From positions 1 to 64,000 of the forward strand of contig NZ_RPEM01000004.1 of NCBI RefSeq assembly GCF_004745575.1: a stretch of DNA of 64,000 bases, written 5' to 3'. The notes under the pieces were generated by a model, which did no database searches, was not told the origin of the DNA, and worked only from the letters and a program-made list of their open reading frames with translations. Shown in pieces: positions 1 to 64,000 of this stretch (positions within the stretch are counted from its first letter, which is position 1; every line of letters starts with the position of its first letter). The stretch is from Pseudotabrizicola sediminis (lineage in GTDB: Bacteria > Pseudomonadota > Alphaproteobacteria > Rhodobacterales > Rhodobacteraceae). A program made the position numbers and the translations under genes.

Positions 1-46
1 CTCGATGAAAAGCCCGGGTCAGTTCTGGGTGAAAATCAACAACACA
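1..46. mobile_element. possible end of an IS21-type insertion sequence (partial)
   Basis: Read on the minus strand, this edge starts with TG and carries spaced motifs of the form TTTTCACCC and AACTGACCC. These resemble the repeated terminal boxes (CAnnnnTGACCC-like) of IS21-family elements. Only the outermost bases lie in the window, so no transposase can be seen. The call rests on motif resemblance alone. Confidence 0.3.
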
Positions 47-88
47 ATGGTGTCCATGTCTGGCACGATGGCTGCGGTGGTAATCCCC

Positions 89-157
89 CCAGTCCGAAAC
101 CTTGTACGGCTTGTCTCTCGGCTTAAGGCTTCGGATCGCGGCATCGGTCAGGGGCAT
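89..157 (-). pseudogene. truncated start of a P4-type tyrosine integrase
   Basis: An ATG at 157 on the minus strand opens a frame starting MPLTDAAIRSLKPRDKPYKV followed by SD. This matches the very conserved N-terminal arm-binding region (DUF4102) of P4-like phage/island integrases. After about 22 codons the family pattern (a glycine-rich DGGGL stretch is expected) is lost and unrelated sequence follows to the window edge. The integrase is therefore a fragment, cut by rearrangement or insertion. It sits 165 bp from the 3' end of a tRNA-Met gene, the usual attachment site position for such enzymes, so it most likely marks a decayed integrative element. Confidence 0.6.
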
Positions 158-321
158 GGTAGGGGTAGCACCTTTTCAGCTTTCGCCCGACACCCCCAAA
201 AACACCCCCACACCGGGGATATCTCAGCGCACCGCTCTGGACTGGATCGGACAAACGGACTCGACAACACCCTTATAAACAAGGAGTTTCTGGATGTCAC
301 TGGCTGATTTCACATATATAG

Positions 322-398
322 TGGTGGCGAGGGGGGGACTCGAACCCCCGACCCCGTGATTATGAGTCACGTGCTCTAACCAGCTGAGCTACCTAGCC
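322..398 (-). tRNA. tRNA-Met (CAT), elongator type
   Basis: A 77-nt cloverleaf with encoded CCA is readable on the minus strand. It has a D arm with AGCTCAG, anticodon stem CGTGA/TCACG around loop CTCATAA (anticodon CAT), and T stem GGGGG/CCCCC around TTCGAGT. The acceptor 5' strand GGCTAGG pairs with CCTCGCC except for a T4-C69 mismatch, which is unusual. The start is not the C-A mismatch type of initiator tRNA, and the sequence does not look like tRNA-Ile2. The 3' flank carries the integrase fragment, so the gene is a plausible integration site. Confidence 0.93.
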
Positions 399-446
399 AT
401 TGGCGGCGTCGTATTGCGCCCGCCTTCGCCCGTCAAGGCCTATTCG

Positions 447-2510
447 TCATTTGAGGCCAGCTGGGGCCGCATCTGGGGTCGTATCTTCGCCGACAGCACC
501 GGCACCCCCGCGCGCAACACGCGGGCGGCCGGAGGCGGTGACACTCAGGACTGCTTCGATAAACATGCTGCGACCTTCGACCTCGGCTTCGCGGATGTCG
601 CGCTTGGTGGCCAGATGCAGGTCTAAGGCACCGGCCTGCAGGGCGCGGGCCGAGGCATCGGCGGACAGGGCGGCGTGCAGTGCGGCAAGCGCGGCATCGC
701 GGTCCGTGAAACTTTCAATCCCGCCCGGCAGATGCACAACAAAGCGGCCTTCTGACGGGCTGGTGACGCTGCCGGTGGCACGCTGGCTGATCTGGCCAAC
801 CACCGCGCCGATGGCATTGGCGACTCCGGCATGCTCGGGCAGGATCATCTGACACCCCAGCCGCTCTCCCACAGCGCCGTAATAAGCTGGTGCCGATGCC
901 CCAAGGCCGATCACCGGCACCGCCAGCCGAGCGGTGATCTGCATCACCCCCTTGTGGCCGCGCAGACCGGCGCGCGTCAGGGCATGGCGGGCGAGGGTTT
1001 CTGGAGCGTTCCCGGCGAATACCGGGTCCTCGGCAAAGGCGGCCTCCAGCAGGCAGTCGGCGGTCTGGGCGGTAAGCCGGTCGATGATGGATTGCGCCAG
1101 TGCCATCGGATCGGTCGCAAACCGTTCTCCCGCGCCGGTACGGCGGCGTCCCAGCAGGCGGAGCGCCTTTTCCGACGCCTGCGCATCCCAGACGGTCAGG
1201 CGACCGAGCGCATGGCTGGCATCCGAGGGCGTGACACCCGCGATCATCACCAAGCCGCGCGCCACCAGCCGGTCCATCGCTGCTGCCTCCAGCCGGGTCG
1301 TTAGGGCCTGCGCCAATGGCATCGGCCCGGCGATGCGGGCCAGAAGCGCGGCTTCGCGCGGGCTGAGCCCGCCCCTCGCGCCCTGCATCGGGATGACGAA
1401 GCGGCCATCGTATTCGCCCACCACATCGGCAGACAGCGCCCGGTCAAGCGCTGCGTGGACCATGGTGCTGTGGTCCTGCGCCAGCAGCGACACTGGCACC
1501 AACCGGCGCGGGCCAAGGCGCAGGCCGCCCGTCAGCCCTTCGGTGATCAGATGCACCTCGGAGTCGCCGCCAAGGCCGGTGGTGCGCATTGCCACCGCCT
1601 CGACCATGGTGCGGAAACCTCCAACCCGCGCGCCCTGCGGGTCGATCTCGGGCAGGCCACCGCGCAGCAGAGCGACGTCGGTGGTGGTGCCGCCGATGTC
1701 GGACACCAGCGCATCGCTGGCCCCGGTCAGCCAGCGGGCGCCAACGATGCTGGCGGCGGGGCCTGACAGAATGGTTTCAATCGGTCGTTCACGCACCATG
1801 GCCGCAGAGATCAGCGCACCGTCGCCGCGCACCACCATCAAAGGCGCCTCGATGCCGATGGTGGCAAGGTGGCGTTCGCAGGCGGCGACAAGACGGTCGA
1901 TCATGCCGATCAGACGGGCGTTCAGCACCGCGGTCAGGGCGCGCTTGGGGCCGTTCAGGTTGGCAGACAGCTCATGGCTGCAGGTGACGGGCCGCCCGGT
2001 GACGCGGCGGATCAGATCACGCACGGCGATTTCATGCGCGGGGTTGCGGGTGGCAAAGCGCGCGGCGACGGCATAGCCCATCACCTGATCGCCGCTGCCC
2101 TGCAGGGCCTGTTCCAGCGCAGCAAGGTCCAGCGGGGCAAGTTCCTGCCCGGCATGACCATGGCCTCCGGCCAGCCGCAAGATGGGGTCACCGCGCAGTG
2201 CCTCGTCCAGCCCGGCGCGGGCCTCATCGCCTGCATCAAAGCCGATGAACACCAGCGCCACGCGCCCGCCCTGCCCTTCGACCAGCGCATTGGTGGCCAG
2301 CGTGGTCGACAGCGAAACCAGCGTGATGTCGCCGGCGGCAACGCCCGCCAGCGCGAGTGCGGCATCCACCGCCCCGCCGATACCGATGGCCAGATCATTG
2401 CGGGTGGTCAGCGCCTTGGCCTTGCCGATCACGCGGGTGGCGTCCTGATCGACAATCACGGCATCGGTATAGGTGCCGCCCGTATCCACGCCCAGAAAAT
2501 AGCCCATCAC
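447..2510 (-). CDS. hydantoinase/oxoprolinase family protein, HyuA-like subunit
   Basis: The 687-residue protein has the length and layout of HyuA-type subunits, which carry out ATP-dependent opening of hydantoin or 5-oxoproline rings. The N-terminal nucleotide-binding motif GVDTGGTYTD is at residues 7-16. The second ASKHA-fold motif SDIGGTTTDVA is at about 270-280, preceded by a SGPAAS loop (249-254). HyuA normally works with HyuB, but no hyuB lies on either side here: a tRNA is downstream and a divergent transglycosylase upstream. The substrate cannot be read from sequence. Either ATG of the MM pair could be the start. Confidence 0.88.
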   Translation of the reverse strand: MMGYFLGVDTGGTYTDAVIVDQDATRVIGKAKALTTRNDLAIGIGGAVDAALALAGVAAGDITLVSLSTTLATNALVEGQGGRVALVFIGFDAGDEARAGLDEALRGDPILRLAGGHGHAGQELAPLDLAALEQALQGSGDQVMGYAVAARFATRNPAHEIAVRDLIRRVTGRPVTCSHELSANLNGPKRALTAVLNARLIGMIDRLVAACERHLATIGIEAPLMVVRGDGALISAAMVRERPIETILSGPAASIVGARWLTGASDALVSDIGGTTTDVALLRGGLPEIDPQGARVGGFRTMVEAVAMRTTGLGGDSEVHLITEGLTGGLRLGPRRLVPVSLLAQDHSTMVHAALDRALSADVVGEYDGRFVIPMQGARGGLSPREAALLARIAGPMPLAQALTTRLEAAAMDRLVARGLVMIAGVTPSDASHALGRLTVWDAQASEKALRLLGRRRTGAGERFATDPMALAQSIIDRLTAQTADCLLEAAFAEDPVFAGNAPETLARHALTRAGLRGHKGVMQITARLAVPVIGLGASAPAYYGAVGERLGCQMILPEHAGVANAIGAVVGQISQRATGSVTSPSEGRFVVHLPGGIESFTDRDAALAALHAALSADASARALQAGALDLHLATKRDIREAEVEGRSMFIEAVLSVTASGRPRVARGGAGAVGEDTTPDAAPAGLK

Positions 2511-2683
2511 CCGCCGTCTCCGCTGTCATTGCCCCTCAGCTAGGCCAAGCGCGGGCAAAGGTCATCCCCGGATGCGACATTCGCGGTCGCGGATGAGTGC
2601 CCAGAGGCAGATCGGGCTGTGCGCAGAGCTGTCATTTGCCCTTTGCGGGGCGGGCGGTTAGATTAACGGAAAACGGGGCAGGT

Positions 2684-3934
2684 ATGAAACGGGCAGGTAT
2701 ATTCGGGGCGGGACTGTTGGCTGCGTTTCTAGCGCAACCCGTGGCGGCGCAATCGCTGAACACATCAGAAGGCAATGCCCCGGCTGAGAGGACAGAAATG
2801 AAACCCATCGGCACCGAACAGGGGTTTGCGGATTGGCTGGCGGGTTTTCGCCCCCGCGCGATTGAGGCGGGGATTGCACCGGACGTGCTGAACCGTGCCT
2901 TGGCGCAGGCGCGCTTTGACCCGAAAATCGTCGAGCGCGACCGCAACCAGAGCGAATTCACCAAGACGATCTGGGACTATCTGGACACTGCGGTATCAGA
3001 CGACCGCATCACCCATGGCAATCGCGCACTGGCGCAGCATGGCGCGGTGCTGGCGCGGATCGAGGCGGAGTATGGCGTGGACCGGCATGTCATCGCCGCG
3101 ATCTGGGGGCTGGAATCGGCCTACGGCAGCTTTCGCGGCGATATCCCCACCTTAGGGGCGCTGGCGACACTGGCCTATGACGCCCGGCGCGCCACGTTTT
3201 TTGAAGCAGAGCTGATTTCGGCACTGAAGATCATCGGCAACGGTGATGTGACAGTTGAAGCGATGCGCGGCAGCTGGGCAGGGGCGATGGGGCACACCCA
3301 GTTCATGCCCAGCAGCTGGTGGGCGCATGCGGTGGATTTTGACGGTGATGGGCGGCGCGATGTCTGGTCGGATGATCCGGGTGACGCATTGGCCTCGGCC
3401 GCCGCCTATCTGCGGCACTGGGGCTGGACCAGTGGCGCGCTCTGGGGGCTGGAGGTGCGTCTGCCCGACGGATTCGACTATGACCAGACCACCGAGCGGG
3501 TGAAAAAGCCTGTGACGGAGTGGTCAGCGCTTGGGGTCACGCCGATCGCGGGAGGAGCGTTGCCGGACCATGGCTTGGCGTCTGTACTGCTGCCCGGCGG
3601 GGCGCGCGGGGCGGCATTTCTGATCTTTTCCAATTTTCAGGTGATCGAACGCTACAACACCGCCGATGCCTATGTCATCGCCGTTGGCCATCTGGCCGAC
3701 CGCCTGCGCGGCGGACCTGCAATTGCAGCCGCTTGGCCGCGTGACTTGCGCGCGCTTTCGCTGGTGGAGCGGATGGAGTTGCAAGAACGGCTGACCCGTG
3801 CCGGTTTTGATCCGCAAGGGGTGGATGGCCGGATCGGGCCGAACACCATTGCGGCGGTCAAGGCGTATCAGCGTGCGAACGGCATGCTGCCGGATGGCTA
3901 TGCCAGTCTGGATATCCTGAACCGGCTGCGCTGA
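2684..3934 (+). CDS. lytic murein transglycosylase, MltB/SLT_2 type with C-terminal peptidoglycan-binding domain
   Basis: The periplasmic enzyme cleaves the MurNAc-GlcNAc bond to leave anhydro ends. I chose the ATG at 2684 because it follows a GGGGCAGG ribosome site and gives a clean signal peptide (about residues 1-23, ending VAAQ). The SLT_2 domain contains the catalytic-glutamate segment WGLESAYG and the MltB-like GAMGHTQFMPS. The last ~55 residues form a PG_binding_1 domain (GVDGRIGPNTIAAVKAYQ). It is transcribed divergently from the hydantoinase gene across about 170 bp. The product is 416 residues, normal for this family. Confidence 0.92.
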   Translation: MKRAGIFGAGLLAAFLAQPVAAQSLNTSEGNAPAERTEMKPIGTEQGFADWLAGFRPRAIEAGIAPDVLNRALAQARFDPKIVERDRNQSEFTKTIWDYLDTAVSDDRITHGNRALAQHGAVLARIEAEYGVDRHVIAAIWGLESAYGSFRGDIPTLGALATLAYDARRATFFEAELISALKIIGNGDVTVEAMRGSWAGAMGHTQFMPSSWWAHAVDFDGDGRRDVWSDDPGDALASAAAYLRHWGWTSGALWGLEVRLPDGFDYDQTTERVKKPVTEWSALGVTPIAGGALPDHGLASVLLPGGARGAAFLIFSNFQVIERYNTADAYVIAVGHLADRLRGGPAIAAAWPRDLRALSLVERMELQERLTRAGFDPQGVDGRIGPNTIAAVKAYQRANGMLPDGYASLDILNRLR

Positions 3935-3981
3935 GCGGGCCCGGAAGGCGCCTCCGGGGTGAGTATCTGGCAAGCAGCAGT

Positions 3982-4986
3982 TCAGGGGCGCGATGCCCAG
4001 ATCGGTTGCAGGTCGCCGGGCAGTGCAGTCGCACTGAACACCGCGCGGGCGATGGCGCGCGCAAGGCAGGTGGCGGCAGCGTGGCCAAGCTGGAACGTGT
4101 CGGTCAACGGGTCGGCCAGGGCGCGCGCGCCGGTGGCTGCGGCAAAGACCAGATCGCCGTCAAGCGGGGTATGCGATGGCACAATCGCGCGTGCCATTCC
4201 GTCATGCGCGGCAATGGCCATGCGCTGCGCCTGTGCCTGCGTGAGTGCCGCATCGGTGGCGACAATGGCGATTGTGGTAGACTCGCCCATCCGTTTGCGC
4301 GGCACTGGCGCGTCTTGCGGAGGGTGGCGCGGGGCGGGGCCGAGGCCGCCGAATTCATCCCCCTCTTCCCACGGGGCGGCCCAGAACTGCCGACTGTTGC
4401 CCACCGTCACCGAGCCGAGCGCATTGACTGCAACCAATGCGCCGACGGTGAGACCAGAAGGAAGGATGGCAGAGACAGAGCCTATGCCGCCTTTCCAGTT
4501 CTGCGTGGCGGCCCCATAGCCCGCGCCTGCGGTGCCAAGGATGAAATGTTGGGCAGCGGAGCGCAGGGCTCTTGCGCCAAGGTCGGCATAGGGGTTGCGC
4601 GCCCACGCCTTGTCGCCGCCGTTCAACAGGTCGAAGAGAATGGCACCCGGCACGATCGGCACCCGCTGATCCCCAACCGCAAAGCCGCGCCCCATCGCGC
4701 GCAGGGCATCTGCCACGCCAGAGCAGGCATCGAGGCCAAAGGCCGAACCGCCAGACAGCACCAGCGCGTCCACCTCTTGCACCAGCCGGTCGGGGGCGAG
4801 CAGATCGGTTTCGCGCGTTCCGGGTGCCCCACCCATCACATGCACCGCCGCGGTGAAAGGGCGCGCGGCGGTCAGCACGCTTACGCCAGAACGCAAACCC
4901 GCATCCTGCGCCTGGCCGACCAACAGGCCGGGAACATCGGTGATCAGATTGCGAAGACCAGTACGCATGGGTGAAAGGGGCCGCAA
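3982..4986 (-). CDS. P1 (DmpA/BapA-type) family aminopeptidase
   Basis: This N-terminal nucleophile hydrolase family self-cleaves into two chains and removes D- or beta-amino acids, or acts on peptides. Visible marks are LITDVPGLLVGQAQD near the N terminus, the SGGSAFGLDA segment (about 80-90), GALVAVN, and the cleavage/nucleophile region GESTTIAIVATDAALT, where a Ser/Thr would become the new N terminus. The protein is about 334 residues, usual for the short bacterial P1 peptidases. A later ATG (codon 7) is an alternative start. No signal peptide is evident, so it is probably cytoplasmic. It is convergent with the transglycosylase gene. Confidence 0.88.
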   Translation of the reverse strand: MRPLSPMRTGLRNLITDVPGLLVGQAQDAGLRSGVSVLTAARPFTAAVHVMGGAPGTRETDLLAPDRLVQEVDALVLSGGSAFGLDACSGVADALRAMGRGFAVGDQRVPIVPGAILFDLLNGGDKAWARNPYADLGARALRSAAQHFILGTAGAGYGAATQNWKGGIGSVSAILPSGLTVGALVAVNALGSVTVGNSRQFWAAPWEEGDEFGGLGPAPRHPPQDAPVPRKRMGESTTIAIVATDAALTQAQAQRMAIAAHDGMARAIVPSHTPLDGDLVFAAATGARALADPLTDTFQLGHAAATCLARAIARAVFSATALPGDLQPIWASRP

Positions 4987-5072
4987 AACCCACCGTTTGG
5001 CAAGCCCTTTCGCCGCCGCCTTTCGCGTGGCAGGGTCGTCGACGGTATTACACGAGCAAGCGGGGCGGTCAG

Positions 5073-5438
5073 ATGCAGGACGGGTTGAATCTGGCAGGGC
5101 GGCTGCTTATCGCGGTGCTGTTTGCGGGCGGGGCGGTGCAGAAGATGGCTGATCCTATCCCGGTGCAGGCAATGCTGGCGGGGGTGGGCCTGCCGGGGCT
5201 GCTGGTCTGGCCGGTGGCGGTGATCAACCTGATGGCAGCCGCGGGGCTGGTACTGGGGCCGCGCGTGGCGCTTTGGGCGCTTGGGCTGGCGGGCTATTGC
5301 CTGATAACCAGCTTTTTCCATTGGCAGCTTCGGGCGGACCCCTGGCAGGTGACGATCATGGTCAAGAACTGGTCGGTTGCCGGAGGACTGATGATCCTGG
5401 CAGCCCAGGGTCCGGGGCGATTTGTGCGGTGGCGGTGA
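5073..5438 (+). CDS. DoxX-family small membrane protein
   Basis: The 121-residue inner-membrane protein has about four hydrophobic helices: LLIAVLFAGGAVQKM, LLVWPVAVINLMAAAGL, VALWALGLAGYCLI and SVAGGLMILAA. The early small-residue/QKM pattern and the FFHW motif after helix 3 are typical of DoxX proteins. The start at 5073 puts the first helix near the N terminus; upstream in-frame codons would add an unlikely basic leader. Its role is uncertain; family members are linked to quinone or thiol redox at the membrane. It is divergent from the P1 peptidase. Confidence 0.8.
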   Translation: MQDGLNLAGRLLIAVLFAGGAVQKMADPIPVQAMLAGVGLPGLLVWPVAVINLMAAAGLVLGPRVALWALGLAGYCLITSFFHWQLRADPWQVTIMVKNWSVAGGLMILAAQGPGRFVRWR

Positions 5439-5569
5439 GCGCGGAGTCTCATTGCAGAACTGCACAGTGACCGTGCGTCGGGCCTTGGCGCACGTTGCCG
5501 CCATTGCCGAGTGCGGGCCGAGGCCTTAGGTTTTGGGACAGGCCGCGACCAACCAGGATGGGAGACCAC

Positions 5570-6412
5570 ATGACCGACACCGCTTATGTTCCGCCAAAGG
5601 TCTGGACCTGGGACAAGGAAAACGGCGGGCAGTTTGCCAGCACCAACCGCCCCATTGCCGGTGCCACGCATGACAATCCCCTGCCGCGCGGAGACCACGC
5701 GTTTCAGCTGTACTCGCTGGCCACGCCCAATGGGGTGAAGGTCACCATGATGTTTGAAGAGCTGCTGGAGGCGGGGCATGCCGCCGAATATGACGCCTGG
5801 ATCATCAAAATCGGGAACGGCGATCAGTTCGGGTCAGGCTTTGTGGCGGCAAACCCCAATTCCAAGATCCCGGCGCTGATGGACCATTCCGGTGATACGC
5901 CCCTGCGCGTGTTCGAATCCGGGTCGATCCTGCTGCATCTGGCGGAAAAATTCGGGGCTTTCCTGTCCACATCGGGCCCGGAGCGGACCGAGGTGATCAA
6001 CTGGCTGATGTGGCAGATGGGCTCGGCCCCGTTTGTGGGCGGAGGATTCGGCCATTTCTATGCCTATGCACCAGAAAAATACGAATACCCGATCAACCGC
6101 TATGCGATGGAAACCAAGCGGCAGCTCGACGTGTTGGACCGGCAGCTGGCCGAGCATGAATTTGTGGCGGGGGACAACTATTCGATTGCCGATATGGCAA
6201 TCTGGCCGTGGTACGGCGGGATGGTTCTGGGCCGCGCCTATAACGCGGCAGAGTTTCTGGATGTGGCCAGCTACAAGCACGTACTGAAATGGGCCGAAAA
6301 GATCGACGCCCGCCCAGCAGTGGTGCGCGGCCGGAAAGTCAACCGCGACTGGGGCGAACCGCACGAGCAATTGCCCGAGCGCCATTCGGCAGCGGATTTC
6401 GACAAACTGTGA
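5570..6412 (+). CDS. yghU: glutathione-dependent disulfide-bond oxidoreductase (YghU-type GST)
   Basis: The 280-residue protein matches the YghU/YfcG branch of glutathione transferases, which act as disulfide reductases using two glutathiones. The characteristic N-terminal extension is visible (YVPPKVWTWDKENGG and FASTNRPIAGATH). It is followed by the thioredoxin-like half with LYSLATPNGVKVTMMFEE, the glutathione-binding NPNSKIPAL and the FESGSILLHLAEK segment. The helical C-terminal half has the SIADMAIWPW motif. The start at 5570 follows GGATGGGAGACC. Length and order agree with the E. coli protein (about 288 residues). The next gene, creatinase, is co-oriented but 220 bp away. Confidence 0.93.
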   Translation: MTDTAYVPPKVWTWDKENGGQFASTNRPIAGATHDNPLPRGDHAFQLYSLATPNGVKVTMMFEELLEAGHAAEYDAWIIKIGNGDQFGSGFVAANPNSKIPALMDHSGDTPLRVFESGSILLHLAEKFGAFLSTSGPERTEVINWLMWQMGSAPFVGGGFGHFYAYAPEKYEYPINRYAMETKRQLDVLDRQLAEHEFVAGDNYSIADMAIWPWYGGMVLGRAYNAAEFLDVASYKHVLKWAEKIDARPAVVRGRKVNRDWGEPHEQLPERHSAADFDKL

Positions 6413-6419
6413 CCGGAGG

Positions 6420-6635
6420 ATGATGGGAGCAGGCAGCCACGTTGGTAGGTGCAGAGCACCCGCCCTAGCCCCTTGCGGTCAAGGCTGCGCCACGGCATGG
6501 TAGCGCAGAGCCGTGGCGATGGCGTCGCCACAAGGGAAGCCTTCCCGCTGCTTGCGGCCTTGCCGCTTTCGTCCTGTACGCCGGGACCTTTCGGGGTTCC
6601 GGGCACAACGTCCGACCCCATGAATGAGGTCTGAC
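6420..6635 (+). promoter_or_regulatory. structured leader upstream of the creatinase gene
   Basis: The interval can form two competing hairpins. CGCCACGGC (6488-6496) pairs with GCCGTGGCG (6510-6518), whereas GTGGCGA (6513-6519) can instead pair with TCGCCAC (6525-6531). A third small hairpin, GGGAA/TTCCC, lies at 6534-6546. Mutually exclusive stems are what an attenuator or RNA switch would need, but GC-rich DNA forms hairpins easily, and I do not recognise any known riboswitch consensus. Confidence 0.3.
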
Positions 6636-7850
6636 ATGGAACTGATCCGCCCGGAACACTACCGCTTGCACAATGGCGGGGCGAAGGATGCCCTGCCCTT
6701 TACGGTTTCGGAATATGAAGACCGCCTCGCCGGTCTGCGCGACATCATGGAACTGCACAGCCTTGATGCCGTGGTGCTGACAAGCATGCACAACGTGGCC
6801 TATTACTCGGGCTTTTTGTATTGCAGCTTTGGCCGGCCCTATGCCTGCGTGGTGACGAAAACTGATTGCATCACGGTAAGTGCTGGCATTGACGCGGGTC
6901 AGCCATGGCGGCGGTCGGTGGGGGACAACATCACCTATACCGACTGGACGCGCGATAACTTCTGGCGCGTCGTGGCTGGGATCACGGGCACCGACAAGGC
7001 AATTGGCTGCGAGGCGGACCATCTGACGATGGACCGGGCGGAAAAGTTGCACAGCTTCCTCAAGCCCAAGCGCGGCATGGATATCGCCCCCGCCACCATG
7101 CAGCAGCGCATGATGAAATCGCCCGCCGAGATTGCACTGATCACCCATGGGGCCAACGTGGCCGATGTGGGGGGCTATGCCATTCGCGAAGCGATCAGGG
7201 TCGGTGCTACCGAGCTGGAGATCAGCATTGCGGGCCGCGACGCGATGGAGCGGGAGATTGCCAAACGCTTCCCCGATGCCGAATACCGCGACACCTGGGT
7301 CTGGTTCCAGTCGGGGTTGAACACCGATGGCGCGCACAACCCGGTGACCAACCGCAAGCTGCGGCAAGGTGATATCCTCAGCTTGAACTGCTTTCCGATG
7401 ATCTCGGGCTATTACACCGCGCTGGAACGCACGCTGTTTGTGGGAGAGGTGGACGCGGCCAGCCTGGCCGTCTGGCAGCACAACATCGACGCGCATGAAT
7501 ACGGCATGGGCCTGTTGCGGGCGGGCAGCACCTGCGCCGACATCACGGCCAAGATCAACGCCTTTCTGGCCGAACGTGACATGCTGCAATACCGCACCTT
7601 TGGCTATGGCCACAGCTTTGGCATCCTGTCGCACTACTATGGGCGCGAAGCTGCGCTGGAACTGCGTGAAGATATCGACACGGTGCTGGAACCGGGCATG
7701 GTGATCAGCATGGAACCGATGCTGACCATTCCGCACGGCGCACCGGGGGCTGGCGGCTACCGAGAGCATGACATCCTGGTCATCACCGAAGAGGGTGCCG
7801 AGGACATCACCAAATATCCCTACGGACCCGGGTTCAACGTGGTGGGATAA
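6636..7850 (+). CDS. creatinase (creatine amidinohydrolase)
   Basis: The enzyme hydrolyses creatine to sarcosine and urea, using the 'pitta-bread' fold without a metal. The 404-residue product aligns by eye with Pseudomonas creatinase along its length: YYSGFLYCSFGRPYA, GQPWRR, YTDWTRDN, FQSGLNTDGAHNPVT with the catalytic histidine, LSLNCFPMISGYYTALERTLF, and the C-terminal FGYGHSFG plus ISMEPM. I prefer the ATG at 6636 because GAGG lies six bases upstream; an ATG at 6624 is also possible. No sarcosine oxidase or urease gene is adjacent. Related methionine-aminopeptidase-fold enzymes are the alternative, but the match to creatinase is specific. Confidence 0.93.
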   Translation: MELIRPEHYRLHNGGAKDALPFTVSEYEDRLAGLRDIMELHSLDAVVLTSMHNVAYYSGFLYCSFGRPYACVVTKTDCITVSAGIDAGQPWRRSVGDNITYTDWTRDNFWRVVAGITGTDKAIGCEADHLTMDRAEKLHSFLKPKRGMDIAPATMQQRMMKSPAEIALITHGANVADVGGYAIREAIRVGATELEISIAGRDAMEREIAKRFPDAEYRDTWVWFQSGLNTDGAHNPVTNRKLRQGDILSLNCFPMISGYYTALERTLFVGEVDAASLAVWQHNIDAHEYGMGLLRAGSTCADITAKINAFLAERDMLQYRTFGYGHSFGILSHYYGREAALELREDIDTVLEPGMVISMEPMLTIPHGAPGAGGYREHDILVITEEGAEDITKYPYGPGFNVVG

Positions 7851-7854
7851 AGAA

Positions 7855-7882
7855 AAAGGCCGGGGAAAACCCCGGCCTTTCA
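7855..7882. terminator. Rho-independent terminator after creatinase, bidirectional
   Basis: AAAGGCCGGGG (7855-7865) pairs perfectly with CCCCGGCCTTT (7870-7880) around an AAAA loop, with A-rich sequence before and T-rich after. It lies four bases after the creatinase stop and can also serve the convergent glsB-like gene. Confidence 0.9.
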
Positions 7883-7949
7883 CTTTTACTCGAATACTTT
7901 TCAATTCTCTGACTTTTAAGCTTTCACTCGGAAACGTTGGCAGACCGAA

Positions 7950-8207
7950 TCAAGCGCGTTTGACGAGCCGGATCAGGAACAGCAAGATTACAGCACCCAG
8001 CGTGGCCGCAATGATCGACCCGAGGATTCCTCCACCAAGGCCCAGCCCGATGGCTGGAAACAAAAAGCTTGCGATCAAGGCACCGACGATGCCAACAACG
8101 ATGTTGCCCAGAAGGCCAAAGCCAAAGCCCTTGACGATCAGGCCGGCGAGCCAGCCGGCAATAGCGCCGATCAGCAGAATGATAAGAAGTGCTTCAATGG
8201 TCATCAT
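7950..8207 (-). CDS. GlsB/YeaQ/YmgE-family (transglycosylase-associated) small membrane protein
   Basis: An 85-residue, very glycine-rich inner-membrane protein with three hydrophobic helices: LLIILLIGAIAGWLAGLIV, LLGNIVVGIVGALIASFL and LGSIIAATLGAVILLFLI. The GWLAGLIVKGFGFGLLGNI signature is typical of the family, which is induced in general stress responses in several bacteria but has no defined biochemical function. The start could be either ATG of the MM pair. It is convergent with creatinase and divergent from the L,D-transpeptidase gene. Confidence 0.92.
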   Translation of the reverse strand: MMTIEALLIILLIGAIAGWLAGLIVKGFGFGLLGNIVVGIVGALIASFLFPAIGLGLGGGILGSIIAATLGAVILLFLIRLVKRA

Positions 8208-8558
8208 AGTCCCTTTCTGATACCCCGCTTGCGGGTATTATGCTCACAAACTCTTGAACGGCCCAAAAGGTTCCCGGCAAAATGTCGCCGACTGCACAAT
8301 TCAGCAAAGCCGCCGCTGGCCTGTCCTCCGGCCTTGATCAGACCCCCTGCAACTGCTGATCTGGTCGAACGGGAAGGCGACCCTGGGTGAGACTAACGTC
8401 GACTCAAGGGCAAAGACGCGGCGCAGGGGCCTTTCCTGCGTCCAACCCATCACAAAACCGCAACTGATGACCGATCCGGGCAGGAAATCCTGTCCGGGTC
8501 TTTCCGTTCTGCAAAACGGCATGCTAGGTAGGTGTGAATCGAATTATCAAGGCGCCCC
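8208..8558. other. 351-bp divergent intergenic region, no gene seen
   Basis: It separates the divergent glsB-like and L,D-transpeptidase genes and must hold both promoters. Small frames in it show no family pattern or convincing ribosome site. One hairpin (GATCCGGGCAGG 8473-8484 with CCTGTCCGGGTC 8489-8500, two G-U pairs, then TTTCC) could be a weak terminator or leader structure. I see nothing else supportable. Confidence 0.5.
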
Positions 8559-9383
8559 ATGTCTTTTGCTCCCCTCAGCCGCCGCAGCTTTCTATCCCTG
8601 TCCGGTTTTGCCGCCCTGTCGGCCTGTGCCCCCGCGATGCCCGGCACGGATCAGCCGATTTTTTCGGCTGGCTTCCTGCCCGGCTATGGGCCGGTGTTCG
8701 ATAGTGGCTACACCCTGCCCGGTATCCCGGGCCAGTATACCCAAAGCCCGAACCGGCGGATTACCGGGCAATATCTGGGCGAGCAGGCCATCGGCACCAT
8801 CGACGTCGATCCCTATTCCAAGTTTCTATATTTCGTGCGCGAAGGGGCCACTTCTGTGCGCTATCCCGTGGGTGTTGGCCGCGCCGGTCTGGCATTTGCC
8901 GGCAATGGCACCATCCAGCTGAAACGCAAATGGCCGGGCTGGACGCCGACCCGCAACATGATCCGCCGCGAGCCCGAGGTTTATGGCCCGTTTTCCGGCG
9001 GTATCCCCGGCGGTCTGCGCAGTCCTTTGGGCGCGCGGGCGCTGTACCTGTACAAAGGCGGGCGCGACACCTATTTCCGCATCCATGGCACCAATGACAT
9101 GGAGTCCATCGGGAATTCCGGGTCGGCGGGCTGTATCCGCATGTTCAATCAAGACATCATCCACCTGTTCGAACTGGTGCCGATCGGCACCCCGGTCCAT
9201 GTCCGCACCGAGGCCGAAGCGCTGCGGGTGGACCCCGAAAACTTCAACCGCGGCATCGACCTGCCCTCACGCACCGTCGACCCCGAACTGATCTATGGCC
9301 CAACAGCCAACACCCAGGCACCGGTATTCGACGATCCGCGTGACGGTATGCCCGCAACGGGCGGCGATAACGTTCCGCTGTAA
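8559..9383 (+). CDS. L,D-transpeptidase (YkuD family), exported
   Basis: The enzyme forms 3-3 peptidoglycan cross-links or anchors proteins to peptidoglycan in the periplasm. The 274-residue protein starts with SRRSFLSLSGFAALSAC, a twin-arginine-like leader ending in a lipobox-like cysteine, so it may be Tat-exported or a lipoprotein. The YkuD domain is in the middle, with the catalytic motif HGTNDMESIGNSGSAGCIR containing the conserved His and the nucleophilic Cys in SAGCIRM. The C terminus is proline-rich and low in complexity. No partner gene is obvious nearby. Confidence 0.92.
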   Translation: MSFAPLSRRSFLSLSGFAALSACAPAMPGTDQPIFSAGFLPGYGPVFDSGYTLPGIPGQYTQSPNRRITGQYLGEQAIGTIDVDPYSKFLYFVREGATSVRYPVGVGRAGLAFAGNGTIQLKRKWPGWTPTRNMIRREPEVYGPFSGGIPGGLRSPLGARALYLYKGGRDTYFRIHGTNDMESIGNSGSAGCIRMFNQDIIHLFELVPIGTPVHVRTEAEALRVDPENFNRGIDLPSRTVDPELIYGPTANTQAPVFDDPRDGMPATGGDNVPL

Positions 9384-9389
9384 TTTCAG

Positions 9390-9421
9390 GCGCTGCCTCT
9401 GACATTGCTCACAGGCAGCGC
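9390..9421 (+). terminator. inverted repeat after the L,D-transpeptidase gene
   Basis: GCGCTGCCT (9390-9398) is perfectly inverted as AGGCAGCGC (9413-9421) with a 14-base loop. A T-rich stretch follows eight bases later. It starts seven bases after the stop codon, so termination is the likely role, although the T-tract is displaced. Confidence 0.55.
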
Positions 9422-9465
9422 GGCCACCCTTTTCTTTCGTCTGCGTCCCGGCAATAGTCCGTCGC

Positions 9466-10350
9466 ATGACATCCACCCGCCCCCTCTGGCTGATCGCCGC
9501 CCCTGCCGTGTTTCTGGTGCTCTGGTCGGCGGGCTTTGCCATTGCCAAACTGGGGTTGGGCCACGCCGAACCCATGACCATTCTGGCGCTGCGCTACTGC
9601 CTCGTGCTGCTGGTGCTGTTGCCCTTCGTGGTCTTTATGCGTCCGCCCATGCCCGCCACCGCGCGCAGCTGGCTGGATGTGGCGGTGGTCGGCTTTCTGA
9701 TTCAGGTCAGCTATTTCGGACTGTGCTATCTGGCGTTCAAATCCGGGGTTTCAGCGGCTGGGGTGGCGATTGTGGTCTGTCTGCAACCCATCCTTGTGGC
9801 GCTGATCGCCCCGCGCTTTGTGGGCGAAGTGGTCAGCCGCCGGGCATGGATTGGCCTTGGTCTTGGGTTGGCCGGGGCTTTGGTCGTCATTCTGGCCCGG
9901 GCGCAGGTGCAGGCAGAAAACCCATGGGGGCTGCTTCTGGCGGTCGGCGGTTTGTTCGGGATCACCGCAGGCACGCTCTATGAAAAGCGGTTTGGCATCA
10001 GTCTGCACCCCGTCACGTCAAACCTGATCCAATACGCGGTGGGGGCCGCCTTCACCCTGCCAGTCGCCCTGCTGACCGAAAGCCAGGACATTTCCTGGGA
10101 CGCCGAATTCATCGCCGTGATGGCCTATCTGGTGATCGGCAATTCGCTGCTGGCCATGTCGCTGCTGCTGGCGATGATCCGCGTGGGCGAGGTGAGCCGG
10201 GTCTCGGCCCTGTTCTACCTTGTGCCCGCCATGTCGGCGCTGTTCGCCTGGCCCCTGCTGGGAGAGGCGATGCCGCCGATGGCCTGGGCCGGCATGGCAT
10301 TGGCGGGTGCCGGAGTGGCGATGGTCAGCCGCAAGGCCAAGCCCGCCTAG
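9466..10350 (+). CDS. EamA/DMT-family inner-membrane transporter
   Basis: The 294-residue protein has the ten-helix, two-repeat layout of drug/metabolite transporters. The first EamA repeat spans about residues 8-140 (LVLWSAGFAIAKLGL, LRYCLVLLVLL, GFLIQVSYFGLCYLAFK). The second spans about 150-290 (GLLLAVGGLFGITAGTLYEK, LFYLVPAMSALFAWPLLGE). The PAMSALFAWPLLGE segment is the family's typical end-of-repeat motif. The substrate cannot be deduced. Its stop overlaps the end of the convergent cupin gene by four bases. Confidence 0.9.
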   Translation: MTSTRPLWLIAAPAVFLVLWSAGFAIAKLGLGHAEPMTILALRYCLVLLVLLPFVVFMRPPMPATARSWLDVAVVGFLIQVSYFGLCYLAFKSGVSAAGVAIVVCLQPILVALIAPRFVGEVVSRRAWIGLGLGLAGALVVILARAQVQAENPWGLLLAVGGLFGITAGTLYEKRFGISLHPVTSNLIQYAVGAAFTLPVALLTESQDISWDAEFIAVMAYLVIGNSLLAMSLLLAMIRVGEVSRVSALFYLVPAMSALFAWPLLGEAMPPMAWAGMALAGAGVAMVSRKAKPA

Positions 10351-10688
10351 ACCCGGATCACATAATCCTTCAGCGTCGTTTCCAACACCTCCCACACGCC
10401 GGCGAACCCGGGGCGGATGATCAGACTGTCGCCGCCGCGCAGATGTGTCTCAGATCCATCCTCACCGCGCAGGATCGAATGGCCGGACAGGATGCGGATG
10501 TACTCCCATTCCACATAAGATACCCGCCACGCGCCGGGGGTGGATTGCCACATTCCGCAATAGAGCCCGTCCACCTCTTCGAGGTTCCAGGTGGTATGCA
10601 CCGGATCACCCGACACCAGCTTGGCCGGGTCCGGTCTTTCCTCTTCGGCCGCGGTTGCGTCGCGGGTAACGCGTTCGATCAGGGACAT
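10347..10688 (-). CDS. cupin-domain protein (DUF861/Cupin_3 type)
   Basis: A 113-residue single-domain cupin of the (S)-ureidoglycine aminohydrolase-like/EutQ-like DUF861 group. Visible family pattern: [29 protein letters not shown], then [19 protein letters not shown], the second cupin box with the conserved Pro-Gly and Trp. It is a soluble cytoplasmic protein whose substrate is unknown. The gene is divergent from panB across about 190 bp and convergent with the DMT transporter, so it is probably monocistronic. Confidence 0.85.
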
Positions 10689-10881
10689 AGCGGCCTCCGG
10701 CTCTCTGTGCTGCTGCCATGGGGCACAGCCGTTGCCGCGCCGTCAAGCCCGCGCACCGCCCCCTCTGCCCGATGTGCCGCAGTGCGGCGCAATATTCTTG
10801 CGCATCGCGGCGCGGTCATGCACTGATGTCAGGCAGTTTAAGGACGCCCGGATGACAGGGCGTCACAGGCAGGAGACGATC

Positions 10882-11718
10882 ATGAGCGCCACATCCCCCG
10901 TCCGCCCGGTTCTGCCGCCCGATATCACGGCCCGCAAGGGCGGTCAGCCGCTGGTGATGCTCACCGCCTATACCACGCCGATGGCGCGTCTGGTCGATCC
11001 TCATTGTGACGTCGCACTGGTGGGCGATTCCCTAGGTATGGTGTTGCACGGCCTGCCCTCGACCATCGCTGTGACGATGGAGATGATGATCCTGCATGGC
11101 CGGTCAGTGGTGCGCGGGTTGTCAAAGGCGATGCCAGTCATCGACATGCCCTTTGGCAGCTATGAGGAAAGCCCGCAGCAGGCCTTCCGCAACGCCGCGC
11201 GCCTGATGGCCGAAACCGGCGCGCCTTCTGTCAAGCTGGAGGGCGGCGTGCACATGGCGGAAACCATCGCATTTCTGACAGCCCGCGGAGTGCCGGTGAT
11301 GGCGCATATCGGCCTGACACCGCAGTCGGTGAACACCTTGGGCGGCTACAAGGTGGTGGGCCGCGACGCAGAGGCCGCCAAGGTGATGGCCAACGCAAAG
11401 GCCTGCGAGTCGGCGGGGGCCTTCGCCATCGTGCTGGAAAAAGTGCCGCAAGGTCTGACAGGCCAGATCACGGCGGCTCTGCGCATTCCCACCATCGGCA
11501 TCGGGGCCGGGGTCGATTGTGACGGGCAGGTGCTGGTGATCGACGACATGCTGGGCCTCTTTACCGATTTTCGGCCCAAGTTCGTCAAACGTTATGCCGA
11601 ACTGGGCAAGCTGGCCGATGAAGCCATCGCCTCTTACGCCGCAGAGGTGCGCGCCCGCGCCTTCCCCGGCCCCGAACATGCCTTCGCCGATGTCCTTCCT
11701 GCGAAAGCCAAGCCGTGA
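10882..11718 (+). CDS. panB: 3-methyl-2-oxobutanoate hydroxymethyltransferase (ketopantoate hydroxymethyltransferase)
   Basis: First step of pantothenate synthesis: ketoisovalerate plus methylene-THF gives ketopantoate. The 278-residue product shows the PanB TIM-barrel landmarks: [14 protein letters not shown], the metal-binding [43 protein letters not shown] and PTIGIGAG. The start at 10882 is set by AGGAG at 10871-10875. The stop overlaps the GTG start of panC by four bases, so the two steps are translationally coupled. Pantothenate is the source of the 4'-phosphopantetheine arm that the NRPS/PKS of this window would use, but a direct link is only inference. Confidence 0.96.
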
Positions 11719-12560
11719 CCTTGCCCACAATCGTCCGCACCGTCGCCGATCTGCGCGCCCATACCCGTGCCTGGCGCGCGGCAGGCCAGACCATTGGCGT
11801 TGTCCCCACCATGGGCGCGCTGCACGACGGCCATCTCAGCCTTGCCCGCGCGGCACGGCGCGAGTGTGACCGGGTCATCACCACCATTTTCATCAACCCG
11901 ATGCAGTTCAACAACCCCGATGACCTGCTGAAATACCCCCGCACCGAAGCGGCGGATGCCACCCTGCTGGCCACCGTACCTGTCGATCTGATCTTCGCCC
12001 CGACACGAGAGGAGGTCTACCCCGAGGGGTTCAAGACCGTGGTCTCGGTCGCAGGCGTGTCGGAACCGCTGGAGGGGCGGATGCGGCCAGGCCATTTCGA
12101 CGGCGTGGCCACTGTGGTTACCAAACTGTTTGGCATGACCCTCGCCGACCGGGGCTACTTTGGCCAGAAAGACTGGCAGCAACTGCAGGTGGTGCTGCGG
12201 CTGGTGCGCGACCTGAATCTGGCGGTGCAGATCGTCGGCTGCGAAACGATCCGCGAAGCAGACGGGCTGGCCATGTCGTCGCGCAACGTTCGGCTGACAC
12301 CGGATGGGCGGGCGAAAGCAGGGGTGCTGTATCGCGCCATCACCACGGCGGCGGATGATATCCGCGCCGGGCAATCAGACCGGATGGCCATCCGTGAAGC
12401 GGCGGAAGCGATCCGCGCCGCCGGGTTCGAACGGGTGGAGTATATCGAACTGCGCGATGCCGCCACCCTGATGCCCTCAGACGATCCAGCCAGCCCGCGC
12501 CGGATGCTGGCCGCCTGTTGGCTGGATGGGGTCCGGCTGATCGACAATATCCCGGTCTAG
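11715..12560 (+). CDS. panC: pantoate--beta-alanine ligase
   Basis: Last step of pantothenate synthesis, ATP-dependent joining of pantoate and beta-alanine. The 281-residue protein carries the family motifs [14 protein letters not shown] (nucleotide-binding HIGH-like), [36 protein letters not shown] and MSSRNVRLT. The start codon is GTG at 11715, overlapping the panB stop (GTGA). No panD (beta-alanine supply) or panE is in the window. A strong stem-loop follows about 80 bases after the stop. Confidence 0.96.
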
Positions 12561-12641
12561 GGCGCTATCGCACCCTGCCGGGCACAGGCGTTCACCCATG
12601 ACGCATCGCCCTCTGGCGCATCATCTGTTCTCGAATATCCC

Positions 12642-12668
12642 GTGGACTGGGGCACAGCCCCGGTCCAC
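12642..12668. terminator. stem-loop between convergent panC and flavin reductase genes
   Basis: GTGGACTGGGGC (12642-12653) pairs with GCCCCGGTCCAC (12657-12668) around ACA, with one G-U pair. There is no T-tract on either side, so it is a terminator-like or transcript-protecting hairpin rather than a textbook terminator. Confidence 0.5.
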
Positions 12669-12687
12669 ATTCAACAACTTGCGCGCC

Positions 12688-13185
12688 TCAGATCCCGGCG
12701 AACTGCCCGTAGGCCCCTTGCGAAAACACCAGCGGCGCGCCCTCTCGGTAGGCCGCGCGCAGCACGCGCCCCACCACGATCAGGTGATCCCCTCCGTCAT
12801 GGGTGGCGTGTTGTACGCATTCAAACCGGGCCAGCGCGCCGTGGATCAGCGGCACGCCTTCGACATTCAGCTCATGGCTCAACCCGTGGAAGCCTGCCCC
12901 ATCGCGGCCGAACCGGGGCAGCCAGTCGGCATGGGCCAGATCGAGCACATGGATTGCATAGTGCTGCGCCTGCGCGAACGGCACAAAGCGGCTGGAGGAT
13001 TTCGCCGGCGACCACAACACCAGCGGCGGGTCCAGCGACACAGCGGCAAAGCTGTTGGCGGTAAAACCCATCGGCCCTGCGGCGGCGGCGCAGGTCACTA
13101 CGGTCACCCCGGTCGCAAAGCGGCCCAGGGCATCGCGGAACGCGCGCGGGTTGTCAGCGGGGCCGAACACCAGATCTGTCATCAA
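12688..13185 (-). CDS. flavin reductase family protein (NAD(P)H:FMN type)
   Basis: A 165-residue single-domain flavin reductase of the HpaC/NtaB-like group, which supplies reduced FMN/FAD to a separate monooxygenase. The marks are FRDALGRFATGVTVVTC at the N terminus, GFTANSFAAVSLDPPLVLWS, FAQAQHYAIHVL, and the late GDHLIVVGRV with the conserved histidine. It is the third gene of a minus-strand operon after an LLM monooxygenase and an aldo/keto reductase; the gap to the AKR is 27 bases. The neighbouring LLM enzyme is therefore the likely acceptor of the reduced flavin. Confidence 0.92.
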   Translation of the reverse strand: MMTDLVFGPADNPRAFRDALGRFATGVTVVTCAAAAGPMGFTANSFAAVSLDPPLVLWSPAKSSSRFVPFAQAQHYAIHVLDLAHADWLPRFGRDGAGFHGLSHELNVEGVPLIHGALARFECVQHATHDGGDHLIVVGRVLRAAYREGAPLVFSQGAYGQFAGI

Positions 13186-13212
13186 GATTCCATCACAATT
13201 GGCCGTCTGTCC

Positions 13213-14106
13213 TTACGGCACTTCACGCTCTATGGCGTGGGTATAGAGCTCGAACCACGTCTGGCGATCCATTTCAACACGGCAGGCATCGGAAAGATGT
13301 GCAATGCGCTCAAGGCTGTTGGTGCCCATCACCGGCATGATGCGCGCCGGATGGCGCAACAACCAGGCCACCGCCACCGCCGACCAGTCGGTGCCCTGTT
13401 CCGCCCCGATCCGGTGCAGCGCGGTGCGCAACGGGGTTTGCGACGCTGACAGCAGGGTACCGCCGGCCAGCGGGCTCCACGCCATCAGGGGGTGACCCTG
13501 ACGCTGATGAAAGGCGATGTCGCCATTGGTCAGGGCGGCATTCGCAATCAGGTTGAGTTCGATCTGGTTGGTCCGCAAGGGCGTGGTCATCCCTGATTGC
13601 AGCAGATCAAAATCCCATGGACGAAAGTTCGACACGCCCACGGCCAGCACCTTGCCCGAGGCCACAAGCGCATCCAGCGCCGCCCCGGTCTCGATATTGT
13701 CAATCAGCGGATCTGGGCGGTGGATCAACAGCAGGTCGATCCGGTCAGTCGCCATGGCGCGCAAGCTTGCCTCGACCGAGGCCGTGATATGCGCAGCAGA
13801 GGTGTCGTAATACTTCACCCTTGCCGCAGCATGGCGGCCAGCGGGGGCGATGATATCGCATTTGGTGACAATCTCGATCTGGTCGCGCAACGCCGGGGCG
13901 GCCTTCAGGGCCGCACCAAAGATCGCCTCGGCGGTGTAACCGCCATAAATGTCGGCCTGATCCATCGTGGTGATGCCTTGCGCAAGGCACGCCTCTACTT
14001 TGGCTTGCACATGCGCAGGCGAGGTATCGGCATCATCCCCAAGCCGCCACATGCCATAGACAAGACGCGAGAGGGAGACTTCGGGCGAAAGGGCGATCTT
14101 TTCCAT
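13213..14106 (-). CDS. aldo/keto reductase
   Basis: A 297-residue (beta/alpha)8 NAD(P)H-dependent oxidoreductase related to E. coli YdhF. It shows LVYGMWRLGDD, the catalytic-Asp/Tyr region MDQADIYGGYTAE, the Lys segment VTKCDI, the catalytic-His segment LLLIHRPDPLI, GVSNF, QIELNLI, and the C-terminal cofactor loop PVMGTNSLERI. Its ATG overlaps the stop of the upstream LLM monooxygenase gene (TGATG), so the two are translationally coupled. The product of that monooxygenase, an aldehyde or ketone, is the obvious candidate substrate. Confidence 0.93.
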   Translation of the reverse strand: MEKIALSPEVSLSRLVYGMWRLGDDADTSPAHVQAKVEACLAQGITTMDQADIYGGYTAEAIFGAALKAAPALRDQIEIVTKCDIIAPAGRHAAARVKYYDTSAAHITASVEASLRAMATDRIDLLLIHRPDPLIDNIETGAALDALVASGKVLAVGVSNFRPWDFDLLQSGMTTPLRTNQIELNLIANAALTNGDIAFHQRQGHPLMAWSPLAGGTLLSASQTPLRTALHRIGAEQGTDWSAVAVAWLLRHPARIMPVMGTNSLERIAHLSDACRVEMDRQTWFELYTHAIEREVP

Positions 14107-15263
14107 CAGCGGCGGGGTCCGTTTCCTAAAGGGGTGGCCGGGGTGCTGGCGGGCACGCGGCCATATTCATGCGGCAAAGAGCAGGTTTTCAGCTGAGGCA
14201 GCACCTTGGTGCCGAAATGGTCACATTCATCAAGATGGGGATAGCCCGAAAAGATGAAAGCCCGGATGCCCATTTTGCGGTACTCCTCAATCTGGCTTAG
14301 CACCTGGTCGGCGGAGCCGACCAGCGCAGCGCCACAGCCCGACCGCGCCCGGCCGATACCGGTCCACAGGTGCGGCTCGGTATAGCCGAACTGATCGGCC
14401 AGGTCGCGGGCGCGGGCCTGATGCGCGACACCCAGAGATATGGAATCATGCGCCCGGTCACGGATCAGCTTGCCGTATTCATCATCCAGTTTGCTGGCGA
14501 TATGTTCGGCGTATTCCCGCGCCTCGGCCTCGGTGTCGCGCACAATCATGTGCACCCGCAAGCCGTAATCCAGCGTCCGGCCATGGGCGGCGGCGCGGGC
14601 ATGCACGTCGCGCATTCGCTGTGCCAGCATGTCCTTGGTTTCGGGCCACATGAGGTAGACATCACACTGCGCGCCGCACAGTTCCAGCGCATCGGGCGAA
14701 TAGCCGCCGAAATACAGCAAAGGCCCGCCATTCTGCTGATAAGGCCGTGCCGGGTCGGCACTGACCTTGCTGATCTGATAAACCTCGCCTGCGTATTCGA
14801 TATGGTCCTGTGTCCAGGCCTGCCGCAGAATCTCCACCACCTCATGGCTGCGCCTGTACCGAAAGGCGCTTGGAGCGACCTCGCCCGGGAAATCGGAACT
14901 GATGACATTCAGCGTCAGCCGCCCTTGCAGCATATGGTCCAGCGTGGCCACGGTGCGGGCCAGCATCACCGGCTGCATCTCGCCGCAGCGGATGGCGGCC
15001 AGAAAGTTGATGCGCTCGGTGAGCGGCGCGCAACCGGCGACGAAAGACAGCGTATCCTGCCCCACCTGATAGGAGGACGGGCACAGGATGTTGCGAAAGC
15101 CGTGACCTTCGGCGCGTTTCACGATCCCGGAACAATGGTCCCAACTGGAGCGAAGGGCCGGGTCTGGCACGCCCAGATATGCGTAATCATCCGAGCACAG
15201 CGCCGCGAACCAGCTGACCTCGCTCGCCTGCAGATCGGCCGAGGTGACGGGCACCACTGTCAT
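14106..15263 (-). CDS. LLM-class FMN-dependent monooxygenase (SsuD-like)
   Basis: A 385-residue luciferase-like enzyme of the alkanesulfonate-monooxygenase type, two-component and dependent on reduced flavin. Family segments include FRNILCPSSYQVGQDTLSFV, the INFLAAIRCGEMQPVMLART barrel core, TLNVISSDFPGE, GPLLYFGGYSPDA and the late GYPHLDECDHFG, close to the SsuD pattern GYPHLEEA. The start at 15263 follows GGAGGAAAACGTC. It is the first gene of a three-gene operon with an AKR and a flavin reductase, so a sulfonate or similar carbon-heteroatom substrate is likely; no sulfonate ABC transporter is adjacent. Confidence 0.92.
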   Translation of the reverse strand: MTVVPVTSADLQASEVSWFAALCSDDYAYLGVPDPALRSSWDHCSGIVKRAEGHGFRNILCPSSYQVGQDTLSFVAGCAPLTERINFLAAIRCGEMQPVMLARTVATLDHMLQGRLTLNVISSDFPGEVAPSAFRYRRSHEVVEILRQAWTQDHIEYAGEVYQISKVSADPARPYQQNGGPLLYFGGYSPDALELCGAQCDVYLMWPETKDMLAQRMRDVHARAAAHGRTLDYGLRVHMIVRDTEAEAREYAEHIASKLDDEYGKLIRDRAHDSISLGVAHQARARDLADQFGYTEPHLWTGIGRARSGCGAALVGSADQVLSQIEEYRKMGIRAFIFSGYPHLDECDHFGTKVLPQLKTCSLPHEYGRVPASTPATPLGNGPRR

Positions 15264-15343
15264 GACGTTTTCCTCCCTGAAAACCCGCGCGCAAGACTCA
15301 CGTTTTTCCTTGCGTATCATCGGGAATGTTATAGATCAATCCT

Positions 15344-15355
15344 GTATCAATATAC
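15344..15355. promoter_or_regulatory. palindrome in the divergent promoter region, candidate GntR operator
   Basis: GTAT-CAAT-ATAC is an inverted repeat centred in the 112-bp gap between the LLM operon and the gntR-like gene, about 20 bases before the regulator start. GntR/HutC regulators usually bind short palindromes of this kind near their own gene. Binding is inferred. Confidence 0.45.
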
Positions 15356-15375
15356 GTAATTCTTACGGCTATCCA

Positions 15376-16077
15376 ATGTCATCCCCCGGCGCACTGCCCC
15401 TCTATCTGCAAACCAGCGAGCTTCTGATCCGTGACATCGCGGCGGGGCGGTTGATGGATGGCGAACGCCTGCCGCCCGAGCGCGACATGGCGGCGGGTCT
15501 GGGAATTGCCGTGGGCACCTTGCGTCAGGCGCTGAAAGAGCTGGCGGCAAAGGGGCTGGTGGAGAGGATACAGGGGTCGGGCAATTACATCCGCACCAAG
15601 GCGGACCCGTCCTCGGTCTATGCGCTGCTGCGGATCGAACTGCTGGAAGGCGGCGGTCTGCCCACCGCCCGCGTGCTGTCGGTGGACCGGCTGCCGAAAG
15701 ACCCCGCCCTGCCCGCTTTTGGCACCAGCGATGAAGGCCACCGCATCCGCCGTCTGCGCTTTTTGTCGGGCGTGGTGGCGGCGGTGGAAGAAATCTGGTT
15801 GGACGGCGCGCTGATCGACAGGATCGCGCCGCAGGATCTGTCGGACTCGCTCTATCTGTTCTATCGCCAGCACCTGAACCTGTGGATCGCGCGGGCCGAA
15901 GACCGGATCGGCCTTGGCCCTTTGCCGCAATGGGCCCCGGCAGAGTTTCCGCACCCGCCCGGCACGCCGCTGCCGATGATCACCCGCATTACCAAAGCTC
16001 AGGACGGCCAATCAGTCGAGGCGTCCTTTACCTGGTACGACCCTGACCGCGTGGCGTATGTGGCCCGCCTGAAATGA
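15376..16077 (+). CDS. GntR-family transcriptional regulator (HutC/UTRA type)
   Basis: A 233-residue regulator. The N-terminal winged helix is at about residues 5-70 (LYLQTSELLIRDIAAGRL, GERLPPERDMAAGLGIAVGTLRQALKELAAKGLVERIQGSGNYI), and a C-terminal UTRA ligand-binding domain fills the rest (about 90-230, including RIRRLRFLSG, LYLFYRQH and RITKAQDGQSVE). The start at 15376 begins the GntR domain directly; longer frames upstream would run through the promoter. It lies divergent from the LLM operon and seven bases before the Gfo/Idh gene, so it probably controls both. Confidence 0.92.
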   Translation: MSSPGALPLYLQTSELLIRDIAAGRLMDGERLPPERDMAAGLGIAVGTLRQALKELAAKGLVERIQGSGNYIRTKADPSSVYALLRIELLEGGGLPTARVLSVDRLPKDPALPAFGTSDEGHRIRRLRFLSGVVAAVEEIWLDGALIDRIAPQDLSDSLYLFYRQHLNLWIARAEDRIGLGPLPQWAPAEFPHPPGTPLPMITRITKAQDGQSVEASFTWYDPDRVAYVARLK

Positions 16078-16084
16078 GGCTGTT

Positions 16085-17215
16085 ATGGAACTGAGATACG
16101 GTATCATTGGCTGCGGCATGATGGGGCAAGAGCATCTGCGCAACATCGCCCTGATCGACGGGGCCAGCGTGGCCGCGATCTTCGAGCCGGACCCGGCGAT
16201 GCGGGCGCAGGCGGCGGAACTGGCACCCGGGGCGAGGATGCTGGACAGCGTGGCCGCTGTGGTGGCGCATCCGGCGGTGACCTGCCTGCTGATCGTGTCG
16301 CCCAATCATATGCATCTGGCGCAGATGGAAGAGATCGCGGCGATCCGGCCCTTGCCGATACTGTGTGAAAAGCCGCTGTTTACCGACCCTGCCGATGCCC
16401 CGCGGCTCGCGGCATTGCGCGCAGCCTATCCGGCACCGATCTGGGTGGCGATGGAATACCGCTACATGCCCCCGGTAGCGCATCTGATCGCGCAGGCACC
16501 GGTGGCGACGGGTGGCATCAAGATGCTGACCATTCGCGAGCACCGCTTTCCCTTTCTTGAAAAAGTCGGCGACTGGAACCGCTTCAACCGCAACACTGGC
16601 GGCACTCTGGTGGAAAAATGCTGCCATTTCTTTGACCTGATGCGGCTAATCGCCGGCTGCAATCCGGTGCGGGTGATGGCATCGGCGGGTCAGGCGGTGA
16701 ACCATCTGGACGAGCGCTATGGCGGGCAGACCCCCGACATCTGGGACAACGCCTATGTAATTGTAGACTTTGAAAACGGGCTGCGCGCCATGCTGGAGCT
16801 GTGCATGTTTGCCGAAGGCGCGCGCTTTCAGGAAGAGATTTCGGCGATTGGACCCTTGGGCAAGATTGAATGTCTTGTCCCGGGTCCGGGCCGGTTTTGG
16901 CCCATCCATCTGGGTGCCCCGCCGGTGCCGCAGGTGATCATCAGCCCGCGCAGCCCCAAAGGCCCTCTGGTGCTCGACGTGCCGGTAGACCCCGCGCTGC
17001 TGGCGGCGGGGGATCACAATGGCAGCACATTCTATCAACATCAGGGCTTTGCCCGCGTGGTGCGCGACGGGCAGACCCCAGAGGTCAGCCTGCTGGATGG
17101 CTGGTGGGCCGTGGCCATTGGCATGGCGGCACAGGAAAGTGCCGCAACCGGGAGGGTGGTTGACCTGACCCGCGCCGCCTACGCACCAACCGCTGCGCAA
17201 GGCCACCAGCAGTGA
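16085..17215 (+). CDS. Gfo/Idh/MocA-family NAD(P)-dependent oxidoreductase
   Basis: A 376-residue protein with an N-terminal Rossmann fold (YGIIGCGMMGQEHLRN, residues 5-20), the conserved ILCEKPLFTD motif (Glu-Lys-Pro, about residue 97) and a C-terminal alpha/beta domain with GGTLVEKCCHFFDLMR, the conserved histidine of the family. Such enzymes usually oxidise or reduce sugars, inositols or related compounds. It lies seven bases after the gntR-like gene, so it is co-transcribed with it. The substrate is unknown but may belong to the same catabolic pathway as the divergent monooxygenase operon. Confidence 0.92.
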   Translation: MELRYGIIGCGMMGQEHLRNIALIDGASVAAIFEPDPAMRAQAAELAPGARMLDSVAAVVAHPAVTCLLIVSPNHMHLAQMEEIAAIRPLPILCEKPLFTDPADAPRLAALRAAYPAPIWVAMEYRYMPPVAHLIAQAPVATGGIKMLTIREHRFPFLEKVGDWNRFNRNTGGTLVEKCCHFFDLMRLIAGCNPVRVMASAGQAVNHLDERYGGQTPDIWDNAYVIVDFENGLRAMLELCMFAEGARFQEEISAIGPLGKIECLVPGPGRFWPIHLGAPPVPQVIISPRSPKGPLVLDVPVDPALLAAGDHNGSTFYQHQGFARVVRDGQTPEVSLLDGWWAVAIGMAAQESAATGRVVDLTRAAYAPTAAQGHQQ

Positions 17216-17324
17216 TCTGATTGCGCCTCCGCGAAGGGCGGGGGCAAGCCGTTTGTTCGGAGGCTTTGCCCCCGTCGCGCTGCGGATGCGCCCGGGGTCA
17301 ACCGGCGCGCACCGGCGCACAACT

Positions 17325-17340
17325 CCCCCGGAGTATTTGG
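17325..17340. repeat. short intergenic motif CCCCCGGAGTATTTGG
   Basis: This GC-block plus TATTT motif appears here, in inverse orientation near 20943-20960, and in degenerate form near 3951-3970, always just outside genes. I recall similar sequences between genes in many Rhodobacteraceae; the role is unknown. Confidence 0.4.
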
Positions 17341-17431
17341 AAAAGCTGCACAACCAAAGGCTGGGCGGGCAGTTCCTGCTTGCATCTTACCCCTTAAATC
17401 TGTTCCCTGCGGCCCAGACTTGCGGGAGACG

Positions 17432-18247
17432 ATGATGACGGTTTTGAAGCTGAATGATGGAAACCGGATTCCGGCGCTTGGGCTTGGTATCTGGCAGATT
17501 CCGGCAGATCAGACCGGGCGCATCGTGTCTTCGGCGATCGGGATGGGCTATACCCTGATCGACGGGGCGGCGATCTATGGCAATGAAGACGGCCTCGGAC
17601 AGGGTGCGCGCGACAGTGGGGTGGCGCGCGAACAGCTGTTTGTGACCACAAAGATCTGGAACGACCGTCAGGGCCATGACGAAACCCTGCGCGCCTTTGA
17701 CGAGTCGGCTGCGCGTCTGGGGACGGATCCGGACCTGCTCCTGATCCATTGGCCCTGCCCTGCCAAGGGCCTGTATCTGGACACCTGGCGCGCGATGATA
17801 CGGCTGCGCGACGAAGGGCGGGTCAAGTCCATCGGCGTGTCGAACTTCATGGGCGACCATCTGGAACGCCTGATCGGCGAAACCGGGGTGACTCCGGTGC
17901 TGAACCAGATCGAGCTGCATCCGGCCTTTCAGCAGACCGAACTGCGCGCGCTGCATGACCGGTTGGGCATTGTCACCCAGTGCTGGACACCGCTTGGCAA
18001 GGGCCAGTCGTTTGATGCGGCCCCGGTGCGGGCGGTCGCAGAGCGCACGGGCAAGACCCCGGCACAGGTGATCTTGCGCTGGCATGTGCAGCTTGGTTGT
18101 TCGGTCATCCCGCGCAGCACCAACGCCGGACGGCTGGCGGAAAATCTGGATGTGTTCGATTTCAGCCTGACCGATGCGGAAATGGCCGCCATGGGTACAC
18201 TGGACGCCGGTACCCGCGTCGGGCCAGACCCGATGCAGTTCGGCTAG
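17432..18247 (+). CDS. aldo/keto reductase, 2,5-diketogluconate-reductase-like
   Basis: A 271-residue AKR of the AKR5-like group (DkgA-type). It has LNDGNRIPALGLGIWQI, the catalytic Asp-x-x-x-Tyr in LIDGAAIYGNEDGLG, Lys in VTTKIWND, His in LLLIHWPCPA, then GVSNFM, NQIELHPAFQQ and the cofactor loop CSVIPRSTNAGRLAENLD. It uses NAD(P)H to reduce aldehydes or ketones in the cytoplasm. The start may be either ATG of a tandem pair after GGGAGAC. The gene stands about 215 bases after the Gfo/Idh gene and is probably separate from it. Confidence 0.92.
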   Translation: MMTVLKLNDGNRIPALGLGIWQIPADQTGRIVSSAIGMGYTLIDGAAIYGNEDGLGQGARDSGVAREQLFVTTKIWNDRQGHDETLRAFDESAARLGTDPDLLLIHWPCPAKGLYLDTWRAMIRLRDEGRVKSIGVSNFMGDHLERLIGETGVTPVLNQIELHPAFQQTELRALHDRLGIVTQCWTPLGKGQSFDAAPVRAVAERTGKTPAQVILRWHVQLGCSVIPRSTNAGRLAENLDVFDFSLTDAEMAAMGTLDAGTRVGPDPMQFG

Positions 18248-18370
18248 GATTTCTTAGCAGTCGCCCTTCCTTGTGGGCTGATCCGCCAGCATGATTGTGC
18301 GGATCACAAAACAGCATTTGACGCGACCCTGGTCCGGGCACATCTTCGCGCCCCGGACAGGAGTGTGGAC

Positions 18371-19612
18371 ATGACCCCGACAAAGGCCCCGATCATCACC
18401 CCGGTCCTGATCGCAGGATGCGTGATCCTGATGCTGGGCTTTTCAATCCGAGCCAGTTTCGGGGTGTTCCAGATTCCCATCGCCGAAGAGTTTGGCTGGG
18501 CACGGGCCGAATTCTCGCTGGCCATTGCAATACAGAACCTGGCCTGGGGCATCGGCCAACCGCTGTTCGGCGCATTGGCCGAGCGATTTGGCGACCGCAA
18601 GGCCATTGTCGCGGGCGCACTGACATATGCCACCGGGCTGGTTCTATCATCCTTTGCCGTCACACCGGGCCAGCATCAGGTGCTGGAAATTCTGGTGGGG
18701 TTTGGCATTGCGGGCACCGGCTTTGGCGTGGTGCTGGCAGTGGTGGGGCGGGCCGCAGCGCCCGAACACCGGTCGATGACATTGGGCATCGCCACCGCCG
18801 CCGGGTCGATGGGGCAGGTGTTCGGGGCACCTTTGGCCGAATTCCTGTTGCAGTCCTACAGCTGGCAAGAGGTGTTCGTGATCTTTGCCGGGCTGATCCT
18901 GTGCAGCCTGTTTGCCCTGCCCTTCATCCGCTCGCCCCATGTGGCAACCCGGGCAGAGCTGGAGGAAAGCATGGGCACCGTCCTGACCCGCGCCTTCAAG
19001 GACCCATCCTTCAGCCTGATTTTCCTGGGGTTCTTCAGCTGCGGCTATCAACTGGCGTTCATCACCGCACATTTCCCGGCCTTTGTGACCGAGCTTTGTG
19101 GACCGATTGATCCAGCGGGTACGCTGGCGGGCATGGGGATCACCACGACGTCCGCGCTGGGGGCGGTGGCGATTGCGGTGATCGGGCTGGCCAATATTGC
19201 GGGCACGCTGACGGCAGGCTGGCTGGGCAAGCGCTATACCAAGAAATACCTGCTGACCGGCATTTATGTGGCGCGCACCATTGCCGCCGCCGCCTTTATC
19301 CTGATGCCGATCACGCCCGGGTCCGTGCTGATCTTTTCTGCGGTGATGGGGTCGCTTTGGCTTGCGACCGTGCCGCTGACGTCTGGCCTTGTCGCGCACA
19401 TTTACGGGCTGCGCTATATGGGTACGCTTTACGGCTTTGTGTTCCTGTCGCATCAGATCGGCGGGTTTCTGGGTGTCTGGTTGGGCGGCAAGATGTATGA
19501 CATCACCGGTGACTACACGCTGGTCTGGTGGATCGGCGTGGGGGTGGGCGCGTTTTCAGCCATCGTCCACCTGCCGATCCGGGAAAAGCCGCTGGTTGCA
19601 CTGCCCGCCTGA
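18371..19612 (+). CDS. MFS transporter (oxalate/formate-antiporter-like group)
   Basis: The 413-residue inner-membrane protein has about 12 helices. Typical MFS landmarks are SIRASFGVFQIPIAEEFGW in helix 1 and its loop, the loop 2-3 motif GALAERFGDRKAIVAG, GFGIAGTGFGVVLAVVGR, and a second half beginning LIFLGFFSCGYQLAFITAHFP. The segment GYQLAFITAHFPAFVTELC and the pattern of helix 7 resemble monocarboxylate/oxalate-formate-type carriers. The ATG at 18371 has GGAG eight bases upstream; a GTG six bases earlier would be too close. The substrate is unknown. Confidence 0.9.
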   Translation: MTPTKAPIITPVLIAGCVILMLGFSIRASFGVFQIPIAEEFGWARAEFSLAIAIQNLAWGIGQPLFGALAERFGDRKAIVAGALTYATGLVLSSFAVTPGQHQVLEILVGFGIAGTGFGVVLAVVGRAAAPEHRSMTLGIATAAGSMGQVFGAPLAEFLLQSYSWQEVFVIFAGLILCSLFALPFIRSPHVATRAELEESMGTVLTRAFKDPSFSLIFLGFFSCGYQLAFITAHFPAFVTELCGPIDPAGTLAGMGITTTSALGAVAIAVIGLANIAGTLTAGWLGKRYTKKYLLTGIYVARTIAAAAFILMPITPGSVLIFSAVMGSLWLATVPLTSGLVAHIYGLRYMGTLYGFVFLSHQIGGFLGVWLGGKMYDITGDYTLVWWIGVGVGAFSAIVHLPIREKPLVALPA

Positions 19613-19764
19613 AGCCGGGTCCGGCTGAGCGCGGCGACTGTTATCATTGCGCAAAGGTGGGCAGACCGCTGCCGCCGGTCATTGCAAAAAGCCCTGATCC
19701 GAGCCAGTTGACCCGCCTGCGCGACCCTGCGATGGTCGCCCGCCACGAAAGAGGAACATCAGAT

Positions 19765-20931
19765 ATGCGTGCCGGAATTGCTGCCCTTCTGGGGGCTTAC
19801 GTCCTCAGCCAGTTTTACCGTGCCTTCCTGGCGGTGCTGACCCCGGTGCTGGACCGCGACTTGGGGGCCACGGCCAGCGATCTTGCCGCCGCCTCTGGCC
19901 TGTGGTTTCTGGCCTTCGCCGTGATGCAGATCCCGGTTGGTGAGGCGCTGGACCGTGTTGGCCCGCGCCTGACCTCTGCGGCGCTCATGGCCGTCGGCGC
20001 GGTCGGGGCGGTGATCTTTGCCATGGCGACCGGACCGGGGGCGATCAAGCTGGCCATGGTGCTGATCGGGGTCGGCTGTTCGCCGGTGCTGATGGCGTCC
20101 TATTACATCTTCGCGCGCAGCTATGCGCCTGCCGTCTTCGGCACTCTGGCCGGGGCCACGGTGGGCATCGGCAATCTGGGCAACATCGGCGCATCGCTGC
20201 CACTGTCGATGGCGGTCGAGGCTCTGGGATGGCGGGCGTCGCTCTGGGGTCTGGCCGCGATTACGGCGCTGGTGGCACTGGCGATCCTTGCCCTGCTGCG
20301 CGACCCGCCCCGCACCGCGGGGGGGCAGAAGGGCAGCCTGCTCGACCTGTTGCGCATGCCGGCGCTTTGGCCGATGCTGATCATGATGGCGGTCTGCTAT
20401 GCGCCTGCCGCGTCCATCCGCGGCCTTTGGGTAGGGCCGCTGTTTCGCGATGTGTTCGGGGCCGATGCCGCCTGGATTGGGCAGGTCAGCCTGATCATGG
20501 GGCTGGCCATGGTGGCTGGCAGCTTTGCCTATGGCCCGCTGGAACGTGCGCTTGGCACCCGCAAATGGCTGATCATGGGGGGAAATGGCATCGTACTTGC
20601 CTGCCTTGTCGGCCTGTGGCTGTCGCCGCAAAGCCCTACCCTGACCATCGCCCTGTTGGCGGGGGTCGGGTTTGCCGGGGCGTCTTTTCCCATGGTCATC
20701 GCTCATGGCCGTGCTTTTATCCCGGCGCATCTGACCGGCCGGGGCGTCACCCTGCTCAACCTGTTCGGCATCGCACCCGTGGGCCTGTTGCAACTCGCCA
20801 CCGGCCGCATCCATGCCACCACACCCGCAGACCCCGCATCGGCCCCCACCGCCGCCATCTTCGGCTTTATTGCCCTGTTCCTTGCCGCTGGCCTTGTCGT
20901 GTACGCCTTTTCGCGAGACCGCACCGACTGA
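19765..20931 (+). CDS. MFS transporter
   Basis: A 388-residue, roughly 12-helix major facilitator. Visible features: LGAYVLSQFYRAFLAVLTPVL as helix 1, the loop motif PVGEALDRVGPRLTSAA with the conserved Asp-Arg-x-Gly, VGCSPVLMASYYIFARSY, and a second half beginning WPMLIMMAVCYAPAASIRGLW. The start at 19765 follows GAGGAACATC. The substrate is unknown. It is the second MFS gene in tandem but the two proteins are not close copies, and the gap of about 150 bases allows separate promoters. Confidence 0.9.
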   Translation: MRAGIAALLGAYVLSQFYRAFLAVLTPVLDRDLGATASDLAAASGLWFLAFAVMQIPVGEALDRVGPRLTSAALMAVGAVGAVIFAMATGPGAIKLAMVLIGVGCSPVLMASYYIFARSYAPAVFGTLAGATVGIGNLGNIGASLPLSMAVEALGWRASLWGLAAITALVALAILALLRDPPRTAGGQKGSLLDLLRMPALWPMLIMMAVCYAPAASIRGLWVGPLFRDVFGADAAWIGQVSLIMGLAMVAGSFAYGPLERALGTRKWLIMGGNGIVLACLVGLWLSPQSPTLTIALLAGVGFAGASFPMVIAHGRAFIPAHLTGRGVTLLNLFGIAPVGLLQLATGRIHATTPADPASAPTAAIFGFIALFLAAGLVVYAFSRDRTD

Positions 20932-20959
20932 TCTCATTGTTCATAAATATCCCGGGGGT

Positions 20960-20986
20960 GTGGGGAAGCGCCCCCACTCTTTCTTT
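20960..20986 (+). terminator. likely terminator after the second MFS gene
   Basis: GTGGGG (20960-20965) and CCCCAC (20972-20977) form a short GC stem followed by TCTTTCTTT. It lies about 30 bases after the stop codon and overlaps one copy of the recurring intergenic motif. Confidence 0.55.
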
Positions 20987-21052
20987 ATCAACACTTCCCC
21001 CTGCCCCCCCTTTGCGGTAGGACGCAGCGTCGTTTGACGCATGGAGGGCCGG

Positions 21053-22075
<1,023 letters not shown>

Positions 22076-22096
22076 GGCCTACAGCCTGAAGCACAT

Positions 22097-22122
22097 AAAG
22101 CCCGCCTTCCGGCGGGCTTTTT
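22097..22122 (+). terminator. Rho-independent terminator of asd
   Basis: AAAGCCCGCC (22097-22106) and GGCGGGCTTT (22111-22120) form a perfect 10-bp stem around TTCC and run into a T-stretch, 21 bases after the asd stop. Confidence 0.92.
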
Positions 22123-22145
22123 CATGGCCGCCCCACTGGGCGCGG

Positions 22146-22454
22146 TCAGAACCGCTCGGCCCGCAGCACTTCGCAATCGCTGACTGAAACCACGCCGATA
22201 TGCCGCTCGACCACGGTGAACGCGGCATCCAGCAGGTTGCCCAACCGCTCCGGCCTTATCAGGCAAACCACGGCAACCATCCCGCCGCGCCCGACCTGGC
22301 CCTCCCGCGTCCATTCACCCGACCGGCCCGACCCGCCCAACACCGGCAAGACGGTGTAGCCCGTCACACCTGCCCGGGTCAGCGCATCGGTCAGGCGGCC
22401 CTGCATCGGGGCCTCGATGATGATCTCGACGCGCTTTGCGGCATGTGTCTGCAT
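22146..22454 (-). CDS. sbtB: PII-like protein of the SbtB type
   Basis: A 102-residue ferredoxin-like PII-fold protein: RVEIIIEAPMQGRLTDALTRAGVTGYTVLPV at the N terminus, a T-loop-like segment GSGRSGEWTREGQVGRGG, then MVAVVCLIRPERLGNLLDAAFTVVERHIGVVSVSDCEVL. In cyanobacteria SbtB binds adenine nucleotides and gates the bicarbonate transporter SbtA. Here it lies three bases downstream of an sbtA gene, which supports the assignment. The Cys-based redox switch (CGPxGC) at the C terminus of many cyanobacterial SbtBs is absent, so regulation may be simpler. Confidence 0.82.
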   Translation of the reverse strand: MQTHAAKRVEIIIEAPMQGRLTDALTRAGVTGYTVLPVLGGSGRSGEWTREGQVGRGGMVAVVCLIRPERLGNLLDAAFTVVERHIGVVSVSDCEVLRAERF

Positions 22455-22457
22455 CGG

Positions 22458-23438
22458 TCAGCCTCCGGTCACGGCCTGGGCCACGGCAACATAGGCCGGA
22501 ATCCCAAGCGTCAGGTTAAACGGAAATGTTACCCCCAGCGAGAGGGTCAGATAGATCGACGGGTTGGCTTCGGGCAGGGCCACCCGCATCGCGGCGGGCA
22601 CTGCGATGTAGCTGGCCGATGCCGCCAGCACCATCATCAGCGCGACACCCCCGGTGGACAGCCCAAGCAGCAGCCCCGCCGCCAGCCCGGCCAGCGCGCC
22701 CACCAGCGGCATCACCACGCCAAACACCAGCGCCCCCGCAGTCAGCACCCCGCGCGACGCGCGCAGGCCCCGCCCGGCAACCAGCCCCATATCCAGCAGG
22801 AACAGACACAACACACCCTGAAATGGCGACACGATGAAGCTTTCGATCCGCACCATGCCGTCCTGCCCCGTCACCATACCGATCACAAAAGACCCGACCA
22901 GCAGCACGATAGACCCGTTCAGCAGGATTTCGCGCCACAGATCGGCATCCATGCGCTGCGCGCCACTGCCCGCACGACTGACCAGCCACAGCGCCGAGAT
23001 GATCGCCGGTGCCTCCATCGCGGCGGCGACGGCAACCATATAGCCTTCGGACGCAATGCCTTGCGAAGTCAGCACCGACGCCGCCGTGACAAAGGTGACA
23101 ATCGAGATTGATCCGTAGTGCGCCGCCACTGCAGCCGCATCGGTGACCGACAAACCCGTCAGCCCGCGCAGCAGGCCAAAGGCAACAAAGGGCAGCGCAA
23201 AGGACAGCATCACCCCGGCCAGCAGCGCCGAGATCAGCCCCCCATCAACCCCGTGGTCCGCCACAGCGACCCCGCCCTTGAAGCCAATCGCAAACAGAAG
23301 ATAAATCGACAAAGCCTTGGCCGCTGCCTCGGGCACCGTCAGCTCTGACCGTGCCAATGCGGCGAACAGCCCCAGTGCAAAGCACAGGATCATGGGTGAC
23401 AGCAGGTTATCTGCCGCCAAAGAAAGAATGTCCTGCAT
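22458..23438 (-). CDS. sbtA: sodium-dependent bicarbonate transporter
   Basis: A 326-residue inner-membrane protein of about ten helices with the SbtA-type duplicated fold. Visible: the N-terminal NLLSPMILCFALGLFAALARSEL, the IGFKGGVAVAD segment, and the AAHYGSISIVTFVTA and ASASYIAVPAAMRVALPEANPS motifs, the two crossing regions that bind substrate in this family. The gene sits between a beta-carbonic anhydrase gene and an sbtB gene, all on the minus strand with short gaps, giving a compact bicarbonate uptake module. Sodium coupling is known for the family, not shown here. Confidence 0.92.
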   Translation of the reverse strand: MQDILSLAADNLLSPMILCFALGLFAALARSELTVPEAAAKALSIYLLFAIGFKGGVAVADHGVDGGLISALLAGVMLSFALPFVAFGLLRGLTGLSVTDAAAVAAHYGSISIVTFVTAASVLTSQGIASEGYMVAVAAAMEAPAIISALWLVSRAGSGAQRMDADLWREILLNGSIVLLVGSFVIGMVTGQDGMVRIESFIVSPFQGVLCLFLLDMGLVAGRGLRASRGVLTAGALVFGVVMPLVGALAGLAAGLLLGLSTGGVALMMVLAASASYIAVPAAMRVALPEANPSIYLTLSLGVTFPFNLTLGIPAYVAVAQAVTGG

Positions 23439-23489
23439 GGATGTGCCCCCGTTGGCGGCGATATGGGAAACGTTTAGGCTATGACAAGG

Positions 23490-24134
23490 TCAGACCGCAA
23501 CAAATCCGCGCAGCGGATCATAATGCTCCAGGGTCCCTTCGCCGGTGTCGTTCCACAGCCCGTGCAACGTCAGCCGGTCATCGGTGACCGCGTCACGCAC
23601 AAACGGAAAAGTCATCAGATTTTCCAGACTGACCAGCACCGCCTCTTTTTCCAGCGCGCGCGGGCGGTCGGCGTCGGGCAGGTCGCGCACGCGCTCGAAT
23701 CCAGGGCGAAGAATGTCCATCCAGCGCCCGACGAAGGATGTCTTCTCCTCCAGCGCCGGGGCATGACCCATACACATATCGTGGCACCCCTTGACCCCGC
23801 CACAATTGGAGTGCCCCAGCACCACGATATGCGCGACGCCAAGCGAGGTCACCGCATATTCCACCGCCGCCGAGGTGCCGTGATAGGTACCGTCGGGCGA
23901 ATAGGGTGGCACCAGATTGGCGACATTGCGGTGAATGAAAAACTCGCCCTCATCCGCACCAAAGATCGAGGTCACATGCACCCGGCTGTCGCAGCAGGAA
24001 ATCACCATGGCGCGCGGATGCTGCCCGCTGGCAGCCAGACGGCGGAACCAGGCCCGGTTATCCTGATAGGTCGTTGCACGCCAGCCATGAAACCGCTGGA
24101 TCAGATAACTGGGAAGGGGGCGGGCTGCATCCAT
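23490..24134 (-). CDS. beta-class carbonic anhydrase
   Basis: The 214-residue zinc enzyme interconverts CO2 and bicarbonate. The zinc site is clear: C47-x-D49-x-R51 in SCCDSR, and H108/C111 in GHSNCGG. Also present are RNVANLVPP and the conserved HGTSAAVEYAV segment. There is no signal peptide, so it is cytoplasmic. It is the first gene of the carbonic anhydrase-sbtA-sbtB set, 51 bases before sbtA, and would equilibrate the bicarbonate that SbtA imports. The divergent neighbour at 24277 is a small protein of unknown role. Confidence 0.95.
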   Translation of the reverse strand: MDAARPLPSYLIQRFHGWRATTYQDNRAWFRRLAASGQHPRAMVISCCDSRVHVTSIFGADEGEFFIHRNVANLVPPYSPDGTYHGTSAAVEYAVTSLGVAHIVVLGHSNCGGVKGCHDMCMGHAPALEEKTSFVGRWMDILRPGFERVRDLPDADRPRALEKEAVLVSLENLMTFPFVRDAVTDDRLTLHGLWNDTGEGTLEHYDPLRGFVAV

Positions 24135-24276
24135 GCCTATGGTACTCCGGAAATGGGCGAGACCCAGATAGGCCGCAATTGCAGAAAATTCGAGAGGGAT
24201 AATTCCGCAGCTGCAACCTTTTCTTCAACGAAACAGGCGCAGCCTGCCCTCGGGTGTGTAACAAAGGGTGTGGGCC

Positions 24277-24666
24277 ATGCAGGCTGACAATGTGGTGCGG
24301 CTTCGTCCGCTGGAACGACTGCGGCAGGATGGCGGGCCGATCGCCACGATTTACCGGAATCTGGGCGCAGAGTCGGCCGAACGGGTGGTCACCCGTGCCT
24401 TGGGCGAGGTAGCGCTAACCATGGCGGGACTGGCCAATCAGGTGCGGGCGCATGACATGGCCGATCTGTCACGCCATCTGCGCCGCCTGCAGCTTATGGC
24501 TGAAAATCTGGGCATGGTTTCGCTTTCGCTGGTCGCCGGAGATGCGCGCTCTTGCCTGGCCTCGGGTGATTCGACGGCTTTTTCTGCGGTCTGGGGGCGG
24601 CTGATCCGCATTGCCGAAGCCTCGCTCGCCCCGGACAAGACCTTGCTTGACCGCTCATTGCTTTAG
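24277..24666 (+). CDS. small conserved-looking protein of unknown function, HPt-like helices
   Basis: I do not recognise a named family. The 129-residue product is almost all alpha-helical, without signal peptide or membrane segment. The middle part (VTRALGEVALTMAGLANQVRAHDMADLSRHLRRLQLMAENLGM) has the heptad pattern of a helical bundle such as a histidine phosphotransfer domain, but there is no clear HPt phospho-histidine motif. I chose the ATG at 24277; a GTG nine bases earlier is possible. The gene is divergent from the carbonic anhydrase gene and precedes an aminopeptidase gene by 60 bases. Confidence 0.7.
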   Translation: MQADNVVRLRPLERLRQDGGPIATIYRNLGAESAERVVTRALGEVALTMAGLANQVRAHDMADLSRHLRRLQLMAENLGMVSLSLVAGDARSCLASGDSTAFSAVWGRLIRIAEASLAPDKTLLDRSLL

Positions 24667-24726
24667 CGGGGGCTTGCAGGCAGCGTGGGAACGGCTAGGC
24701 TTTGGTGACTCAGAAGGAGCCGCCCT

Positions 24727-26130
24727 ATGCCTCCCCCGTTCACCCCTCTGCCCGCCTTTGCCCCTGCGGGTAATGCGTCATTGGCCTTGCATGTCGTCTC
24801 CCCTGATGACCTGCCGGACTGGCTGTCGGGGCCGGGGCTGACCTGGAAGGGATGGTTGGATGCCACGCAGTTCAGGGCGGCCTTGGGCGACCTGCGCCTG
24901 CTGCCCGGGGCGGATGGGCTTGCCGGGGCGGTCATCGGCAGCGGCACCAAAACCGCGCGCGCACAGGGGCGCTTTGGGCTGGCCAAGGCCGTCGCCACCC
25001 TGCCGCCGGGCGACTGGCACCTGTCGGGCAGCCTGACCGAGGCCGCTGCGAAAGAGGCTGTACTGGGCTGGCTGCTGGCCAGCTACCGCTTTGACCGTTA
25101 TCGCCCCGGCAAGACGCCAGCCGCGCTGCCGCGCCTTAAACTTCCGGACGGGCTGGATGGCGATAGCCTGCTGGCGATGGCTGCGGGCGAATACCTGACC
25201 CGCGACCTGATCAACACCCCTGCCAATGACATGGGCCCGGATGACTTGCAGGCCGCTTTCTTTGCCTTGGCGCAAGAGTATGGGGCTGCCGCCACGGCCA
25301 TTGTCGGCGATGATCTGCTGGCGCAGAATTTCCCGATGATCCACGCCGTGGGCCGCGCGTCACCCCGCGCGCCGCGTCTGCTCGACATGCGCTGGGGCAA
25401 CGCAGGGCCACAATTGACGCTTGTGGGCAAGGGAGTGTGCTTTGACACCGGTGGGCTGGACCTGAAGCCATCGGCCGGCATGCTGTTGATGAAAAAGGAT
25501 ATGGGCGGAGCTGCCACGGTCATGGGCCTTGCGTTGATGATCATGCGGCTTGGTCTGCCGCTACGGCTGCGCGTGCTGGTGCCGGCGGTGGAAAACAGTG
25601 TTTCCGGAGCGGCGATGCGCCCGCGCGATATCCTGACCTCACGCCGCGGCCTGACGGTCGAGGTCAACAACACCGATGCCGAGGGCCGGTTGATCCTGGC
25701 CGACGCCCTCACCTTTGCCAGCGAGGAAGACGGCGCGACGATTATCTCGATGGCCACGCTGACCGGGGCGGCCCGCGTGGCGGTGGGGCCGGATCTGGCA
25801 CCCTATTTCACCGATGATCCCGTCATGGCCACGGCGATTGCCGCCGGAGCGGCGGCGGGGTTCGATCCGGTCTGGCGCCTGCCGTTCTGGGATGCCTATG
25901 AGCCGATGATCGAACCGGGCATCGCCGATCTGGACAATGCGCCCTCGGGCGGCTTTGCCGGGGCGATCACGGCGGCGCTGTTCCTGCGCCGCTTTGCCGG
26001 CAACACGCGCTATGCGCATTTCGACATTTACGGCCACACGCCCGCCGACTTGCCCGCGCGGCCAAAGGGTGGGGCCGGTCAGGGGGCGCGGGCGGTGCTC
26101 CATGCGCTGCCCGACATGCTGGGCTTGTGA
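24727..26130 (+). CDS. M17 leucyl-aminopeptidase-family protein
   Basis: The 467-residue dizinc aminopeptidase has a divergent N-terminal domain and a conserved C-terminal catalytic domain. Metal and catalytic residues lie in VGKGVCFDTGGLDLKP (Lys, Asp), MKKDMGGAATV (Lys, Asp), and the family signature NTDAEGRLILADAL (Asp, Glu, Arg). The layout fits the shorter PepB-like/Rhodobacteraceae branch rather than classical PepA. A strong AAGGAG precedes the ATG. It overlaps the NlpC/P60 gene by one base, so the two hydrolases are co-translated, perhaps to recycle cell-wall peptides. Confidence 0.93.
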   Translation: MPPPFTPLPAFAPAGNASLALHVVSPDDLPDWLSGPGLTWKGWLDATQFRAALGDLRLLPGADGLAGAVIGSGTKTARAQGRFGLAKAVATLPPGDWHLSGSLTEAAAKEAVLGWLLASYRFDRYRPGKTPAALPRLKLPDGLDGDSLLAMAAGEYLTRDLINTPANDMGPDDLQAAFFALAQEYGAAATAIVGDDLLAQNFPMIHAVGRASPRAPRLLDMRWGNAGPQLTLVGKGVCFDTGGLDLKPSAGMLLMKKDMGGAATVMGLALMIMRLGLPLRLRVLVPAVENSVSGAAMRPRDILTSRRGLTVEVNNTDAEGRLILADALTFASEEDGATIISMATLTGAARVAVGPDLAPYFTDDPVMATAIAAGAAAGFDPVWRLPFWDAYEPMIEPGIADLDNAPSGGFAGAITAALFLRRFAGNTRYAHFDIYGHTPADLPARPKGGAGQGARAVLHALPDMLGL

Positions 26131-26954
26131 TGGACCGGCGCACCACCCCGTTTTCAGGCCGGTTTGCCCTGCCCTCGTTGCGCGGTCAGGTCGAGGCGAC
26201 CTTTACCGAAGGTGAGGCGGCGACTGTCAAAGTGCCGATTGCCGATCTGCTGGCCCATCCGGGCGGGGCACGCGACCGGCAACTGCTGTTGGGTGATGCG
26301 GTCACCGTAATAGACCTGCAGGACAACCACGCCTTTGTGCAGGCGACCAAGGACGGCTATTGCGGCTGGCTGAAGGCAGCGGCCATCGGCCCGGCCATGA
26401 CGCCCACTCACTGGGTGGGTGCCAGATCCAGCCATCTGTATTCCAGGCCAAAGGTGCAGGCCCCCGAACGAGACGCGCTTCCGTTCGGCGCGCTGCTGAG
26501 CGTATCCCGCCTTGATGGCGGCTTTGCCGAAACACCATTTGGCTTTGTACCGCTGACCCATCTGCGCGGTCTGAACGACTGCCCGGATGACCCTGTTGCT
26601 GTGGCCGAGACCTTTATCGGTGCGCCCTATCTTTGGGGCGGAAACTCGGCATCGGGAATTGACTGTTCCGGGCTGGTGCAGGTGGCGATGCTGGCCTGCG
26701 GTCTGCCTTGCCCCGGCGACAGTGACCAACAGCAAAGCCTCGGTCAGGATCTGGCTGACACTCTCCCCATGCGGCGCGGAGATCTGATGTTCTGGGCCGG
26801 GCACGTCGCTTGGGTCGTCGATGCGCGGCGGATCCTGCATGCCAACGGCCACACGATGACGGTGGCCTTCGAGCCGATTGCCGGTGCCATCGCGCGGATT
26901 CTGGCGCAGGACGGTGGCCCGGTAACCGCGCGCAGGCGCGTCCTGCCTGGCTGA
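26130..26954 (+). CDS. NlpC/P60 cysteine peptidase with N-terminal SH3-like domains
   Basis: A 274-residue protein of the dipeptidyl-peptidase VI type that cuts gamma-D-Glu-diaminoacid bonds of peptidoglycan fragments. Two SH3-like regions occupy about residues 20-145. The NlpC/P60 domain then has YLWGGNSASGIDCSGLVQ (catalytic Cys), GHVAWVVD (His) and a third polar residue near HANGH. No signal peptide is visible, which suits cytoplasmic turnover of imported murein peptides together with the upstream aminopeptidase. The ATG at 26130 overlaps that gene's stop (TGATG). Confidence 0.92.
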   Translation: MDRRTTPFSGRFALPSLRGQVEATFTEGEAATVKVPIADLLAHPGGARDRQLLLGDAVTVIDLQDNHAFVQATKDGYCGWLKAAAIGPAMTPTHWVGARSSHLYSRPKVQAPERDALPFGALLSVSRLDGGFAETPFGFVPLTHLRGLNDCPDDPVAVAETFIGAPYLWGGNSASGIDCSGLVQVAMLACGLPCPGDSDQQQSLGQDLADTLPMRRGDLMFWAGHVAWVVDARRILHANGHTMTVAFEPIAGAIARILAQDGGPVTARRRVLPG

Positions 26955-26986
26955 CGGTCTGTCTTCCGCAGCCCGCCGAACCACGT

Positions 26987-27334
26987 TCAGTCGATCGGCC
27001 GGATCAGCTTGCGTTCCAGCACCCGCAAGACCTGTGCCAGATCACCGCCGCGCCGCAGGATCTGGCCGTCCATACCCACCACCGCGTAGATCCCCTGCTT
27101 GCCGCGCAGCTTGGGGCGCTTTTCAATCCGGTAAAGCGGGTGTTCTGCCGTCCGCCGGTAAACCTCGAACACCGCGAAGTCGCGCAAGGTGGAAATGCCG
27201 TAATCACGCCATTCGCCCAAGGCGACCATCCGACCATACAGGGCCAGTATCGCCGACAGTTCCTGCCGGTCGAAACACACCTGCTCGGGCAGGGATGTAA
27301 CAAAGGGGTAATGGCTCGGGGGTTGAACCGTCAT
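26987..27334 (-). CDS. DUF2794 family protein
   Basis: A 115-residue protein with the well-conserved alphaproteobacterial DUF2794 pattern: FDRQELSAILALYGRMVALGEWRDYGI, RTAEHPLYRIEKRPKL, and QGIYAVVGMDGQILRRGGDLAQVLRVLERKL. Its function is unknown. The family is nearly universal in Rhizobiales and Rhodobacterales and is probably soluble and cytoplasmic. It is convergent with the NlpC/P60 gene. Confidence 0.93.
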   Translation of the reverse strand: MTVQPPSHYPFVTSLPEQVCFDRQELSAILALYGRMVALGEWRDYGISTLRDFAVFEVYRRTAEHPLYRIEKRPKLRGKQGIYAVVGMDGQILRRGGDLAQVLRVLERKLIRPID

Positions 27335-27545
27335 AAGATCAGCTTACTGCGGGCACACCGTAAATCAAGCCCGCATCCGCTGCCCAACTTCCACCATGAA
27401 ATGACCCCGGCTCCGCCGTGGACCCACCTGAATGCCGCCACACAAGCCCGCGATACAGAACGTACGTAGTGTGAGTAAATCCGGGGATCGGGTGTTGACT
27501 GCCCCCGCCCAGATGCCCGGTCCCCGGACCGTCATGCCGCGACAC

Positions 27546-27575
27546 AAAGCCCCCGTCCCTGTGACGGGGGCTTTT
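27546..27575. terminator. strong bidirectional terminator downstream of the asparaginase gene
   Basis: AAAGCCCCCGTC (27546-27557) and GACGGGGGCTTT (27563-27574) form a perfect 12-bp stem around CCTGT, flanked by A-rich and T-rich bases. It lies 22 bases after the asparaginase stop on the minus strand. On the plus strand it also has a T-tail although no plus-strand gene precedes it closely. Confidence 0.88.
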
Positions 27576-27596
27576 CTGTTGTCCGGGCGGTATCAG

Positions 27597-28589
27597 TCAC
27601 GCAAATCCTGCGGCCAGCCTGACCTCTCCCGTCGTCAGCCCGCGCCAGTTTTTCTGCACGCCGGGAAGCCGCTTTTGGGCCATCGGATGGTCCGCCTCCA
27701 GCACCCCCAGCCGCACCAGCAGCGCCACCACCGCAGCCTCGGACGCGCGGGTGGCCCCATCTGCGATCTTCAGTGCGATGCCGATCTTCTGGTCCGGTAT
27801 CATCGCCACAAACACCGCCTCGGCGCCGGTCTTGATCGTCACCCGGCCATGCATCGCCCGCATCAGCTCGGTACAAGCCCGGCCCTCACCGGCCACCATC
27901 TCGGGATGTGCCGCCATCGCATCGCGCAACCGCGCCATCGCCCGTTGCCGCGCATCGCCACTGTCACGCGCGGCCGCAAAAGCCTGCATCGCGCGCGCCA
28001 GACCTGCCAGCGACATCGCAAAATTGGGAGCCGAGCAGCCGTCAATGCCGTAACCTGCCACCGCCTCGCCCGTTACCTCTTCGGTGGTGCCCCTGATCGC
28101 GCGCTGCAGCGGGTGGTCAAGCTCCACGTACTCTGGCCCGGCCTTCATATGCTGCGTAGCAGTCAGAAAGCCGCAATGCTTGCCCGAACAGTTGTTGTGC
28201 AACTGGCACGGCGCTTGATCCGCGCGGATCAACCGGTTGCGTTCTTCGCTGTCATAGGGCTCGTGCGACCCGCAGCGCAGATCTGCCTCGGCCAGACCCA
28301 ACCCGGCCAGCCATTGCCCGTTCATCCCCACATGCAGGGCCGCGCCCTGATGGCTGGCGCAGGCAAGCGCCAGATGCCGGTCGGTCAGCCCCACCGCATC
28401 CGCCGCCCCGCTTTCCACCAAAGGCAGCGCCTGAATCATTTTGCACGACGACCGGGGAAAGATGATCGTGCCCGGGTCGCCCCAGCTTTCCTGTATGCCA
28501 CCCTGATCCCAGATCACCGCATGACCTGCATGGCAGCTCTCCAGCCGCCCGCCCCGCCATAGTTCCACCATTGGCACCGCGTTGTTCAC
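27597..28589 (-). CDS. asparaginase, AnsA/Rhizobium-type (PF06089)
   Basis: A 330-residue asparaginase of the serine-beta-lactamase-like family exemplified by the inducible Rhizobium etli enzyme, unrelated to E. coli AnsA/AnsB. Family motifs: PRSSCKMIQALPLVESG (Ser-Ser-Cys-Lys catalytic region), HNNCSGKHCGFL and GIDGCSAPNFAM with the conserved cysteines near the metal site. It hydrolyses asparagine to aspartate and ammonia, probably in the cytoplasm. The gene is alone on its strand and is followed by a strong terminator. Confidence 0.93.
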   Translation of the reverse strand: MNNAVPMVELWRGGRLESCHAGHAVIWDQGGIQESWGDPGTIIFPRSSCKMIQALPLVESGAADAVGLTDRHLALACASHQGAALHVGMNGQWLAGLGLAEADLRCGSHEPYDSEERNRLIRADQAPCQLHNNCSGKHCGFLTATQHMKAGPEYVELDHPLQRAIRGTTEEVTGEAVAGYGIDGCSAPNFAMSLAGLARAMQAFAAARDSGDARQRAMARLRDAMAAHPEMVAGEGRACTELMRAMHGRVTIKTGAEAVFVAMIPDQKIGIALKIADGATRASEAAVVALLVRLGVLEADHPMAQKRLPGVQKNWRGLTTGEVRLAAGFA

Positions 28590-28763
28590 CGGCTTCCCCC
28601 GTCACAGATGCGCGATTTGTTGCCCATGGGGCTTTCGCGGATTGGTCTTTTTGCGTTACAGGTGGGATATCGGGTTGAACGCCTCCATGCCACAGGAAAA
28701 GCCGTATCACAAAAACGGCGGCAGAGGGGCAGAGGCAAAGGACAGCTTGGAGGCTGTAACATT

Positions 28764-29288
28764 ATGACATCCATCTTCGTGCGCACCGCACTTGGCGTTG
28801 CCATGGCCCTGGCCGCATCGTCCACCTTCGCGCAAGAATCGACGAACCGCGTGGCCACCCTCACGGACTGGAGCGTGTTTACCGAAGAGAATCCAAAGGA
28901 GTGCTGGGGCGTCTCCAGCCCGAAGGAAACCGTGAACAGCCGCGATGGCCAGCCGGTGGCGGTGCGCCGGGGTGACATCCTGCTGTTCGTGACGTTCCGT
29001 CCGGGCGCTGGTGCACGCGGCGAGGTGTCGTTCACCGGCGGCTACCCCTTTGCCAACGGCTCTACCGTCAAGGTCGTGATCGACGGCCAGAGCTATGATC
29101 TGTTTGCCGATGGCGAATGGGCCTGGCCGGCCAGTGCCGAAGCGGATGGCGCCTTGCTGAACGCGATGAAACGGGGGGCGACCGCAGTGATCACAGGCGC
29201 ATCCGGGCGCGGCACCCAGACACAGGATACCTTCAGCCTGCGCGGCTTCACCGCCGCCATGACTGAGGCTGAGACCCGCTGCAAGTAA
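28764..29288 (+). CDS. IalB-family (invasion-associated locus B) exported protein
   Basis: A 174-residue periplasmic protein. A clean signal peptide (TALGVAMALAASSTFAQE, cleavage after AFA-like FAQ) is followed by the IalB pattern: TLTDWSVFTEENPKECWGVSSP, RRGDILLFVTFRPG, then VKVVIDGQSYDLFADGEWAW and the C-terminal SGRGTQTQDTFSLRGFTAAM with a final cysteine pairing possibility. The family is widespread in alphaproteobacteria; its role outside Bartonella is undefined. The start at 28764 follows TTGGAGG. A terminator follows the gene. Confidence 0.88.
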   Translation: MTSIFVRTALGVAMALAASSTFAQESTNRVATLTDWSVFTEENPKECWGVSSPKETVNSRDGQPVAVRRGDILLFVTFRPGAGARGEVSFTGGYPFANGSTVKVVIDGQSYDLFADGEWAWPASAEADGALLNAMKRGATAVITGASGRGTQTQDTFSLRGFTAAMTEAETRCK

Positions 29289-29312
29289 GCGCGCGAAACA
29301 GGCACAAGACGG

Positions 29313-29337
29313 CGCCCCGGATCCTCCGGGGCGTTTT
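29313..29337 (+). terminator. Rho-independent terminator after the IalB-like gene
   Basis: CGCCCCGG (29313-29320) and CCGGGGCG (29326-29333) pair perfectly around ATCCT and are followed by TTTT, 25 bases after the stop. Confidence 0.88.
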
Positions 29338-29438
29338 GCGTTTCCCGCCTCGGAGGATCCGTCGACAGAATTGCACGGTTTCGTTTGCCCGGTTCCGTTT
29401 TGGCGCCGAATCCCCTATATGAATGCCTGACTTCGCCA

Positions 29439-30638
29439 ATGGACACGCCGATGACCCCGACCGCTCCGATCACCCAGGATGTGCTGACCCTGCCGCGCAA
29501 GCTGCCCGAGGGCGGACTGACCAACATTGTCGGCCTGACCCGCGACCAGTTGCGCGACGCGCTGATCGCGGCCGGCACACCAGACAAACAGGCCAAGATG
29601 CGGCTGGGGCAGATCTGGCAATGGGTCTATCACTGGGGCGTGCGCGACTTTGCGGCCATGACCAATCTGGCCAAAGACTACCGCGCTCTGCTGGCCCACC
29701 ACTTTACGATCGAGCTGCCAGAAGTGGTCAGCAAACAGGTGTCCACCGACGGCACCCGCAAGTACCTTGTGCGCATCGCTGGTGGGCATGAGGTGGAGGT
29801 GGTCTATATCCCTGAAACCGACCGCGGCACGCTGTGCATCAGCTCTCAGGTAGGCTGCACCCTGACCTGTTCGTTCTGCCATACCGGCACGCAGAAACTG
29901 GTCCGCAACCTGACAGCCGGAGAAATCGTCGGTCAGGTCATGCTGGCCCGCGACGATCTGGACGAATGGCCGGTGCAGGGCGCACCCAAGATCGAGACCC
30001 GGCTGATCAGCAATATCGTGCTGATGGGCATGGGCGAGCCGCTCTACAACTTCGACAACGTCCGCGACGCGATGAAAGTGGTGATGGACAACGAAGGCAT
30101 CGCCCTTGGCCGCCGCCGCATCACCCTGTCGACCAGCGGCGTGGTGCCCGAAATCGCCCGTACCGCGACCGAGATCGGCTGCCTGCTTGCCGTGTCGTTC
30201 CACGCCACCACCGACGCGGTCCGCGATCAGCTGGTGCCGATCAACAAGCGCTGGAACATCGCCACACTGCTGGATGCGCTGCGCGACTATCCCGGCCTGT
30301 CGAATTCCGAACGGATCACCTTTGAATACGTGATGCTGGACGGGGTGAACGACACCAAGGAAGACGCGCATCGTCTGGTCGAGTTGCTGCGCGGCATCCC
30401 GGCCAAAGTCAACCTGATCCCGTTCAACGAATGGCCCGGCGCGCCCTACAAACGGTCCAGCGGCAACCGCATCCATGCTTTTGCCGACATCATCTACCAG
30501 GCGGGCTACGCCAGCCCCATCCGAACCCCGCGCGGCGAAGACATCATGGCCGCCTGTGGCCAGTTGAAATCAGCCACCGAACGCGCGCGCAAATCCTCGC
30601 GCGCCATCGCGGCCGAGGCGGGTCTTGCGCATGGGTAA
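29439..30638 (+). CDS. rlmN: 23S rRNA (adenine2503-C2)/tRNA(A37) methyltransferase RlmN
   Basis: A 399-residue radical-SAM enzyme. The iron-sulfur cysteines are C140, C144 and C147 in [12 protein letters not shown]. The N-terminal accessory domain ([18 protein letters not shown]-like) and the C-terminal [16 protein letters not shown] and [15 protein letters not shown], with the methyl-carrying cysteine, are all present. It methylates A2503 in 23S rRNA and A37 in some tRNAs. The start is either 29439 or the ATG 12 bases later; neither has a strong ribosome site. The gene is monocistronic. Confidence 0.96.
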
Positions 30639-30782
30639 GGCAGGGTGGGCAAATTGCCGCGTTCCCTGCGTTGTGTAAATTTCTGTAGCATATCCATGCT
30701 ACCCGACATACCAGTCTGGGACCGTTCTCATGCGGTCACAAGTTGAGAAGACACCCGAACGACAAGCCGCAAGGGCCCCTGA

Positions 30783-31829
30783 ATGACGATGATGCAGAAC
30801 GACCTGGCGCAAGCCCAAGAGGCGAGCGCCAGAAAATGGGTGCCTTTGCTGGCCAAATACCGCGATCCCTCCACGCCCCGCTCACTCTTCGAGCTGGCGG
30901 TAACGTTGGCCGGGTTTCTGGCCTTCTGGGCGGCGGCCTGGGCAGCCCTGTCAGTCAGCCCCTGGCTGGCACTTGGCATAGCCGTGCTGAACGGGTTCTG
31001 GCTGGTGCGGCTGTTCCTGATCCAGCATGATTGCGGCCATCAGTCGTTCTTTGCCAACCGCGACGTGAATGACTGGGTGGGCCGTGCCATCGGCGTGCTG
31101 ACGCTGACACCCTATACCGTCTGGAAACGCACCCACTCGATCCACCACGCCCATGCCGGCAATCTTGACCGGCGCGGCATTGGCGATGTGATGACGCTGA
31201 CGATTGATGAATACAACCAGCGCAGCTGGTTAGGCCGGTTGTTGTATCGCGCCTATCGCCACCCGATCGTGATGTTCGGCATCGGTCCGGCCTATCTGTT
31301 CATTCTGGAATACCGCCTGCCTCTGGGTCTGATGACCGCGGGGTGGCGCTACTGGCTGTCGGCCATGGGCACCAATATCGCACTGGCGGCGCTGCTCACC
31401 GGGCTGTTCCTGCTGGGCGGCTGGCAAGTACCAGTGCTGATCTTCTTCCCGACGGTGATTGCCGCTGCCACCATCGGCGTCTGGCTGTTCTTTGTGCAGC
31501 ACCAGTTCGAAGACACCTATTGGGATAACGAAGCCGACTGGCAGATGCATGACGCCGCCCTTCTGGGCAGCTCGCATTACAAGCTGCCGCAGCCCCTGCG
31601 CTGGATGACTGCGAACATCGGCATCCACCACGTGCATCACCTGTACAGCCGCATCCCGTTTTACCGTCTGTCCGAGATTTTGCGCGACTACCCGGTGCTG
31701 GCTGAGGCGCAGGTGCTTACCCTGCGCGAAAGCCTGTCCTGCGCCCGCCTGCATTTGTGGGATGAGGCGGGGCGGCGTCTGGTCACCTTCCGTGAGGCGC
31801 ATCAGGCCCGGGCAGCACAGGCGGCCTGA
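30783..31829 (+). CDS. membrane fatty acid desaturase
   Basis: A 348-residue integral membrane di-iron desaturase. The three histidine boxes are HDCGH (82-86), HSIHH (118-122) and HHVHH (about 282). Four to six hydrophobic helices surround them. It belongs to the DesA/omega-type acyl-lipid group that introduces a cis double bond into membrane fatty acids; regiochemistry cannot be told from sequence. The start codon follows AAGGGCCCCTGA. No two-component desaturase sensor is adjacent. The alkZ-like gene starts 52 bases later on the same strand. Confidence 0.93.
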   Translation: MTMMQNDLAQAQEASARKWVPLLAKYRDPSTPRSLFELAVTLAGFLAFWAAAWAALSVSPWLALGIAVLNGFWLVRLFLIQHDCGHQSFFANRDVNDWVGRAIGVLTLTPYTVWKRTHSIHHAHAGNLDRRGIGDVMTLTIDEYNQRSWLGRLLYRAYRHPIVMFGIGPAYLFILEYRLPLGLMTAGWRYWLSAMGTNIALAALLTGLFLLGGWQVPVLIFFPTVIAAATIGVWLFFVQHQFEDTYWDNEADWQMHDAALLGSSHYKLPQPLRWMTANIGIHHVHHLYSRIPFYRLSEILRDYPVLAEAQVLTLRESLSCARLHLWDEAGRRLVTFREAHQARAAQAA

Positions 31830-31880
31830 GCGTCTGTAAAGCTCTTGACCTTTCCGGCATGGCGCAGTTCGACTGGTGCC

Positions 31881-33092
31881 ATGCACCTTCCCAACGCAAC
31901 AGCCCGCCACCTGTTTTTGCAGCGCCACGCCCTGACCGATCCGCGCAGCGGCCCGGCCAGATTTTCCGATCTGGCGGCGCTGATCGACCGCATCGGCTTT
32001 GTGCAGGTCGACAGCATCACCACCGTGGAACGCGCGCATCACATGATCCTGTGGGCCCGCCGCCACAGCTATCGCCCCGCAGCGCTGAAGCCGCTGCTGG
32101 AACGTGACCGCGCGCTGTTCGAACATTGGACGCACGACGCCTCGCTTGTGCCCATGGCGTTGTTCCCGCAGTGGAAGCATCGCTTCGCCCGCGATGCAAC
32201 CCGCCTGCATGCCAACTGGCAGCGCTGGTTCCGCGACGGGTATACGGCGCAGTTCGACACCATCCTGAACCGCATCGCCGCGCATGGTCCGGTCAGCAGC
32301 AGCGATGTCGGTGAAGGGGAAGCGCGCGGCACCGGAGGCTGGTGGGACTGGCACCCGTCCAAGACCGCGCTGGAATGGCTCTGGCGCACCGGGCAAATCG
32401 CCGTCACCCGCCGCGATGCCTTTCGCAAGGTCTATGACCTGACCGAAAACGTCATCCCGCCGGAGTATTACCGCGCAGAGACCTCACGCGAACAGCACCG
32501 CGACTGGGCCTGCGCCTCGGCGCTCGCCAATCTTGGCTTTGCCGACGAGTCCGAAATCGCCCGATACTGGCATGCCATCGACAAAGCGGCGGTGCAGGAC
32601 TGGGTGAGAGGGGAAATCGGTCAAGGCCGCCTTATCCGCATCACCGTCGAGCAGGCCGATGGCACCCACCGCCCCGCCCTCGCCCGCGCCGACCTGACCG
32701 AGAGCGTGCAGGCACTGCCCGACACGCCGAACGGTCTGCGTATCCTCTCTCCCTTCGACCCCGCTTTGCGCGACCGCGCGCGGGTCGAGCGGCTGTTCGG
32801 CTTTCATTACCGGATAGAGGTGTTCGTACCCGAACCGAAACGCCGCTACGGCTATTACGTCTTTCCGGTGCTGGAAGGCACCCGGCTGATTGGCCGCATC
32901 GACGCCAAGGCAGACCGGACCAGCGCAACCCTGCGCATTCGCGCCTACTGGCCCGAACCCGGCATCCGCATGACCAAGGCGCGCCAAGCCAAACTGGCGC
33001 GCGAACTTGACCGGCTTGCCATTTTTGCCAATTGCACAACCTGCGACTATGCTGCGGACTGGCAGCGCACCCCGCTCAGCCCCGCGCGTTGA
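31881..33092 (+). CDS. AlkZ/YcaQ-type DNA glycosylase (crosslink repair, HTH_42)
   Basis: The 403-residue protein belongs to the winged-helix HTH_42 family of E. coli YcaQ (AlkX), which excises bulky or crosslinked purine lesions. The N-terminal segment has the active-site Gln-x-Asp motif in FVQVDSI, followed by [14 protein letters not shown]. Further marks are [19 protein letters not shown] and the C-terminal beta-barrel [28 protein letters not shown], which is highly conserved. The ATG at 31881 starts the family domain; a TTG at 31845 is the alternative. Its 3' end overlaps the convergent uvrC gene by 17 bases, so two DNA-repair genes meet tail to tail. Confidence 0.92.
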
Positions 33093-34950
33093 AGGTGTCG
33101 TAAATCACCTGCGCCATCGCCTCGGATATGCCGTCCACCGCCGTCAGGTCCGACAGCCCCGCACGCGACACCGCTTTTGCGCTGCCGAAATGCGCCAGCA
33201 GCGCGCGTTTGCGGGTGGCCCCAACGCCCGGAATATCGTCCAGCGGGGTCACCCCCACTTGCTTTGCCCGTTTGGCCACATGCGCGCCATTGGCCCAGCG
33301 GTGTGCCTCGTCCCGCAGACGTTGTACGAAGTACAGCACCGGGTCATTCCTTTGCAGGGCAAAAGGCCGCACGCCGGGGCGGTGGAATTCTTCCTTGCCC
33401 TGATCGCGGTCGATGCCTTTGGCCACGCCGATAAAGGGCACATCCTCCACCCCAAGCTCGGCCAGAATACCCCCCACAGCCGAGACCTGCCCCGCCCCGC
33501 CATCGATAAGCAGCAGGTCGGGCCACATGTCGGTCTTGCGGTCGGGGTCTTCCTTGATCAGCCGCTCGAACCGCCGGGTTAGCACCTCTTTCATCATGCC
33601 GAAATCGTCCGAGTTTGCCCCCGCCGCCGACTTGATGTTGAACTTGCGATACTGCGATTTCACGAACCCTTCCGGGCCCGCCACCACCATACCGCCCACC
33701 GCATCCGACCCTTGGATATGCGCGTTGTCATAGATTTCGATCCGGCTGGGCGGGCCATCCAGATCAAACGCCTCGGCCAGACCGGCAAGCAACTTGTTCT
33801 GCGTGCTGCTTTCCGCCATCTTCCGCGCCAACGACTCGCGCGCGTTGCGGGTGGCGTTTTCCACCAGCTCGGCCTTTTCCCCGCGCAAGGGCACGGCAAG
33901 CTCCACGCGGCGGCCTGCCCGATCTGACAGCGCCTGCACCACCAGATCCTCATCCTCCACGCCATGCGACAGCAGGATCAGCTTTGGCGGCTCCTTGTCA
34001 TCATAGAACTGCGTCAGGAAGGCGGTCAAAATCTCCGCCTCTTCGGCCCCTGCCCCGGTGCGCGGATAGAAATCGCGGTTGCCCCAGCTTTGATTGGCAC
34101 GAATGAAGAACACCTGAACGCAGGCCTGCCCACCTTCCAGATGCAATGCCACGATATCCGCGTCGGCAACGCCGCGCGGATTGATGCCCTGCGACTGCTG
34201 TACCTGTGTCAGGGCGCGGATCCGGTCGCGCAGGGCAGCCGCGCGTTCAAACTCCATCTGCTCCGACGCTGTTGCCATCTCGGCGGCCAGATTGGCCTGC
34301 ACCGTCGTGGTCTTGCCCTGCAGGAACCGCTCAGCATCAGCCACCAGCTGGCCGTACCCTTCGGCGCTGACCTTGGCGACACAGGGCGCCGAACACCGCT
34401 TGATCTGATATTGCAGACAGGGCCTTGTGCGCGATTCAAACATCGCATCGGTGCAGTTGCGCAGCAGGAATACCTTCTGCAACTGGTTCAATGTGCGGTT
34501 CACGGCACCCGCACTGGCGAAGGGACCAAAATACGCCCCCTTTTCGGTTTTCTTCCCCCGATGCTTTTTCAACTGCGCAAAGGCGTGGGACTTGGAAATC
34601 AGGATATTGGGAAAACTCTTGTCATCCCGCATCAGCACATTGTAGCGCGGCTTCAGCTGCTTGATCAGGTTCTGTTCCAGCAAAAGCGCCTCCACCTCTG
34701 TGCGGGTGGTCAGGAACATCATGCTGGCGGTCTCGAAGATCATGCGCGCGATCCGTGCCGAATGCCCAGTACCGCGCGCATAGTTCGATACCCGCGCCTT
34801 GAGGTTGCGCGCCTTGCCGACATACAGAACCTCGCCCTTCGGGTTCAACATGCGGTAAACGCCCGGAGAGGCATCCAGCGTTTTCAGATAGCCCTGAATC
34901 ACTGTCTGCCCGGTCGCGACGGCCTCGGTCTGCGGGGGTTCGTCGGTCAC
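33076..34950 (-). CDS. uvrC: excinuclease ABC subunit C
   Basis: The 624-residue protein makes both incisions in nucleotide excision repair with UvrA/UvrB. Order of domains: GIY-YIG nuclease ([23 protein letters not shown], about 29-51), the cysteine-containing RCSAPC segment (about 185-190), the UvrB-binding UVR motif (about 205-240), the RNase H-like C-terminal nuclease with [20 protein letters not shown] and LLIDGGAGQ, and helix-hairpin-helix motifs at the end ([37 protein letters not shown]). The length is normal. It is transcribed from an AT-rich upstream region and is convergent with the alkZ-like gene. Confidence 0.97.
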
Positions 34951-35270
34951 ATCCAGTCCCTTGAAAAGATCCTGCCCGGAGTCATCGATTCTGCCCTACC
35001 GCTGCACTGATATCGCGCGCAGGGCAAGGGGGAAGAAGTCCACCGTTTCTGTGGATAACTCTGCGGAGAAAGTTTCATCAGAGCCGAATTTCCCTTGTAT
35101 TTCGCTCATTTCGTTAACATGCCTGTTTTTTATGCAAAAACATAACACGTTGAAAATAAACAGTATATTTTTGTCTCTGTGTTAAATATCTGTAAAATCA
35201 GAGGCTTGTGTAACGCATGTGTGAACGTATTAAGAAAAGTGGACAACTTTAGCCACCCTAGCTGTCCGGA
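34951..35270. other. 320-bp intergenic region with an AT-rich core (about 35090-35235)
   Basis: It lies upstream of uvrC and downstream of the SDR gene, so it should hold the uvrC promoter. Bases about 35090-35235 are strikingly AT-rich against the GC-rich surroundings. A perfect DnaA-box-like TGTGGATAA is at 35050-35058, and a partial CtrA-like TTAA-N7-TAAA is near 35180. No gene with a convincing ribosome site is present. The composition suggests a strong or DnaA-responsive promoter, or transferred DNA. Confidence 0.5.
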
Positions 35271-36044
35271 TCACTCGACACCCAGAACATCGGGTGTCTT
35301 CCAGCCCAGATGCTGCCCGCCGTCCACCGCGATCATCTGGCCGGTCACTGCGGGCGAATCGAGGAAAAATCCAAGCGCCGCCGTCACATCGGAAACGTTC
35401 GCTCCCCGCCCGAGAACGGTGGCCGCGCGCTGCCGCGCGAAGTGGTCGGCAGACTGCCGGCCGCCTTGCAAGGTCGGCCCCGGGCCGATGCCATTCACGC
35501 GCACATGCGGGGCCAGCCCCTGCGCCGCCGTGCGTGTCAGCGCCCAAAGCCCCATCTTGGCGATGGTATAGCTGGCAAACTCGGGCGTCAGCTTGTGCAC
35601 CCGCTGGTCTATCATGTTCACCACCAACCCTTGCGCCAGCGGCTCGCCCTGCGCGTCCGGCACCGCCTGCGGGCATTGCGCCGCAAAGCCCTGTATCAGC
35701 ACAAAGGGCGCGCGCAGGTTGCTTTCCATCGCGCGGTCCCAACTGGCCCGCGTGCCGGTCTGAACCGTGTCATATTCAAAAATCGACGCGTTGTTGACCA
35801 GCACCGTCAGCGGACCCAAAGCAGCCACCGCGCGCGGCACCAGCGTTCCCACCTGCGATTCAGCCAGAAGATCGGCCTGAAGCGCCACAGCGCGGCGACC
35901 CATACCCACAATCTCGTCCACCACCGCCTGCGCTTCATCAGCAGATGATGCGTAATGCACCGCCACATCATGCCCGCGCGCCGCAAGATACAGCGCCATC
36001 TCGCGGCCAAGCCGCTTGCCCGCCCCGGTTACCAAAGCCGCCAT
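35271..36044 (-). CDS. SDR-family oxidoreductase, pteridine-reductase-like
   Basis: A 257-residue short-chain dehydrogenase. The cofactor loop VTGAGKRLGREMA has the TGxxKRLG form with Arg-Leu, typical of pteridine reductase/FolM-like and NADPH-using SDRs. Then come VLVNNASIF, the catalytic Tyr-x-x-x-Lys in YTIAKMGLWAL, and NGIGPGPTL. The usual catalytic serine region reads VNMIDQRV, where Asp-Gln replaces the common Ser, as in several FolM/PTR1 homologues. It is likely a dihydropteridine or related reductase. It follows the small zinc-ribbon gene by three bases and belongs to the sppA operon. Confidence 0.88.
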   Translation of the reverse strand: MAALVTGAGKRLGREMALYLAARGHDVAVHYASSADEAQAVVDEIVGMGRRAVALQADLLAESQVGTLVPRAVAALGPLTVLVNNASIFEYDTVQTGTRASWDRAMESNLRAPFVLIQGFAAQCPQAVPDAQGEPLAQGLVVNMIDQRVHKLTPEFASYTIAKMGLWALTRTAAQGLAPHVRVNGIGPGPTLQGGRQSADHFARQRAATVLGRGANVSDVTAALGFFLDSPAVTGQMIAVDGGQHLGWKTPDVLGVE

Positions 36045-36047
36045 GCC

Positions 36048-36230
36048 TCAGCCCTTCTTTTCGCAATCACAACGTTTGCCGATGATGTACCGCCCGCAAG
36101 ACCGGCACACAGGCCCGCGCCCCAGCGCTTTGGCTTTCATCCGGTCAATCGCCGACGGGAACACCAGTTTTCCAACCATCCCGACCAGCACCATCGCCAA
36201 CAGGAAGATCAGGATAATCTTGAACAGCAT
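36048..36230 (-). CDS. 60-residue membrane-anchored protein with a Cys4 zinc-ribbon-like tail
   Basis: I do not recognise a named family. Residues 3-24 form one hydrophobic helix. The C-terminal 20 residues carry C42-x2-C45 and C54-x-C56 in VCRSCGRYIIGKRCDCEKKG, which could bind one zinc. It starts immediately after the sppA stop (TAGATG) and ends three bases before the SDR gene, so it is clearly an expressed operon member despite its size. Confidence 0.8.
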   Translation of the reverse strand: MLFKIILIFLLAMVLVGMVGKLVFPSAIDRMKAKALGRGPVCRSCGRYIIGKRCDCEKKG

Positions 36231-37025
36231 CTACAGCCCATAGCGCGCCCACAGGGCACGCTCCTCAACCGAGGCCATCAGCGTATCGCTTAGCGTCATG
36301 CCAAAGCGTTGCAGCAGCCCGCGCCGTTGGCCATAAGGCACCAGCCGTACCTTGTCGCCGAACACCTCTTTCATCTTGGGCACCAGATGGCCGATGCCAT
36401 CGGTCAGCCCGGTGTCGACACTGGCGCGGCCCACCCAGATATCGGCGTTGAACAGATCGGCATCCGGCTTCAGCCGCGCGCCACGCCGCGCCTTGACCTG
36501 CGCGATGAAATTGTCATGCAGTGGGGCCAGCATCGCGTTGATCCGCTCCACATCCTCCGGCCGTTCGGGCTTGAACGGGTCGGCAAAAGACTTCGACCGG
36601 CCCGCTGTATGTACCCGGCGTTCGACACCGTTTTTCTGCATCAACTCGTGAAACCCAAAGCTGGCATAGATCACGCCAATGGACCCCACCAAGGATGACT
36701 CGTCCACCCAGATATGATCTGCCGCCGTAGCCAACCAATAGCCGCCCGATGCCGCGATATCCTCGACAAAGCAATGCACTGGCACCTTCTTTTCCACCGA
36801 CAACCGCCGGATACGCGCGGCGATCAGCGACGATTGCACCGGCGACCCGCCGGGCGAATTGATGACCAGCGCCACCGCCGCCGGCTTGCCACGGGAAAAG
36901 GCACGCTCGAACAGCGGGGCCAGGGCCTGATCAGACAGGCTGCGCGCGCCAGTGCCAATCGCGCCCTGCAGGCGGATAACGGCGACGAGAGGCGGTTTGG
37001 GCATAAAGGGGATGAGATGCTTCAT
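36231..37025 (-). CDS. sppA: S49-family signal peptide peptidase (SppA-like)
   Basis: The 264-residue single-domain form of signal peptide peptidase. The catalytic serine is in the SGGYW motif of DIAASGGYWLATAAD, and the catalytic lysine lies in GRSKSFADPFKP. Other marks are ALVINSPGGSPVQSSLIA and SSLVGSIGVIYASFGF. It lacks an obvious N-terminal membrane helix, unlike long E. coli SppA, but matches short alphaproteobacterial homologues with LVAVIRLQGAIG at the start. It heads a three-gene minus-strand operon with the small zinc-ribbon protein and the SDR. Confidence 0.9.
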   Translation of the reverse strand: MKHLIPFMPKPPLVAVIRLQGAIGTGARSLSDQALAPLFERAFSRGKPAAVALVINSPGGSPVQSSLIAARIRRLSVEKKVPVHCFVEDIAASGGYWLATAADHIWVDESSLVGSIGVIYASFGFHELMQKNGVERRVHTAGRSKSFADPFKPERPEDVERINAMLAPLHDNFIAQVKARRGARLKPDADLFNADIWVGRASVDTGLTDGIGHLVPKMKEVFGDKVRLVPYGQRRGLLQRFGMTLSDTLMASVEERALWARYGL

Positions 37026-37085
37026 GCCCCAGAGGTAAGTCGGACCCCGACCCCGAACAAGGGCAAAGCGGCGTTTCGCCCCGGT

Positions 37086-37295
37086 TTAGCCCTGACGTAC
37101 ACGGGTGTAATCCACGGGCCTGTCACGGGCCAGCCAGATATAGGCGAATACCCCTGACAAAAAGCCAAGTGCAGCCAGCAGGCTGGCGACCAGAATCTGC
37201 CCTTGATCCTGTGTATCCGCCGACAAAGCCAGATAGCCAAAGGCCCAGAACCCAGACCAGCTGACCACGCAGATCAGTGCGACAAGTTTGTTCAT
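37086..37295 (-). CDS. small two-helix membrane protein of unknown function
   Basis: The 69-residue product has two hydrophobic helices (LVALICVVSWSGFWAFGYLAL and ILVASLLAALGFLSGVFAYIWL) and a short charged tail. GGAGG six bases before the ATG supports 37295 as the start and supports real expression. It lies between sppA and the phosphopantetheinyl transferase gene on the same strand. No function can be assigned. Confidence 0.72.
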   Translation of the reverse strand: MNKLVALICVVSWSGFWAFGYLALSADTQDQGQILVASLLAALGFLSGVFAYIWLARDRPVDYTRVRQG

Positions 37296-37395
37296 TGCAT
37301 CCTCCAAAGCACCGCATGTCCTCCTCAAGACACGTGGACACCCGGATGATAGCGCATCGCATGCGCCTGTCGCGACAATTCGTCGCCACCCTGCG

Positions 37396-38025
37396 TCAAA
37401 GACGTGCCAGCGTCAGCACATGGCCACCGACCCGCAGGATGCGCCCATTGATCCGGTCGCCAATGGCAAAGGGCGGCACGGCCTGGGTGAACACGGCCAC
37501 AAAGCGATCCCCCTCAACCTCGACACGCATGCCGTAAAAGCCATAGAGTGTGCGACTGACGGCATATTGCGCCTTGAACGCAGCTTCCTTGGCGCAGAAC
37601 ACCGCTTTGGCCTGTGCGCCGGTGATCCCCGACCGTTCCTCGGGCCGCAGGATATCGTCCCACAGGTCTGGCTCCAGTGGGGTGTCTTCCTCCAGATCAA
37701 TCCCGATCCCCCGGCACAGGGCATCCGGCATCACCACCGCCAGGCAGTGCCGCCGGGTGTGGGTGATCGACCCCACCACCCCCGCAGGCCAGACCGGCGC
37801 ACGATCCGCGCCCATTGGTATCGCGTCTGCCGCTGCGCCGATCCCAGCCAAGGCCATCCGCACTGCCGCTCGCCCCGCCGCAAACTCGCGCTGCCGCAGG
37901 GGCACCGCCCCCGGCAAAGCCTCTCCCTGCATCAGCGGACAATCGGCACTCGGGTCGGTCCAGCCGATCCCTGCACCCTCGGGGGCGATTCCCCGCAGCG
38001 CCGCCAGCAAGCCTGTGTCAGGCAT
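37396..38025 (-). CDS. 4'-phosphopantetheinyl transferase (Sfp/EntD-type)
   Basis: The enzyme converts apo carrier proteins to holo form by transferring phosphopantetheine from CoA. The 209-residue product has the PPTase signatures: GSITHTRRHCLAVV, the magnesium-binding GIGIDLEED (D110, E112), and FCAKEAAFKAQ (K146, E147). The N-terminal part REFAAGRAAVRMAL resembles EntD-type enzymes. The start overlaps the NRPS gene by eight bases, which fixes its job: activating the T domain of that NRPS and the ACP of the PKS in the same operon. Longer upstream starts would be a shadow of the NRPS. Confidence 0.92.
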   Translation of the reverse strand: MPDTGLLAALRGIAPEGAGIGWTDPSADCPLMQGEALPGAVPLRQREFAAGRAAVRMALAGIGAAADAIPMGADRAPVWPAGVVGSITHTRRHCLAVVMPDALCRGIGIDLEEDTPLEPDLWDDILRPEERSGITGAQAKAVFCAKEAAFKAQYAVSRTLYGFYGMRVEVEGDRFVAVFTQAVPPFAIGDRINGRILRVGGHVLTLARL

Positions 38026-41000
38026 CCACGCCAGCCCGCCCAGCCCGCATCGCGCGCCTGCGCGCCATGGCATCCGCTCGTGCCCCGGCCTGCCCCGCCA
38101 GCCCTGTGGATTGCGCAACGGCAGCGGGCTTTGACCCGTCATCCAGATGGGCCGCCAATGCCGATAACGTGGGAAAGCGAAAGATATCCGTGATCGACAG
38201 CCTGGTCGCCCCCAGCGCCTCGCGGATTTCGCGATGCGCCTGCACCGCCAGCAAGGAATGCCCGCCCAGCGCAAAGAAGTTGTCCCTGGCCCCGACCTTG
38301 GGCACGCCCAACACCCGCGCCCAGACCGCCGCGATCTGCGCCTCGATATCCGACGCAGGCGCAACAAAGGCCGTCGCCTCCTGCCGAACCCCCGGCTCCG
38401 GCAGCGCTTTGCGGTCCACCTTGCGGTTGGGGGTCAGCGGAAATGCCTCCAGCGTCACGATATGCGCAGGCACCATATGCCCCGGCAAGGCCAACGCCAA
38501 CGCCGCCCGCAGGCCCGCCTCCTGCGCCACCCCGGTCACATAGCCTACCAGCCGCAGATCGCCGGGGCTGTCCTCGCGGGCCGTCACCACGGCCTGGCGC
38601 ACCCCCGGCTGCGCCTCCAGCACCGCCTCGATCTCGCCCAGCTCAATCCGGTAGCCGCGCAACTTGACCTGATTGTCAGTGCGGCCAAGGAAGTCGATCT
38701 TCCCATCCGCCCGCCTGCGCACCAGATCCCCCGTGCGATACATCCGCGCGCCCCATGGACAGGCGCGGTCTGTGGTCACGAACGGGTCGGGCAGAAACCG
38801 CTCTGCCGTCAGATCCGCGCGCTGCCAATAGCCACGCGCAACCCCATCGCCGCCGATCCACAATTCGCCCGCCGTGCCCACCGGCACCGGCTGCTGTGCC
38901 GCGTCCAGCACGTACATCTGCTGATTGGCCAGCGGCGTTCCGATGTTCGAAACACCTTCTGTTGTGGTCACCGCCTCTACCGACGACCAGATCGTCGTTT
39001 CGGTCGGGCCATACATGTTCAGGATGCGCGCCGATGACGCCGCGCGCAGATCCTGCACCAAAGCCCCCGGCAGTGCCTCGCCGCCCACCATCACCGTCTT
39101 CACCCCGGCCAGCGCCAAGCGCGACTCGTCATTCATCGCAATCATCCGTGCCATGCTGGGCGTGCATTGCAGATGCGTGACCTTGTGCCGGATCAGCTGG
39201 GCCGCGATGGAGTAATCGTCCGCCTCCACGCCCTCCCCGGCATTCGCCCGCCGCACCACCTCGGCCAGTGGATACAGCCCTTCCATCACCTGCTCGGGCG
39301 CGATGCCATAGTCGATCAGACAAGCCACCTCGCCCACGCCGATCAGCCTGAGCTGCTCGACCCGCGCCAGCGCATCCTCGACCGTGCCGAACAGGCCCGA
39401 ATCCTCAAAATACCGCTGAAAGGCGAAATCCAGAATTGCTTCATTTTCCTCTGTACTTAGCGACCGCAGGTCGATGTCCATCGGGTTGGTCACACCCTGC
39501 GGCTTCTTGAACGCCGGGAACGCCCAGGCATACTGCTTCACAAGACCGACCGCCGCCGCCAGATAGGCCTTCATCGGTGCCTCGGCCACCCGCCGCACCT
39601 GGGCCCGGTCGCGCCCGACGTAGGAATGAAGCATCAAGGTCACCACCCCCGCGTCCGGGTCATGCCCGGCCTTGGCGCGTGCAGCGCGGTACAGCTTGAT
39701 CTTGCCCGCGACCTCTTCCACCGACTGGCCCAGCAGATGGGTCAGCACATTGGCCCCCATTTCCCCCGCCTCGCGCCAGGTTTCAGGGTTGCCTGCGGTG
39801 GTTACCCACAGCGGCAACTCTCGCGATACCGGGCGGGGCTGGGTCACCACCGGGAACATCGTCCCGTCAGCTTTGGCAAACTCCACCGCCTCACCGCGCC
39901 ACAGGCGCCGCACCTGATCGGCGGCGGCGTACATTGCTAACTTGTTGTTTGGCGGCGTATTTTCGGGGCGCAGCACGAAGTCATCCGGCTGCCAGCCGCT
40001 TGCAATCGCCATCCCTGCGCGCCCGTTGGTCAGGTTGTCGATCACCGCCCATTCCTCGGCAATCCGCGCCGGATGGTGCAGGGGCACCACACAAGACCCG
40101 GCCCGGACGCCGATGTTTTTCGTGACCGCCGCCACCGCCGCGCCCGTCACCGATGGGTTCGGGTATGGCCCGCCGAAGGCATGAAAGTGCCGCTCCGGCG
40201 TCCAGACCGCGACAAAGCCGTGCGTGTCGGCGAACTTCGCGCCCTCCAGCAGCAGTTCGTATTTCTTCGGACCGACACCATCGTCGTTTCCCCAGTAATA
40301 CAATGAAAAATCTATGTTTTTTTCGAATTTGACCCGCCCTGACGACACCAGCGCCCGGTTCTCATCGGACGAGATTACCACCTTGAACCCGCGCGCCAGC
40401 GTCCAGAACAGCTCGAGCACCGATATGTCGAACGACAGTGAGGTGACGGCCAGCCAGATCCCCGGATCGGTGCCGATGCGCTGATCCATGCCGGTGAAGA
40501 AGTTCGCCACGTTGCGATGTTCGACCATCACCCCCTTGGGTCGCCCTGTTGAGCCGGATGTGTAGATCATATAGGCCAGATCGCCCGGCGTGACACCAGA
40601 TGTGGGGTTTGTGTCAGACGCCCCCGCAATCCGCCCGTCGGTATCCAGACACAGCGCACCCACCTGCCCCGGCAGCCCCCCTGCCAGATCGCTGCTGGTC
40701 ACGATCACCGGGCAGGCGGAGTCCTCAATAAAAAGCGATGTTCTTTCAGCGGGATAGGTCGGGTCCATCGGCACATAAGCCCCCCCGGCTTTCAGAATTG
40801 CCAGCGCGCCCACCAGCATGTCCACGCTGCGGCGAATGTGAAGGCCGACCAGACCCCCCGGCCCCACGCCCATGCCGCGCAGCACGTGCGCCACCCGGTT
40901 GGCGCGGGCATTGAGGGCGGCATAGGTCAGCTCCACCGCTTCAACGCTGATCGCGGGTGCATCCGGTGTTCGCAGAACCTGCGCCTCGAACGCCTGATGC

Positions 41001-42514
41001 ACACAGTATGTTTCGCGTATGGCCAACGTCTGGTTTACGTCATGCAGCACAGCATGACGTTCGTGCGGTGGCAGCATTGGCAGGTTGAAGACCGGGGCCG
41101 CATCTGTGGCCACCCCGGCGACGTAAGTCAGCCGCTCTGCGAGCGCCGCCGCTTCGGCTTTGGAGATGCGTGAGAGGTCAGCATGCAGCGCGCCATCCGA
41201 AAGTGTGATCACAGCGCCGGGCATGGCTGCGCCGTGCAACGACACCGCCACCTGTGGCATGGCCAGACCGGCCAGCGCCGCATCGCGTGTCATCAGGTCG
41301 AGCGGGAACCCCGCTGCGCGTTCGGCCAGCAGGGCCGCCTTTGCCGCACCGACAGTGCCATCCGTCGCAATCCGCACCGGCACCCAGCCGCTGCTATAGC
41401 CCGTCAGCCCCGGTGCTGCCGACAGCGCCACGTCGGGGCTGTCCAGCCCCGACACCCGCGCCAGTGCCACCGCCAGCGTGGCGGCATCCCCCGCCACCGC
41501 CAGCCGCAGCCAGCCGTGACCATCGCCTGAGCCTGCGACCACCAGCGGCGACAGTGCCGCCAGCCGCATCCGCATCGCAGGCTCGAACGGCACCAAAGCT
41601 GCATGCGCCGCCGTCAGCGCATCTGCATCTTCCAGTCGCGTATTGTCCGTCACCGTCGACGGGCACACCGGCAGGCCGCGCGCCTGGCAGGTCAGCCGGT
41701 GCAACCGCACCGCGCCCGTGGCACAGGCCACCACCACCCCTTCGGGTGAGGAAGACAGCACCGCCCCCGGCGCGCCCACGCCAGCCACCACCTCCGCCGC
41801 ACCCACATTCAGCACCCCGAATGCCCCGGCAATCTTTGCCGTGGTCAGCGGGTTCCAGGTGCGGCCATGATCCAGCGCCCGCACCATGCCCGCGACCGCT
41901 TCGGCGGGCTGCGAAAAGTCCAGCCGCCCGAAGGCTGCTGGTCGGTCGGCGCGGGCGAAGACCTGCCGTTGCGCAAAATCCTGCGGCACCGGGCGCAGGC
42001 CGGTTTCCATCTGCGTCATCACGGCGGGAAAACTCTCTACCCCCGCTTCGAAGCAGCGGGTGTTCAGGGTCAGCGCGGTCTCTCCCGCAGGCACGTCAAA
42101 CAGCCGTTGCTCCAGAATGTCGCCCTCATCGACGCCATCGGTCATCAGATGCCAAGTGATGCCATGCCGCGATTCCCCGGCCAGCAGCGCCCAGACCGGC
42201 GCGTTCAGCCCGGCATAGCGCGGCAACAGGCCGTCGTGAAAGTTCACCGCGCCGCGCGTGGCCAAGGCCCGCACGTCTGCAGGCACCAGCGACAGGTTGG
42301 CCACCGACAGCAGCCAGTCGCAGGCCACGCCTGCCAGCCGATCGGTCAGCCCCGCGCCCGGCAGTTCAACCCGCACCCCCTGCGCCAAGGCCCAGGTCCG
42401 CACGCGCGTGTCCCGCGTGACCACCGCCGCCAGCCGGTGCCCGCGCGCCAGCCATGCGGTACCGCAGGCCTGCGTCAGGCTTTCGTTGCCGATCAGAAGC
42501 GCTGTCAGACCCAT
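38018..42514 (-). CDS. NRPS: formyltransferase - degenerate C - A (with inserted luciferase-like monooxygenase) - T
   Basis: 1498 residues. Residues 1-280 form a methionyl-tRNA-formyltransferase-like domain with catalytic N91, H93 (NFHDGLLPRY) and D129, spaced exactly as in GART/Fmt enzymes. About 300-490 resembles the tail of a condensation domain but has no HHxxxDG. The adenylation domain spans about 505-1371 (YTSGSTGRPKG 651-661, FDISVLELF 695-703, YGPTETT 1168-1174, GYRIELGE 1287-1294, K1365). Between motifs A4 and A5 sits an LLM monooxygenase domain (about 733-1090) of the kind named after MupA/Atu3671. The carrier domain has S1420 in LGGHSLL. The ten specificity positions read D-I-L-Q-M-G-M-I-W-K, near the glycine code. 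No MbtH-like gene is present. The formyltransferase and missing C active site mark an initiation module. Confidence 0.95.
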   Translation of the reverse strand: MGLTALLIGNESLTQACGTAWLARGHRLAAVVTRDTRVRTWALAQGVRVELPGAGLTDRLAGVACDWLLSVANLSLVPADVRALATRGAVNFHDGLLPRYAGLNAPVWALLAGESRHGITWHLMTDGVDEGDILEQRLFDVPAGETALTLNTRCFEAGVESFPAVMTQMETGLRPVPQDFAQRQVFARADRPAAFGRLDFSQPAEAVAGMVRALDHGRTWNPLTTAKIAGAFGVLNVGAAEVVAGVGAPGAVLSSSPEGVVVACATGAVRLHRLTCQARGLPVCPSTVTDNTRLEDADALTAAHAALVPFEPAMRMRLAALSPLVVAGSGDGHGWLRLAVAGDAATLAVALARVSGLDSPDVALSAAPGLTGYSSGWVPVRIATDGTVGAAKAALLAERAAGFPLDLMTRDAALAGLAMPQVAVSLHGAAMPGAVITLSDGALHADLSRISKAEAAALAERLTYVAGVATDAAPVFNLPMLPPHERHAVLHDVNQTLAIRETYCVHQAFEAQVLRTPDAPAISVEAVELTYAALNARANRVAHVLRGMGVGPGGLVGLHIRRSVDMLVGALAILKAGGAYVPMDPTYPAERTSLFIEDSACPVIVTSSDLAGGLPGQVGALCLDTDGRIAGASDTNPTSGVTPGDLAYMIYTSGSTGRPKGVMVEHRNVANFFTGMDQRIGTDPGIWLAVTSLSFDISVLELFWTLARGFKVVISSDENRALVSSGRVKFEKNIDFSLYYWGNDDGVGPKKYELLLEGAKFADTHGFVAVWTPERHFHAFGGPYPNPSVTGAAVAAVTKNIGVRAGSCVVPLHHPARIAEEWAVIDNLTNGRAGMAIASGWQPDDFVLRPENTPPNNKLAMYAAADQVRRLWRGEAVEFAKADGTMFPVVTQPRPVSRELPLWVTTAGNPETWREAGEMGANVLTHLLGQSVEEVAGKIKLYRAARAKAGHDPDAGVVTLMLHSYVGRDRAQVRRVAEAPMKAYLAAAVGLVKQYAWAFPAFKKPQGVTNPMDIDLRSLSTEENEAILDFAFQRYFEDSGLFGTVEDALARVEQLRLIGVGEVACLIDYGIAPEQVMEGLYPLAEVVRRANAGEGVEADDYSIAAQLIRHKVTHLQCTPSMARMIAMNDESRLALAGVKTVMVGGEALPGALVQDLRAASSARILNMYGPTETTIWSSVEAVTTTEGVSNIGTPLANQQMYVLDAAQQPVPVGTAGELWIGGDGVARGYWQRADLTAERFLPDPFVTTDRACPWGARMYRTGDLVRRRADGKIDFLGRTDNQVKLRGYRIELGEIEAVLEAQPGVRQAVVTAREDSPGDLRLVGYVTGVAQEAGLRAALALALPGHMVPAHIVTLEAFPLTPNRKVDRKALPEPGVRQEATAFVAPASDIEAQIAAVWARVLGVPKVGARDNFFALGGHSLLAVQAHREIREALGATRLSITDIFRFPTLSALAAHLDDGSKPAAVAQSTGLAGQAGARADAMARRRAMRAGRAGVDA

Positions 42515-42541
42515 TTCATTCTCCTTGCCGCCGCAGCGGCC

Positions 42542-43516
42542 TTATTTCGCCTCAGGCCGGAAGCCGGACACCGCCCAGCGCACCGCATGGGCCGACATAT
42601 CCCAAAGGTAATGCGCCGGGTCGATCACCTGCCTGCGCTGGATCAACGCCCGCACCCGCCAGATCAGCCCGCCCGCCACATGCGCCGCTGTCGCGGCCAG
42701 TGCATAGGCGCGGCCATGCGACCGAGTGTAATAATACATCCGCGAGTCGAGCCAGAACCGCGGGATGCGCTGCCAGCCCTTCATGCCGGTGGACACCGAC
42801 CCGATATGCTCGACCCGGCTTTCCAGCACGTAATCGGTAGGGAAGCCTGCACGGGCGGCGCGCAGGCACAGTTCGGTTTCCTCGAAATACAGGAAAAACG
42901 TCTCGTCGAACAGGCCGATCCGGTCCAGCACCGATTGCCGCATCATCAGGCTGGCCCCGGCCAGCCAATCCACCCGCCCGGTTGCCACCGGCAAGGGCGG
43001 TGCGACGACTGATCTGCGCAGCAGGCGGGTGATCGGGCCAAAGCGGGCGGCCTGTTCAAATTCCCCCGCAATCGACGGAAAGCGGAAGGCGCTGTGATGC
43101 GGCGTGCCATCCGTCCCGTGAATATGACTGCCCGCAAACCCGGTGCCCGGATGCGACTCCAGATGCGCCAGCAGCGCGCGGATGGCATCGGGGGCGGGAA
43201 AGGCATCAGAGTTCAGCAGATACACATAATCGGGCCGCTGTCCGCCCGGCAGTCCGGCCCGGATGCCAAAGTTGTTGCCCGCGCCAAAGCCGCCGTTGCG
43301 CCCCGATTGCAGCACCCGCACGCCATGCGGGCCCTTGTCCCAGCCGCGGGCTGCGACCGCGGCTGTCATCTGCTCAAAGCTGCCATCGCCCGAGGCGTTG
43401 TCGACAATCACCACCGCGCCATCGATGCCCTGCATCGCCGCCAGCGCGGCTGTCGCGGATCGTAGGGTCATCTCTGCCGTCCGCCAGTTCAGGATCACTG
43501 TCAGCACGCTGGCCAT
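42542..43516 (-). CDS. GT2-family glycosyltransferase (rhamnosyltransferase-like)
   Basis: The 324-residue GT-A enzyme starts SVLTVILNWRTAEMTLRSATAAL. The nucleotide-sugar segment is VVIVDNASGDGSFEQM, followed by GGFGAGNNFGI, the metal-binding-like YLLNSDAFPAPDAI, and the acceptor/catalytic ASLMMRQSVLDRIGLFDETFFLYFEETELCLRA, typical of WbbL/dTDP-rhamnosyltransferase-like proteins. It lies one base after the PKS stop and 27 bases before the NRPS start. That embedding strongly suggests it acts on, or together with, the NRPS/PKS product. The sugar donor is unknown. Confidence 0.92.
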   Translation of the reverse strand: MASVLTVILNWRTAEMTLRSATAALAAMQGIDGAVVIVDNASGDGSFEQMTAAVAARGWDKGPHGVRVLQSGRNGGFGAGNNFGIRAGLPGGQRPDYVYLLNSDAFPAPDAIRALLAHLESHPGTGFAGSHIHGTDGTPHHSAFRFPSIAGEFEQAARFGPITRLLRRSVVAPPLPVATGRVDWLAGASLMMRQSVLDRIGLFDETFFLYFEETELCLRAARAGFPTDYVLESRVEHIGSVSTGMKGWQRIPRFWLDSRMYYYTRSHGRAYALAATAAHVAGGLIWRVRALIQRRQVIDPAHYLWDMSAHAVRWAVSGFRPEAK

Positions 43517-43517
43517 C

Positions 43518-46500
43518 TTATTCCGCCGCCTGTTCCAGCTGCCGGGGTGCCGGTCCGTCAACGCCTTCGATCACTGCCCGCATCCGTGCCGACAGCACCC
43601 GCACGTTGGGTTCCAGCACCATGGAGTCGTGATCGCCCGGCACCTCAATCACCTGCAGCGCCGGGGCGAATTGCGCAAGGTCGTTGTCGGGCATCACGAC
43701 TTCGCGTGCCGCACTGACCCAGCGCCCGCCCGTCACCTGCCAGCGCTTGTCCAGCGGCGGGCGGAACAGCACCACCGCGCCCTGACGCGGGGCCATGGCG
43801 TAGCGTGGCAAGGCGGCGCGGAACGCGGCCTCGATCGCGGCATTGTGGAACGCGCCTTCATCGGTGGACGCGGCCCCCTGCGCCGCCTTCCACGCCTGCT
43901 TTTCGCGCCACCAGCGGGCGAAGAAGCCGGGGCCTTCGGCGCGCAACTCGGCCGCGCGGATCATCAGCTTGTCGGCCTTGGACAGCGTTGGCCGCAGCGG
44001 CACGGGCGTGTCGAGCAGCACCACCAGCGGCACCTGTTCCCCCGCGGCCTCCAGCTGGCGGGCGATTTCCCAGGCGATCAGGCCGCCCCCCGAGAAGCCG
44101 CCCAGCAGATAAGGGCCATGCGACTGCACCTGCCGCATCTCGGCGATGTAGTCGCGGGCGGCGTCGGCGAAATCGTCATGCGGTCGCGCATCGCCATACA
44201 GCCCGCGCGCCTGCAGGCCGTAAAAGGGACGGTCGCCGCCCAGAAGCTGCGCCAGATGGCGCAGGTTCAGCACGTTGCCGAACATGCCGGCGACGAGGAA
44301 GAACGGCGTCTTCGCCCCGCCCTCACCGCGCCCTTCGCCTTTGTGCATCGGCACGATATGGGTGAACCGGCGCGGGGCGGGTTTGGCGGTGGGCGTGGCG
44401 TCGCGGGTGTCCTGCGGGCCGATCTGCGCTTCGATCAGGGCGGCGCAGGCAGCAATCGTCGGGGCCTCGAACAGCACCGAGATCGGGAAATCAGTGCGAT
44501 AGGCCTTCTTGACCATGGCAAACAGCCGCACCGCGATCAGGCTGTGGCCGCCGAGGTCGAAGAAGCTGTCGTTGACCCCCACTTGGGCCACGCCGAGCAG
44601 ATCCTGCCAGAAACCCACCAGCGTGCGTTCGATGTCGTTGCGCGGTTCGACATAATCGCTGTCCAGATCGGGACGTTCAAAGCTGGTGGCCGCACCGCGC
44701 GCGGCGTCGACCACATCCGCTGCGCGGATCAGCGCCGGCAGGTCGAGGGACGAGACGATGATCTGGCTGTGCCCCAGCGCCACGGCGCGGGCAAAGGCCT
44801 CGGCCCCCTCGCTCGGGCGGATGCCTTGCGAAAAGGCGTGCAGCAGGCGGTCTTCGGCGGCGGAGGTGGCGCGGGGTTGCGGTGCGTCAAATTCCAGGCT
44901 GCGCGGATTGGGGGCGGTGAGGGTAAGGCCGCCGTCCAGCCGGTGAATGGTGAAGCCCTGCACTTCGATGCAGACCTCGCCTTCGGGGGTCGCCAGCGTG
45001 ATGTCGAACACGGCGGTGCCGCGCGCGGCGGTGTTGAGGGTGTTGGGGGCGGCGGTGCGCATGTGGCTGATGATGCGGGCGGGCAGCGGGCGATAGACCC
45101 TGACACGCGCGTAAGACACCGGCACCCAGAGGTGATCAGGCCGGTAGCCGTCGATCAGCCCCATGGCCCAGCCGGTCGCCAGATCCGTCAGCGCCGGATG
45201 AATGCGCCAGCCCTCATCCGGCTCATGGCGGTACGCCTCTGGCAGGGCCAGATGCGCCAGCCCTTCACCGGCACCGATCGCGCGGGAGCGCAGCACGCGC
45301 CAGCGGGCGCCGAAGTTCAGATGCGCCTCTTGCGGGCTGCGCAGGCCATCGCCGGTTTCCGGCTGTGGCAATCGGGCCGCTATGGCGGCCACGTCGATGC
45401 GCGGGGCAACCTCTGCCAAGGGCAGGAGGCGGGCAGAGGCATGGTGCAGCCAGCCGGTGCGGCCCTTGGCCATCAGGCCGGAGTGCAGGTCGAACCCGTA
45501 ACCCTCATCGCTGCGCTGCAGGCGGGCCCGCACCGGGCGCGGTGCATTGGCTATATCCAGCGCGCGGAAAAAGGTCAGGTCGCGGATTTCAAAGGCGTCG
45601 GTTTCGCCCTGTGCGGCCCATGCCTCGGCCATCACCTCCAGATACCCCGTGCCGGGGATCAGGGCGGTGCCATCCCTGGTGCGGTGCTGATCCACGACCC
45701 AGCGGTCGGTAGCGTAGCTGGCATGGAAGACGCGGTTGCCATGGCGGTCGAACCCGGCCTCGTCCAGCATCTGCGCGTTGATGGGCTGGCGTGGAGACTC
45801 TGGCCGCCCGGTACGGTCGGCCAGCGCTTCTGCCGCCATGCCAACGCCCTGCCAGATGCCCCAGTTCAGCGCGACCACACGGGTTTTGCCGCCCGCGCGA
45901 TGCTTGGCATAGGCGTTGAGGTATTCGTTCGCCGCCACATAGTCGATCTGCCCCGCAGGGCCGGTCACGGTGGAGGTTGAGGAGAACAGCACCAGAAGCG
46001 CGATGGAGCCATCGGGGAACAACCGCTCCAGCACCTGCGTGCCGTGCAGTTTGGGGGCAAACACCTCTTCCACCTCGGCCGGGGATTTGGTCAGCAACGG
46101 GCCGTCATCGACCACGCCCGCCGCGTGGATCACCGCATGCACCGGGCCAAAGCGCGCCTCACCCGCCACCTTTGCCGCCTGCATCTCGTCCACATTGGCC
46201 ACATCTGCGCGGGCGACCAGCACCTGCCCGCCCAGACCTTCCAGCCGTTGCAGGGCCAGAATGCGGCGCGCCAACGGGTCACCCGGGGACGCCTTGGCGA
46301 GAACTGCGGGCCAGCCCGTCCGGTCGGGCAATGCGCGCCGCGCGATCAGGGTGATCCTGACGCCAAAGCGGCGGATCAGGTCTTCGGCCACGGTCAGCCC
46401 GATGCCGCCGAAGCCACCGGTGATCAGGACATGGGCACCCTTTGGCAGGTCAAACCCGCCGCGCGGCAAGGCCACGGCCCTGAGGCCCGAGGCGTAGCGC

Positions 46501-49500
46501 CGCCCCTTGCGCCATGCGGCGATGCTGGGCTGATCTGACAGCACCTCTTCCAGCACGACGTCCGCCGCATCGCCCGGCCCAAGGTCCAGCAGGCCCACCA
46601 GCACCCCCGGCACTTCACGCGGGATCACGCGCGCCGGGCCCAGCACCATGGCCTTTTCCGGGTAGGCAATGGCTTCACCCTTTACCTGTGCTGCACCTGT
46701 GGTCAGCACCGTGAGGCGGATCGGGCGGGGCAGGTTTTCCGCGGCCAGCGCCTGGCCCAGGAACAGCAGCGCATAGAACCCCTGTTCGATATTGCGGTGC
46801 AGGAAACTGGACCCGGGGCGGAAGGTTTCCTTGGCCGTCACCAGCCAGCCATGCACGATGCGGCTGGGGGCCATCCCCCGCGCCACCAGATCGCGGATCA
46901 GGCTGTCATAGCCTTCGCGGCCACGTTCGGGCGACAGGCGGTAATCGCCAGCTGCGTCGCGGGCAAAGGCATCGCCCGCGCGCACGCGTACCACCCGGTG
47001 CCCTGCTTGCGCCAGCCTGTCGGCTACGGTGGCGCACAGACCGGTGTCATCGGTGAAGATCAGCCAGGTTTCGGGCGCTGCTTCGGGCAGATCATCCAGA
47101 TCAAAACCTGCGGCCATGGGGCGCCAGTGCGGCATCCAGCCCCACTGCGTCAGGTCGTCAATGCGGGCGGGCGGGGCCTCGGCCTGTGTGTGCTGGGTTT
47201 CGGCGGGGGCGATGAAATAGGGTTTGCGCTGGAAGGCATATGTCGGCAGCGGCACGCGCTGGCGGGGCGCGTCGCCCCAGATCTGCCCCCAGTCGACCGC
47301 CACGCCGCAGGCCCAGAGCCGCGCCAGCGTGACCATGTGCCAGGCGTCATCCGGCATGGCCTGATCGGGGTGCCGCAGGGCCGGGATCACCTGACCAGAG
47401 GCTATGCCATTGGCCTGCGCCAGCGACGACAGCGCGCGGCCGGGCCCCATTTCCATGTACACCCGCCTGGGTTCGGCCATCAGCGTTGCCATGCAGGCCC
47501 GAAAATTTACCGTGCCGCGCAGGTGCTGCACCCAGTAGTCCGGGTCGGTTGCCTGCGCTGCTTTGAGTTCTGTGCCGGTGCGGTTGGAGATGATCGGCAA
47601 GGTCGGGGGCGACAGCGGGATGGAGCGGAGGTAATCGCCGAACCGCGCAAGGATCGGTTCCAGCATCGCGGAATGCGCGGCGATGTCGATGGCGATGCGC
47701 TGGGTTTCCACGCCCTCGGCAACCAGTTTCGCCGCGAGGTCAGCGAGGGCGCTGTCGGGGCCGGATACGACACAGAGATCGGGCGCATTCACCGAGGCGA
47801 TGTCGAGCGGGGCCGTGGCATCTTGAATATTATTGCCAAGATGAACGCCAAGGCGATCAAGGGCCGCGCGCAGGCCGGGTTCGGACAGCGGCACGGACAG
47901 CATGCCGCCCGGCGCGATGGTGTCGAACAGCGTGCCCCGCAGGTGGACGAGGCCGATGCAGTCGTCAAAGCTCATCACGCCCGCAAGGGCAGCGGCAGTG
48001 TTTTCGCCCATCGAATGGCCGATGAGGGCGGTGGGGGTGATGCCCCAGCTTTGGAACAGTTTGGCCAGTGCGTATTCGGTGATCATGATCAGCGGCAGCT
48101 GGACCGAGGGGCGTTTCAGTGCCTCGGTTGCGGCGGTTTCGGCCCCCGGTGCGGGCAGCCACAGGGCGCGGATGTTGTAGTCGAGTTTGGGCTCCAGCAC
48201 CGCGAGGCCACGATCCATCCAGTCGGCAAAGACCGGTTCGGTCTCGTACAGGTCGCGCGCCATTCCGGCATATTGCGCGCCGCCGCCGGGGAACATGAAG
48301 ATCACCTCCGGGTCGTCGCCCAGATGGTCGTGGGTGAAGACGCGGCGGGGGTCGTTGCTTTCGAGCAGGTCTGCCGCCTCGGCGTGGCTGCCCGCCACCA
48401 GCACCCGGCGTTTGTCAAAGGCGCGGCGGCCTTCCTTGAGGGTGAAGGCCACATCGGCCAGGGGCTGGTCGGGGTTTGCACGAAGATGCGCGGCCAGCCG
48501 GGTGGCGGCGTCATCCAGCGCGGCTTTGCTGCGGGCCGAGAGGACGAGCGGCTGGAAGGGCCAGTCGCTTTGCGCCGGTGCGGGGCGCAGCGGTGCCTGT
48601 TCCAGCACCGCATGGGCATTGGTGCCGCCGACGCCAAGGCTGTTCACGCCTGCACGCAGCACAGGTGCGGTCCACGCGGTCAGCCTGTCGTTCACGCGGA
48701 AGGGTGAGGTTTCGAAATCAATCGCCGGGTTCGGGGCGTCATAGCCGAGGCTGGGCGGCAGTTCGCGGTGGTGCAGGGCGAGGGCCACCTTGATCAGGCT
48801 GGCCACGCCCGCAGCCGTATCCAGATGGCCGATGTTGGTTTTCACAGAGCCGATGCGGCAGGTGCCCACCGCATCGGTGGTTTCACGGAAGGCGGCGGTC
48901 AGGGCCGCCACCTCGATCGGGTCGCCCAGATAGGTGCCGGTGCCGTGGCATTCGACATAGCTGACGGTGTCAGCCGTGACCCCGGCCACCGCCTGCGCCT
49001 CGGCGATGCAGCGGGCCTGACCGTCGACCGAAGGCGCGAGGTAGCCCGCCTTGGCCGCGCCATCATTGTTGACCGCCGAGCCCTTGATGATGGCCCAGAT
49101 GTGATCGCCATCGCGCAGCGCATCGACCGCGCGGCGCAGCACCACGCAGCCCGCGCCCGAGCCGAACACGGTGCCCTGCGCGCGGTGGTCAAAGGCATGG
49201 CAATGACCGTCGGGCGACAAGATCTCGCCCTCGGTATACAGATAGCCGCGCGCATGGGGCAGCTCGATGGTGACGCCGCCCGCCAGCGCCATGTCGCATT
49301 CGCCGTTCAGCAGGGCCTGTGCCGCGTAATGCACCGCAACAAGGCTGGTCGAACAGGCGGTCTGCACATTGATGCTTGGCCCTTTCAGATCAAGGATATG
49401 GCTGACGCGGGTGGCCAGAAAATCCTTGTCATTGCCGGTGTGGCGCAGCAGGAACATGCCGGTCTGATCGACCAGATCGCGGTGCGAGCAGAGGTTGAAA

Positions 49501-49910
49501 TAGAAATATGACCCCATGCCGCAGCCTGCCCAGACCCCGATGGGGCCGGGGAAGTTTTCCGGCGGATGGCCCGCATTTTCCAGTGCTTCCCAGGCGACCT
49601 CCAGAAACTGGCGGTGCTGGGGGTCGAGGATCGCGGCCTCTTTGGGGGAAAAGCCGAAGAACTCGGCGTCGAAGTGGTCGAACCTGTCCAGCACAGCCGC
49701 CGATGGCACGTAGTTCGGTTGTGCCATCCTGGCCGGAGATTCCCCGGCCGCCAGCAGATCGGCCTCGTCCAGCACCCGGATCGATTCCACCCCGTCCCGA
49801 AGATTGCGCCAATAGGTGCCAATGTCTTCGGCACCCGGCAGATGTGCGGCCATGCCGACGATCGCGATGTCGGTGTCGGACAGGTCGGATGGCAATGGAA
49901 GATCGGGCAT
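43518..49910 (-). CDS. type I polyketide synthase: KS-AT-KR-DH-ACP-TE
   Basis: 2130 residues. KS (about 12-437) has C186 in TACSTS, H322 in CHGTGT and H362 in NIGHLD. AT (about 537-870) has S633 in GHSMGE; the downstream specificity region reads IAAHS, not the usual HAFH or YASH, so malonyl use is likely but not certain. KR (about 925-1365) has GGFGGIG (1165-1171), S1310/S1311 and Y1324-x3-N1328. A DH-like domain follows (about 1390-1660) with H1409...G...P1419 and D1576 in HPALTD. ACP has S1790 in LGGHSL; TE (about 1870-2115) has S1940 in GGFSGG and H2094. The KR-before-DH order is uncommon. Only 11 residues precede the KS, so docking must use a short N terminus. The TE makes this the terminal module, acting after the NRPS. 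Confidence 0.95.
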   Translation of the reverse strand: MPDLPLPSDLSDTDIAIVGMAAHLPGAEDIGTYWRNLRDGVESIRVLDEADLLAAGESPARMAQPNYVPSAAVLDRFDHFDAEFFGFSPKEAAILDPQHRQFLEVAWEALENAGHPPENFPGPIGVWAGCGMGSYFYFNLCSHRDLVDQTGMFLLRHTGNDKDFLATRVSHILDLKGPSINVQTACSTSLVAVHYAAQALLNGECDMALAGGVTIELPHARGYLYTEGEILSPDGHCHAFDHRAQGTVFGSGAGCVVLRRAVDALRDGDHIWAIIKGSAVNNDGAAKAGYLAPSVDGQARCIAEAQAVAGVTADTVSYVECHGTGTYLGDPIEVAALTAAFRETTDAVGTCRIGSVKTNIGHLDTAAGVASLIKVALALHHRELPPSLGYDAPNPAIDFETSPFRVNDRLTAWTAPVLRAGVNSLGVGGTNAHAVLEQAPLRPAPAQSDWPFQPLVLSARSKAALDDAATRLAAHLRANPDQPLADVAFTLKEGRRAFDKRRVLVAGSHAEAADLLESNDPRRVFTHDHLGDDPEVIFMFPGGGAQYAGMARDLYETEPVFADWMDRGLAVLEPKLDYNIRALWLPAPGAETAATEALKRPSVQLPLIMITEYALAKLFQSWGITPTALIGHSMGENTAAALAGVMSFDDCIGLVHLRGTLFDTIAPGGMLSVPLSEPGLRAALDRLGVHLGNNIQDATAPLDIASVNAPDLCVVSGPDSALADLAAKLVAEGVETQRIAIDIAAHSAMLEPILARFGDYLRSIPLSPPTLPIISNRTGTELKAAQATDPDYWVQHLRGTVNFRACMATLMAEPRRVYMEMGPGRALSSLAQANGIASGQVIPALRHPDQAMPDDAWHMVTLARLWACGVAVDWGQIWGDAPRQRVPLPTYAFQRKPYFIAPAETQHTQAEAPPARIDDLTQWGWMPHWRPMAAGFDLDDLPEAAPETWLIFTDDTGLCATVADRLAQAGHRVVRVRAGDAFARDAAGDYRLSPERGREGYDSLIRDLVARGMAPSRIVHGWLVTAKETFRPGSSFLHRNIEQGFYALLFLGQALAAENLPRPIRLTVLTTGAAQVKGEAIAYPEKAMVLGPARVIPREVPGVLVGLLDLGPGDAADVVLEEVLSDQPSIAAWRKGRRYASGLRAVALPRGGFDLPKGAHVLITGGFGGIGLTVAEDLIRRFGVRITLIARRALPDRTGWPAVLAKASPGDPLARRILALQRLEGLGGQVLVARADVANVDEMQAAKVAGEARFGPVHAVIHAAGVVDDGPLLTKSPAEVEEVFAPKLHGTQVLERLFPDGSIALLVLFSSTSTVTGPAGQIDYVAANEYLNAYAKHRAGGKTRVVALNWGIWQGVGMAAEALADRTGRPESPRQPINAQMLDEAGFDRHGNRVFHASYATDRWVVDQHRTRDGTALIPGTGYLEVMAEAWAAQGETDAFEIRDLTFFRALDIANAPRPVRARLQRSDEGYGFDLHSGLMAKGRTGWLHHASARLLPLAEVAPRIDVAAIAARLPQPETGDGLRSPQEAHLNFGARWRVLRSRAIGAGEGLAHLALPEAYRHEPDEGWRIHPALTDLATGWAMGLIDGYRPDHLWVPVSYARVRVYRPLPARIISHMRTAAPNTLNTAARGTAVFDITLATPEGEVCIEVQGFTIHRLDGGLTLTAPNPRSLEFDAPQPRATSAAEDRLLHAFSQGIRPSEGAEAFARAVALGHSQIIVSSLDLPALIRAADVVDAARGAATSFERPDLDSDYVEPRNDIERTLVGFWQDLLGVAQVGVNDSFFDLGGHSLIAVRLFAMVKKAYRTDFPISVLFEAPTIAACAALIEAQIGPQDTRDATPTAKPAPRRFTHIVPMHKGEGRGEGGAKTPFFLVAGMFGNVLNLRHLAQLLGGDRPFYGLQARGLYGDARPHDDFADAARDYIAEMRQVQSHGPYLLGGFSGGGLIAWEIARQLEAAGEQVPLVVLLDTPVPLRPTLSKADKLMIRAAELRAEGPGFFARWWREKQAWKAAQGAASTDEGAFHNAAIEAAFRAALPRYAMAPRQGAVVLFRPPLDKRWQVTGGRWVSAAREVVMPDNDLAQFAPALQVIEVPGDHDSMVLEPNVRVLSARMRAVIEGVDGPAPRQLEQAAE

Positions 49911-49987
49911 GATGGGCGTACTCGGGGGGCGCAGGCTGGTGCTTTGGCTATGGACAAAACTTGGCTAAAATAAGGTAGTTGGTGGGG

Positions 49988-51280
49988 TCAGCCCGGACCG
50001 AAGGGGGCGGGTTTTGGCCGGTCGGGGGTCATGACCCAGCGATAGATGTCAAGGATCTGCGCGGCCTTGCGGTCCCATGTGAACAGCGCCTGCACCCGGG
50101 CCAGTGCGGCCTGACCCTTTTGCGCCACCTCGTCCGGATGGTCAACGCAATGGGCCAGCCGTGCGGCCAGCCCGGCAATCACCCCTGCGCGCCCGGTGAT
50201 CGGGACTTTCCATCCGGTCGCATCGGTGACCAGTTCGGTGGGGCCTGCATAATCGACCACGATGGGGGCAAGGCCCAGCGCCATTGCCTCCAGCACCACA
50301 CCGCCGCCGAACTCGCGGATCGACGGAAAGGCCAGCAGCTGACAGCGCGCCGCGATGTGCTGCACCTGCGCGTGATCCTGCCAGCCGTGAAAGACAACCG
50401 CCGCGCCAAATTCGGCGGCCTGGGCGCGCAGGGCGGGCATCTGGTCGCCATCGCCGATGATATCCAGCGCCAGCCTGCCGCTGCGCAGCAGGGGGGCGGC
50501 GGCACTGATCAGCATATCGACGCCTTTGAGCGGCACCAGACGCCCGATGAAGCAGGCGCGCATCGGCCCCGGGCCGTTGTGGCGGGCAAGGGTATTGAAC
50601 CGCGCCGGGTCCACCGCGTTTTCGGGCAGATAAATCACCCGGCCGTGATGCGCCGCTGGAATCTCACGCAGCGTCTGCCGTGATCCGGCCAGAATGGCAT
50701 CGGCGCGCAGGGTGCCCTGCCGCCCCGGCAATGCCCGGTAAAGCCCACGCACCTGCGACAGCCATTCGCGCTCGCGCGCCATCTCGGCCTGAAACCCCTT
50801 GGGCCAGGGCACGCCGCCGTTGATCGGCCCCAGCACGAAGGGCACGCCCGCGCGGCGGCATTTCGCGGCAATGGGGCTTTGCTGCACCGGGGAAAGTGGC
50901 GTGATCCGGTGCACCACATCATAGCGCCCGGCGCAGATCTCTTTTCCAAAGCGCTGCCACACCAGATGTTCAAAATATGGATAGCTGATCGTGGCCACCG
51001 CCTGCTGAATCGTCCAGCCGCCGCGCCCGCCGGTCAGGAAGGTGCCCAGCTTCCACAAGGGCCGCGCGAGGGCTTCGGAATCGATGGCGGTAAAGTCCAC
51101 CCCTTCCACCAGCCCGGCGCGCAGGATGGCGTCGCGGTTGCGCACCTGTGTCACCAGATGCACATCGGCCACCCGGGCCAATGCCCGCGCCAAAGACCAG
51201 CCGACCAGCGGCACCGACACCCAGTCCGGGTTCGCCGCCTCGGCCAGCAACAGCACGCGCGGGCGGAGTCCGGCGGTCAT
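49988..51280 (-). CDS. GT4-family glycosyltransferase
   Basis: A 430-residue GT-B enzyme. The N-terminal half starts RVLLLAEAANPDWVSVPLVGWSLARAL. The C-terminal half has FIGRLVPLKGVDMLISA, LDIIGDGDQMPALRA and the donor-binding EFGGGVVLEAMALGLAPIVVDYAGPTEL, containing the E-x7-E motif. Its ATG overlaps the stop of the polymerase/ligase gene (ATGA), and it ends about 77 bases before the PKS start. It therefore links polysaccharide genes and the PKS in one run. Sugar and acceptor are unknown. Confidence 0.92.
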   Translation of the reverse strand: MTAGLRPRVLLLAEAANPDWVSVPLVGWSLARALARVADVHLVTQVRNRDAILRAGLVEGVDFTAIDSEALARPLWKLGTFLTGGRGGWTIQQAVATISYPYFEHLVWQRFGKEICAGRYDVVHRITPLSPVQQSPIAAKCRRAGVPFVLGPINGGVPWPKGFQAEMAREREWLSQVRGLYRALPGRQGTLRADAILAGSRQTLREIPAAHHGRVIYLPENAVDPARFNTLARHNGPGPMRACFIGRLVPLKGVDMLISAAAPLLRSGRLALDIIGDGDQMPALRAQAAEFGAAVVFHGWQDHAQVQHIAARCQLLAFPSIREFGGGVVLEAMALGLAPIVVDYAGPTELVTDATGWKVPITGRAGVIAGLAARLAHCVDHPDEVAQKGQAALARVQALFTWDRKAAQILDIYRWVMTPDRPKPAPFGPG

Positions 51281-52686
51281 ATCACCGTCCGCCCGGGCGG
51301 CAGGGCGTGGCCCATCGCCTGACGGCGCGCCACCTTCCACGCGCTGCGCAGCGTCTCGGCATGGCCCAGCACCGCGCCTGCCATCAGCCAGGTAAACGGG
51401 ATCAGCGTGTCATTGGGCAGCAGATCCACCAGATTGACCGCCAGCAGAAGCACCACCGCAGCGGCAAAGGGCGACAACAGTGCGGCAGGCTGGCGCAACG
51501 CCTCGCGCGCCATCAGGCCGACGGGCAGGGCCAGCAGGCCAAATTCCGCAAGGTAACCCGCCCAACCGAAGGTGCCCAGGGTAATGATCCAGCCGCCATC
51601 GGCGATCACGTTGATCTGCCCGCTGACCGGGTCATGCAGGAACCCGCGCCCGTAAAGGCCCCAGCCAAACCAAGGTCGTTCGGCCGCACGGTTCAGGAGC
51701 AGCTCTTCGTTGGTGATCCGGAACGCCAGCGATGCCCCGCGTTCCGCGTTCAGCCCGGTGGCAAAGGTCAGGATATCCTGCACCGGCACCAGATGCAGCC
51801 CGCGCAGCAGCGGATAGGTGATCACCACCGCAACCATCAGCCCGGCGAACAGAATCTGCAACCGGCGCGGCACGATCAGCACCAGCGGGGCCAGCAGCAG
51901 CGCATAGACAACCGGCCCGGCGCTGCGGCAAAGCAACAGCACCACAAACAGATAGACCGCTGCCAGCAAGGCCCCGGGCCGTGACGTGGCAGGCCCCACC
52001 CGCAGCAGCGTCACGGCCGCGACGAAACACATCATCGCAAAGAACGCGACCCACAGCCCGTGCGGCATGAAGACAAAGGGCCGGAAGCCGCCAAACCGGA
52101 TCGCCTGACTGAAATCATGCTGGAAATAGCCATAGATCCGCAGGTTCAGCTGTGGCGACATCCGCGCCTCATAGAGCATCGGCAGCGAATAGATCAGCCC
52201 GGCGATCACCAGCGCCACCACGATGGCGCGCATCGCCTGTTCGCTTGCCAGATACCGGCGCGCCAGAAAGAACGGCACCAGCGCAATCGCCTGATTGGCC
52301 ACAACCGCCACACTGTCATAGATCCGCAGCGCCTGCAGCCGGGACGCCTGAAACCAGATCTCGTCGCTGTTGGTCAGCACCGTGGCAAACGGGCTGAGGA
52401 GATACAGCACGATCAACCCGCGCCCGATACGCGATGCGGGCAAAACACCGACCCTGTGTCGCAGCAAAAACAGCACGGCCGCCAGCGCCGCCAGACCGCC
52501 GACCGCATCCTTGTCGATGCCCGGCACCACCGGCAGGTCAAGCGCGATGACCGGCGGCAGCAGCATATAGGCACCCAGCACGGACCAGATCAGCGCGCGT
52601 GCCGGATCCAGTTTCGTGAACAGGATCCACGAAACCACCGGCCACAGGGCCAGCATCAGATAGGCAAGCGTGTTTGCAATGGGCAT
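51277..52686 (-). CDS. O-antigen ligase/polymerase-like polytopic membrane protein
   Basis: The 469-residue protein has roughly 10-12 hydrophobic helices and a large periplasmic loop (about 290-390) containing the family-like RPWFGWGLYGRGFLHDP segment, as in Wzy_C proteins that ligate or polymerise polysaccharide on the outer face of the inner membrane. The start at 52686 places the first helix (TLAYLMLALWPVVSWILF) at the N terminus; in-frame codons further upstream encode an unlikely basic leader. It is the first gene of the minus-strand run that continues into the PKS and NRPS. Confidence 0.85.
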   Translation of the reverse strand: MPIANTLAYLMLALWPVVSWILFTKLDPARALIWSVLGAYMLLPPVIALDLPVVPGIDKDAVGGLAALAAVLFLLRHRVGVLPASRIGRGLIVLYLLSPFATVLTNSDEIWFQASRLQALRIYDSVAVVANQAIALVPFFLARRYLASEQAMRAIVVALVIAGLIYSLPMLYEARMSPQLNLRIYGYFQHDFSQAIRFGGFRPFVFMPHGLWVAFFAMMCFVAAVTLLRVGPATSRPGALLAAVYLFVVLLLCRSAGPVVYALLLAPLVLIVPRRLQILFAGLMVAVVITYPLLRGLHLVPVQDILTFATGLNAERGASLAFRITNEELLLNRAAERPWFGWGLYGRGFLHDPVSGQINVIADGGWIITLGTFGWAGYLAEFGLLALPVGLMAREALRQPAALLSPFAAAVVLLLAVNLVDLLPNDTLIPFTWLMAGAVLGHAETLRSAWKVARRQAMGHALPPGRTVI

Positions 52687-52891
52687 CTGTGTCTGGCTGT
52701 CTGTATTCTGCGGGCCGCGATAGCACGGATCGGCCCGACTGTCTTGCCATCGCTTCGCGGCGCGACCGCGCCTTGAATGCGGCGCTGAAAGGGCATGGCG
52801 GGAGACGCGGCGCGGCAGGTGGCCTTGTGTGGCATCATGCTCTATACAGCAAAGCCTTGCAGCCTTTTGCGCTGTGGAAAGGGCAAAGATC

Positions 52892-53494
52892 ATGCTTTGG
52901 GAAATCCGGACGCACATGAAACCGGCGCTGGGGATCATCGACCTGATCCCCAACATCCATCGCACCCCGGCGCTGGCCGCGCTGCGCCGTGCCGTGCTGG
53001 AAGGACGGCCCGCCACGTTCCGCATGTCGGATGAGGACAGGGAACTGGCCTTTCACGACGCCCATGTGCAGCTGACCTCGCCCATCGGCGCGCGTGTGCT
53101 GAAGGTGCTGCATGATGCGGGACATCTGAAGCTGAAGAAACCACCAGCCAAAACCCTGCCCGCGCTGGAGGCCTATATTGCCACCGAACCGGTGTTTCGC
53201 GCCGATGTTGCGCGCATTCTGGCGGCTGAGGAGGCAAAGCGCCTGCGTCTGGCCGACATCATCGCCGATCCGGCCTGTGCCCGGCCGGAAGAGCTTGATC
53301 CCTACCTGATCGACAAGGTGATCTCGTATCACCTTGGCCACGCCGCAACCGGGACGATAGAGATTGCCGGTCTGCCCTGCCACCGCAGCCGCAGCCCCGG
53401 CGACCCCGCAGACGCCGACCGCTACCGCGCCGAAGACCGCATGCTGTGCTGGTGGACCGACAGCAACGGGCAGCGACAGGGCGAGGCCGGATGA
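52892..53494 (+). CDS. protein of unknown function, about 200 residues
   Basis: No family recognised. The product is soluble, mostly helical and charged, without signal peptide. Features are PALGIIDLIPNIHRTPALAAL at the N terminus and a middle segment FHDAHVQLTSPIGARVLKVLHDAGHLKL that could form a helix-turn-helix-like unit. Near the C terminus a CHRSRSPG...CWW segment carries two cysteines. It is divergent from the polysaccharide polymerase gene and convergent with the BLUF gene. Starts at 52892 or 52916 are both possible. Its position invites a regulatory role, but nothing proves one. Confidence 0.65.
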   Translation: MLWEIRTHMKPALGIIDLIPNIHRTPALAALRRAVLEGRPATFRMSDEDRELAFHDAHVQLTSPIGARVLKVLHDAGHLKLKKPPAKTLPALEAYIATEPVFRADVARILAAEEAKRLRLADIIADPACARPEELDPYLIDKVISYHLGHAATGTIEIAGLPCHRSRSPGDPADADRYRAEDRMLCWWTDSNGQRQGEAG

Positions 53495-53528
53495 CGGGCT
53501 AAGCCGGTGACGGGCTGGCCGGGTATGC

Positions 53529-53987
53529 TCAGGTCAGGATCGGCCCGCCATAGCGCATCATGCCGAACCTGAAGCGGTTGTACATCTGACGGGTCAAGGC
53601 CAGGGCGACGGGCTCGTTTGCCGCGCTCCCCCCGGCCAGGCGCAGCAACCGGGTCAGACAGTCTTGCGCCGGACCTTTGTAACCATACAGCGGGTCTGGC
53701 CCGGCATATCCCATGGCCCAGTGCGAAAACACCCGTTCGTCCACCGGCTGGTTCCAAAGCCGCAGCACGCCGACATGGCGGGTGTCGCCAAGAATGCGCA
53801 TGTAGCAGCGTTCAACAGCGCACCTTTCGCCTTCCAGAACCTGAAAGAACGACTGATCGTGGTACAGCATAACCCCAGTGATGCCGTCACGGGTGTTGTT
53901 GCGCACAGACACCTCCAGCAGGTCGGCGAGGCGATCAGGGCAGAGCGGCTCGGGCGCGGCGCTGGTATAGGCAAGGTGATGAAACAT
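53529..53987 (-). CDS. BLUF-domain blue-light photoreceptor (short type)
   Basis: A 152-residue flavin photoreceptor. The key residues match AppA by spacing: Y7 (LAYTS), N31, Q49 (FFQVLEG) and W90 (FSHWAMG). Also conserved are GITGVMLYHDQSFFQVLEG and YMRILGDTRHVGVLRL. The extra C-terminal ~50 residues are helical and have no output enzyme domain, so it would act by protein contact, as in PixD/BlrB-type proteins. The ATG at 53987 begins the BLUF fold. It lies between the NRPS/PKS-polysaccharide run and the second polysaccharide gene set, so light control of one of them is conceivable. Confidence 0.93.
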   Translation of the reverse strand: MFHHLAYTSAAPEPLCPDRLADLLEVSVRNNTRDGITGVMLYHDQSFFQVLEGERCAVERCYMRILGDTRHVGVLRLWNQPVDERVFSHWAMGYAGPDPLYGYKGPAQDCLTRLLRLAGGSAANEPVALALTRQMYNRFRFGMMRYGGPILT

Positions 53988-54332
53988 TCTGGACCGTGGT
54001 TTTTCTTCTGACTGTCTGGATCTGGCGCAGCGGAGCTGACCAAAAGGGGGCTGATGCAGGCACCATGGATGGCACCACCCGCCGCCCCGGAACGCCCGGG
54101 TGCGGTTTCGGGCCGAATAGGGCATTCCCCCTGAGGATCTTCGCGGCACGATTGGGTGCCTGTTTGCCTGTGCTGGATCTACACGACCCTGTTCTTTGCT
54201 GTTTGCGAGGCGCATGACGGGCTTTTAACCTATGTATAGGATAAATGATTTGATCCAGATCAGTCTGATCCGGCATCCGATGACCCATTTCGGACATCGA
54301 GAATTCTACTGGTCAAGGGCACGGTCAAAGTG

Positions 54333-54347
54333 TTAACAAATTCTTAA
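54333..54347 (+). promoter_or_regulatory. CtrA-type binding site TTAA-N7-TTAA
   Basis: The sequence TTAA-CAAATTC-TTAA matches the full alphaproteobacterial CtrA consensus with exact 7-base spacing, about 135 bases before the GT26 start. CtrA often controls surface-polysaccharide and motility genes in Rhodobacterales. The match is seen; binding is inferred. Confidence 0.55.
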
Positions 54348-54439
54348 CACACAAAAGCCAACCCCCTGAAATTAAAAGGATCAGACCCTTGTAATAAAAG
54401 GGAAAACCTCGTTTCCGTCCATTTTCCGCCTTGCCCGTC

Positions 54440-54454
54440 GCCTTGACACAAGGC
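54440..54454. promoter_or_regulatory. inverted repeat near the GT26 start, candidate operator
   Basis: GCCTT-GACAC-AAGGC, 5-bp arms with a 5-base centre, 26 bases before the GTG start; the centre also contains TTGACA. It could be a repressor site or a hairpin in the leader. Confidence 0.3.
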
Positions 54455-54480
54455 CCGGGCAACTCTCGAAAGCCCGACGC

Positions 54481-55356
54481 GTGCGGTTCCAGTTTCCTGA
54501 CCAGATCATCACCGTGAACATCCCCGACCAGACCTGCCTGCTGGCAGAGGTCCGGGCAAGGCTGAAGGCTGGGCAGGGGTTCACTCTGGCAACCCTTAAC
54601 CTCGATCATCTGGTGAAACTGCGCGCCTCTGCCAGCTACCGGCAGGTCTATGCGGCGCAGGATCTTATCGTGGCCGATGGCAACCCGATCGTCTGGCTGT
54701 CGCACCTTGCCCGCCGCCCAGTGGCGCTGGTGCCCGGATCCGATCTGCTGCGCCCGCTGTTGCAGATGGCGGCGGAGGACGCGGTTCCGGTGGCATTCTA
54801 CGGGTCCACCCCCGCCGTGCTGGCGCAGGCCGCCCTGAACCTGAATGCCGAGATGCCGGGCCTTCGGGTGGTCTGGTCCGGCGCGCCGGTGATGGGATTT
54901 GATCCCGGCGGACCGGAAGCCTTGGCCGCCCTGACCGCAATGCAGGCCACCGGGGCGCGGCTGTGCATCATCTCGCTGTCCGCCCCCCGGCAGGAAGCTT
55001 TCGCCGCTTTTGGCCGGACCATGGCCCCCGCCATCGGCTTTTGCGGCTTTGGCGCGGGCCTTGACTTTGTGGCAGGCCAGCAGACCCGCGCCCCGCACTG
55101 GATGCGCAAACTGGCGCTGGAATGGTTGTGGCGGGTGATCTCTGCCCCGCGCCGGCTGATCCCGCGCTATCTGGCCTGCATCGCGATCCTGCCCGGTCAG
55201 GTGATTGCCGCCCTGCGGCAGCGCAGGGGCTCAGCTTCACTTGTACTCGATCAGCCCCCGCCGTCGGCCCCGCAGCCGGTTCAGATGAAACCCCAACGCG
55301 CCCTGCGCCTCGGCGAAGCGCCCCACCACGATCAGCAGCCCCCAGGACCAGCCTGA
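54481..55356 (+). CDS. WecG/TagA/CpsF-family glycosyltransferase (GT26)
   Basis: A 291-residue enzyme that adds a sugar (often N-acetylmannosamine/uronate) to a lipid-linked intermediate. Typical motifs: TLNLDHLVKLRASASYRQVYAAQDLIVADGNPIVWLS, VPGSDLLRPLL, VAFYGSTPAVLAQA and the late LSAPRQEAFA, IGFCGFGAGLDFVAG and RAPHWMRKLALEWLWRV. The start codon is GTG. The last ~40 codons run over the end of the convergent GT2 gene, a 120-base overlap, and look like a low-complexity extension beyond the family domain. Confidence 0.9.
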   Translation: MRFQFPDQIITVNIPDQTCLLAEVRARLKAGQGFTLATLNLDHLVKLRASASYRQVYAAQDLIVADGNPIVWLSHLARRPVALVPGSDLLRPLLQMAAEDAVPVAFYGSTPAVLAQAALNLNAEMPGLRVVWSGAPVMGFDPGGPEALAALTAMQATGARLCIISLSAPRQEAFAAFGRTMAPAIGFCGFGAGLDFVAGQQTRAPHWMRKLALEWLWRVISAPRRLIPRYLACIAILPGQVIAALRQRRGSASLVLDQPPPSAPQPVQMKPQRALRLGEAPHHDQQPPGPA

Positions 55357-56187
55357 CCGCCGCGCCAGACGGACCACCTGCGCAGGATAGGCCAGCGCCA
55401 GCGCCCAGCCAGCCGGATGCACCACGCCCGCCGCGATCACGGCCAGCGGACCCGCCGCGCCCCACAGCAGCGCCCGCCGGTGTTCGGCGACCCAGTGGCG
55501 CTCGGACCCCGCGCCATGCAGCTGCGCCCCTTCGGCGAAGGCATGCCCCGACCGGACCATCCGCCGCCACCATTGGCCAAACCGCAGCAGGGCCGCGTCA
55601 TGCAGGGTCATCGCGGCATCAATCCGCCGGATGGTGCCGCCAGCCCGCCGCAGGCGCAGGCACAGGTCCGGCTCCTCTCCGGCGATCAGGTCGTCGCGGA
55701 AGCCGCCAACGGCCATGACAGCCGCAAAGCGCATCAGGGCATCGCCGCCGCACGCCATTGCCTGCCCCACGGGCGTATCCCATTCCTGGTCGGCCATCGC
55801 ATTGTAGACCGAGGCTTGGGGAAACCGCTCTCGCCGTCTGCCGCAGACCACCACGGCGGAGGGATGGTGATCAAATGCCCGCAGCGCCGCTGTCATCCAG
55901 CCGGGTTCCAATGTGCAATCGCCGTCGATCAGTTGAACAAACTCGGGCGGTGCCCCGGCCAGCGCCGCCAGCCCCGCATTCCGCGCTCGGGCAGCGGTGA
56001 AGGGCTGGGCCATGTCCAGCGCGACGACCTGTGCCCCCGCGGCTGTTGCTGCGGACACCGACCCGTCGGTGGACCCGCTGTCGACATAGACCAGCCGCCG
56101 GACCTGACCTTGCAGAGATGCCAGACAGGCCACCAGCCGCTGCCCTTCATTCCGGCCGATCACCACCGCATCAATGATCGCGGTCAT
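55237..56187 (-). CDS. GT2-family glycosyltransferase
   Basis: A 316-residue GT-A enzyme: AIIDAVVIGRNEGQRLVACLASL at the N terminus, VYVDSGSTDGSVSAA, the DxD-like QLIDGDCTLEPGWM, then GGFRDDLIAGEEPDLCLRLRRAG (acceptor/catalytic Glu-Glu). A C-terminal hydrophobic stretch (LWGAAGPLAVIAAGVVHPAGWALALAY) may anchor it to the membrane. The start at 56187 gives the canonical N terminus; the longer upstream frame reads through a tandem repeat. It is divergent from the cpsD-like gene and overlaps the GT26 gene tail to tail. Confidence 0.92.
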   Translation of the reverse strand: MTAIIDAVVIGRNEGQRLVACLASLQGQVRRLVYVDSGSTDGSVSAATAAGAQVVALDMAQPFTAARARNAGLAALAGAPPEFVQLIDGDCTLEPGWMTAALRAFDHHPSAVVVCGRRRERFPQASVYNAMADQEWDTPVGQAMACGGDALMRFAAVMAVGGFRDDLIAGEEPDLCLRLRRAGGTIRRIDAAMTLHDAALLRFGQWWRRMVRSGHAFAEGAQLHGAGSERHWVAEHRRALLWGAAGPLAVIAAGVVHPAGWALALAYPAQVVRLARRSGWSWGLLIVVGRFAEAQGALGFHLNRLRGRRRGLIEYK

Positions 56188-56517
56188 CCCTGCTGCCCCC
56201 GTTTGCTGCCCCGCCAAGCCTAAAGCCGACCCCGGCCAAACACCATGCCCCACGGACAGGGAGACACGGGCGGCAACGGGGGTGACGACGGGGGTAGCGA
56301 CGGGGGTAGCGACGGGGGCAAAGCCTTTCATTTCGGAAGACATTCTGCTAATCATCAGGGGAACTGGACGGGGGTCTGGTGCGTTTGAAACGGTTGCAGG
56401 ACACCACGCGTGGCTTGTCATCGGCCAAGACAAACCAAAAGTCGTGGCTTGCTGGCTTGCAGGTCTGATTTACGGCAAGCAGCCCCCGCGCTGCGCTTTT
56501 CAGGAGCGTGCCATTAC
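56188..56517. other. 330-bp divergent intergenic region
   Basis: It lies between the minus-strand GT2 and plus-strand cpsD-like genes and should hold both promoters. It contains a four-copy 12-base tandem repeat (56273-56320). An AGGAG at about 56502 may be the cpsD-like ribosome site. I see no gene or further motif that I can support. Confidence 0.5.
56273..56320. repeat. four tandem 12-base repeats, GCGACGGGGGTA-like
   Basis: Four head-to-tail copies, differing at one to three positions: GCAACGGGGGTG, ACGACGGGGGTA, GCGACGGGGGTA, GCGACGGGGGCA. The 12-base unit keeps reading frame, and in the minus-strand frame ahead of the GT2 start it would encode ATPV-like repeats. Copy number may vary between strains. 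Confidence 0.85.
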
Positions 56518-57453
56518 ATGGCCCGACACAACAAGTTGGCGTTACCAGTGCAAAAGTCGATGGATATGGGGATTTTGACGATGGCCGAGGAGGGCGATGC
56601 CCCGTCGCGGCGGAGCCGCCTGATGCCTGCGTCGGTGTTCCGCCCCGGCAAGGCACCCAAACGGCAGCCAAAACCGCTGGACGGCACCCTGAACCGCGAT
56701 GTGTTTTCCGACGCCTACCCCCTTGCCCTGTTCAGCCCCGCAAGGGTCTGGGAATCGCTGTCTGCGATCAGCCTTGATAGCGACCATCTGGCCGGAAACG
56801 GTTTGTTCACCAATCCGGACCAAAGCCTTGCGGGCACCGCATTCGACATTCTGCGCACCCGTGTGTCGCAGGCGATGGTCGAGCGTGGCTGGAAACGCAT
56901 CGGCGTGACATCACCCACCCATGGCTGCGGCAAGTCGTTCACGGCGGCCAATCTGGCGATGGCCCTTGCCCGGCGCCCCGGCAGCCGGACGGTGCTGCTT
57001 GACCTTGATTTGCGGCGTCCCGGTCTGCACAGCCTGTTTGGCGCAACACCCAGCGGCGCGCTGCGTGACTTTCTGGATGGCAGCCAGCCGATGGACCAGC
57101 TTTTCGTGCGGGTTGGCAGAACGCTGGCCATCGGGTTCAATTCTGAGGCCGCGTCCGATGCGGGTGATATCCTGCACAGCGCGGAGACGCTGCAGGCGCT
57201 GGAGTCCATCGAACAGCTGCTGGACCCTGAAATCATCGTGCTGGACCTGCCCCCGGCGCTGGTCAGCGATGATGTGCTGGCCATGCGGGGCAAGCTGGAT
57301 GCGGTTCTGGTGGTGGTCGACGGCAAGCAAAGCACCGCGAAGGACATCCGCGCCTGTGAGGCACTGTTTGAAAACCGGATTCCCCTGATGGGCATCGTTC
57401 TGAACCGTGCGCAGGACCGTGGCCTTGGCCGCCTGCGTTACGGGCAGGACTAG
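56518..57453 (+). CDS. CpsD/CapB-family P-loop ATPase (polysaccharide co-polymerase partner)
   Basis: A roughly 311-residue protein. The Walker A-type segment is TSPTHGCGKSFTAANLA and the Walker A' is LLDLDLRRPGLHSLF, with LDLPPALVSDDV as the Walker B-like part; these define BY-kinases. The tyrosine-rich tail typical of CpsD/Wzc kinases is not present; only one tyrosine lies near the C terminus (RLRYGQD), so kinase control may differ. Start uncertain: 56518, 56560 or 56581. It ends three bases before the Wzz/GumC gene, its expected membrane partner. Confidence 0.88.
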   Translation: MARHNKLALPVQKSMDMGILTMAEEGDAPSRRSRLMPASVFRPGKAPKRQPKPLDGTLNRDVFSDAYPLALFSPARVWESLSAISLDSDHLAGNGLFTNPDQSLAGTAFDILRTRVSQAMVERGWKRIGVTSPTHGCGKSFTAANLAMALARRPGSRTVLLDLDLRRPGLHSLFGATPSGALRDFLDGSQPMDQLFVRVGRTLAIGFNSEAASDAGDILHSAETLQALESIEQLLDPEIIVLDLPPALVSDDVLAMRGKLDAVLVVVDGKQSTAKDIRACEALFENRIPLMGIVLNRAQDRGLGRLRYGQD

Positions 57454-57456
57454 GCG

Positions 57457-58794
57457 ATGGGTCCGATTCAAACCGTTGAAGATCTGGTCAGCCTGATCCG
57501 GCGCCGGATCTGGCTGATGGTGCTGATCACGCTGACCGGAACCCTGCTTGCGGTCGCATATGCCAAGACGCGCCCCGATGTGTTCGAGGCGACCGCCGTG
57601 CTGCAGGTTGAGTTCCCTATGGTCAGCGAAGGCGGGCGGGCCCTGGCCGTGCCGGTGAATGTTCTGCAACTGCTAACCAGCATTGAACAGCGTCTGACCA
57701 CGCGCGAAACCATGATCACGCTGATCGAACGTCACAGCCTGTTTGCCGATGCGCCGGGCATGTCGCTGGAAGACAAGGTCGATGCGATGCGGCGGTCGAT
57801 CCGGTTTCAAAGCGTGACAGGGCCGTCGGGGGCCCTGTCGGCGCTGATCATCGTGGCACAGGCCGGGCGGGCCGAGGATGCGGCGCGCATCGCCAATGAC
57901 CTGGCCCAGAGCGTGCTGGATCTGGGGGCCGAAGGCAAGCGCGCGACTGCCGAGGCCAGCTTTGCCTTTTTCAGCGAACAGGAAAACCGACTCTGGCAAG
58001 AGATCGCCACGCTGGAGACCGAGATTTCGGATTTTCGCAATGCCAATCGCAGTGCATTGCCCGGGGTACGCGAGGCACGGCAGGACGAGATTGCCCAGCT
58101 GGAAACCTCGCTGCGCGGGCTGGATCAGGAGATAACGGGCCTGCAAAGCGAGGCGGCGCAGATCGGCACCTTGCAGACCCCGCGCGCAACAGACCGGCGG
58201 CGGCAAGAGGACATCGCGCAGCGGTTGTCCGTGCTGACGGCGCAGCGCGCGCCCCTTCTGGACCGCAAAACGGCGCTGGAGGAGACCCTTGGCAACACAG
58301 CCGAGGTGGAACGTGTGCTTTCCGCCTATGACCGGCAGATGCGGCAGTTGCAGGATCAGTATTCGCTGGTGTCACAGCGCAAGGCCGAGGCGGAAACCGC
58401 ACAAAGCCTTGCCGCGCGCCAGCAGACCGAACGGTTTGCCATGCTGGAACGCGCGATCACCCCCGACTATGCGATCGGCTCTGGTGGCCGAAAAATAGCA
58501 ATTGCCGGGTTGATCGGCAGTGCCGGTCTTGCCCTTGTTCTGGCCTTTGTGCTTGATCTGCTGAACCCTGTCATCCGCACCGCCGCCCAGATGGAGCGCG
58601 AACTGAACCTGCGCCCGGTGGTGTCGATCCCAGAAGTCCAGCACCGCAGCCGCAAGCCGCTGGGGCGCAGGGTGATCACATCGCTGATCGAGAACGATGC
58701 CGGACACTTGCCGGGCATGACCGGAAACCGCAGCCGCCTTGTTCTGGGCGGGGCCGTGCTGGCGCTGGTTCTGATGGCGGTGGTGCTGAAGTGA
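57457..58794 (+). CDS. Wzz/GumC-type chain-length determinant (polysaccharide co-polymerase)
   Basis: The 445-residue inner-membrane protein has a TM helix at about 18-37 (RIWLMVLITLTGTLLAVAYA), a long periplasmic, largely coiled-coil region (about 165-330 with heptads EQENRLWQEIATLETEIS and LETSLRGLDQEITGLQ), a second TM at about 343-365 (IAIAGLIGSAGLALVLAFVLDLL), and a third hydrophobic stretch at the extreme C terminus. It lies three bases after the cpsD-like ATPase, the split arrangement seen in CapA/CapB-type systems. It controls polymer length and export of exopolysaccharide. Confidence 0.92.
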   Translation: MGPIQTVEDLVSLIRRRIWLMVLITLTGTLLAVAYAKTRPDVFEATAVLQVEFPMVSEGGRALAVPVNVLQLLTSIEQRLTTRETMITLIERHSLFADAPGMSLEDKVDAMRRSIRFQSVTGPSGALSALIIVAQAGRAEDAARIANDLAQSVLDLGAEGKRATAEASFAFFSEQENRLWQEIATLETEISDFRNANRSALPGVREARQDEIAQLETSLRGLDQEITGLQSEAAQIGTLQTPRATDRRRQEDIAQRLSVLTAQRAPLLDRKTALEETLGNTAEVERVLSAYDRQMRQLQDQYSLVSQRKAEAETAQSLAARQQTERFAMLERAITPDYAIGSGGRKIAIAGLIGSAGLALVLAFVLDLLNPVIRTAAQMERELNLRPVVSIPEVQHRSRKPLGRRVITSLIENDAGHLPGMTGNRSRLVLGGAVLALVLMAVVLK

Positions 58795-58911
58795 CCGCCG
58801 CAGGATGTTTCGGATGATACAGGATGGCAGTTCTGCAAAGCAGTCCGTTGGTGTGCCTTTGGCACGTTGCACCTGCGCCAATTCCTATCGCCGTTTGCTG
58901 CGGAGTCTGCG

Positions 58912-60138
58912 TTGAAAATCGCCTATCTGGTGAACACCTATCCCCGCAACTCGCTTACCTTTATCCGGCGCGAGATTCTGGCGCTGGAGCGTCAGGGCTG
59001 GGATATTTACCGCTTTGCCCTGCGGTCAGATCGGTCGGCGCTGGTCGATCCGGCGGATATGGCAGAGGACGCGCGGACCGAGCATGTTCTGGAACTGGGG
59101 GCGGGCAAGCTGATGATGTCAGCCCTCGGCTGGATGGCAAAGCATCCTGTCGGCGCAGTGCGCGCAGTCGGCATGGCGCTGCGCTGCGGGGCGCGGGCCG
59201 ATGGCGTGACACCGGGCACTGGGGGGCGGATGCGCCACCTGATTTATCTGGCAGAGGCGGCACATCTGGCGCGTCGCTGCCATGACCTGCGTCTGACACA
59301 TCTTCATGCCCATTTTGGCACCAATTCCACCACCGTGGCCATGCTGTCGGCCATGATGGGCGGGCCGGAGTATTCCTTTACCGTCCACGGACCCGAAGAA
59401 TTTGATGCGCCCCGAACCCTGTGTCTGGGCCTCAAGGCCGACCGGGCCGCCTTTGCGGTTGCGATTTCCAGCTTTGGGCGCAGTCAGTTGTGCCGTTGGA
59501 CCGCTGCCGGAACCTGGCCCCGGCTGCACGTGGTGCATTGCGGGATCGAACCCTGGCGCTTTCCCGATCCGACCCCGATGCCTGCGGGGGGGCCGCATCT
59601 GGTGGCCATCGGGCGGCTGTCTGAACAAAAGGGCTTTGCGCTGCTGATCGAGGCGGTGGCGCAGGCGGTGCAGACCCTGCCCGACCTGCATCTGACGCTG
59701 GTGGGCGATGGCGCATTGCGCCCGCAGATCGAAGCGGCCATCGCCGGCCACGGATTGGGCCGCCATGTCACCCTGACCGGCTGGCTGGACGAGGCGCGGG
59801 TGCGCGAGGCGCTGGGAGGCGCGCAAGCGCTGATCGTGCCATCCTTTGCCGAAGGTTTGCCGGTGGTGATCATGGAGGCCATGGCTGCAGGACGCCCGGT
59901 GATCGCCACGTCGATTGCCGGTATCCCCGAGCTGGTGACGCCCGATACCGGCTGGCTGGTGCCTGCGGGCAATGGGGCGGCTTTGGCACAGGCGATGCAG
60001 GACATGGCCTCCACCCCGCCCGACCGGCTGACAGCGATGGGACAGGCGGCGCGCCTGCGGGTTCTGGACCGGCACGACATCAACCACGAGGCGGAAAAAC
60101 TGACCGAGCTTTTTGCCAGCAAAGGCCATGTGGGATGA
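58912..60138 (+). CDS. GT4-family glycosyltransferase
   Basis: A 408-residue GT-B enzyme with KIAYLVNTYPRNSLTFIRREILALE at the N terminus, THLHAHFGTNSTTVAMLSA, SFTVHGPEEFDAP, LVAIGRLSEQKGFALLIEAV, LTLVGDGALRPQIEA and the donor motif PSFAEGLPVVIMEAMAAGRPVIATSIAGIPELV. I take the TTG at 58912 as start because GGAG lies six bases upstream and it begins the family domain exactly; a TTG at 58867 is possible. It resembles colanic-acid-type transferases (WcaL-like). It overlaps the next gene by four bases. Confidence 0.93.
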   Translation: MKIAYLVNTYPRNSLTFIRREILALERQGWDIYRFALRSDRSALVDPADMAEDARTEHVLELGAGKLMMSALGWMAKHPVGAVRAVGMALRCGARADGVTPGTGGRMRHLIYLAEAAHLARRCHDLRLTHLHAHFGTNSTTVAMLSAMMGGPEYSFTVHGPEEFDAPRTLCLGLKADRAAFAVAISSFGRSQLCRWTAAGTWPRLHVVHCGIEPWRFPDPTPMPAGGPHLVAIGRLSEQKGFALLIEAVAQAVQTLPDLHLTLVGDGALRPQIEAAIAGHGLGRHVTLTGWLDEARVREALGGAQALIVPSFAEGLPVVIMEAMAAGRPVIATSIAGIPELVTPDTGWLVPAGNGAALAQAMQDMASTPPDRLTAMGQAARLRVLDRHDINHEAEKLTELFASKGHVG

Positions 60139-60926
60139 CCGCTTCACTTGTCATTGCCTGCGCCAGCAATTCCGATGCCATTCTTGCGGCGAATCTGGCA
60201 GCCTCGCCCCTGCTGGCGGGGGGTGTTCCCCTGCACGTTCAGCGCGGCGCACCCTCTGCGGCCATCGCCTATAACCGCGCAATCGATGCGACGGACAGCG
60301 ACCTGATCCTGTTCGTGCATCATGATGTCTACCTGCCAAAGGGCTGGGATATCTTGCTGGAACGGCGGCTGACCGACCTTGCACAGCGTCATCCCGACTG
60401 GGCATTGGCCGGGGCGTACGGGGTGGCGGCAGATTATCGGCAGTTCGGGCCGGTCTGGACGTCATCGCTGGGGGAGATCATCGGGCGCGTGCCGTTGCAG
60501 CCGGAGCCGGTGGTCAGCTTTGACGAAATGCTGATCCTCTTGCGCCGGTCGTCCGGCCTGCGGTTCGACGAAACCCAGCCTGGCTGGCACATGTATGGCA
60601 CCGACATCGTCTGCCACGCGCGCGCATCGGGCAAGGGGGCCTATGCAGTGGGGTTGCCCTGTATTCACAATGACCGGTTTCACGATGCCTTGGGAATGGA
60701 TTTCACCGAAAGCTATCGCTGGATGCAGACAAAATGGCCGCAGTTCCTGCCGATCCAGACCCCTGTCACCAAGCTGAGCCGGTCTGGGCTGCACCTGATG
60801 CGCGAACGCTGGAACATGCGCAAATCGTTGGCAATGCGTGAGGGCGGCGCGGTGCACACCGGCGCACACCCGGCAGAGCTTGCGGCGCGCTGCGGTTGGG
60901 CCGACCTGACGCCATCGGCGGTCTAA
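60135..60926 (+). CDS. glycosyltransferase-like protein, StrF-type (Glyco_tranf_2_5)
   Basis: The 263-residue single-domain protein has SLVIACASNSDAILAANLAASPLL, AIAYNRAIDATDSDLILFVHHDVYLPKGWDILLE with the metal-site-like HHDV, and GWHMYGTDIVCHARASGKGAYAVGLPCIHN. These segments match the StrF-type glycosyltransferase-like group found in antibiotic and polysaccharide loci. It is coupled to the upstream GT4 gene (ATGA overlap) and convergent, by four bases, with the SGNH hydrolase gene. The sugar is unknown. Confidence 0.85.
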   Translation: MTASLVIACASNSDAILAANLAASPLLAGGVPLHVQRGAPSAAIAYNRAIDATDSDLILFVHHDVYLPKGWDILLERRLTDLAQRHPDWALAGAYGVAADYRQFGPVWTSSLGEIIGRVPLQPEPVVSFDEMLILLRRSSGLRFDETQPGWHMYGTDIVCHARASGKGAYAVGLPCIHNDRFHDALGMDFTESYRWMQTKWPQFLPIQTPVTKLSRSGLHLMRERWNMRKSLAMREGGAVHTGAHPAELAARCGWADLTPSAV

Positions 60927-61558
60927 AGCTGCCCGACAGCCTCGGCCACGGCAAGACCAAGGGCGGCGTGGGCCTCGGGTTCGAAGTGGATGCCATCCTG
61001 CGGGCTGACCGCGATGATCTGTCCCGCATCCAGAAAGCCAAGACCCCGCGCCTGCGCCAAAGCCTGATAGCGTTCGGCAAGCCCGGTGCTGCGGGCGGTC
61101 GCCCCCAGAAATTCACCGGCGATTGGCCCCACCTCGGCCACCGGGGGCGGGCAGATCAACAGCACCCTGAACCCGCCGTGCCGGGCCTGCATCTCAAGGC
61201 TGAGCGCGATATCGACCAGCCCGGCCACCCCGGCCGTCACCGCCTCGGGCGTGGCGGAAAACCGTGCCTTCACGTCATTGGTGCCCAGCATGATCGTCAG
61301 CACATCGACCGGGCCATGGCTTTGCAGGGCGATCTTCAGCCCGTCTTGCCCGTTCATGTGCGCGCCTATCACCGGATCGGGAAACTGCGCCGTACGCCCG
61401 GGCAGGCCTTCTTCGGCCAGTTCCCAGCCCACGCCCAAGGCGCGCAAGCAGACCTGCGGCCAGCGCACCCCCGGACCGAAGCGGTGGTATTCGCCCCGCG
61501 TGACAATGGGCGGCGTGCCATGGGTGTTGCTGTCACCAAAGGTCATCAGAAACGGCAT
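60923..61558 (-). CDS. SGNH/GDSL-family hydrolase
   Basis: A 211-residue esterase-type enzyme with block I FGDSNTHG (nucleophile Ser), EEGLPGRTAQ (block II Gly region), block III GTNDVKARF and the catalytic Asp-x-x-His in DGIHFEPEAH. No signal peptide is visible. I take the ATG at 61558 because GGAGG lies just upstream; longer starts at 61570 and 61585 exist. It could deacylate carbohydrates, and its place next to glycosyltransferases suggests removal of acyl groups from polysaccharide, though that is inference. Confidence 0.9.
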   Translation of the reverse strand: MPFLMTFGDSNTHGTPPIVTRGEYHRFGPGVRWPQVCLRALGVGWELAEEGLPGRTAQFPDPVIGAHMNGQDGLKIALQSHGPVDVLTIMLGTNDVKARFSATPEAVTAGVAGLVDIALSLEMQARHGGFRVLLICPPPVAEVGPIAGEFLGATARSTGLAERYQALAQARGLGFLDAGQIIAVSPQDGIHFEPEAHAALGLAVAEAVGQL

Positions 61559-61689
61559 CGCATCCTCCATCGCTGTGCTGCGCACAGGCTACGGGCAGAA
61601 TGTGCCGTCGTAAATGCCCCTAAACCCCTTGGCCTTTGCGCGCACCATGCGCATATAAGGACCTGATTTCAGCCGGAAGAGGGACCTTC

Positions 61690-62598
61690 ATGTTCAGCCT
61701 TGGTGACAAGCCCACCGCCGCACCGAAAAACGACCTGATCAAGGACACGACAGAGGCCACGTTCATGGCCGACGTGATCGAGGCCAGCCGCGACGTGCCG
61801 GTGATCGTTGATTTCTGGGCCCCGTGGTGCGGCCCGTGCAAAACGCTTGGCCCGGCGCTAGAAGCGGCGGTACAGGCCGAAGGCGGCAAGGTCCGTATGG
61901 TCAAGGTCAACGTCGATGAAAACCAGATGATCGCAGGCCAGCTGCGGGTGCAGTCGATCCCCACCGTGTTTGCCTTCTGGCAGGGCCAGCCGGTAGATGG
62001 CTTTCAGGGCGCGGTGCCGGGATCGGAAATCAAGAAATTCATCGATCGGATCAAGGCCCTTGGTGGCGATGGTGGTCTGGCCGAAGCGATCGAGGCGGCA
62101 GAGCAGATGCTGACCGAAGGCGCTGCGGTGGATGCGGCCGAGACTTTCGCCGCCATCCTCGAGGAAGAGCCGGAAAATGCCGCCGCCTATGGCGGGCTGA
62201 TCCGCACCCATCTGGCGCTTGGCAATCTGGAACAGGCCGAGGTGCTGGCCGCCAATGCCCCCAAAGCCATCGCCACCGCCAAAGAGGTTGAAGCGGCCCG
62301 CGCCCAGATCGAACTGGCCAAACAGGCGGCGAATGCCGGCCCGGAACAAGATCTGCAAAACGCGGTCGAGGCGGACCCCGCCGATCATCAGGCCCGGTTC
62401 GACTATGCCGCTGCGCTGCTGGCGGCAGGCAAGACCGAAGCCGCGGTCGATCAGTTGCTGGAACTGTTCCGGCGTGACCGCGAATGGAATGACGGCGCGG
62501 CCCGCACCCAGCTTTTCACTATTTTCGATGCGCTGGCGGCCAAAGATCCCATCGTCATGAAAGGGCGGCGCAAACTGTCGTCGATGATATTTGCCTGA
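61690..62598 (+). CDS. thioredoxin-domain co-chaperone, CnoX/YbbN-like
   Basis: The 302-residue protein consists of a thioredoxin domain (about 18-125) with the intact active site W46-C47-G48-P49-C50 and the cis-Pro segment SIPTVFAFW, followed by TPR-like helices (about 135-300). This is the CnoX/YbbN layout; those proteins hold unfolded or oxidation-sensitive clients for chaperones. Unlike E. coli CnoX, which has SQHC, this one keeps CxxC and so may also be redox-active. It is followed 27 bases later by the LON-domain gene. Confidence 0.92.
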   Translation: MFSLGDKPTAAPKNDLIKDTTEATFMADVIEASRDVPVIVDFWAPWCGPCKTLGPALEAAVQAEGGKVRMVKVNVDENQMIAGQLRVQSIPTVFAFWQGQPVDGFQGAVPGSEIKKFIDRIKALGGDGGLAEAIEAAEQMLTEGAAVDAAETFAAILEEEPENAAAYGGLIRTHLALGNLEQAEVLAANAPKAIATAKEVEAARAQIELAKQAANAGPEQDLQNAVEADPADHQARFDYAAALLAAGKTEAAVDQLLELFRRDREWNDGAARTQLFTIFDALAAKDPIVMKGRRKLSSMIFA

Positions 62599-62625
62599 CG
62601 CCGTTTCCGGCCTAGGTGGAAAGAC

Positions 62626-63270
62626 ATGATGAACGCATCTGACTTGCCCGACACAATTCCGGTTTTCCCGCTGCCAGGTGCCCTGATGCTGCCCCGGGCG
62701 CGGCTGCCGCTGCACATCTTTGAACCGCGCTATCTGGCGATGGTGGAAGACTGCATGAAAACCAAAACGCGGCTGATCGGCATGATCCAGACGCGCGAAA
62801 CGCCGGGTGGGGAAAAGCGCCTGCAGTCCATTGGCTGTGCGGGCCGGTTGACGGGGTTTTCGGAAACCGAAGACGGGCGCTACATGATCACACTGTCGGG
62901 CATGTCGCGGTTCCGGGTGCGCGAAGAGGTGCAGGGTTTTGCCCCCTATCGCCGCTGTCTGGTCGACTGGTCGTCATTCGGCAGCGACCTGAACCGCGAG
63001 GATGAAAGTGATCCGGGTTTTGACCGCCCGGCCTTTCTGGCGGTTCTGGGGCGGTATCTGACCACGCTGAACCTTGCCACCGACTGGGACAGCCTGAAAG
63101 AGGCCGAAGCCGAACTGTTGATCAACTCGCTGTCGATGCTGTGCCCCTTCACACCCGAAGACAAGCAGGCCCTGCTGGAGGCTCCGTCGCTGTCCACCCG
63201 GCGCGAAACGCTGGTGACGCTGATCGAATTCGCCTTGCGGGGCGGCGCTGATGACGAGGTGATGCAATGA
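62626..63270 (+). CDS. LON peptidase N-terminal (substrate-binding) domain protein
   Basis: A 214-residue stand-alone LON-N domain without ATPase or protease parts: [41 protein letters not shown], then [29 protein letters not shown], and the later helical [40 protein letters not shown]. The function is unclear, perhaps a proteolysis adaptor. It is co-transcribed with the CnoX-like and Trm112-like genes; it overlaps the latter by four bases. Either ATG of the MM pair may start it. Confidence 0.94.
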
Positions 63271-63479
63271 CCGAAACAACCGCGCGTGAAGGTGCCGCCG
63301 GCACCGCGCAGACCGTGGACCCGCGCATGCTGGAAAGTCTGATCTGCCCGGTCAGCCATGCCGTGCTGACCTATGACGCCGCCGCGCAGGAGCTGGTGTC
63401 CAAAGCGGCCCGTCTGGCGTTTCCGATCCGCAACGGCATTCCGGTGATGCTGCTGAGCGAAGCCCGCGCGCTGGAGTGA
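63267..63479 (+). CDS. Trm112-family small protein
   Basis: The 70-residue protein has [53 protein letters not shown], the pattern of bacterial Trm112/UPF0434 proteins (E. coli YcaR type). The usual C-P-x-x-x zinc ligands are partly missing: only one cysteine remains, as in many bacterial members. Archaeal and eukaryotic Trm112 activates methyltransferases; the bacterial role is not settled. It overlaps the LON-domain gene (ATGA) and ends that operon. Confidence 0.9.
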
Positions 63480-63597
63480 CGGCAGACTGGCCCTGATGAC
63501 GTTCTCGTGATCTGCAAGCGATCTACGACAACGTCACTTCCGCGATGCAAACCTGCACATATACTGCGCCGGAAGTATCAGCCAGGAGCCAGAATCC

Positions 63598-64000
63598 ATG
63601 AAATTAATCTCGAAAAGCCTGATTGCCGGACTTTTGCTTGTTGCCGGTGTCGCTGTCGCCAAAGAGGGCGTGCAGGACCCGACCGTGAAGGCCCGGATGG
63701 ACCTGATGAGCACCATTGGCATGAACGTCAAGGTTCTGGGCGACATGGCGACCGACAAGGTGGCTTTTGACGCCACCGCCGCCGCCGCCGCACAAGTGGC
63801 TCTGGTCGCCGCTACGGCCGATATCGCCGCGAAGTTTGAACCGCAGGCGACCGACCCGGTGGCCGAAGCCAAACCCGAGGTCTGGACCAACTGGGATGAT
63901 TTCGTAGCCAAGGCCGAGGTGCTGGAAGCCGCTGCAACCGCGCTGGACCCAAGCTCGCTTGACGGGGTTAAGGCCGGGATGGGGGCCGTCGGTGGCACCT
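63598..64000 (+). CDS. cytochrome c' family protein, 3' end beyond the window
   Basis: About 134 codons are visible. The signal peptide (SKSLIAGLLLVAGVAVAKE) is followed by the four-helix pattern of cytochrome c': VKARMDLMSTIGMNVKVLGDMATDKVAFDATAAAAAQVALVAATADI, then KPEVWTNWDDFVAKAEVLEAAATALD. The CxxCH haem motif, which lies at the far C terminus in this family, would come just after the window edge and is not seen. These periplasmic proteins bind NO or CO. The ATG follows CCAGGAGCC. Confidence 0.88.
   Translation, partial: MKLISKSLIAGLLLVAGVAVAKEGVQDPTVKARMDLMSTIGMNVKVLGDMATDKVAFDATAAAAAQVALVAATADIAAKFEPQATDPVAEAKPEVWTNWDDFVAKAEVLEAAATALDPSSLDGVKAGMGAVGGT

Follow-up and report, generated by a model that had tools for sequence, protein, structure and literature searches.

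What does an assembly-line enzyme that combines a formyltransferase with an embedded monooxygenase make, and which pathway does it serve? The window analyzed here (the whole stretch of DNA under study, 64,000 nucleotides from Pseudotabrizicola sediminis) encodes a nonribosomal peptide synthetase (NRPS) in which an N-terminal formyltransferase (F) is followed by an adenylation (A) domain, a luciferase-like monooxygenase (LLM) placed inside that A domain, and a single carrier (T). The preliminary description had identified this domain order and had treated the gene as a rare part of a free natural-product pathway. Our analysis kept the enzyme as described, found the gene to be common in its order, and placed it in a polysaccharide setting.

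The gene is an open reading frame with an ATG start, its domain order is F-A(N)-LLM-A(C)-T, and the motifs checked with Pfam, NCBIfam and alignment are intact. Its features are as follows.

38018–42514, minus strand: NRPS, 1498 aa
41660–42514, minus strand: F domain, residues 1–285, triad N91/H93/D129 (Pfam PF00551/PF02911; AlphaFold2 with Foldseek to ArnA/Fmt; triad alignment)
41045–41659, minus strand: linker, residues 286–490 (pLDDT mostly about 90)
40340–41002, minus strand: N-terminal half of the A domain, residues 505–725, with A3 and A4 (PF00501; motifs)
39257–40309, minus strand: LLM flavin monooxygenase, residues 736–1086, between A4 and A5 (TIGR04020, 477 bits; PDB 6ket; Foldseek)
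38399–39223, minus strand: remainder of the A domain, residues 1098–1372, A5 to A10, code DILQMGMIWK (Pfam; motifs; code alignment)
38144–38338, minus strand: carrier T, residues 1393–1457, Ser1420 (PF00550; alignment)

All Pfam matches were above their cut-offs (Formyl_trans_N, 57–165; Formyl_trans_C, 195–275; AMP-binding, split into two stretches; Bac_luciferase, 750–1060; AMP-binding_C, 1294–1365; PP-binding, 1393–1457), as was the NCBIfam match of the insert to TIGR04020 (seco_metab_LLM, the MupA/Atu3671 LLM family; cut-off 244 bits). The insert is flanked by SFDISVLELF (694–703) and NMYGPTETTIW (from 1166), which we take to be motifs A4 and A5. We modeled the protein with AlphaFold2, using the window's NRPS and 32 relatives as input, and obtained a confident model of F and the linker (mean pLDDT 93.2) and a fair model of A-LLM-T (mean pLDDT 83.7). 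A Foldseek search with the second model aligned A domains across the insert, with a target TM of 0.87 for 8www, and matched the LLM part to the PuwE OX domain (6ket, target TM 0.90, 45% identity), in agreement with the domain calls. Among PDB sequences the same OX domain is the closest solved LLM, aligned to the insert over 346 residues with an E-value of 7e-100.

The formyltransferase was compared in the same way. The F-linker model matched the ArnA and Fmt formyltransferases, with LgrA absent among the best 50 matches listed. In the PDB sequence comparison LgrA aligned to F, A and T; the F part was weak (17 bits), with the N, H and D residues in register with N91, H93 and D129, which upholds the initial reading of an intact triad. 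The roughly 200-residue linker between F and A, which the preliminary description did not include, is modeled confidently and has no family match. Pfam found no condensation domain in the window's NRPS, and of 39 members one has a Condensation match at the linker, with an E-value of 0.006; the linker is possibly a condensation-domain remnant.

We aligned 68 NRPS proteins: the window's, those of 59 loci of the order Rhodobacterales, and those of 8 plasmid loci. H93 and the carrier serine S1420 occur in all of them and N91 and D129 in all but one, so that 67 have the complete triad; in these 67 F is fused to A-LLM-T. The exception is the protein of Deinococcus (L060), an A-LLM-T protein in which Pfam finds no formyltransferase domain. 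In this Deinococcus actinosclerus locus a separate formyltransferase gene (13785–14699) lies directly upstream of the A-LLM-T gene, a natural split of the fusion.

The A-domain code, with positions placed by eye from GrsA motifs, is the same as the window's in 39 of the 68 proteins and DILQLGMIWK in another 13; the remaining 16 deviate solely at position 299 and/or 330. In the part of a 2025 survey available to us, DILQLGMIWK is the code of all four MOX-bearing glycine A domains (PMC12283262), and the window's code agrees with it at 9 of 10 residues. Because of this near-identity glycine is the best prediction for the substrate, and a likely one. A Nostoc relative that has no F domain carries a code identical to the window's, and thus the unit of a glycine A domain with an LLM insert is distributed more widely than its fusion to F.

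We next describe the genes around the NRPS.

37396–38367, minus strand: 4'-phosphopantetheinyl transferase (PPTase), start probably over-called (PF17837/PF01648)
42542–43561, minus strand: family-2 glycosyltransferase (GT2), between the polyketide synthase (PKS) and NRPS genes (Pfam)
43518–49910, minus strand: PKS module KS-AT-KR-DH-ACP-TE, 2130 aa (Pfam)
49988–51340, minus strand: GT4 glycosyltransferase, EpsH-like (Pfam; NCBIfam NF041879, 470 bits, below the 800-bit cut-off)
51277–53025, minus strand: multi-pass membrane protein, Wzy/O-antigen-ligase-like, start probably over-called (Wzy_C; co-occurrence)
54481–55356, plus strand: WecG/TagA/CpsF glycosyltransferase (PF03808, 145 bits)
55237–56433, minus strand: family-2 glycosyltransferase (PF00535)
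56410–57453, plus strand: polysaccharide tyrosine-autokinase-like protein (TIGR03018, 87 bits, below cut-off)
57457–58794, plus strand: Wzz chain-length determinant (PF02706, above cut-off)
58867–60138, plus strand: GT4 glycosyltransferase (PF13692/PF00534)

The Wzy-like protein has 10 hydrophobic segments and a weak Wzy_C match below the cut-off (E 0.0019). Domain scans of the window's genes from about 29 kb on found neither a Wzx flippase nor a priming sugar transferase. The Wzz gene is the single match in its own 4.04 Mb genome, which, as one search, is a weak control for the background of exopolysaccharide (EPS) genes. Two further genes lie in this region: a BLUF blue-light sensor protein (53529–54215) between the Wzy-like and WecG genes, and a GDSL/SGNH-type acylhydrolase (60923–61585) beside the EPS glycosyltransferases, a candidate for acyl-group handling.

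In the PKS, the residues that we take by motif to be catalytic are kept in 64 or 65 of the 65 sequences compared; the alignment set aside 3 of the 67 relatives found, which were 1900 aa or shorter. Its AT motif is IAAH, unlike the usual malonyl signature, and its second DH motif keeps the Asp and does not have the usual Gln/His.

To describe the setting across the order we used 59 loci with the NRPS gene, hand-chosen, mostly one per genus and roughly 20 kb each (58 from a scan of 390 genomes of the order and one from a comparison within genus and family; L070 is shortened by a contig end). The genes PKS, GT2 and NRPS follow one another in this order on one strand in 57 of the 59 loci. A PKS gene is present in 58, a GT2 gene in 58 and a PPTase gene in 51, and in 53 a Wzz, kinase-like, Wzy-like or WecG gene lies in the stretch of roughly 20 kb. 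The fetched stretches of the other six (L064, L066, L069, L107, L108 and L110) contain no such EPS marker. On annotated plasmids, relatives stand among polysaccharide genes in two Ruegeria records and in Paracoccus, Aminobacter and Deinococcus records (the Rhizobium and Methylobacterium records, which come without a gene table, fall outside this comparison). On the Aminobacter plasmid the PKS is oppositely oriented, the GT2 gene is not between the two, and a TolC-family gene adjoins the PKS. Accordingly, the gene accompanies a PKS and a glycosyltransferase mostly beside EPS genes, and the earlier assignment to a free natural-product pathway is the less likely one.

We compared this neighborhood with co-occurrence in 64 hand-picked, mutually related genomes of the order, 32 NRPS-positive and 32 negative (20 in which TIGR04020 has no match at all and 12 in which its matches stay under the cut-off). 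The Wzy-like gene was found in 31 of the 32 positives (lowest score 349.8 bits; G372 is the one without) and in 10 of the 32 negatives, where all matches were weaker (highest score 315.6 bits). In several positives the Wzy-like gene lies on a different contig from the NRPS, and therefore adjacency alone does not account for the co-occurrence. The same pattern appears within genera: in g67 the gene is present in the positive genome G254 and absent from the negatives G150 and G087, in g56 it is present in the positive G344 and absent from the negative G071, and in g71 it scores 437 bits in the positive G181 versus 265 bits in the negative G149. A full-length PKS orthologue was found in none of the 32 negatives; 7 of them matched only over the KS-AT stretch of other PKSs (E 1e-60 or better).

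The architecture is not rare. TIGR04020 scores above its cut-off in 160 of the 390 Rhodobacterales genomes, hence it is common in the order; the open frames among the matches listed are 1163–1981 aa long. Within the genus, 14 of 15 other genomes contain the NRPS protein, whole or in part; in the other genera of the family it occurs in 5 of 21 genomes sampled, and in the other families of the class in 0 of 24. Scanning named genomes with a profile of the F-linker region, we found at least 570 relatives. Among the best 80 of these nearly all are Rhodobacterales, the other labels being one record assigned only to Alphaproteobacteria and two Hydrogenophaga metagenome-assembled genomes, and 73 have an LLM domain downstream (above 250 bits); in the remaining 7 the stretch stops short of the LLM or inside it. 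The nearest named relative among the matches listed is Pseudotabrizicola alkalilacus, with 81% over the F-linker region. The two Hydrogenophaga-labeled genomes (L167 and L181) have PKS, GT2, NRPS and PPTase matches, by transfer or mis-binning. A second NRPS-type open reading frame, of 1340 aa, is found elsewhere in the window's own genome (G000:C67:238308-240167), and most genomes of its genus also contain similar matches.

Several steps would follow from these domains. F-A(LLM)-T would activate glycine and load it on its own carrier, the F domain would N-formylate the carrier-bound glycine, and the LLM domain, using reduced flavin and oxygen, would hydroxylate its alpha carbon. The PKS would then add one C2 unit, reduce and dehydrate it, and its thioesterase would release a C4 formamido-hydroxy-butenoyl product. 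The likely acyl unit would be 4-formamido-4-hydroxy-butenoyl, which might cyclize or pass to a sugar; with the co-encoded glycosyltransferase, it would become either a non-sugar substituent of a Wzz/Wzy-type polysaccharide or a partner to it. Both the exact product and the acceptor are guesses. The individual steps differ in strength. As judged from sequence, the simplest reading of the starter module predicts formylation and oxidation within one module, as first proposed, and N-formylation quite probably takes place on the carrier. Alpha-hydroxylation is the likelier LLM reaction; N-hydroxylation or C–N cleavage may occur instead. MOX domains are described as cleaving the backbone of the glycine on which they act (PMC12283262), and the PuwE OX domain is assigned a 2-hydroxy group by sequence prediction (PMC4219810).

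We somewhat favor a mechanism whereby the NRPS and PKS form a two-module line dedicated to the EPS pathway. Its basis is the domains, the intact catalytic residues, the gene order, the EPS neighborhood and the co-occurrence. From the setting and the co-occurrence, use of the product in the EPS pathway is probable. Since the NRPS and its partner enzymes sit among polysaccharide genes, the setting, which is the main new result, suggests a decoration or partner of a slime polysaccharide rather than a free antibiotic; neither neighborhood nor co-occurrence is proof that anything is covalently joined to the glycan. Counting against the EPS reading are the 6 of 59 loci without a marker, the second context described below, and the atypical AT and DH motifs. 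Tentatively, these genes would represent a class of NRPS-PKS systems that build a formamido-hydroxy-C4 non-sugar EPS unit and have spread through Rhodobacterales and beyond.

The F-A-LLM-T module also has a second context. In Aliiroseovarius L062 (16498–25746) and in G372 (L064) it is paired with an NRPS/PKS of 3082 aa, and EPS markers are absent nearby; the starter module therefore also works outside an EPS setting. These two loci would agree with a free secondary metabolite, either a glycosylated N-formyl compound or an N-hydroxy-formamide iron ligand, to which the EPS genes are mere neighbors, as would the Nostoc PKS/NRPS cluster, whose A(LLM) lacks an F domain, and the TolC-family gene of the Aminobacter plasmid, which could export a small molecule. 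However, the Wzy-like gene co-occurs with the NRPS also where the two are not adjacent, a glycosyltransferase gene stands between PKS and NRPS in nearly all loci, and the gene tables and domain scans examined, which included no dedicated search for one, contain no TonB receptor as a siderophore would lead one to expect. We consider this explanation unlikely.

Two other explanations keep the polysaccharide and assign the enzymes differently. The operon's glycosyltransferase could add the first sugar to the NRPS-PKS product, on which the polysaccharide then grows, so that the product would serve as an aglycone or anchor and decorate no repeat unit. The position of the glycosyltransferase gene between the PKS and NRPS genes fits such a role, but a C4 product is small for it and Wzz/Wzy polysaccharide routes normally use a lipid carrier, making an anchor distinctly improbable. 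Alternatively, the F domain could formylate an amino sugar and not the carrier-bound amino acid. The locus makes a polysaccharide, the top Foldseek matches include ArnA with other sugar formyltransferases lower down, and LgrA, a weak sequence match, does not appear among the best 50 structural matches listed; yet the matches to ArnA and to methionyl-tRNA formyltransferases are of about equal quality, and F is fused to A-LLM-T in all but one of the aligned proteins. Sugar formylation therefore appears very improbable, and N-formylation of the carrier-bound glycine is the reading we retain.

If the product does serve the EPS pathway, a large share of Rhodobacterales devotes about 12 kb to an assembly line for a surface polysaccharide, and what genome mining would file as an orphan natural-product cluster would encode a modification of the surface glycan that may play a part in attachment or biofilm. 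The operon is also a compact, well-conserved system for testing whether formylation or alpha-oxidation comes first on the carrier.

No characterized product of the F-A(LLM)-T architecture was found in the open-access full text searched, consistent with the preliminary description; a description in a subscription journal is possible. The part of a 2022 review available to us lists only three peptides as formylated by F domains: anabaenopeptilides, linear gramicidin and kolossin A (PMC8949500). The available part of a roseobacter paper contains no product of this architecture (PMC4359443). Other candidates were set aside. Althiomycin, a possible product of an F-A(Mox) starter, was rejected: the word "formyl" is nowhere in the text of its paper, the available part of which proposes that a separate protein, Alb2, oxidizes the amino group (PMC3445576). 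The lyngbyapeptin paper concerns methyltransferase inserts, and "formyl" is absent from its text (PMC10127204). For Phaeobacter inhibens, the available text describes Inhi_3983, an NRPS on the plasmid with the rhamnose operon, and the pair Inhi_1972/1974, all of them at most possible orthologues (PMC4062626).

Compared with known systems, the window's NRPS resembles LgrA of linear gramicidin, a starter module with an N-terminal formyltransferase, an N/H/D triad, and then A and T, as the initial comparison had proposed. Unlike LgrA, which aligns without an LLM insert, it has an F domain with a Formyl_trans_C part followed by the 200-residue folded linker. The second comparison made at the outset, to MtaG, also holds: the glycine A domains of the MtaG type (myxothiazol and relatives) share the DILQ-GMIWK code and a flavin monooxygenase inside the A domain, and MtaG is one of the MOX-interrupted glycine A domains with the insert between A4 and A5. 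The window's NRPS is predicted to differ from them in being a starter module with F and not a terminal amide-forming module, because it has the N-terminal F and its partner PKS has its own thioesterase. As far as the available part of the 2025 survey goes, MOX-interrupted glycine A domains yield a terminal amide via backbone cleavage (PMC12283262). With the PuwE OX domain of puwainaphycin (6ket) the insert shares the same LLM fold. Finally, the locus is like other Wzz/Wzy EPS loci in its Wzz, kinase-like, Wzy-like and WecG genes and its several glycosyltransferases, and it differs from them in that a complete NRPS-PKS, equipped with a PPTase of its own, stands alongside.
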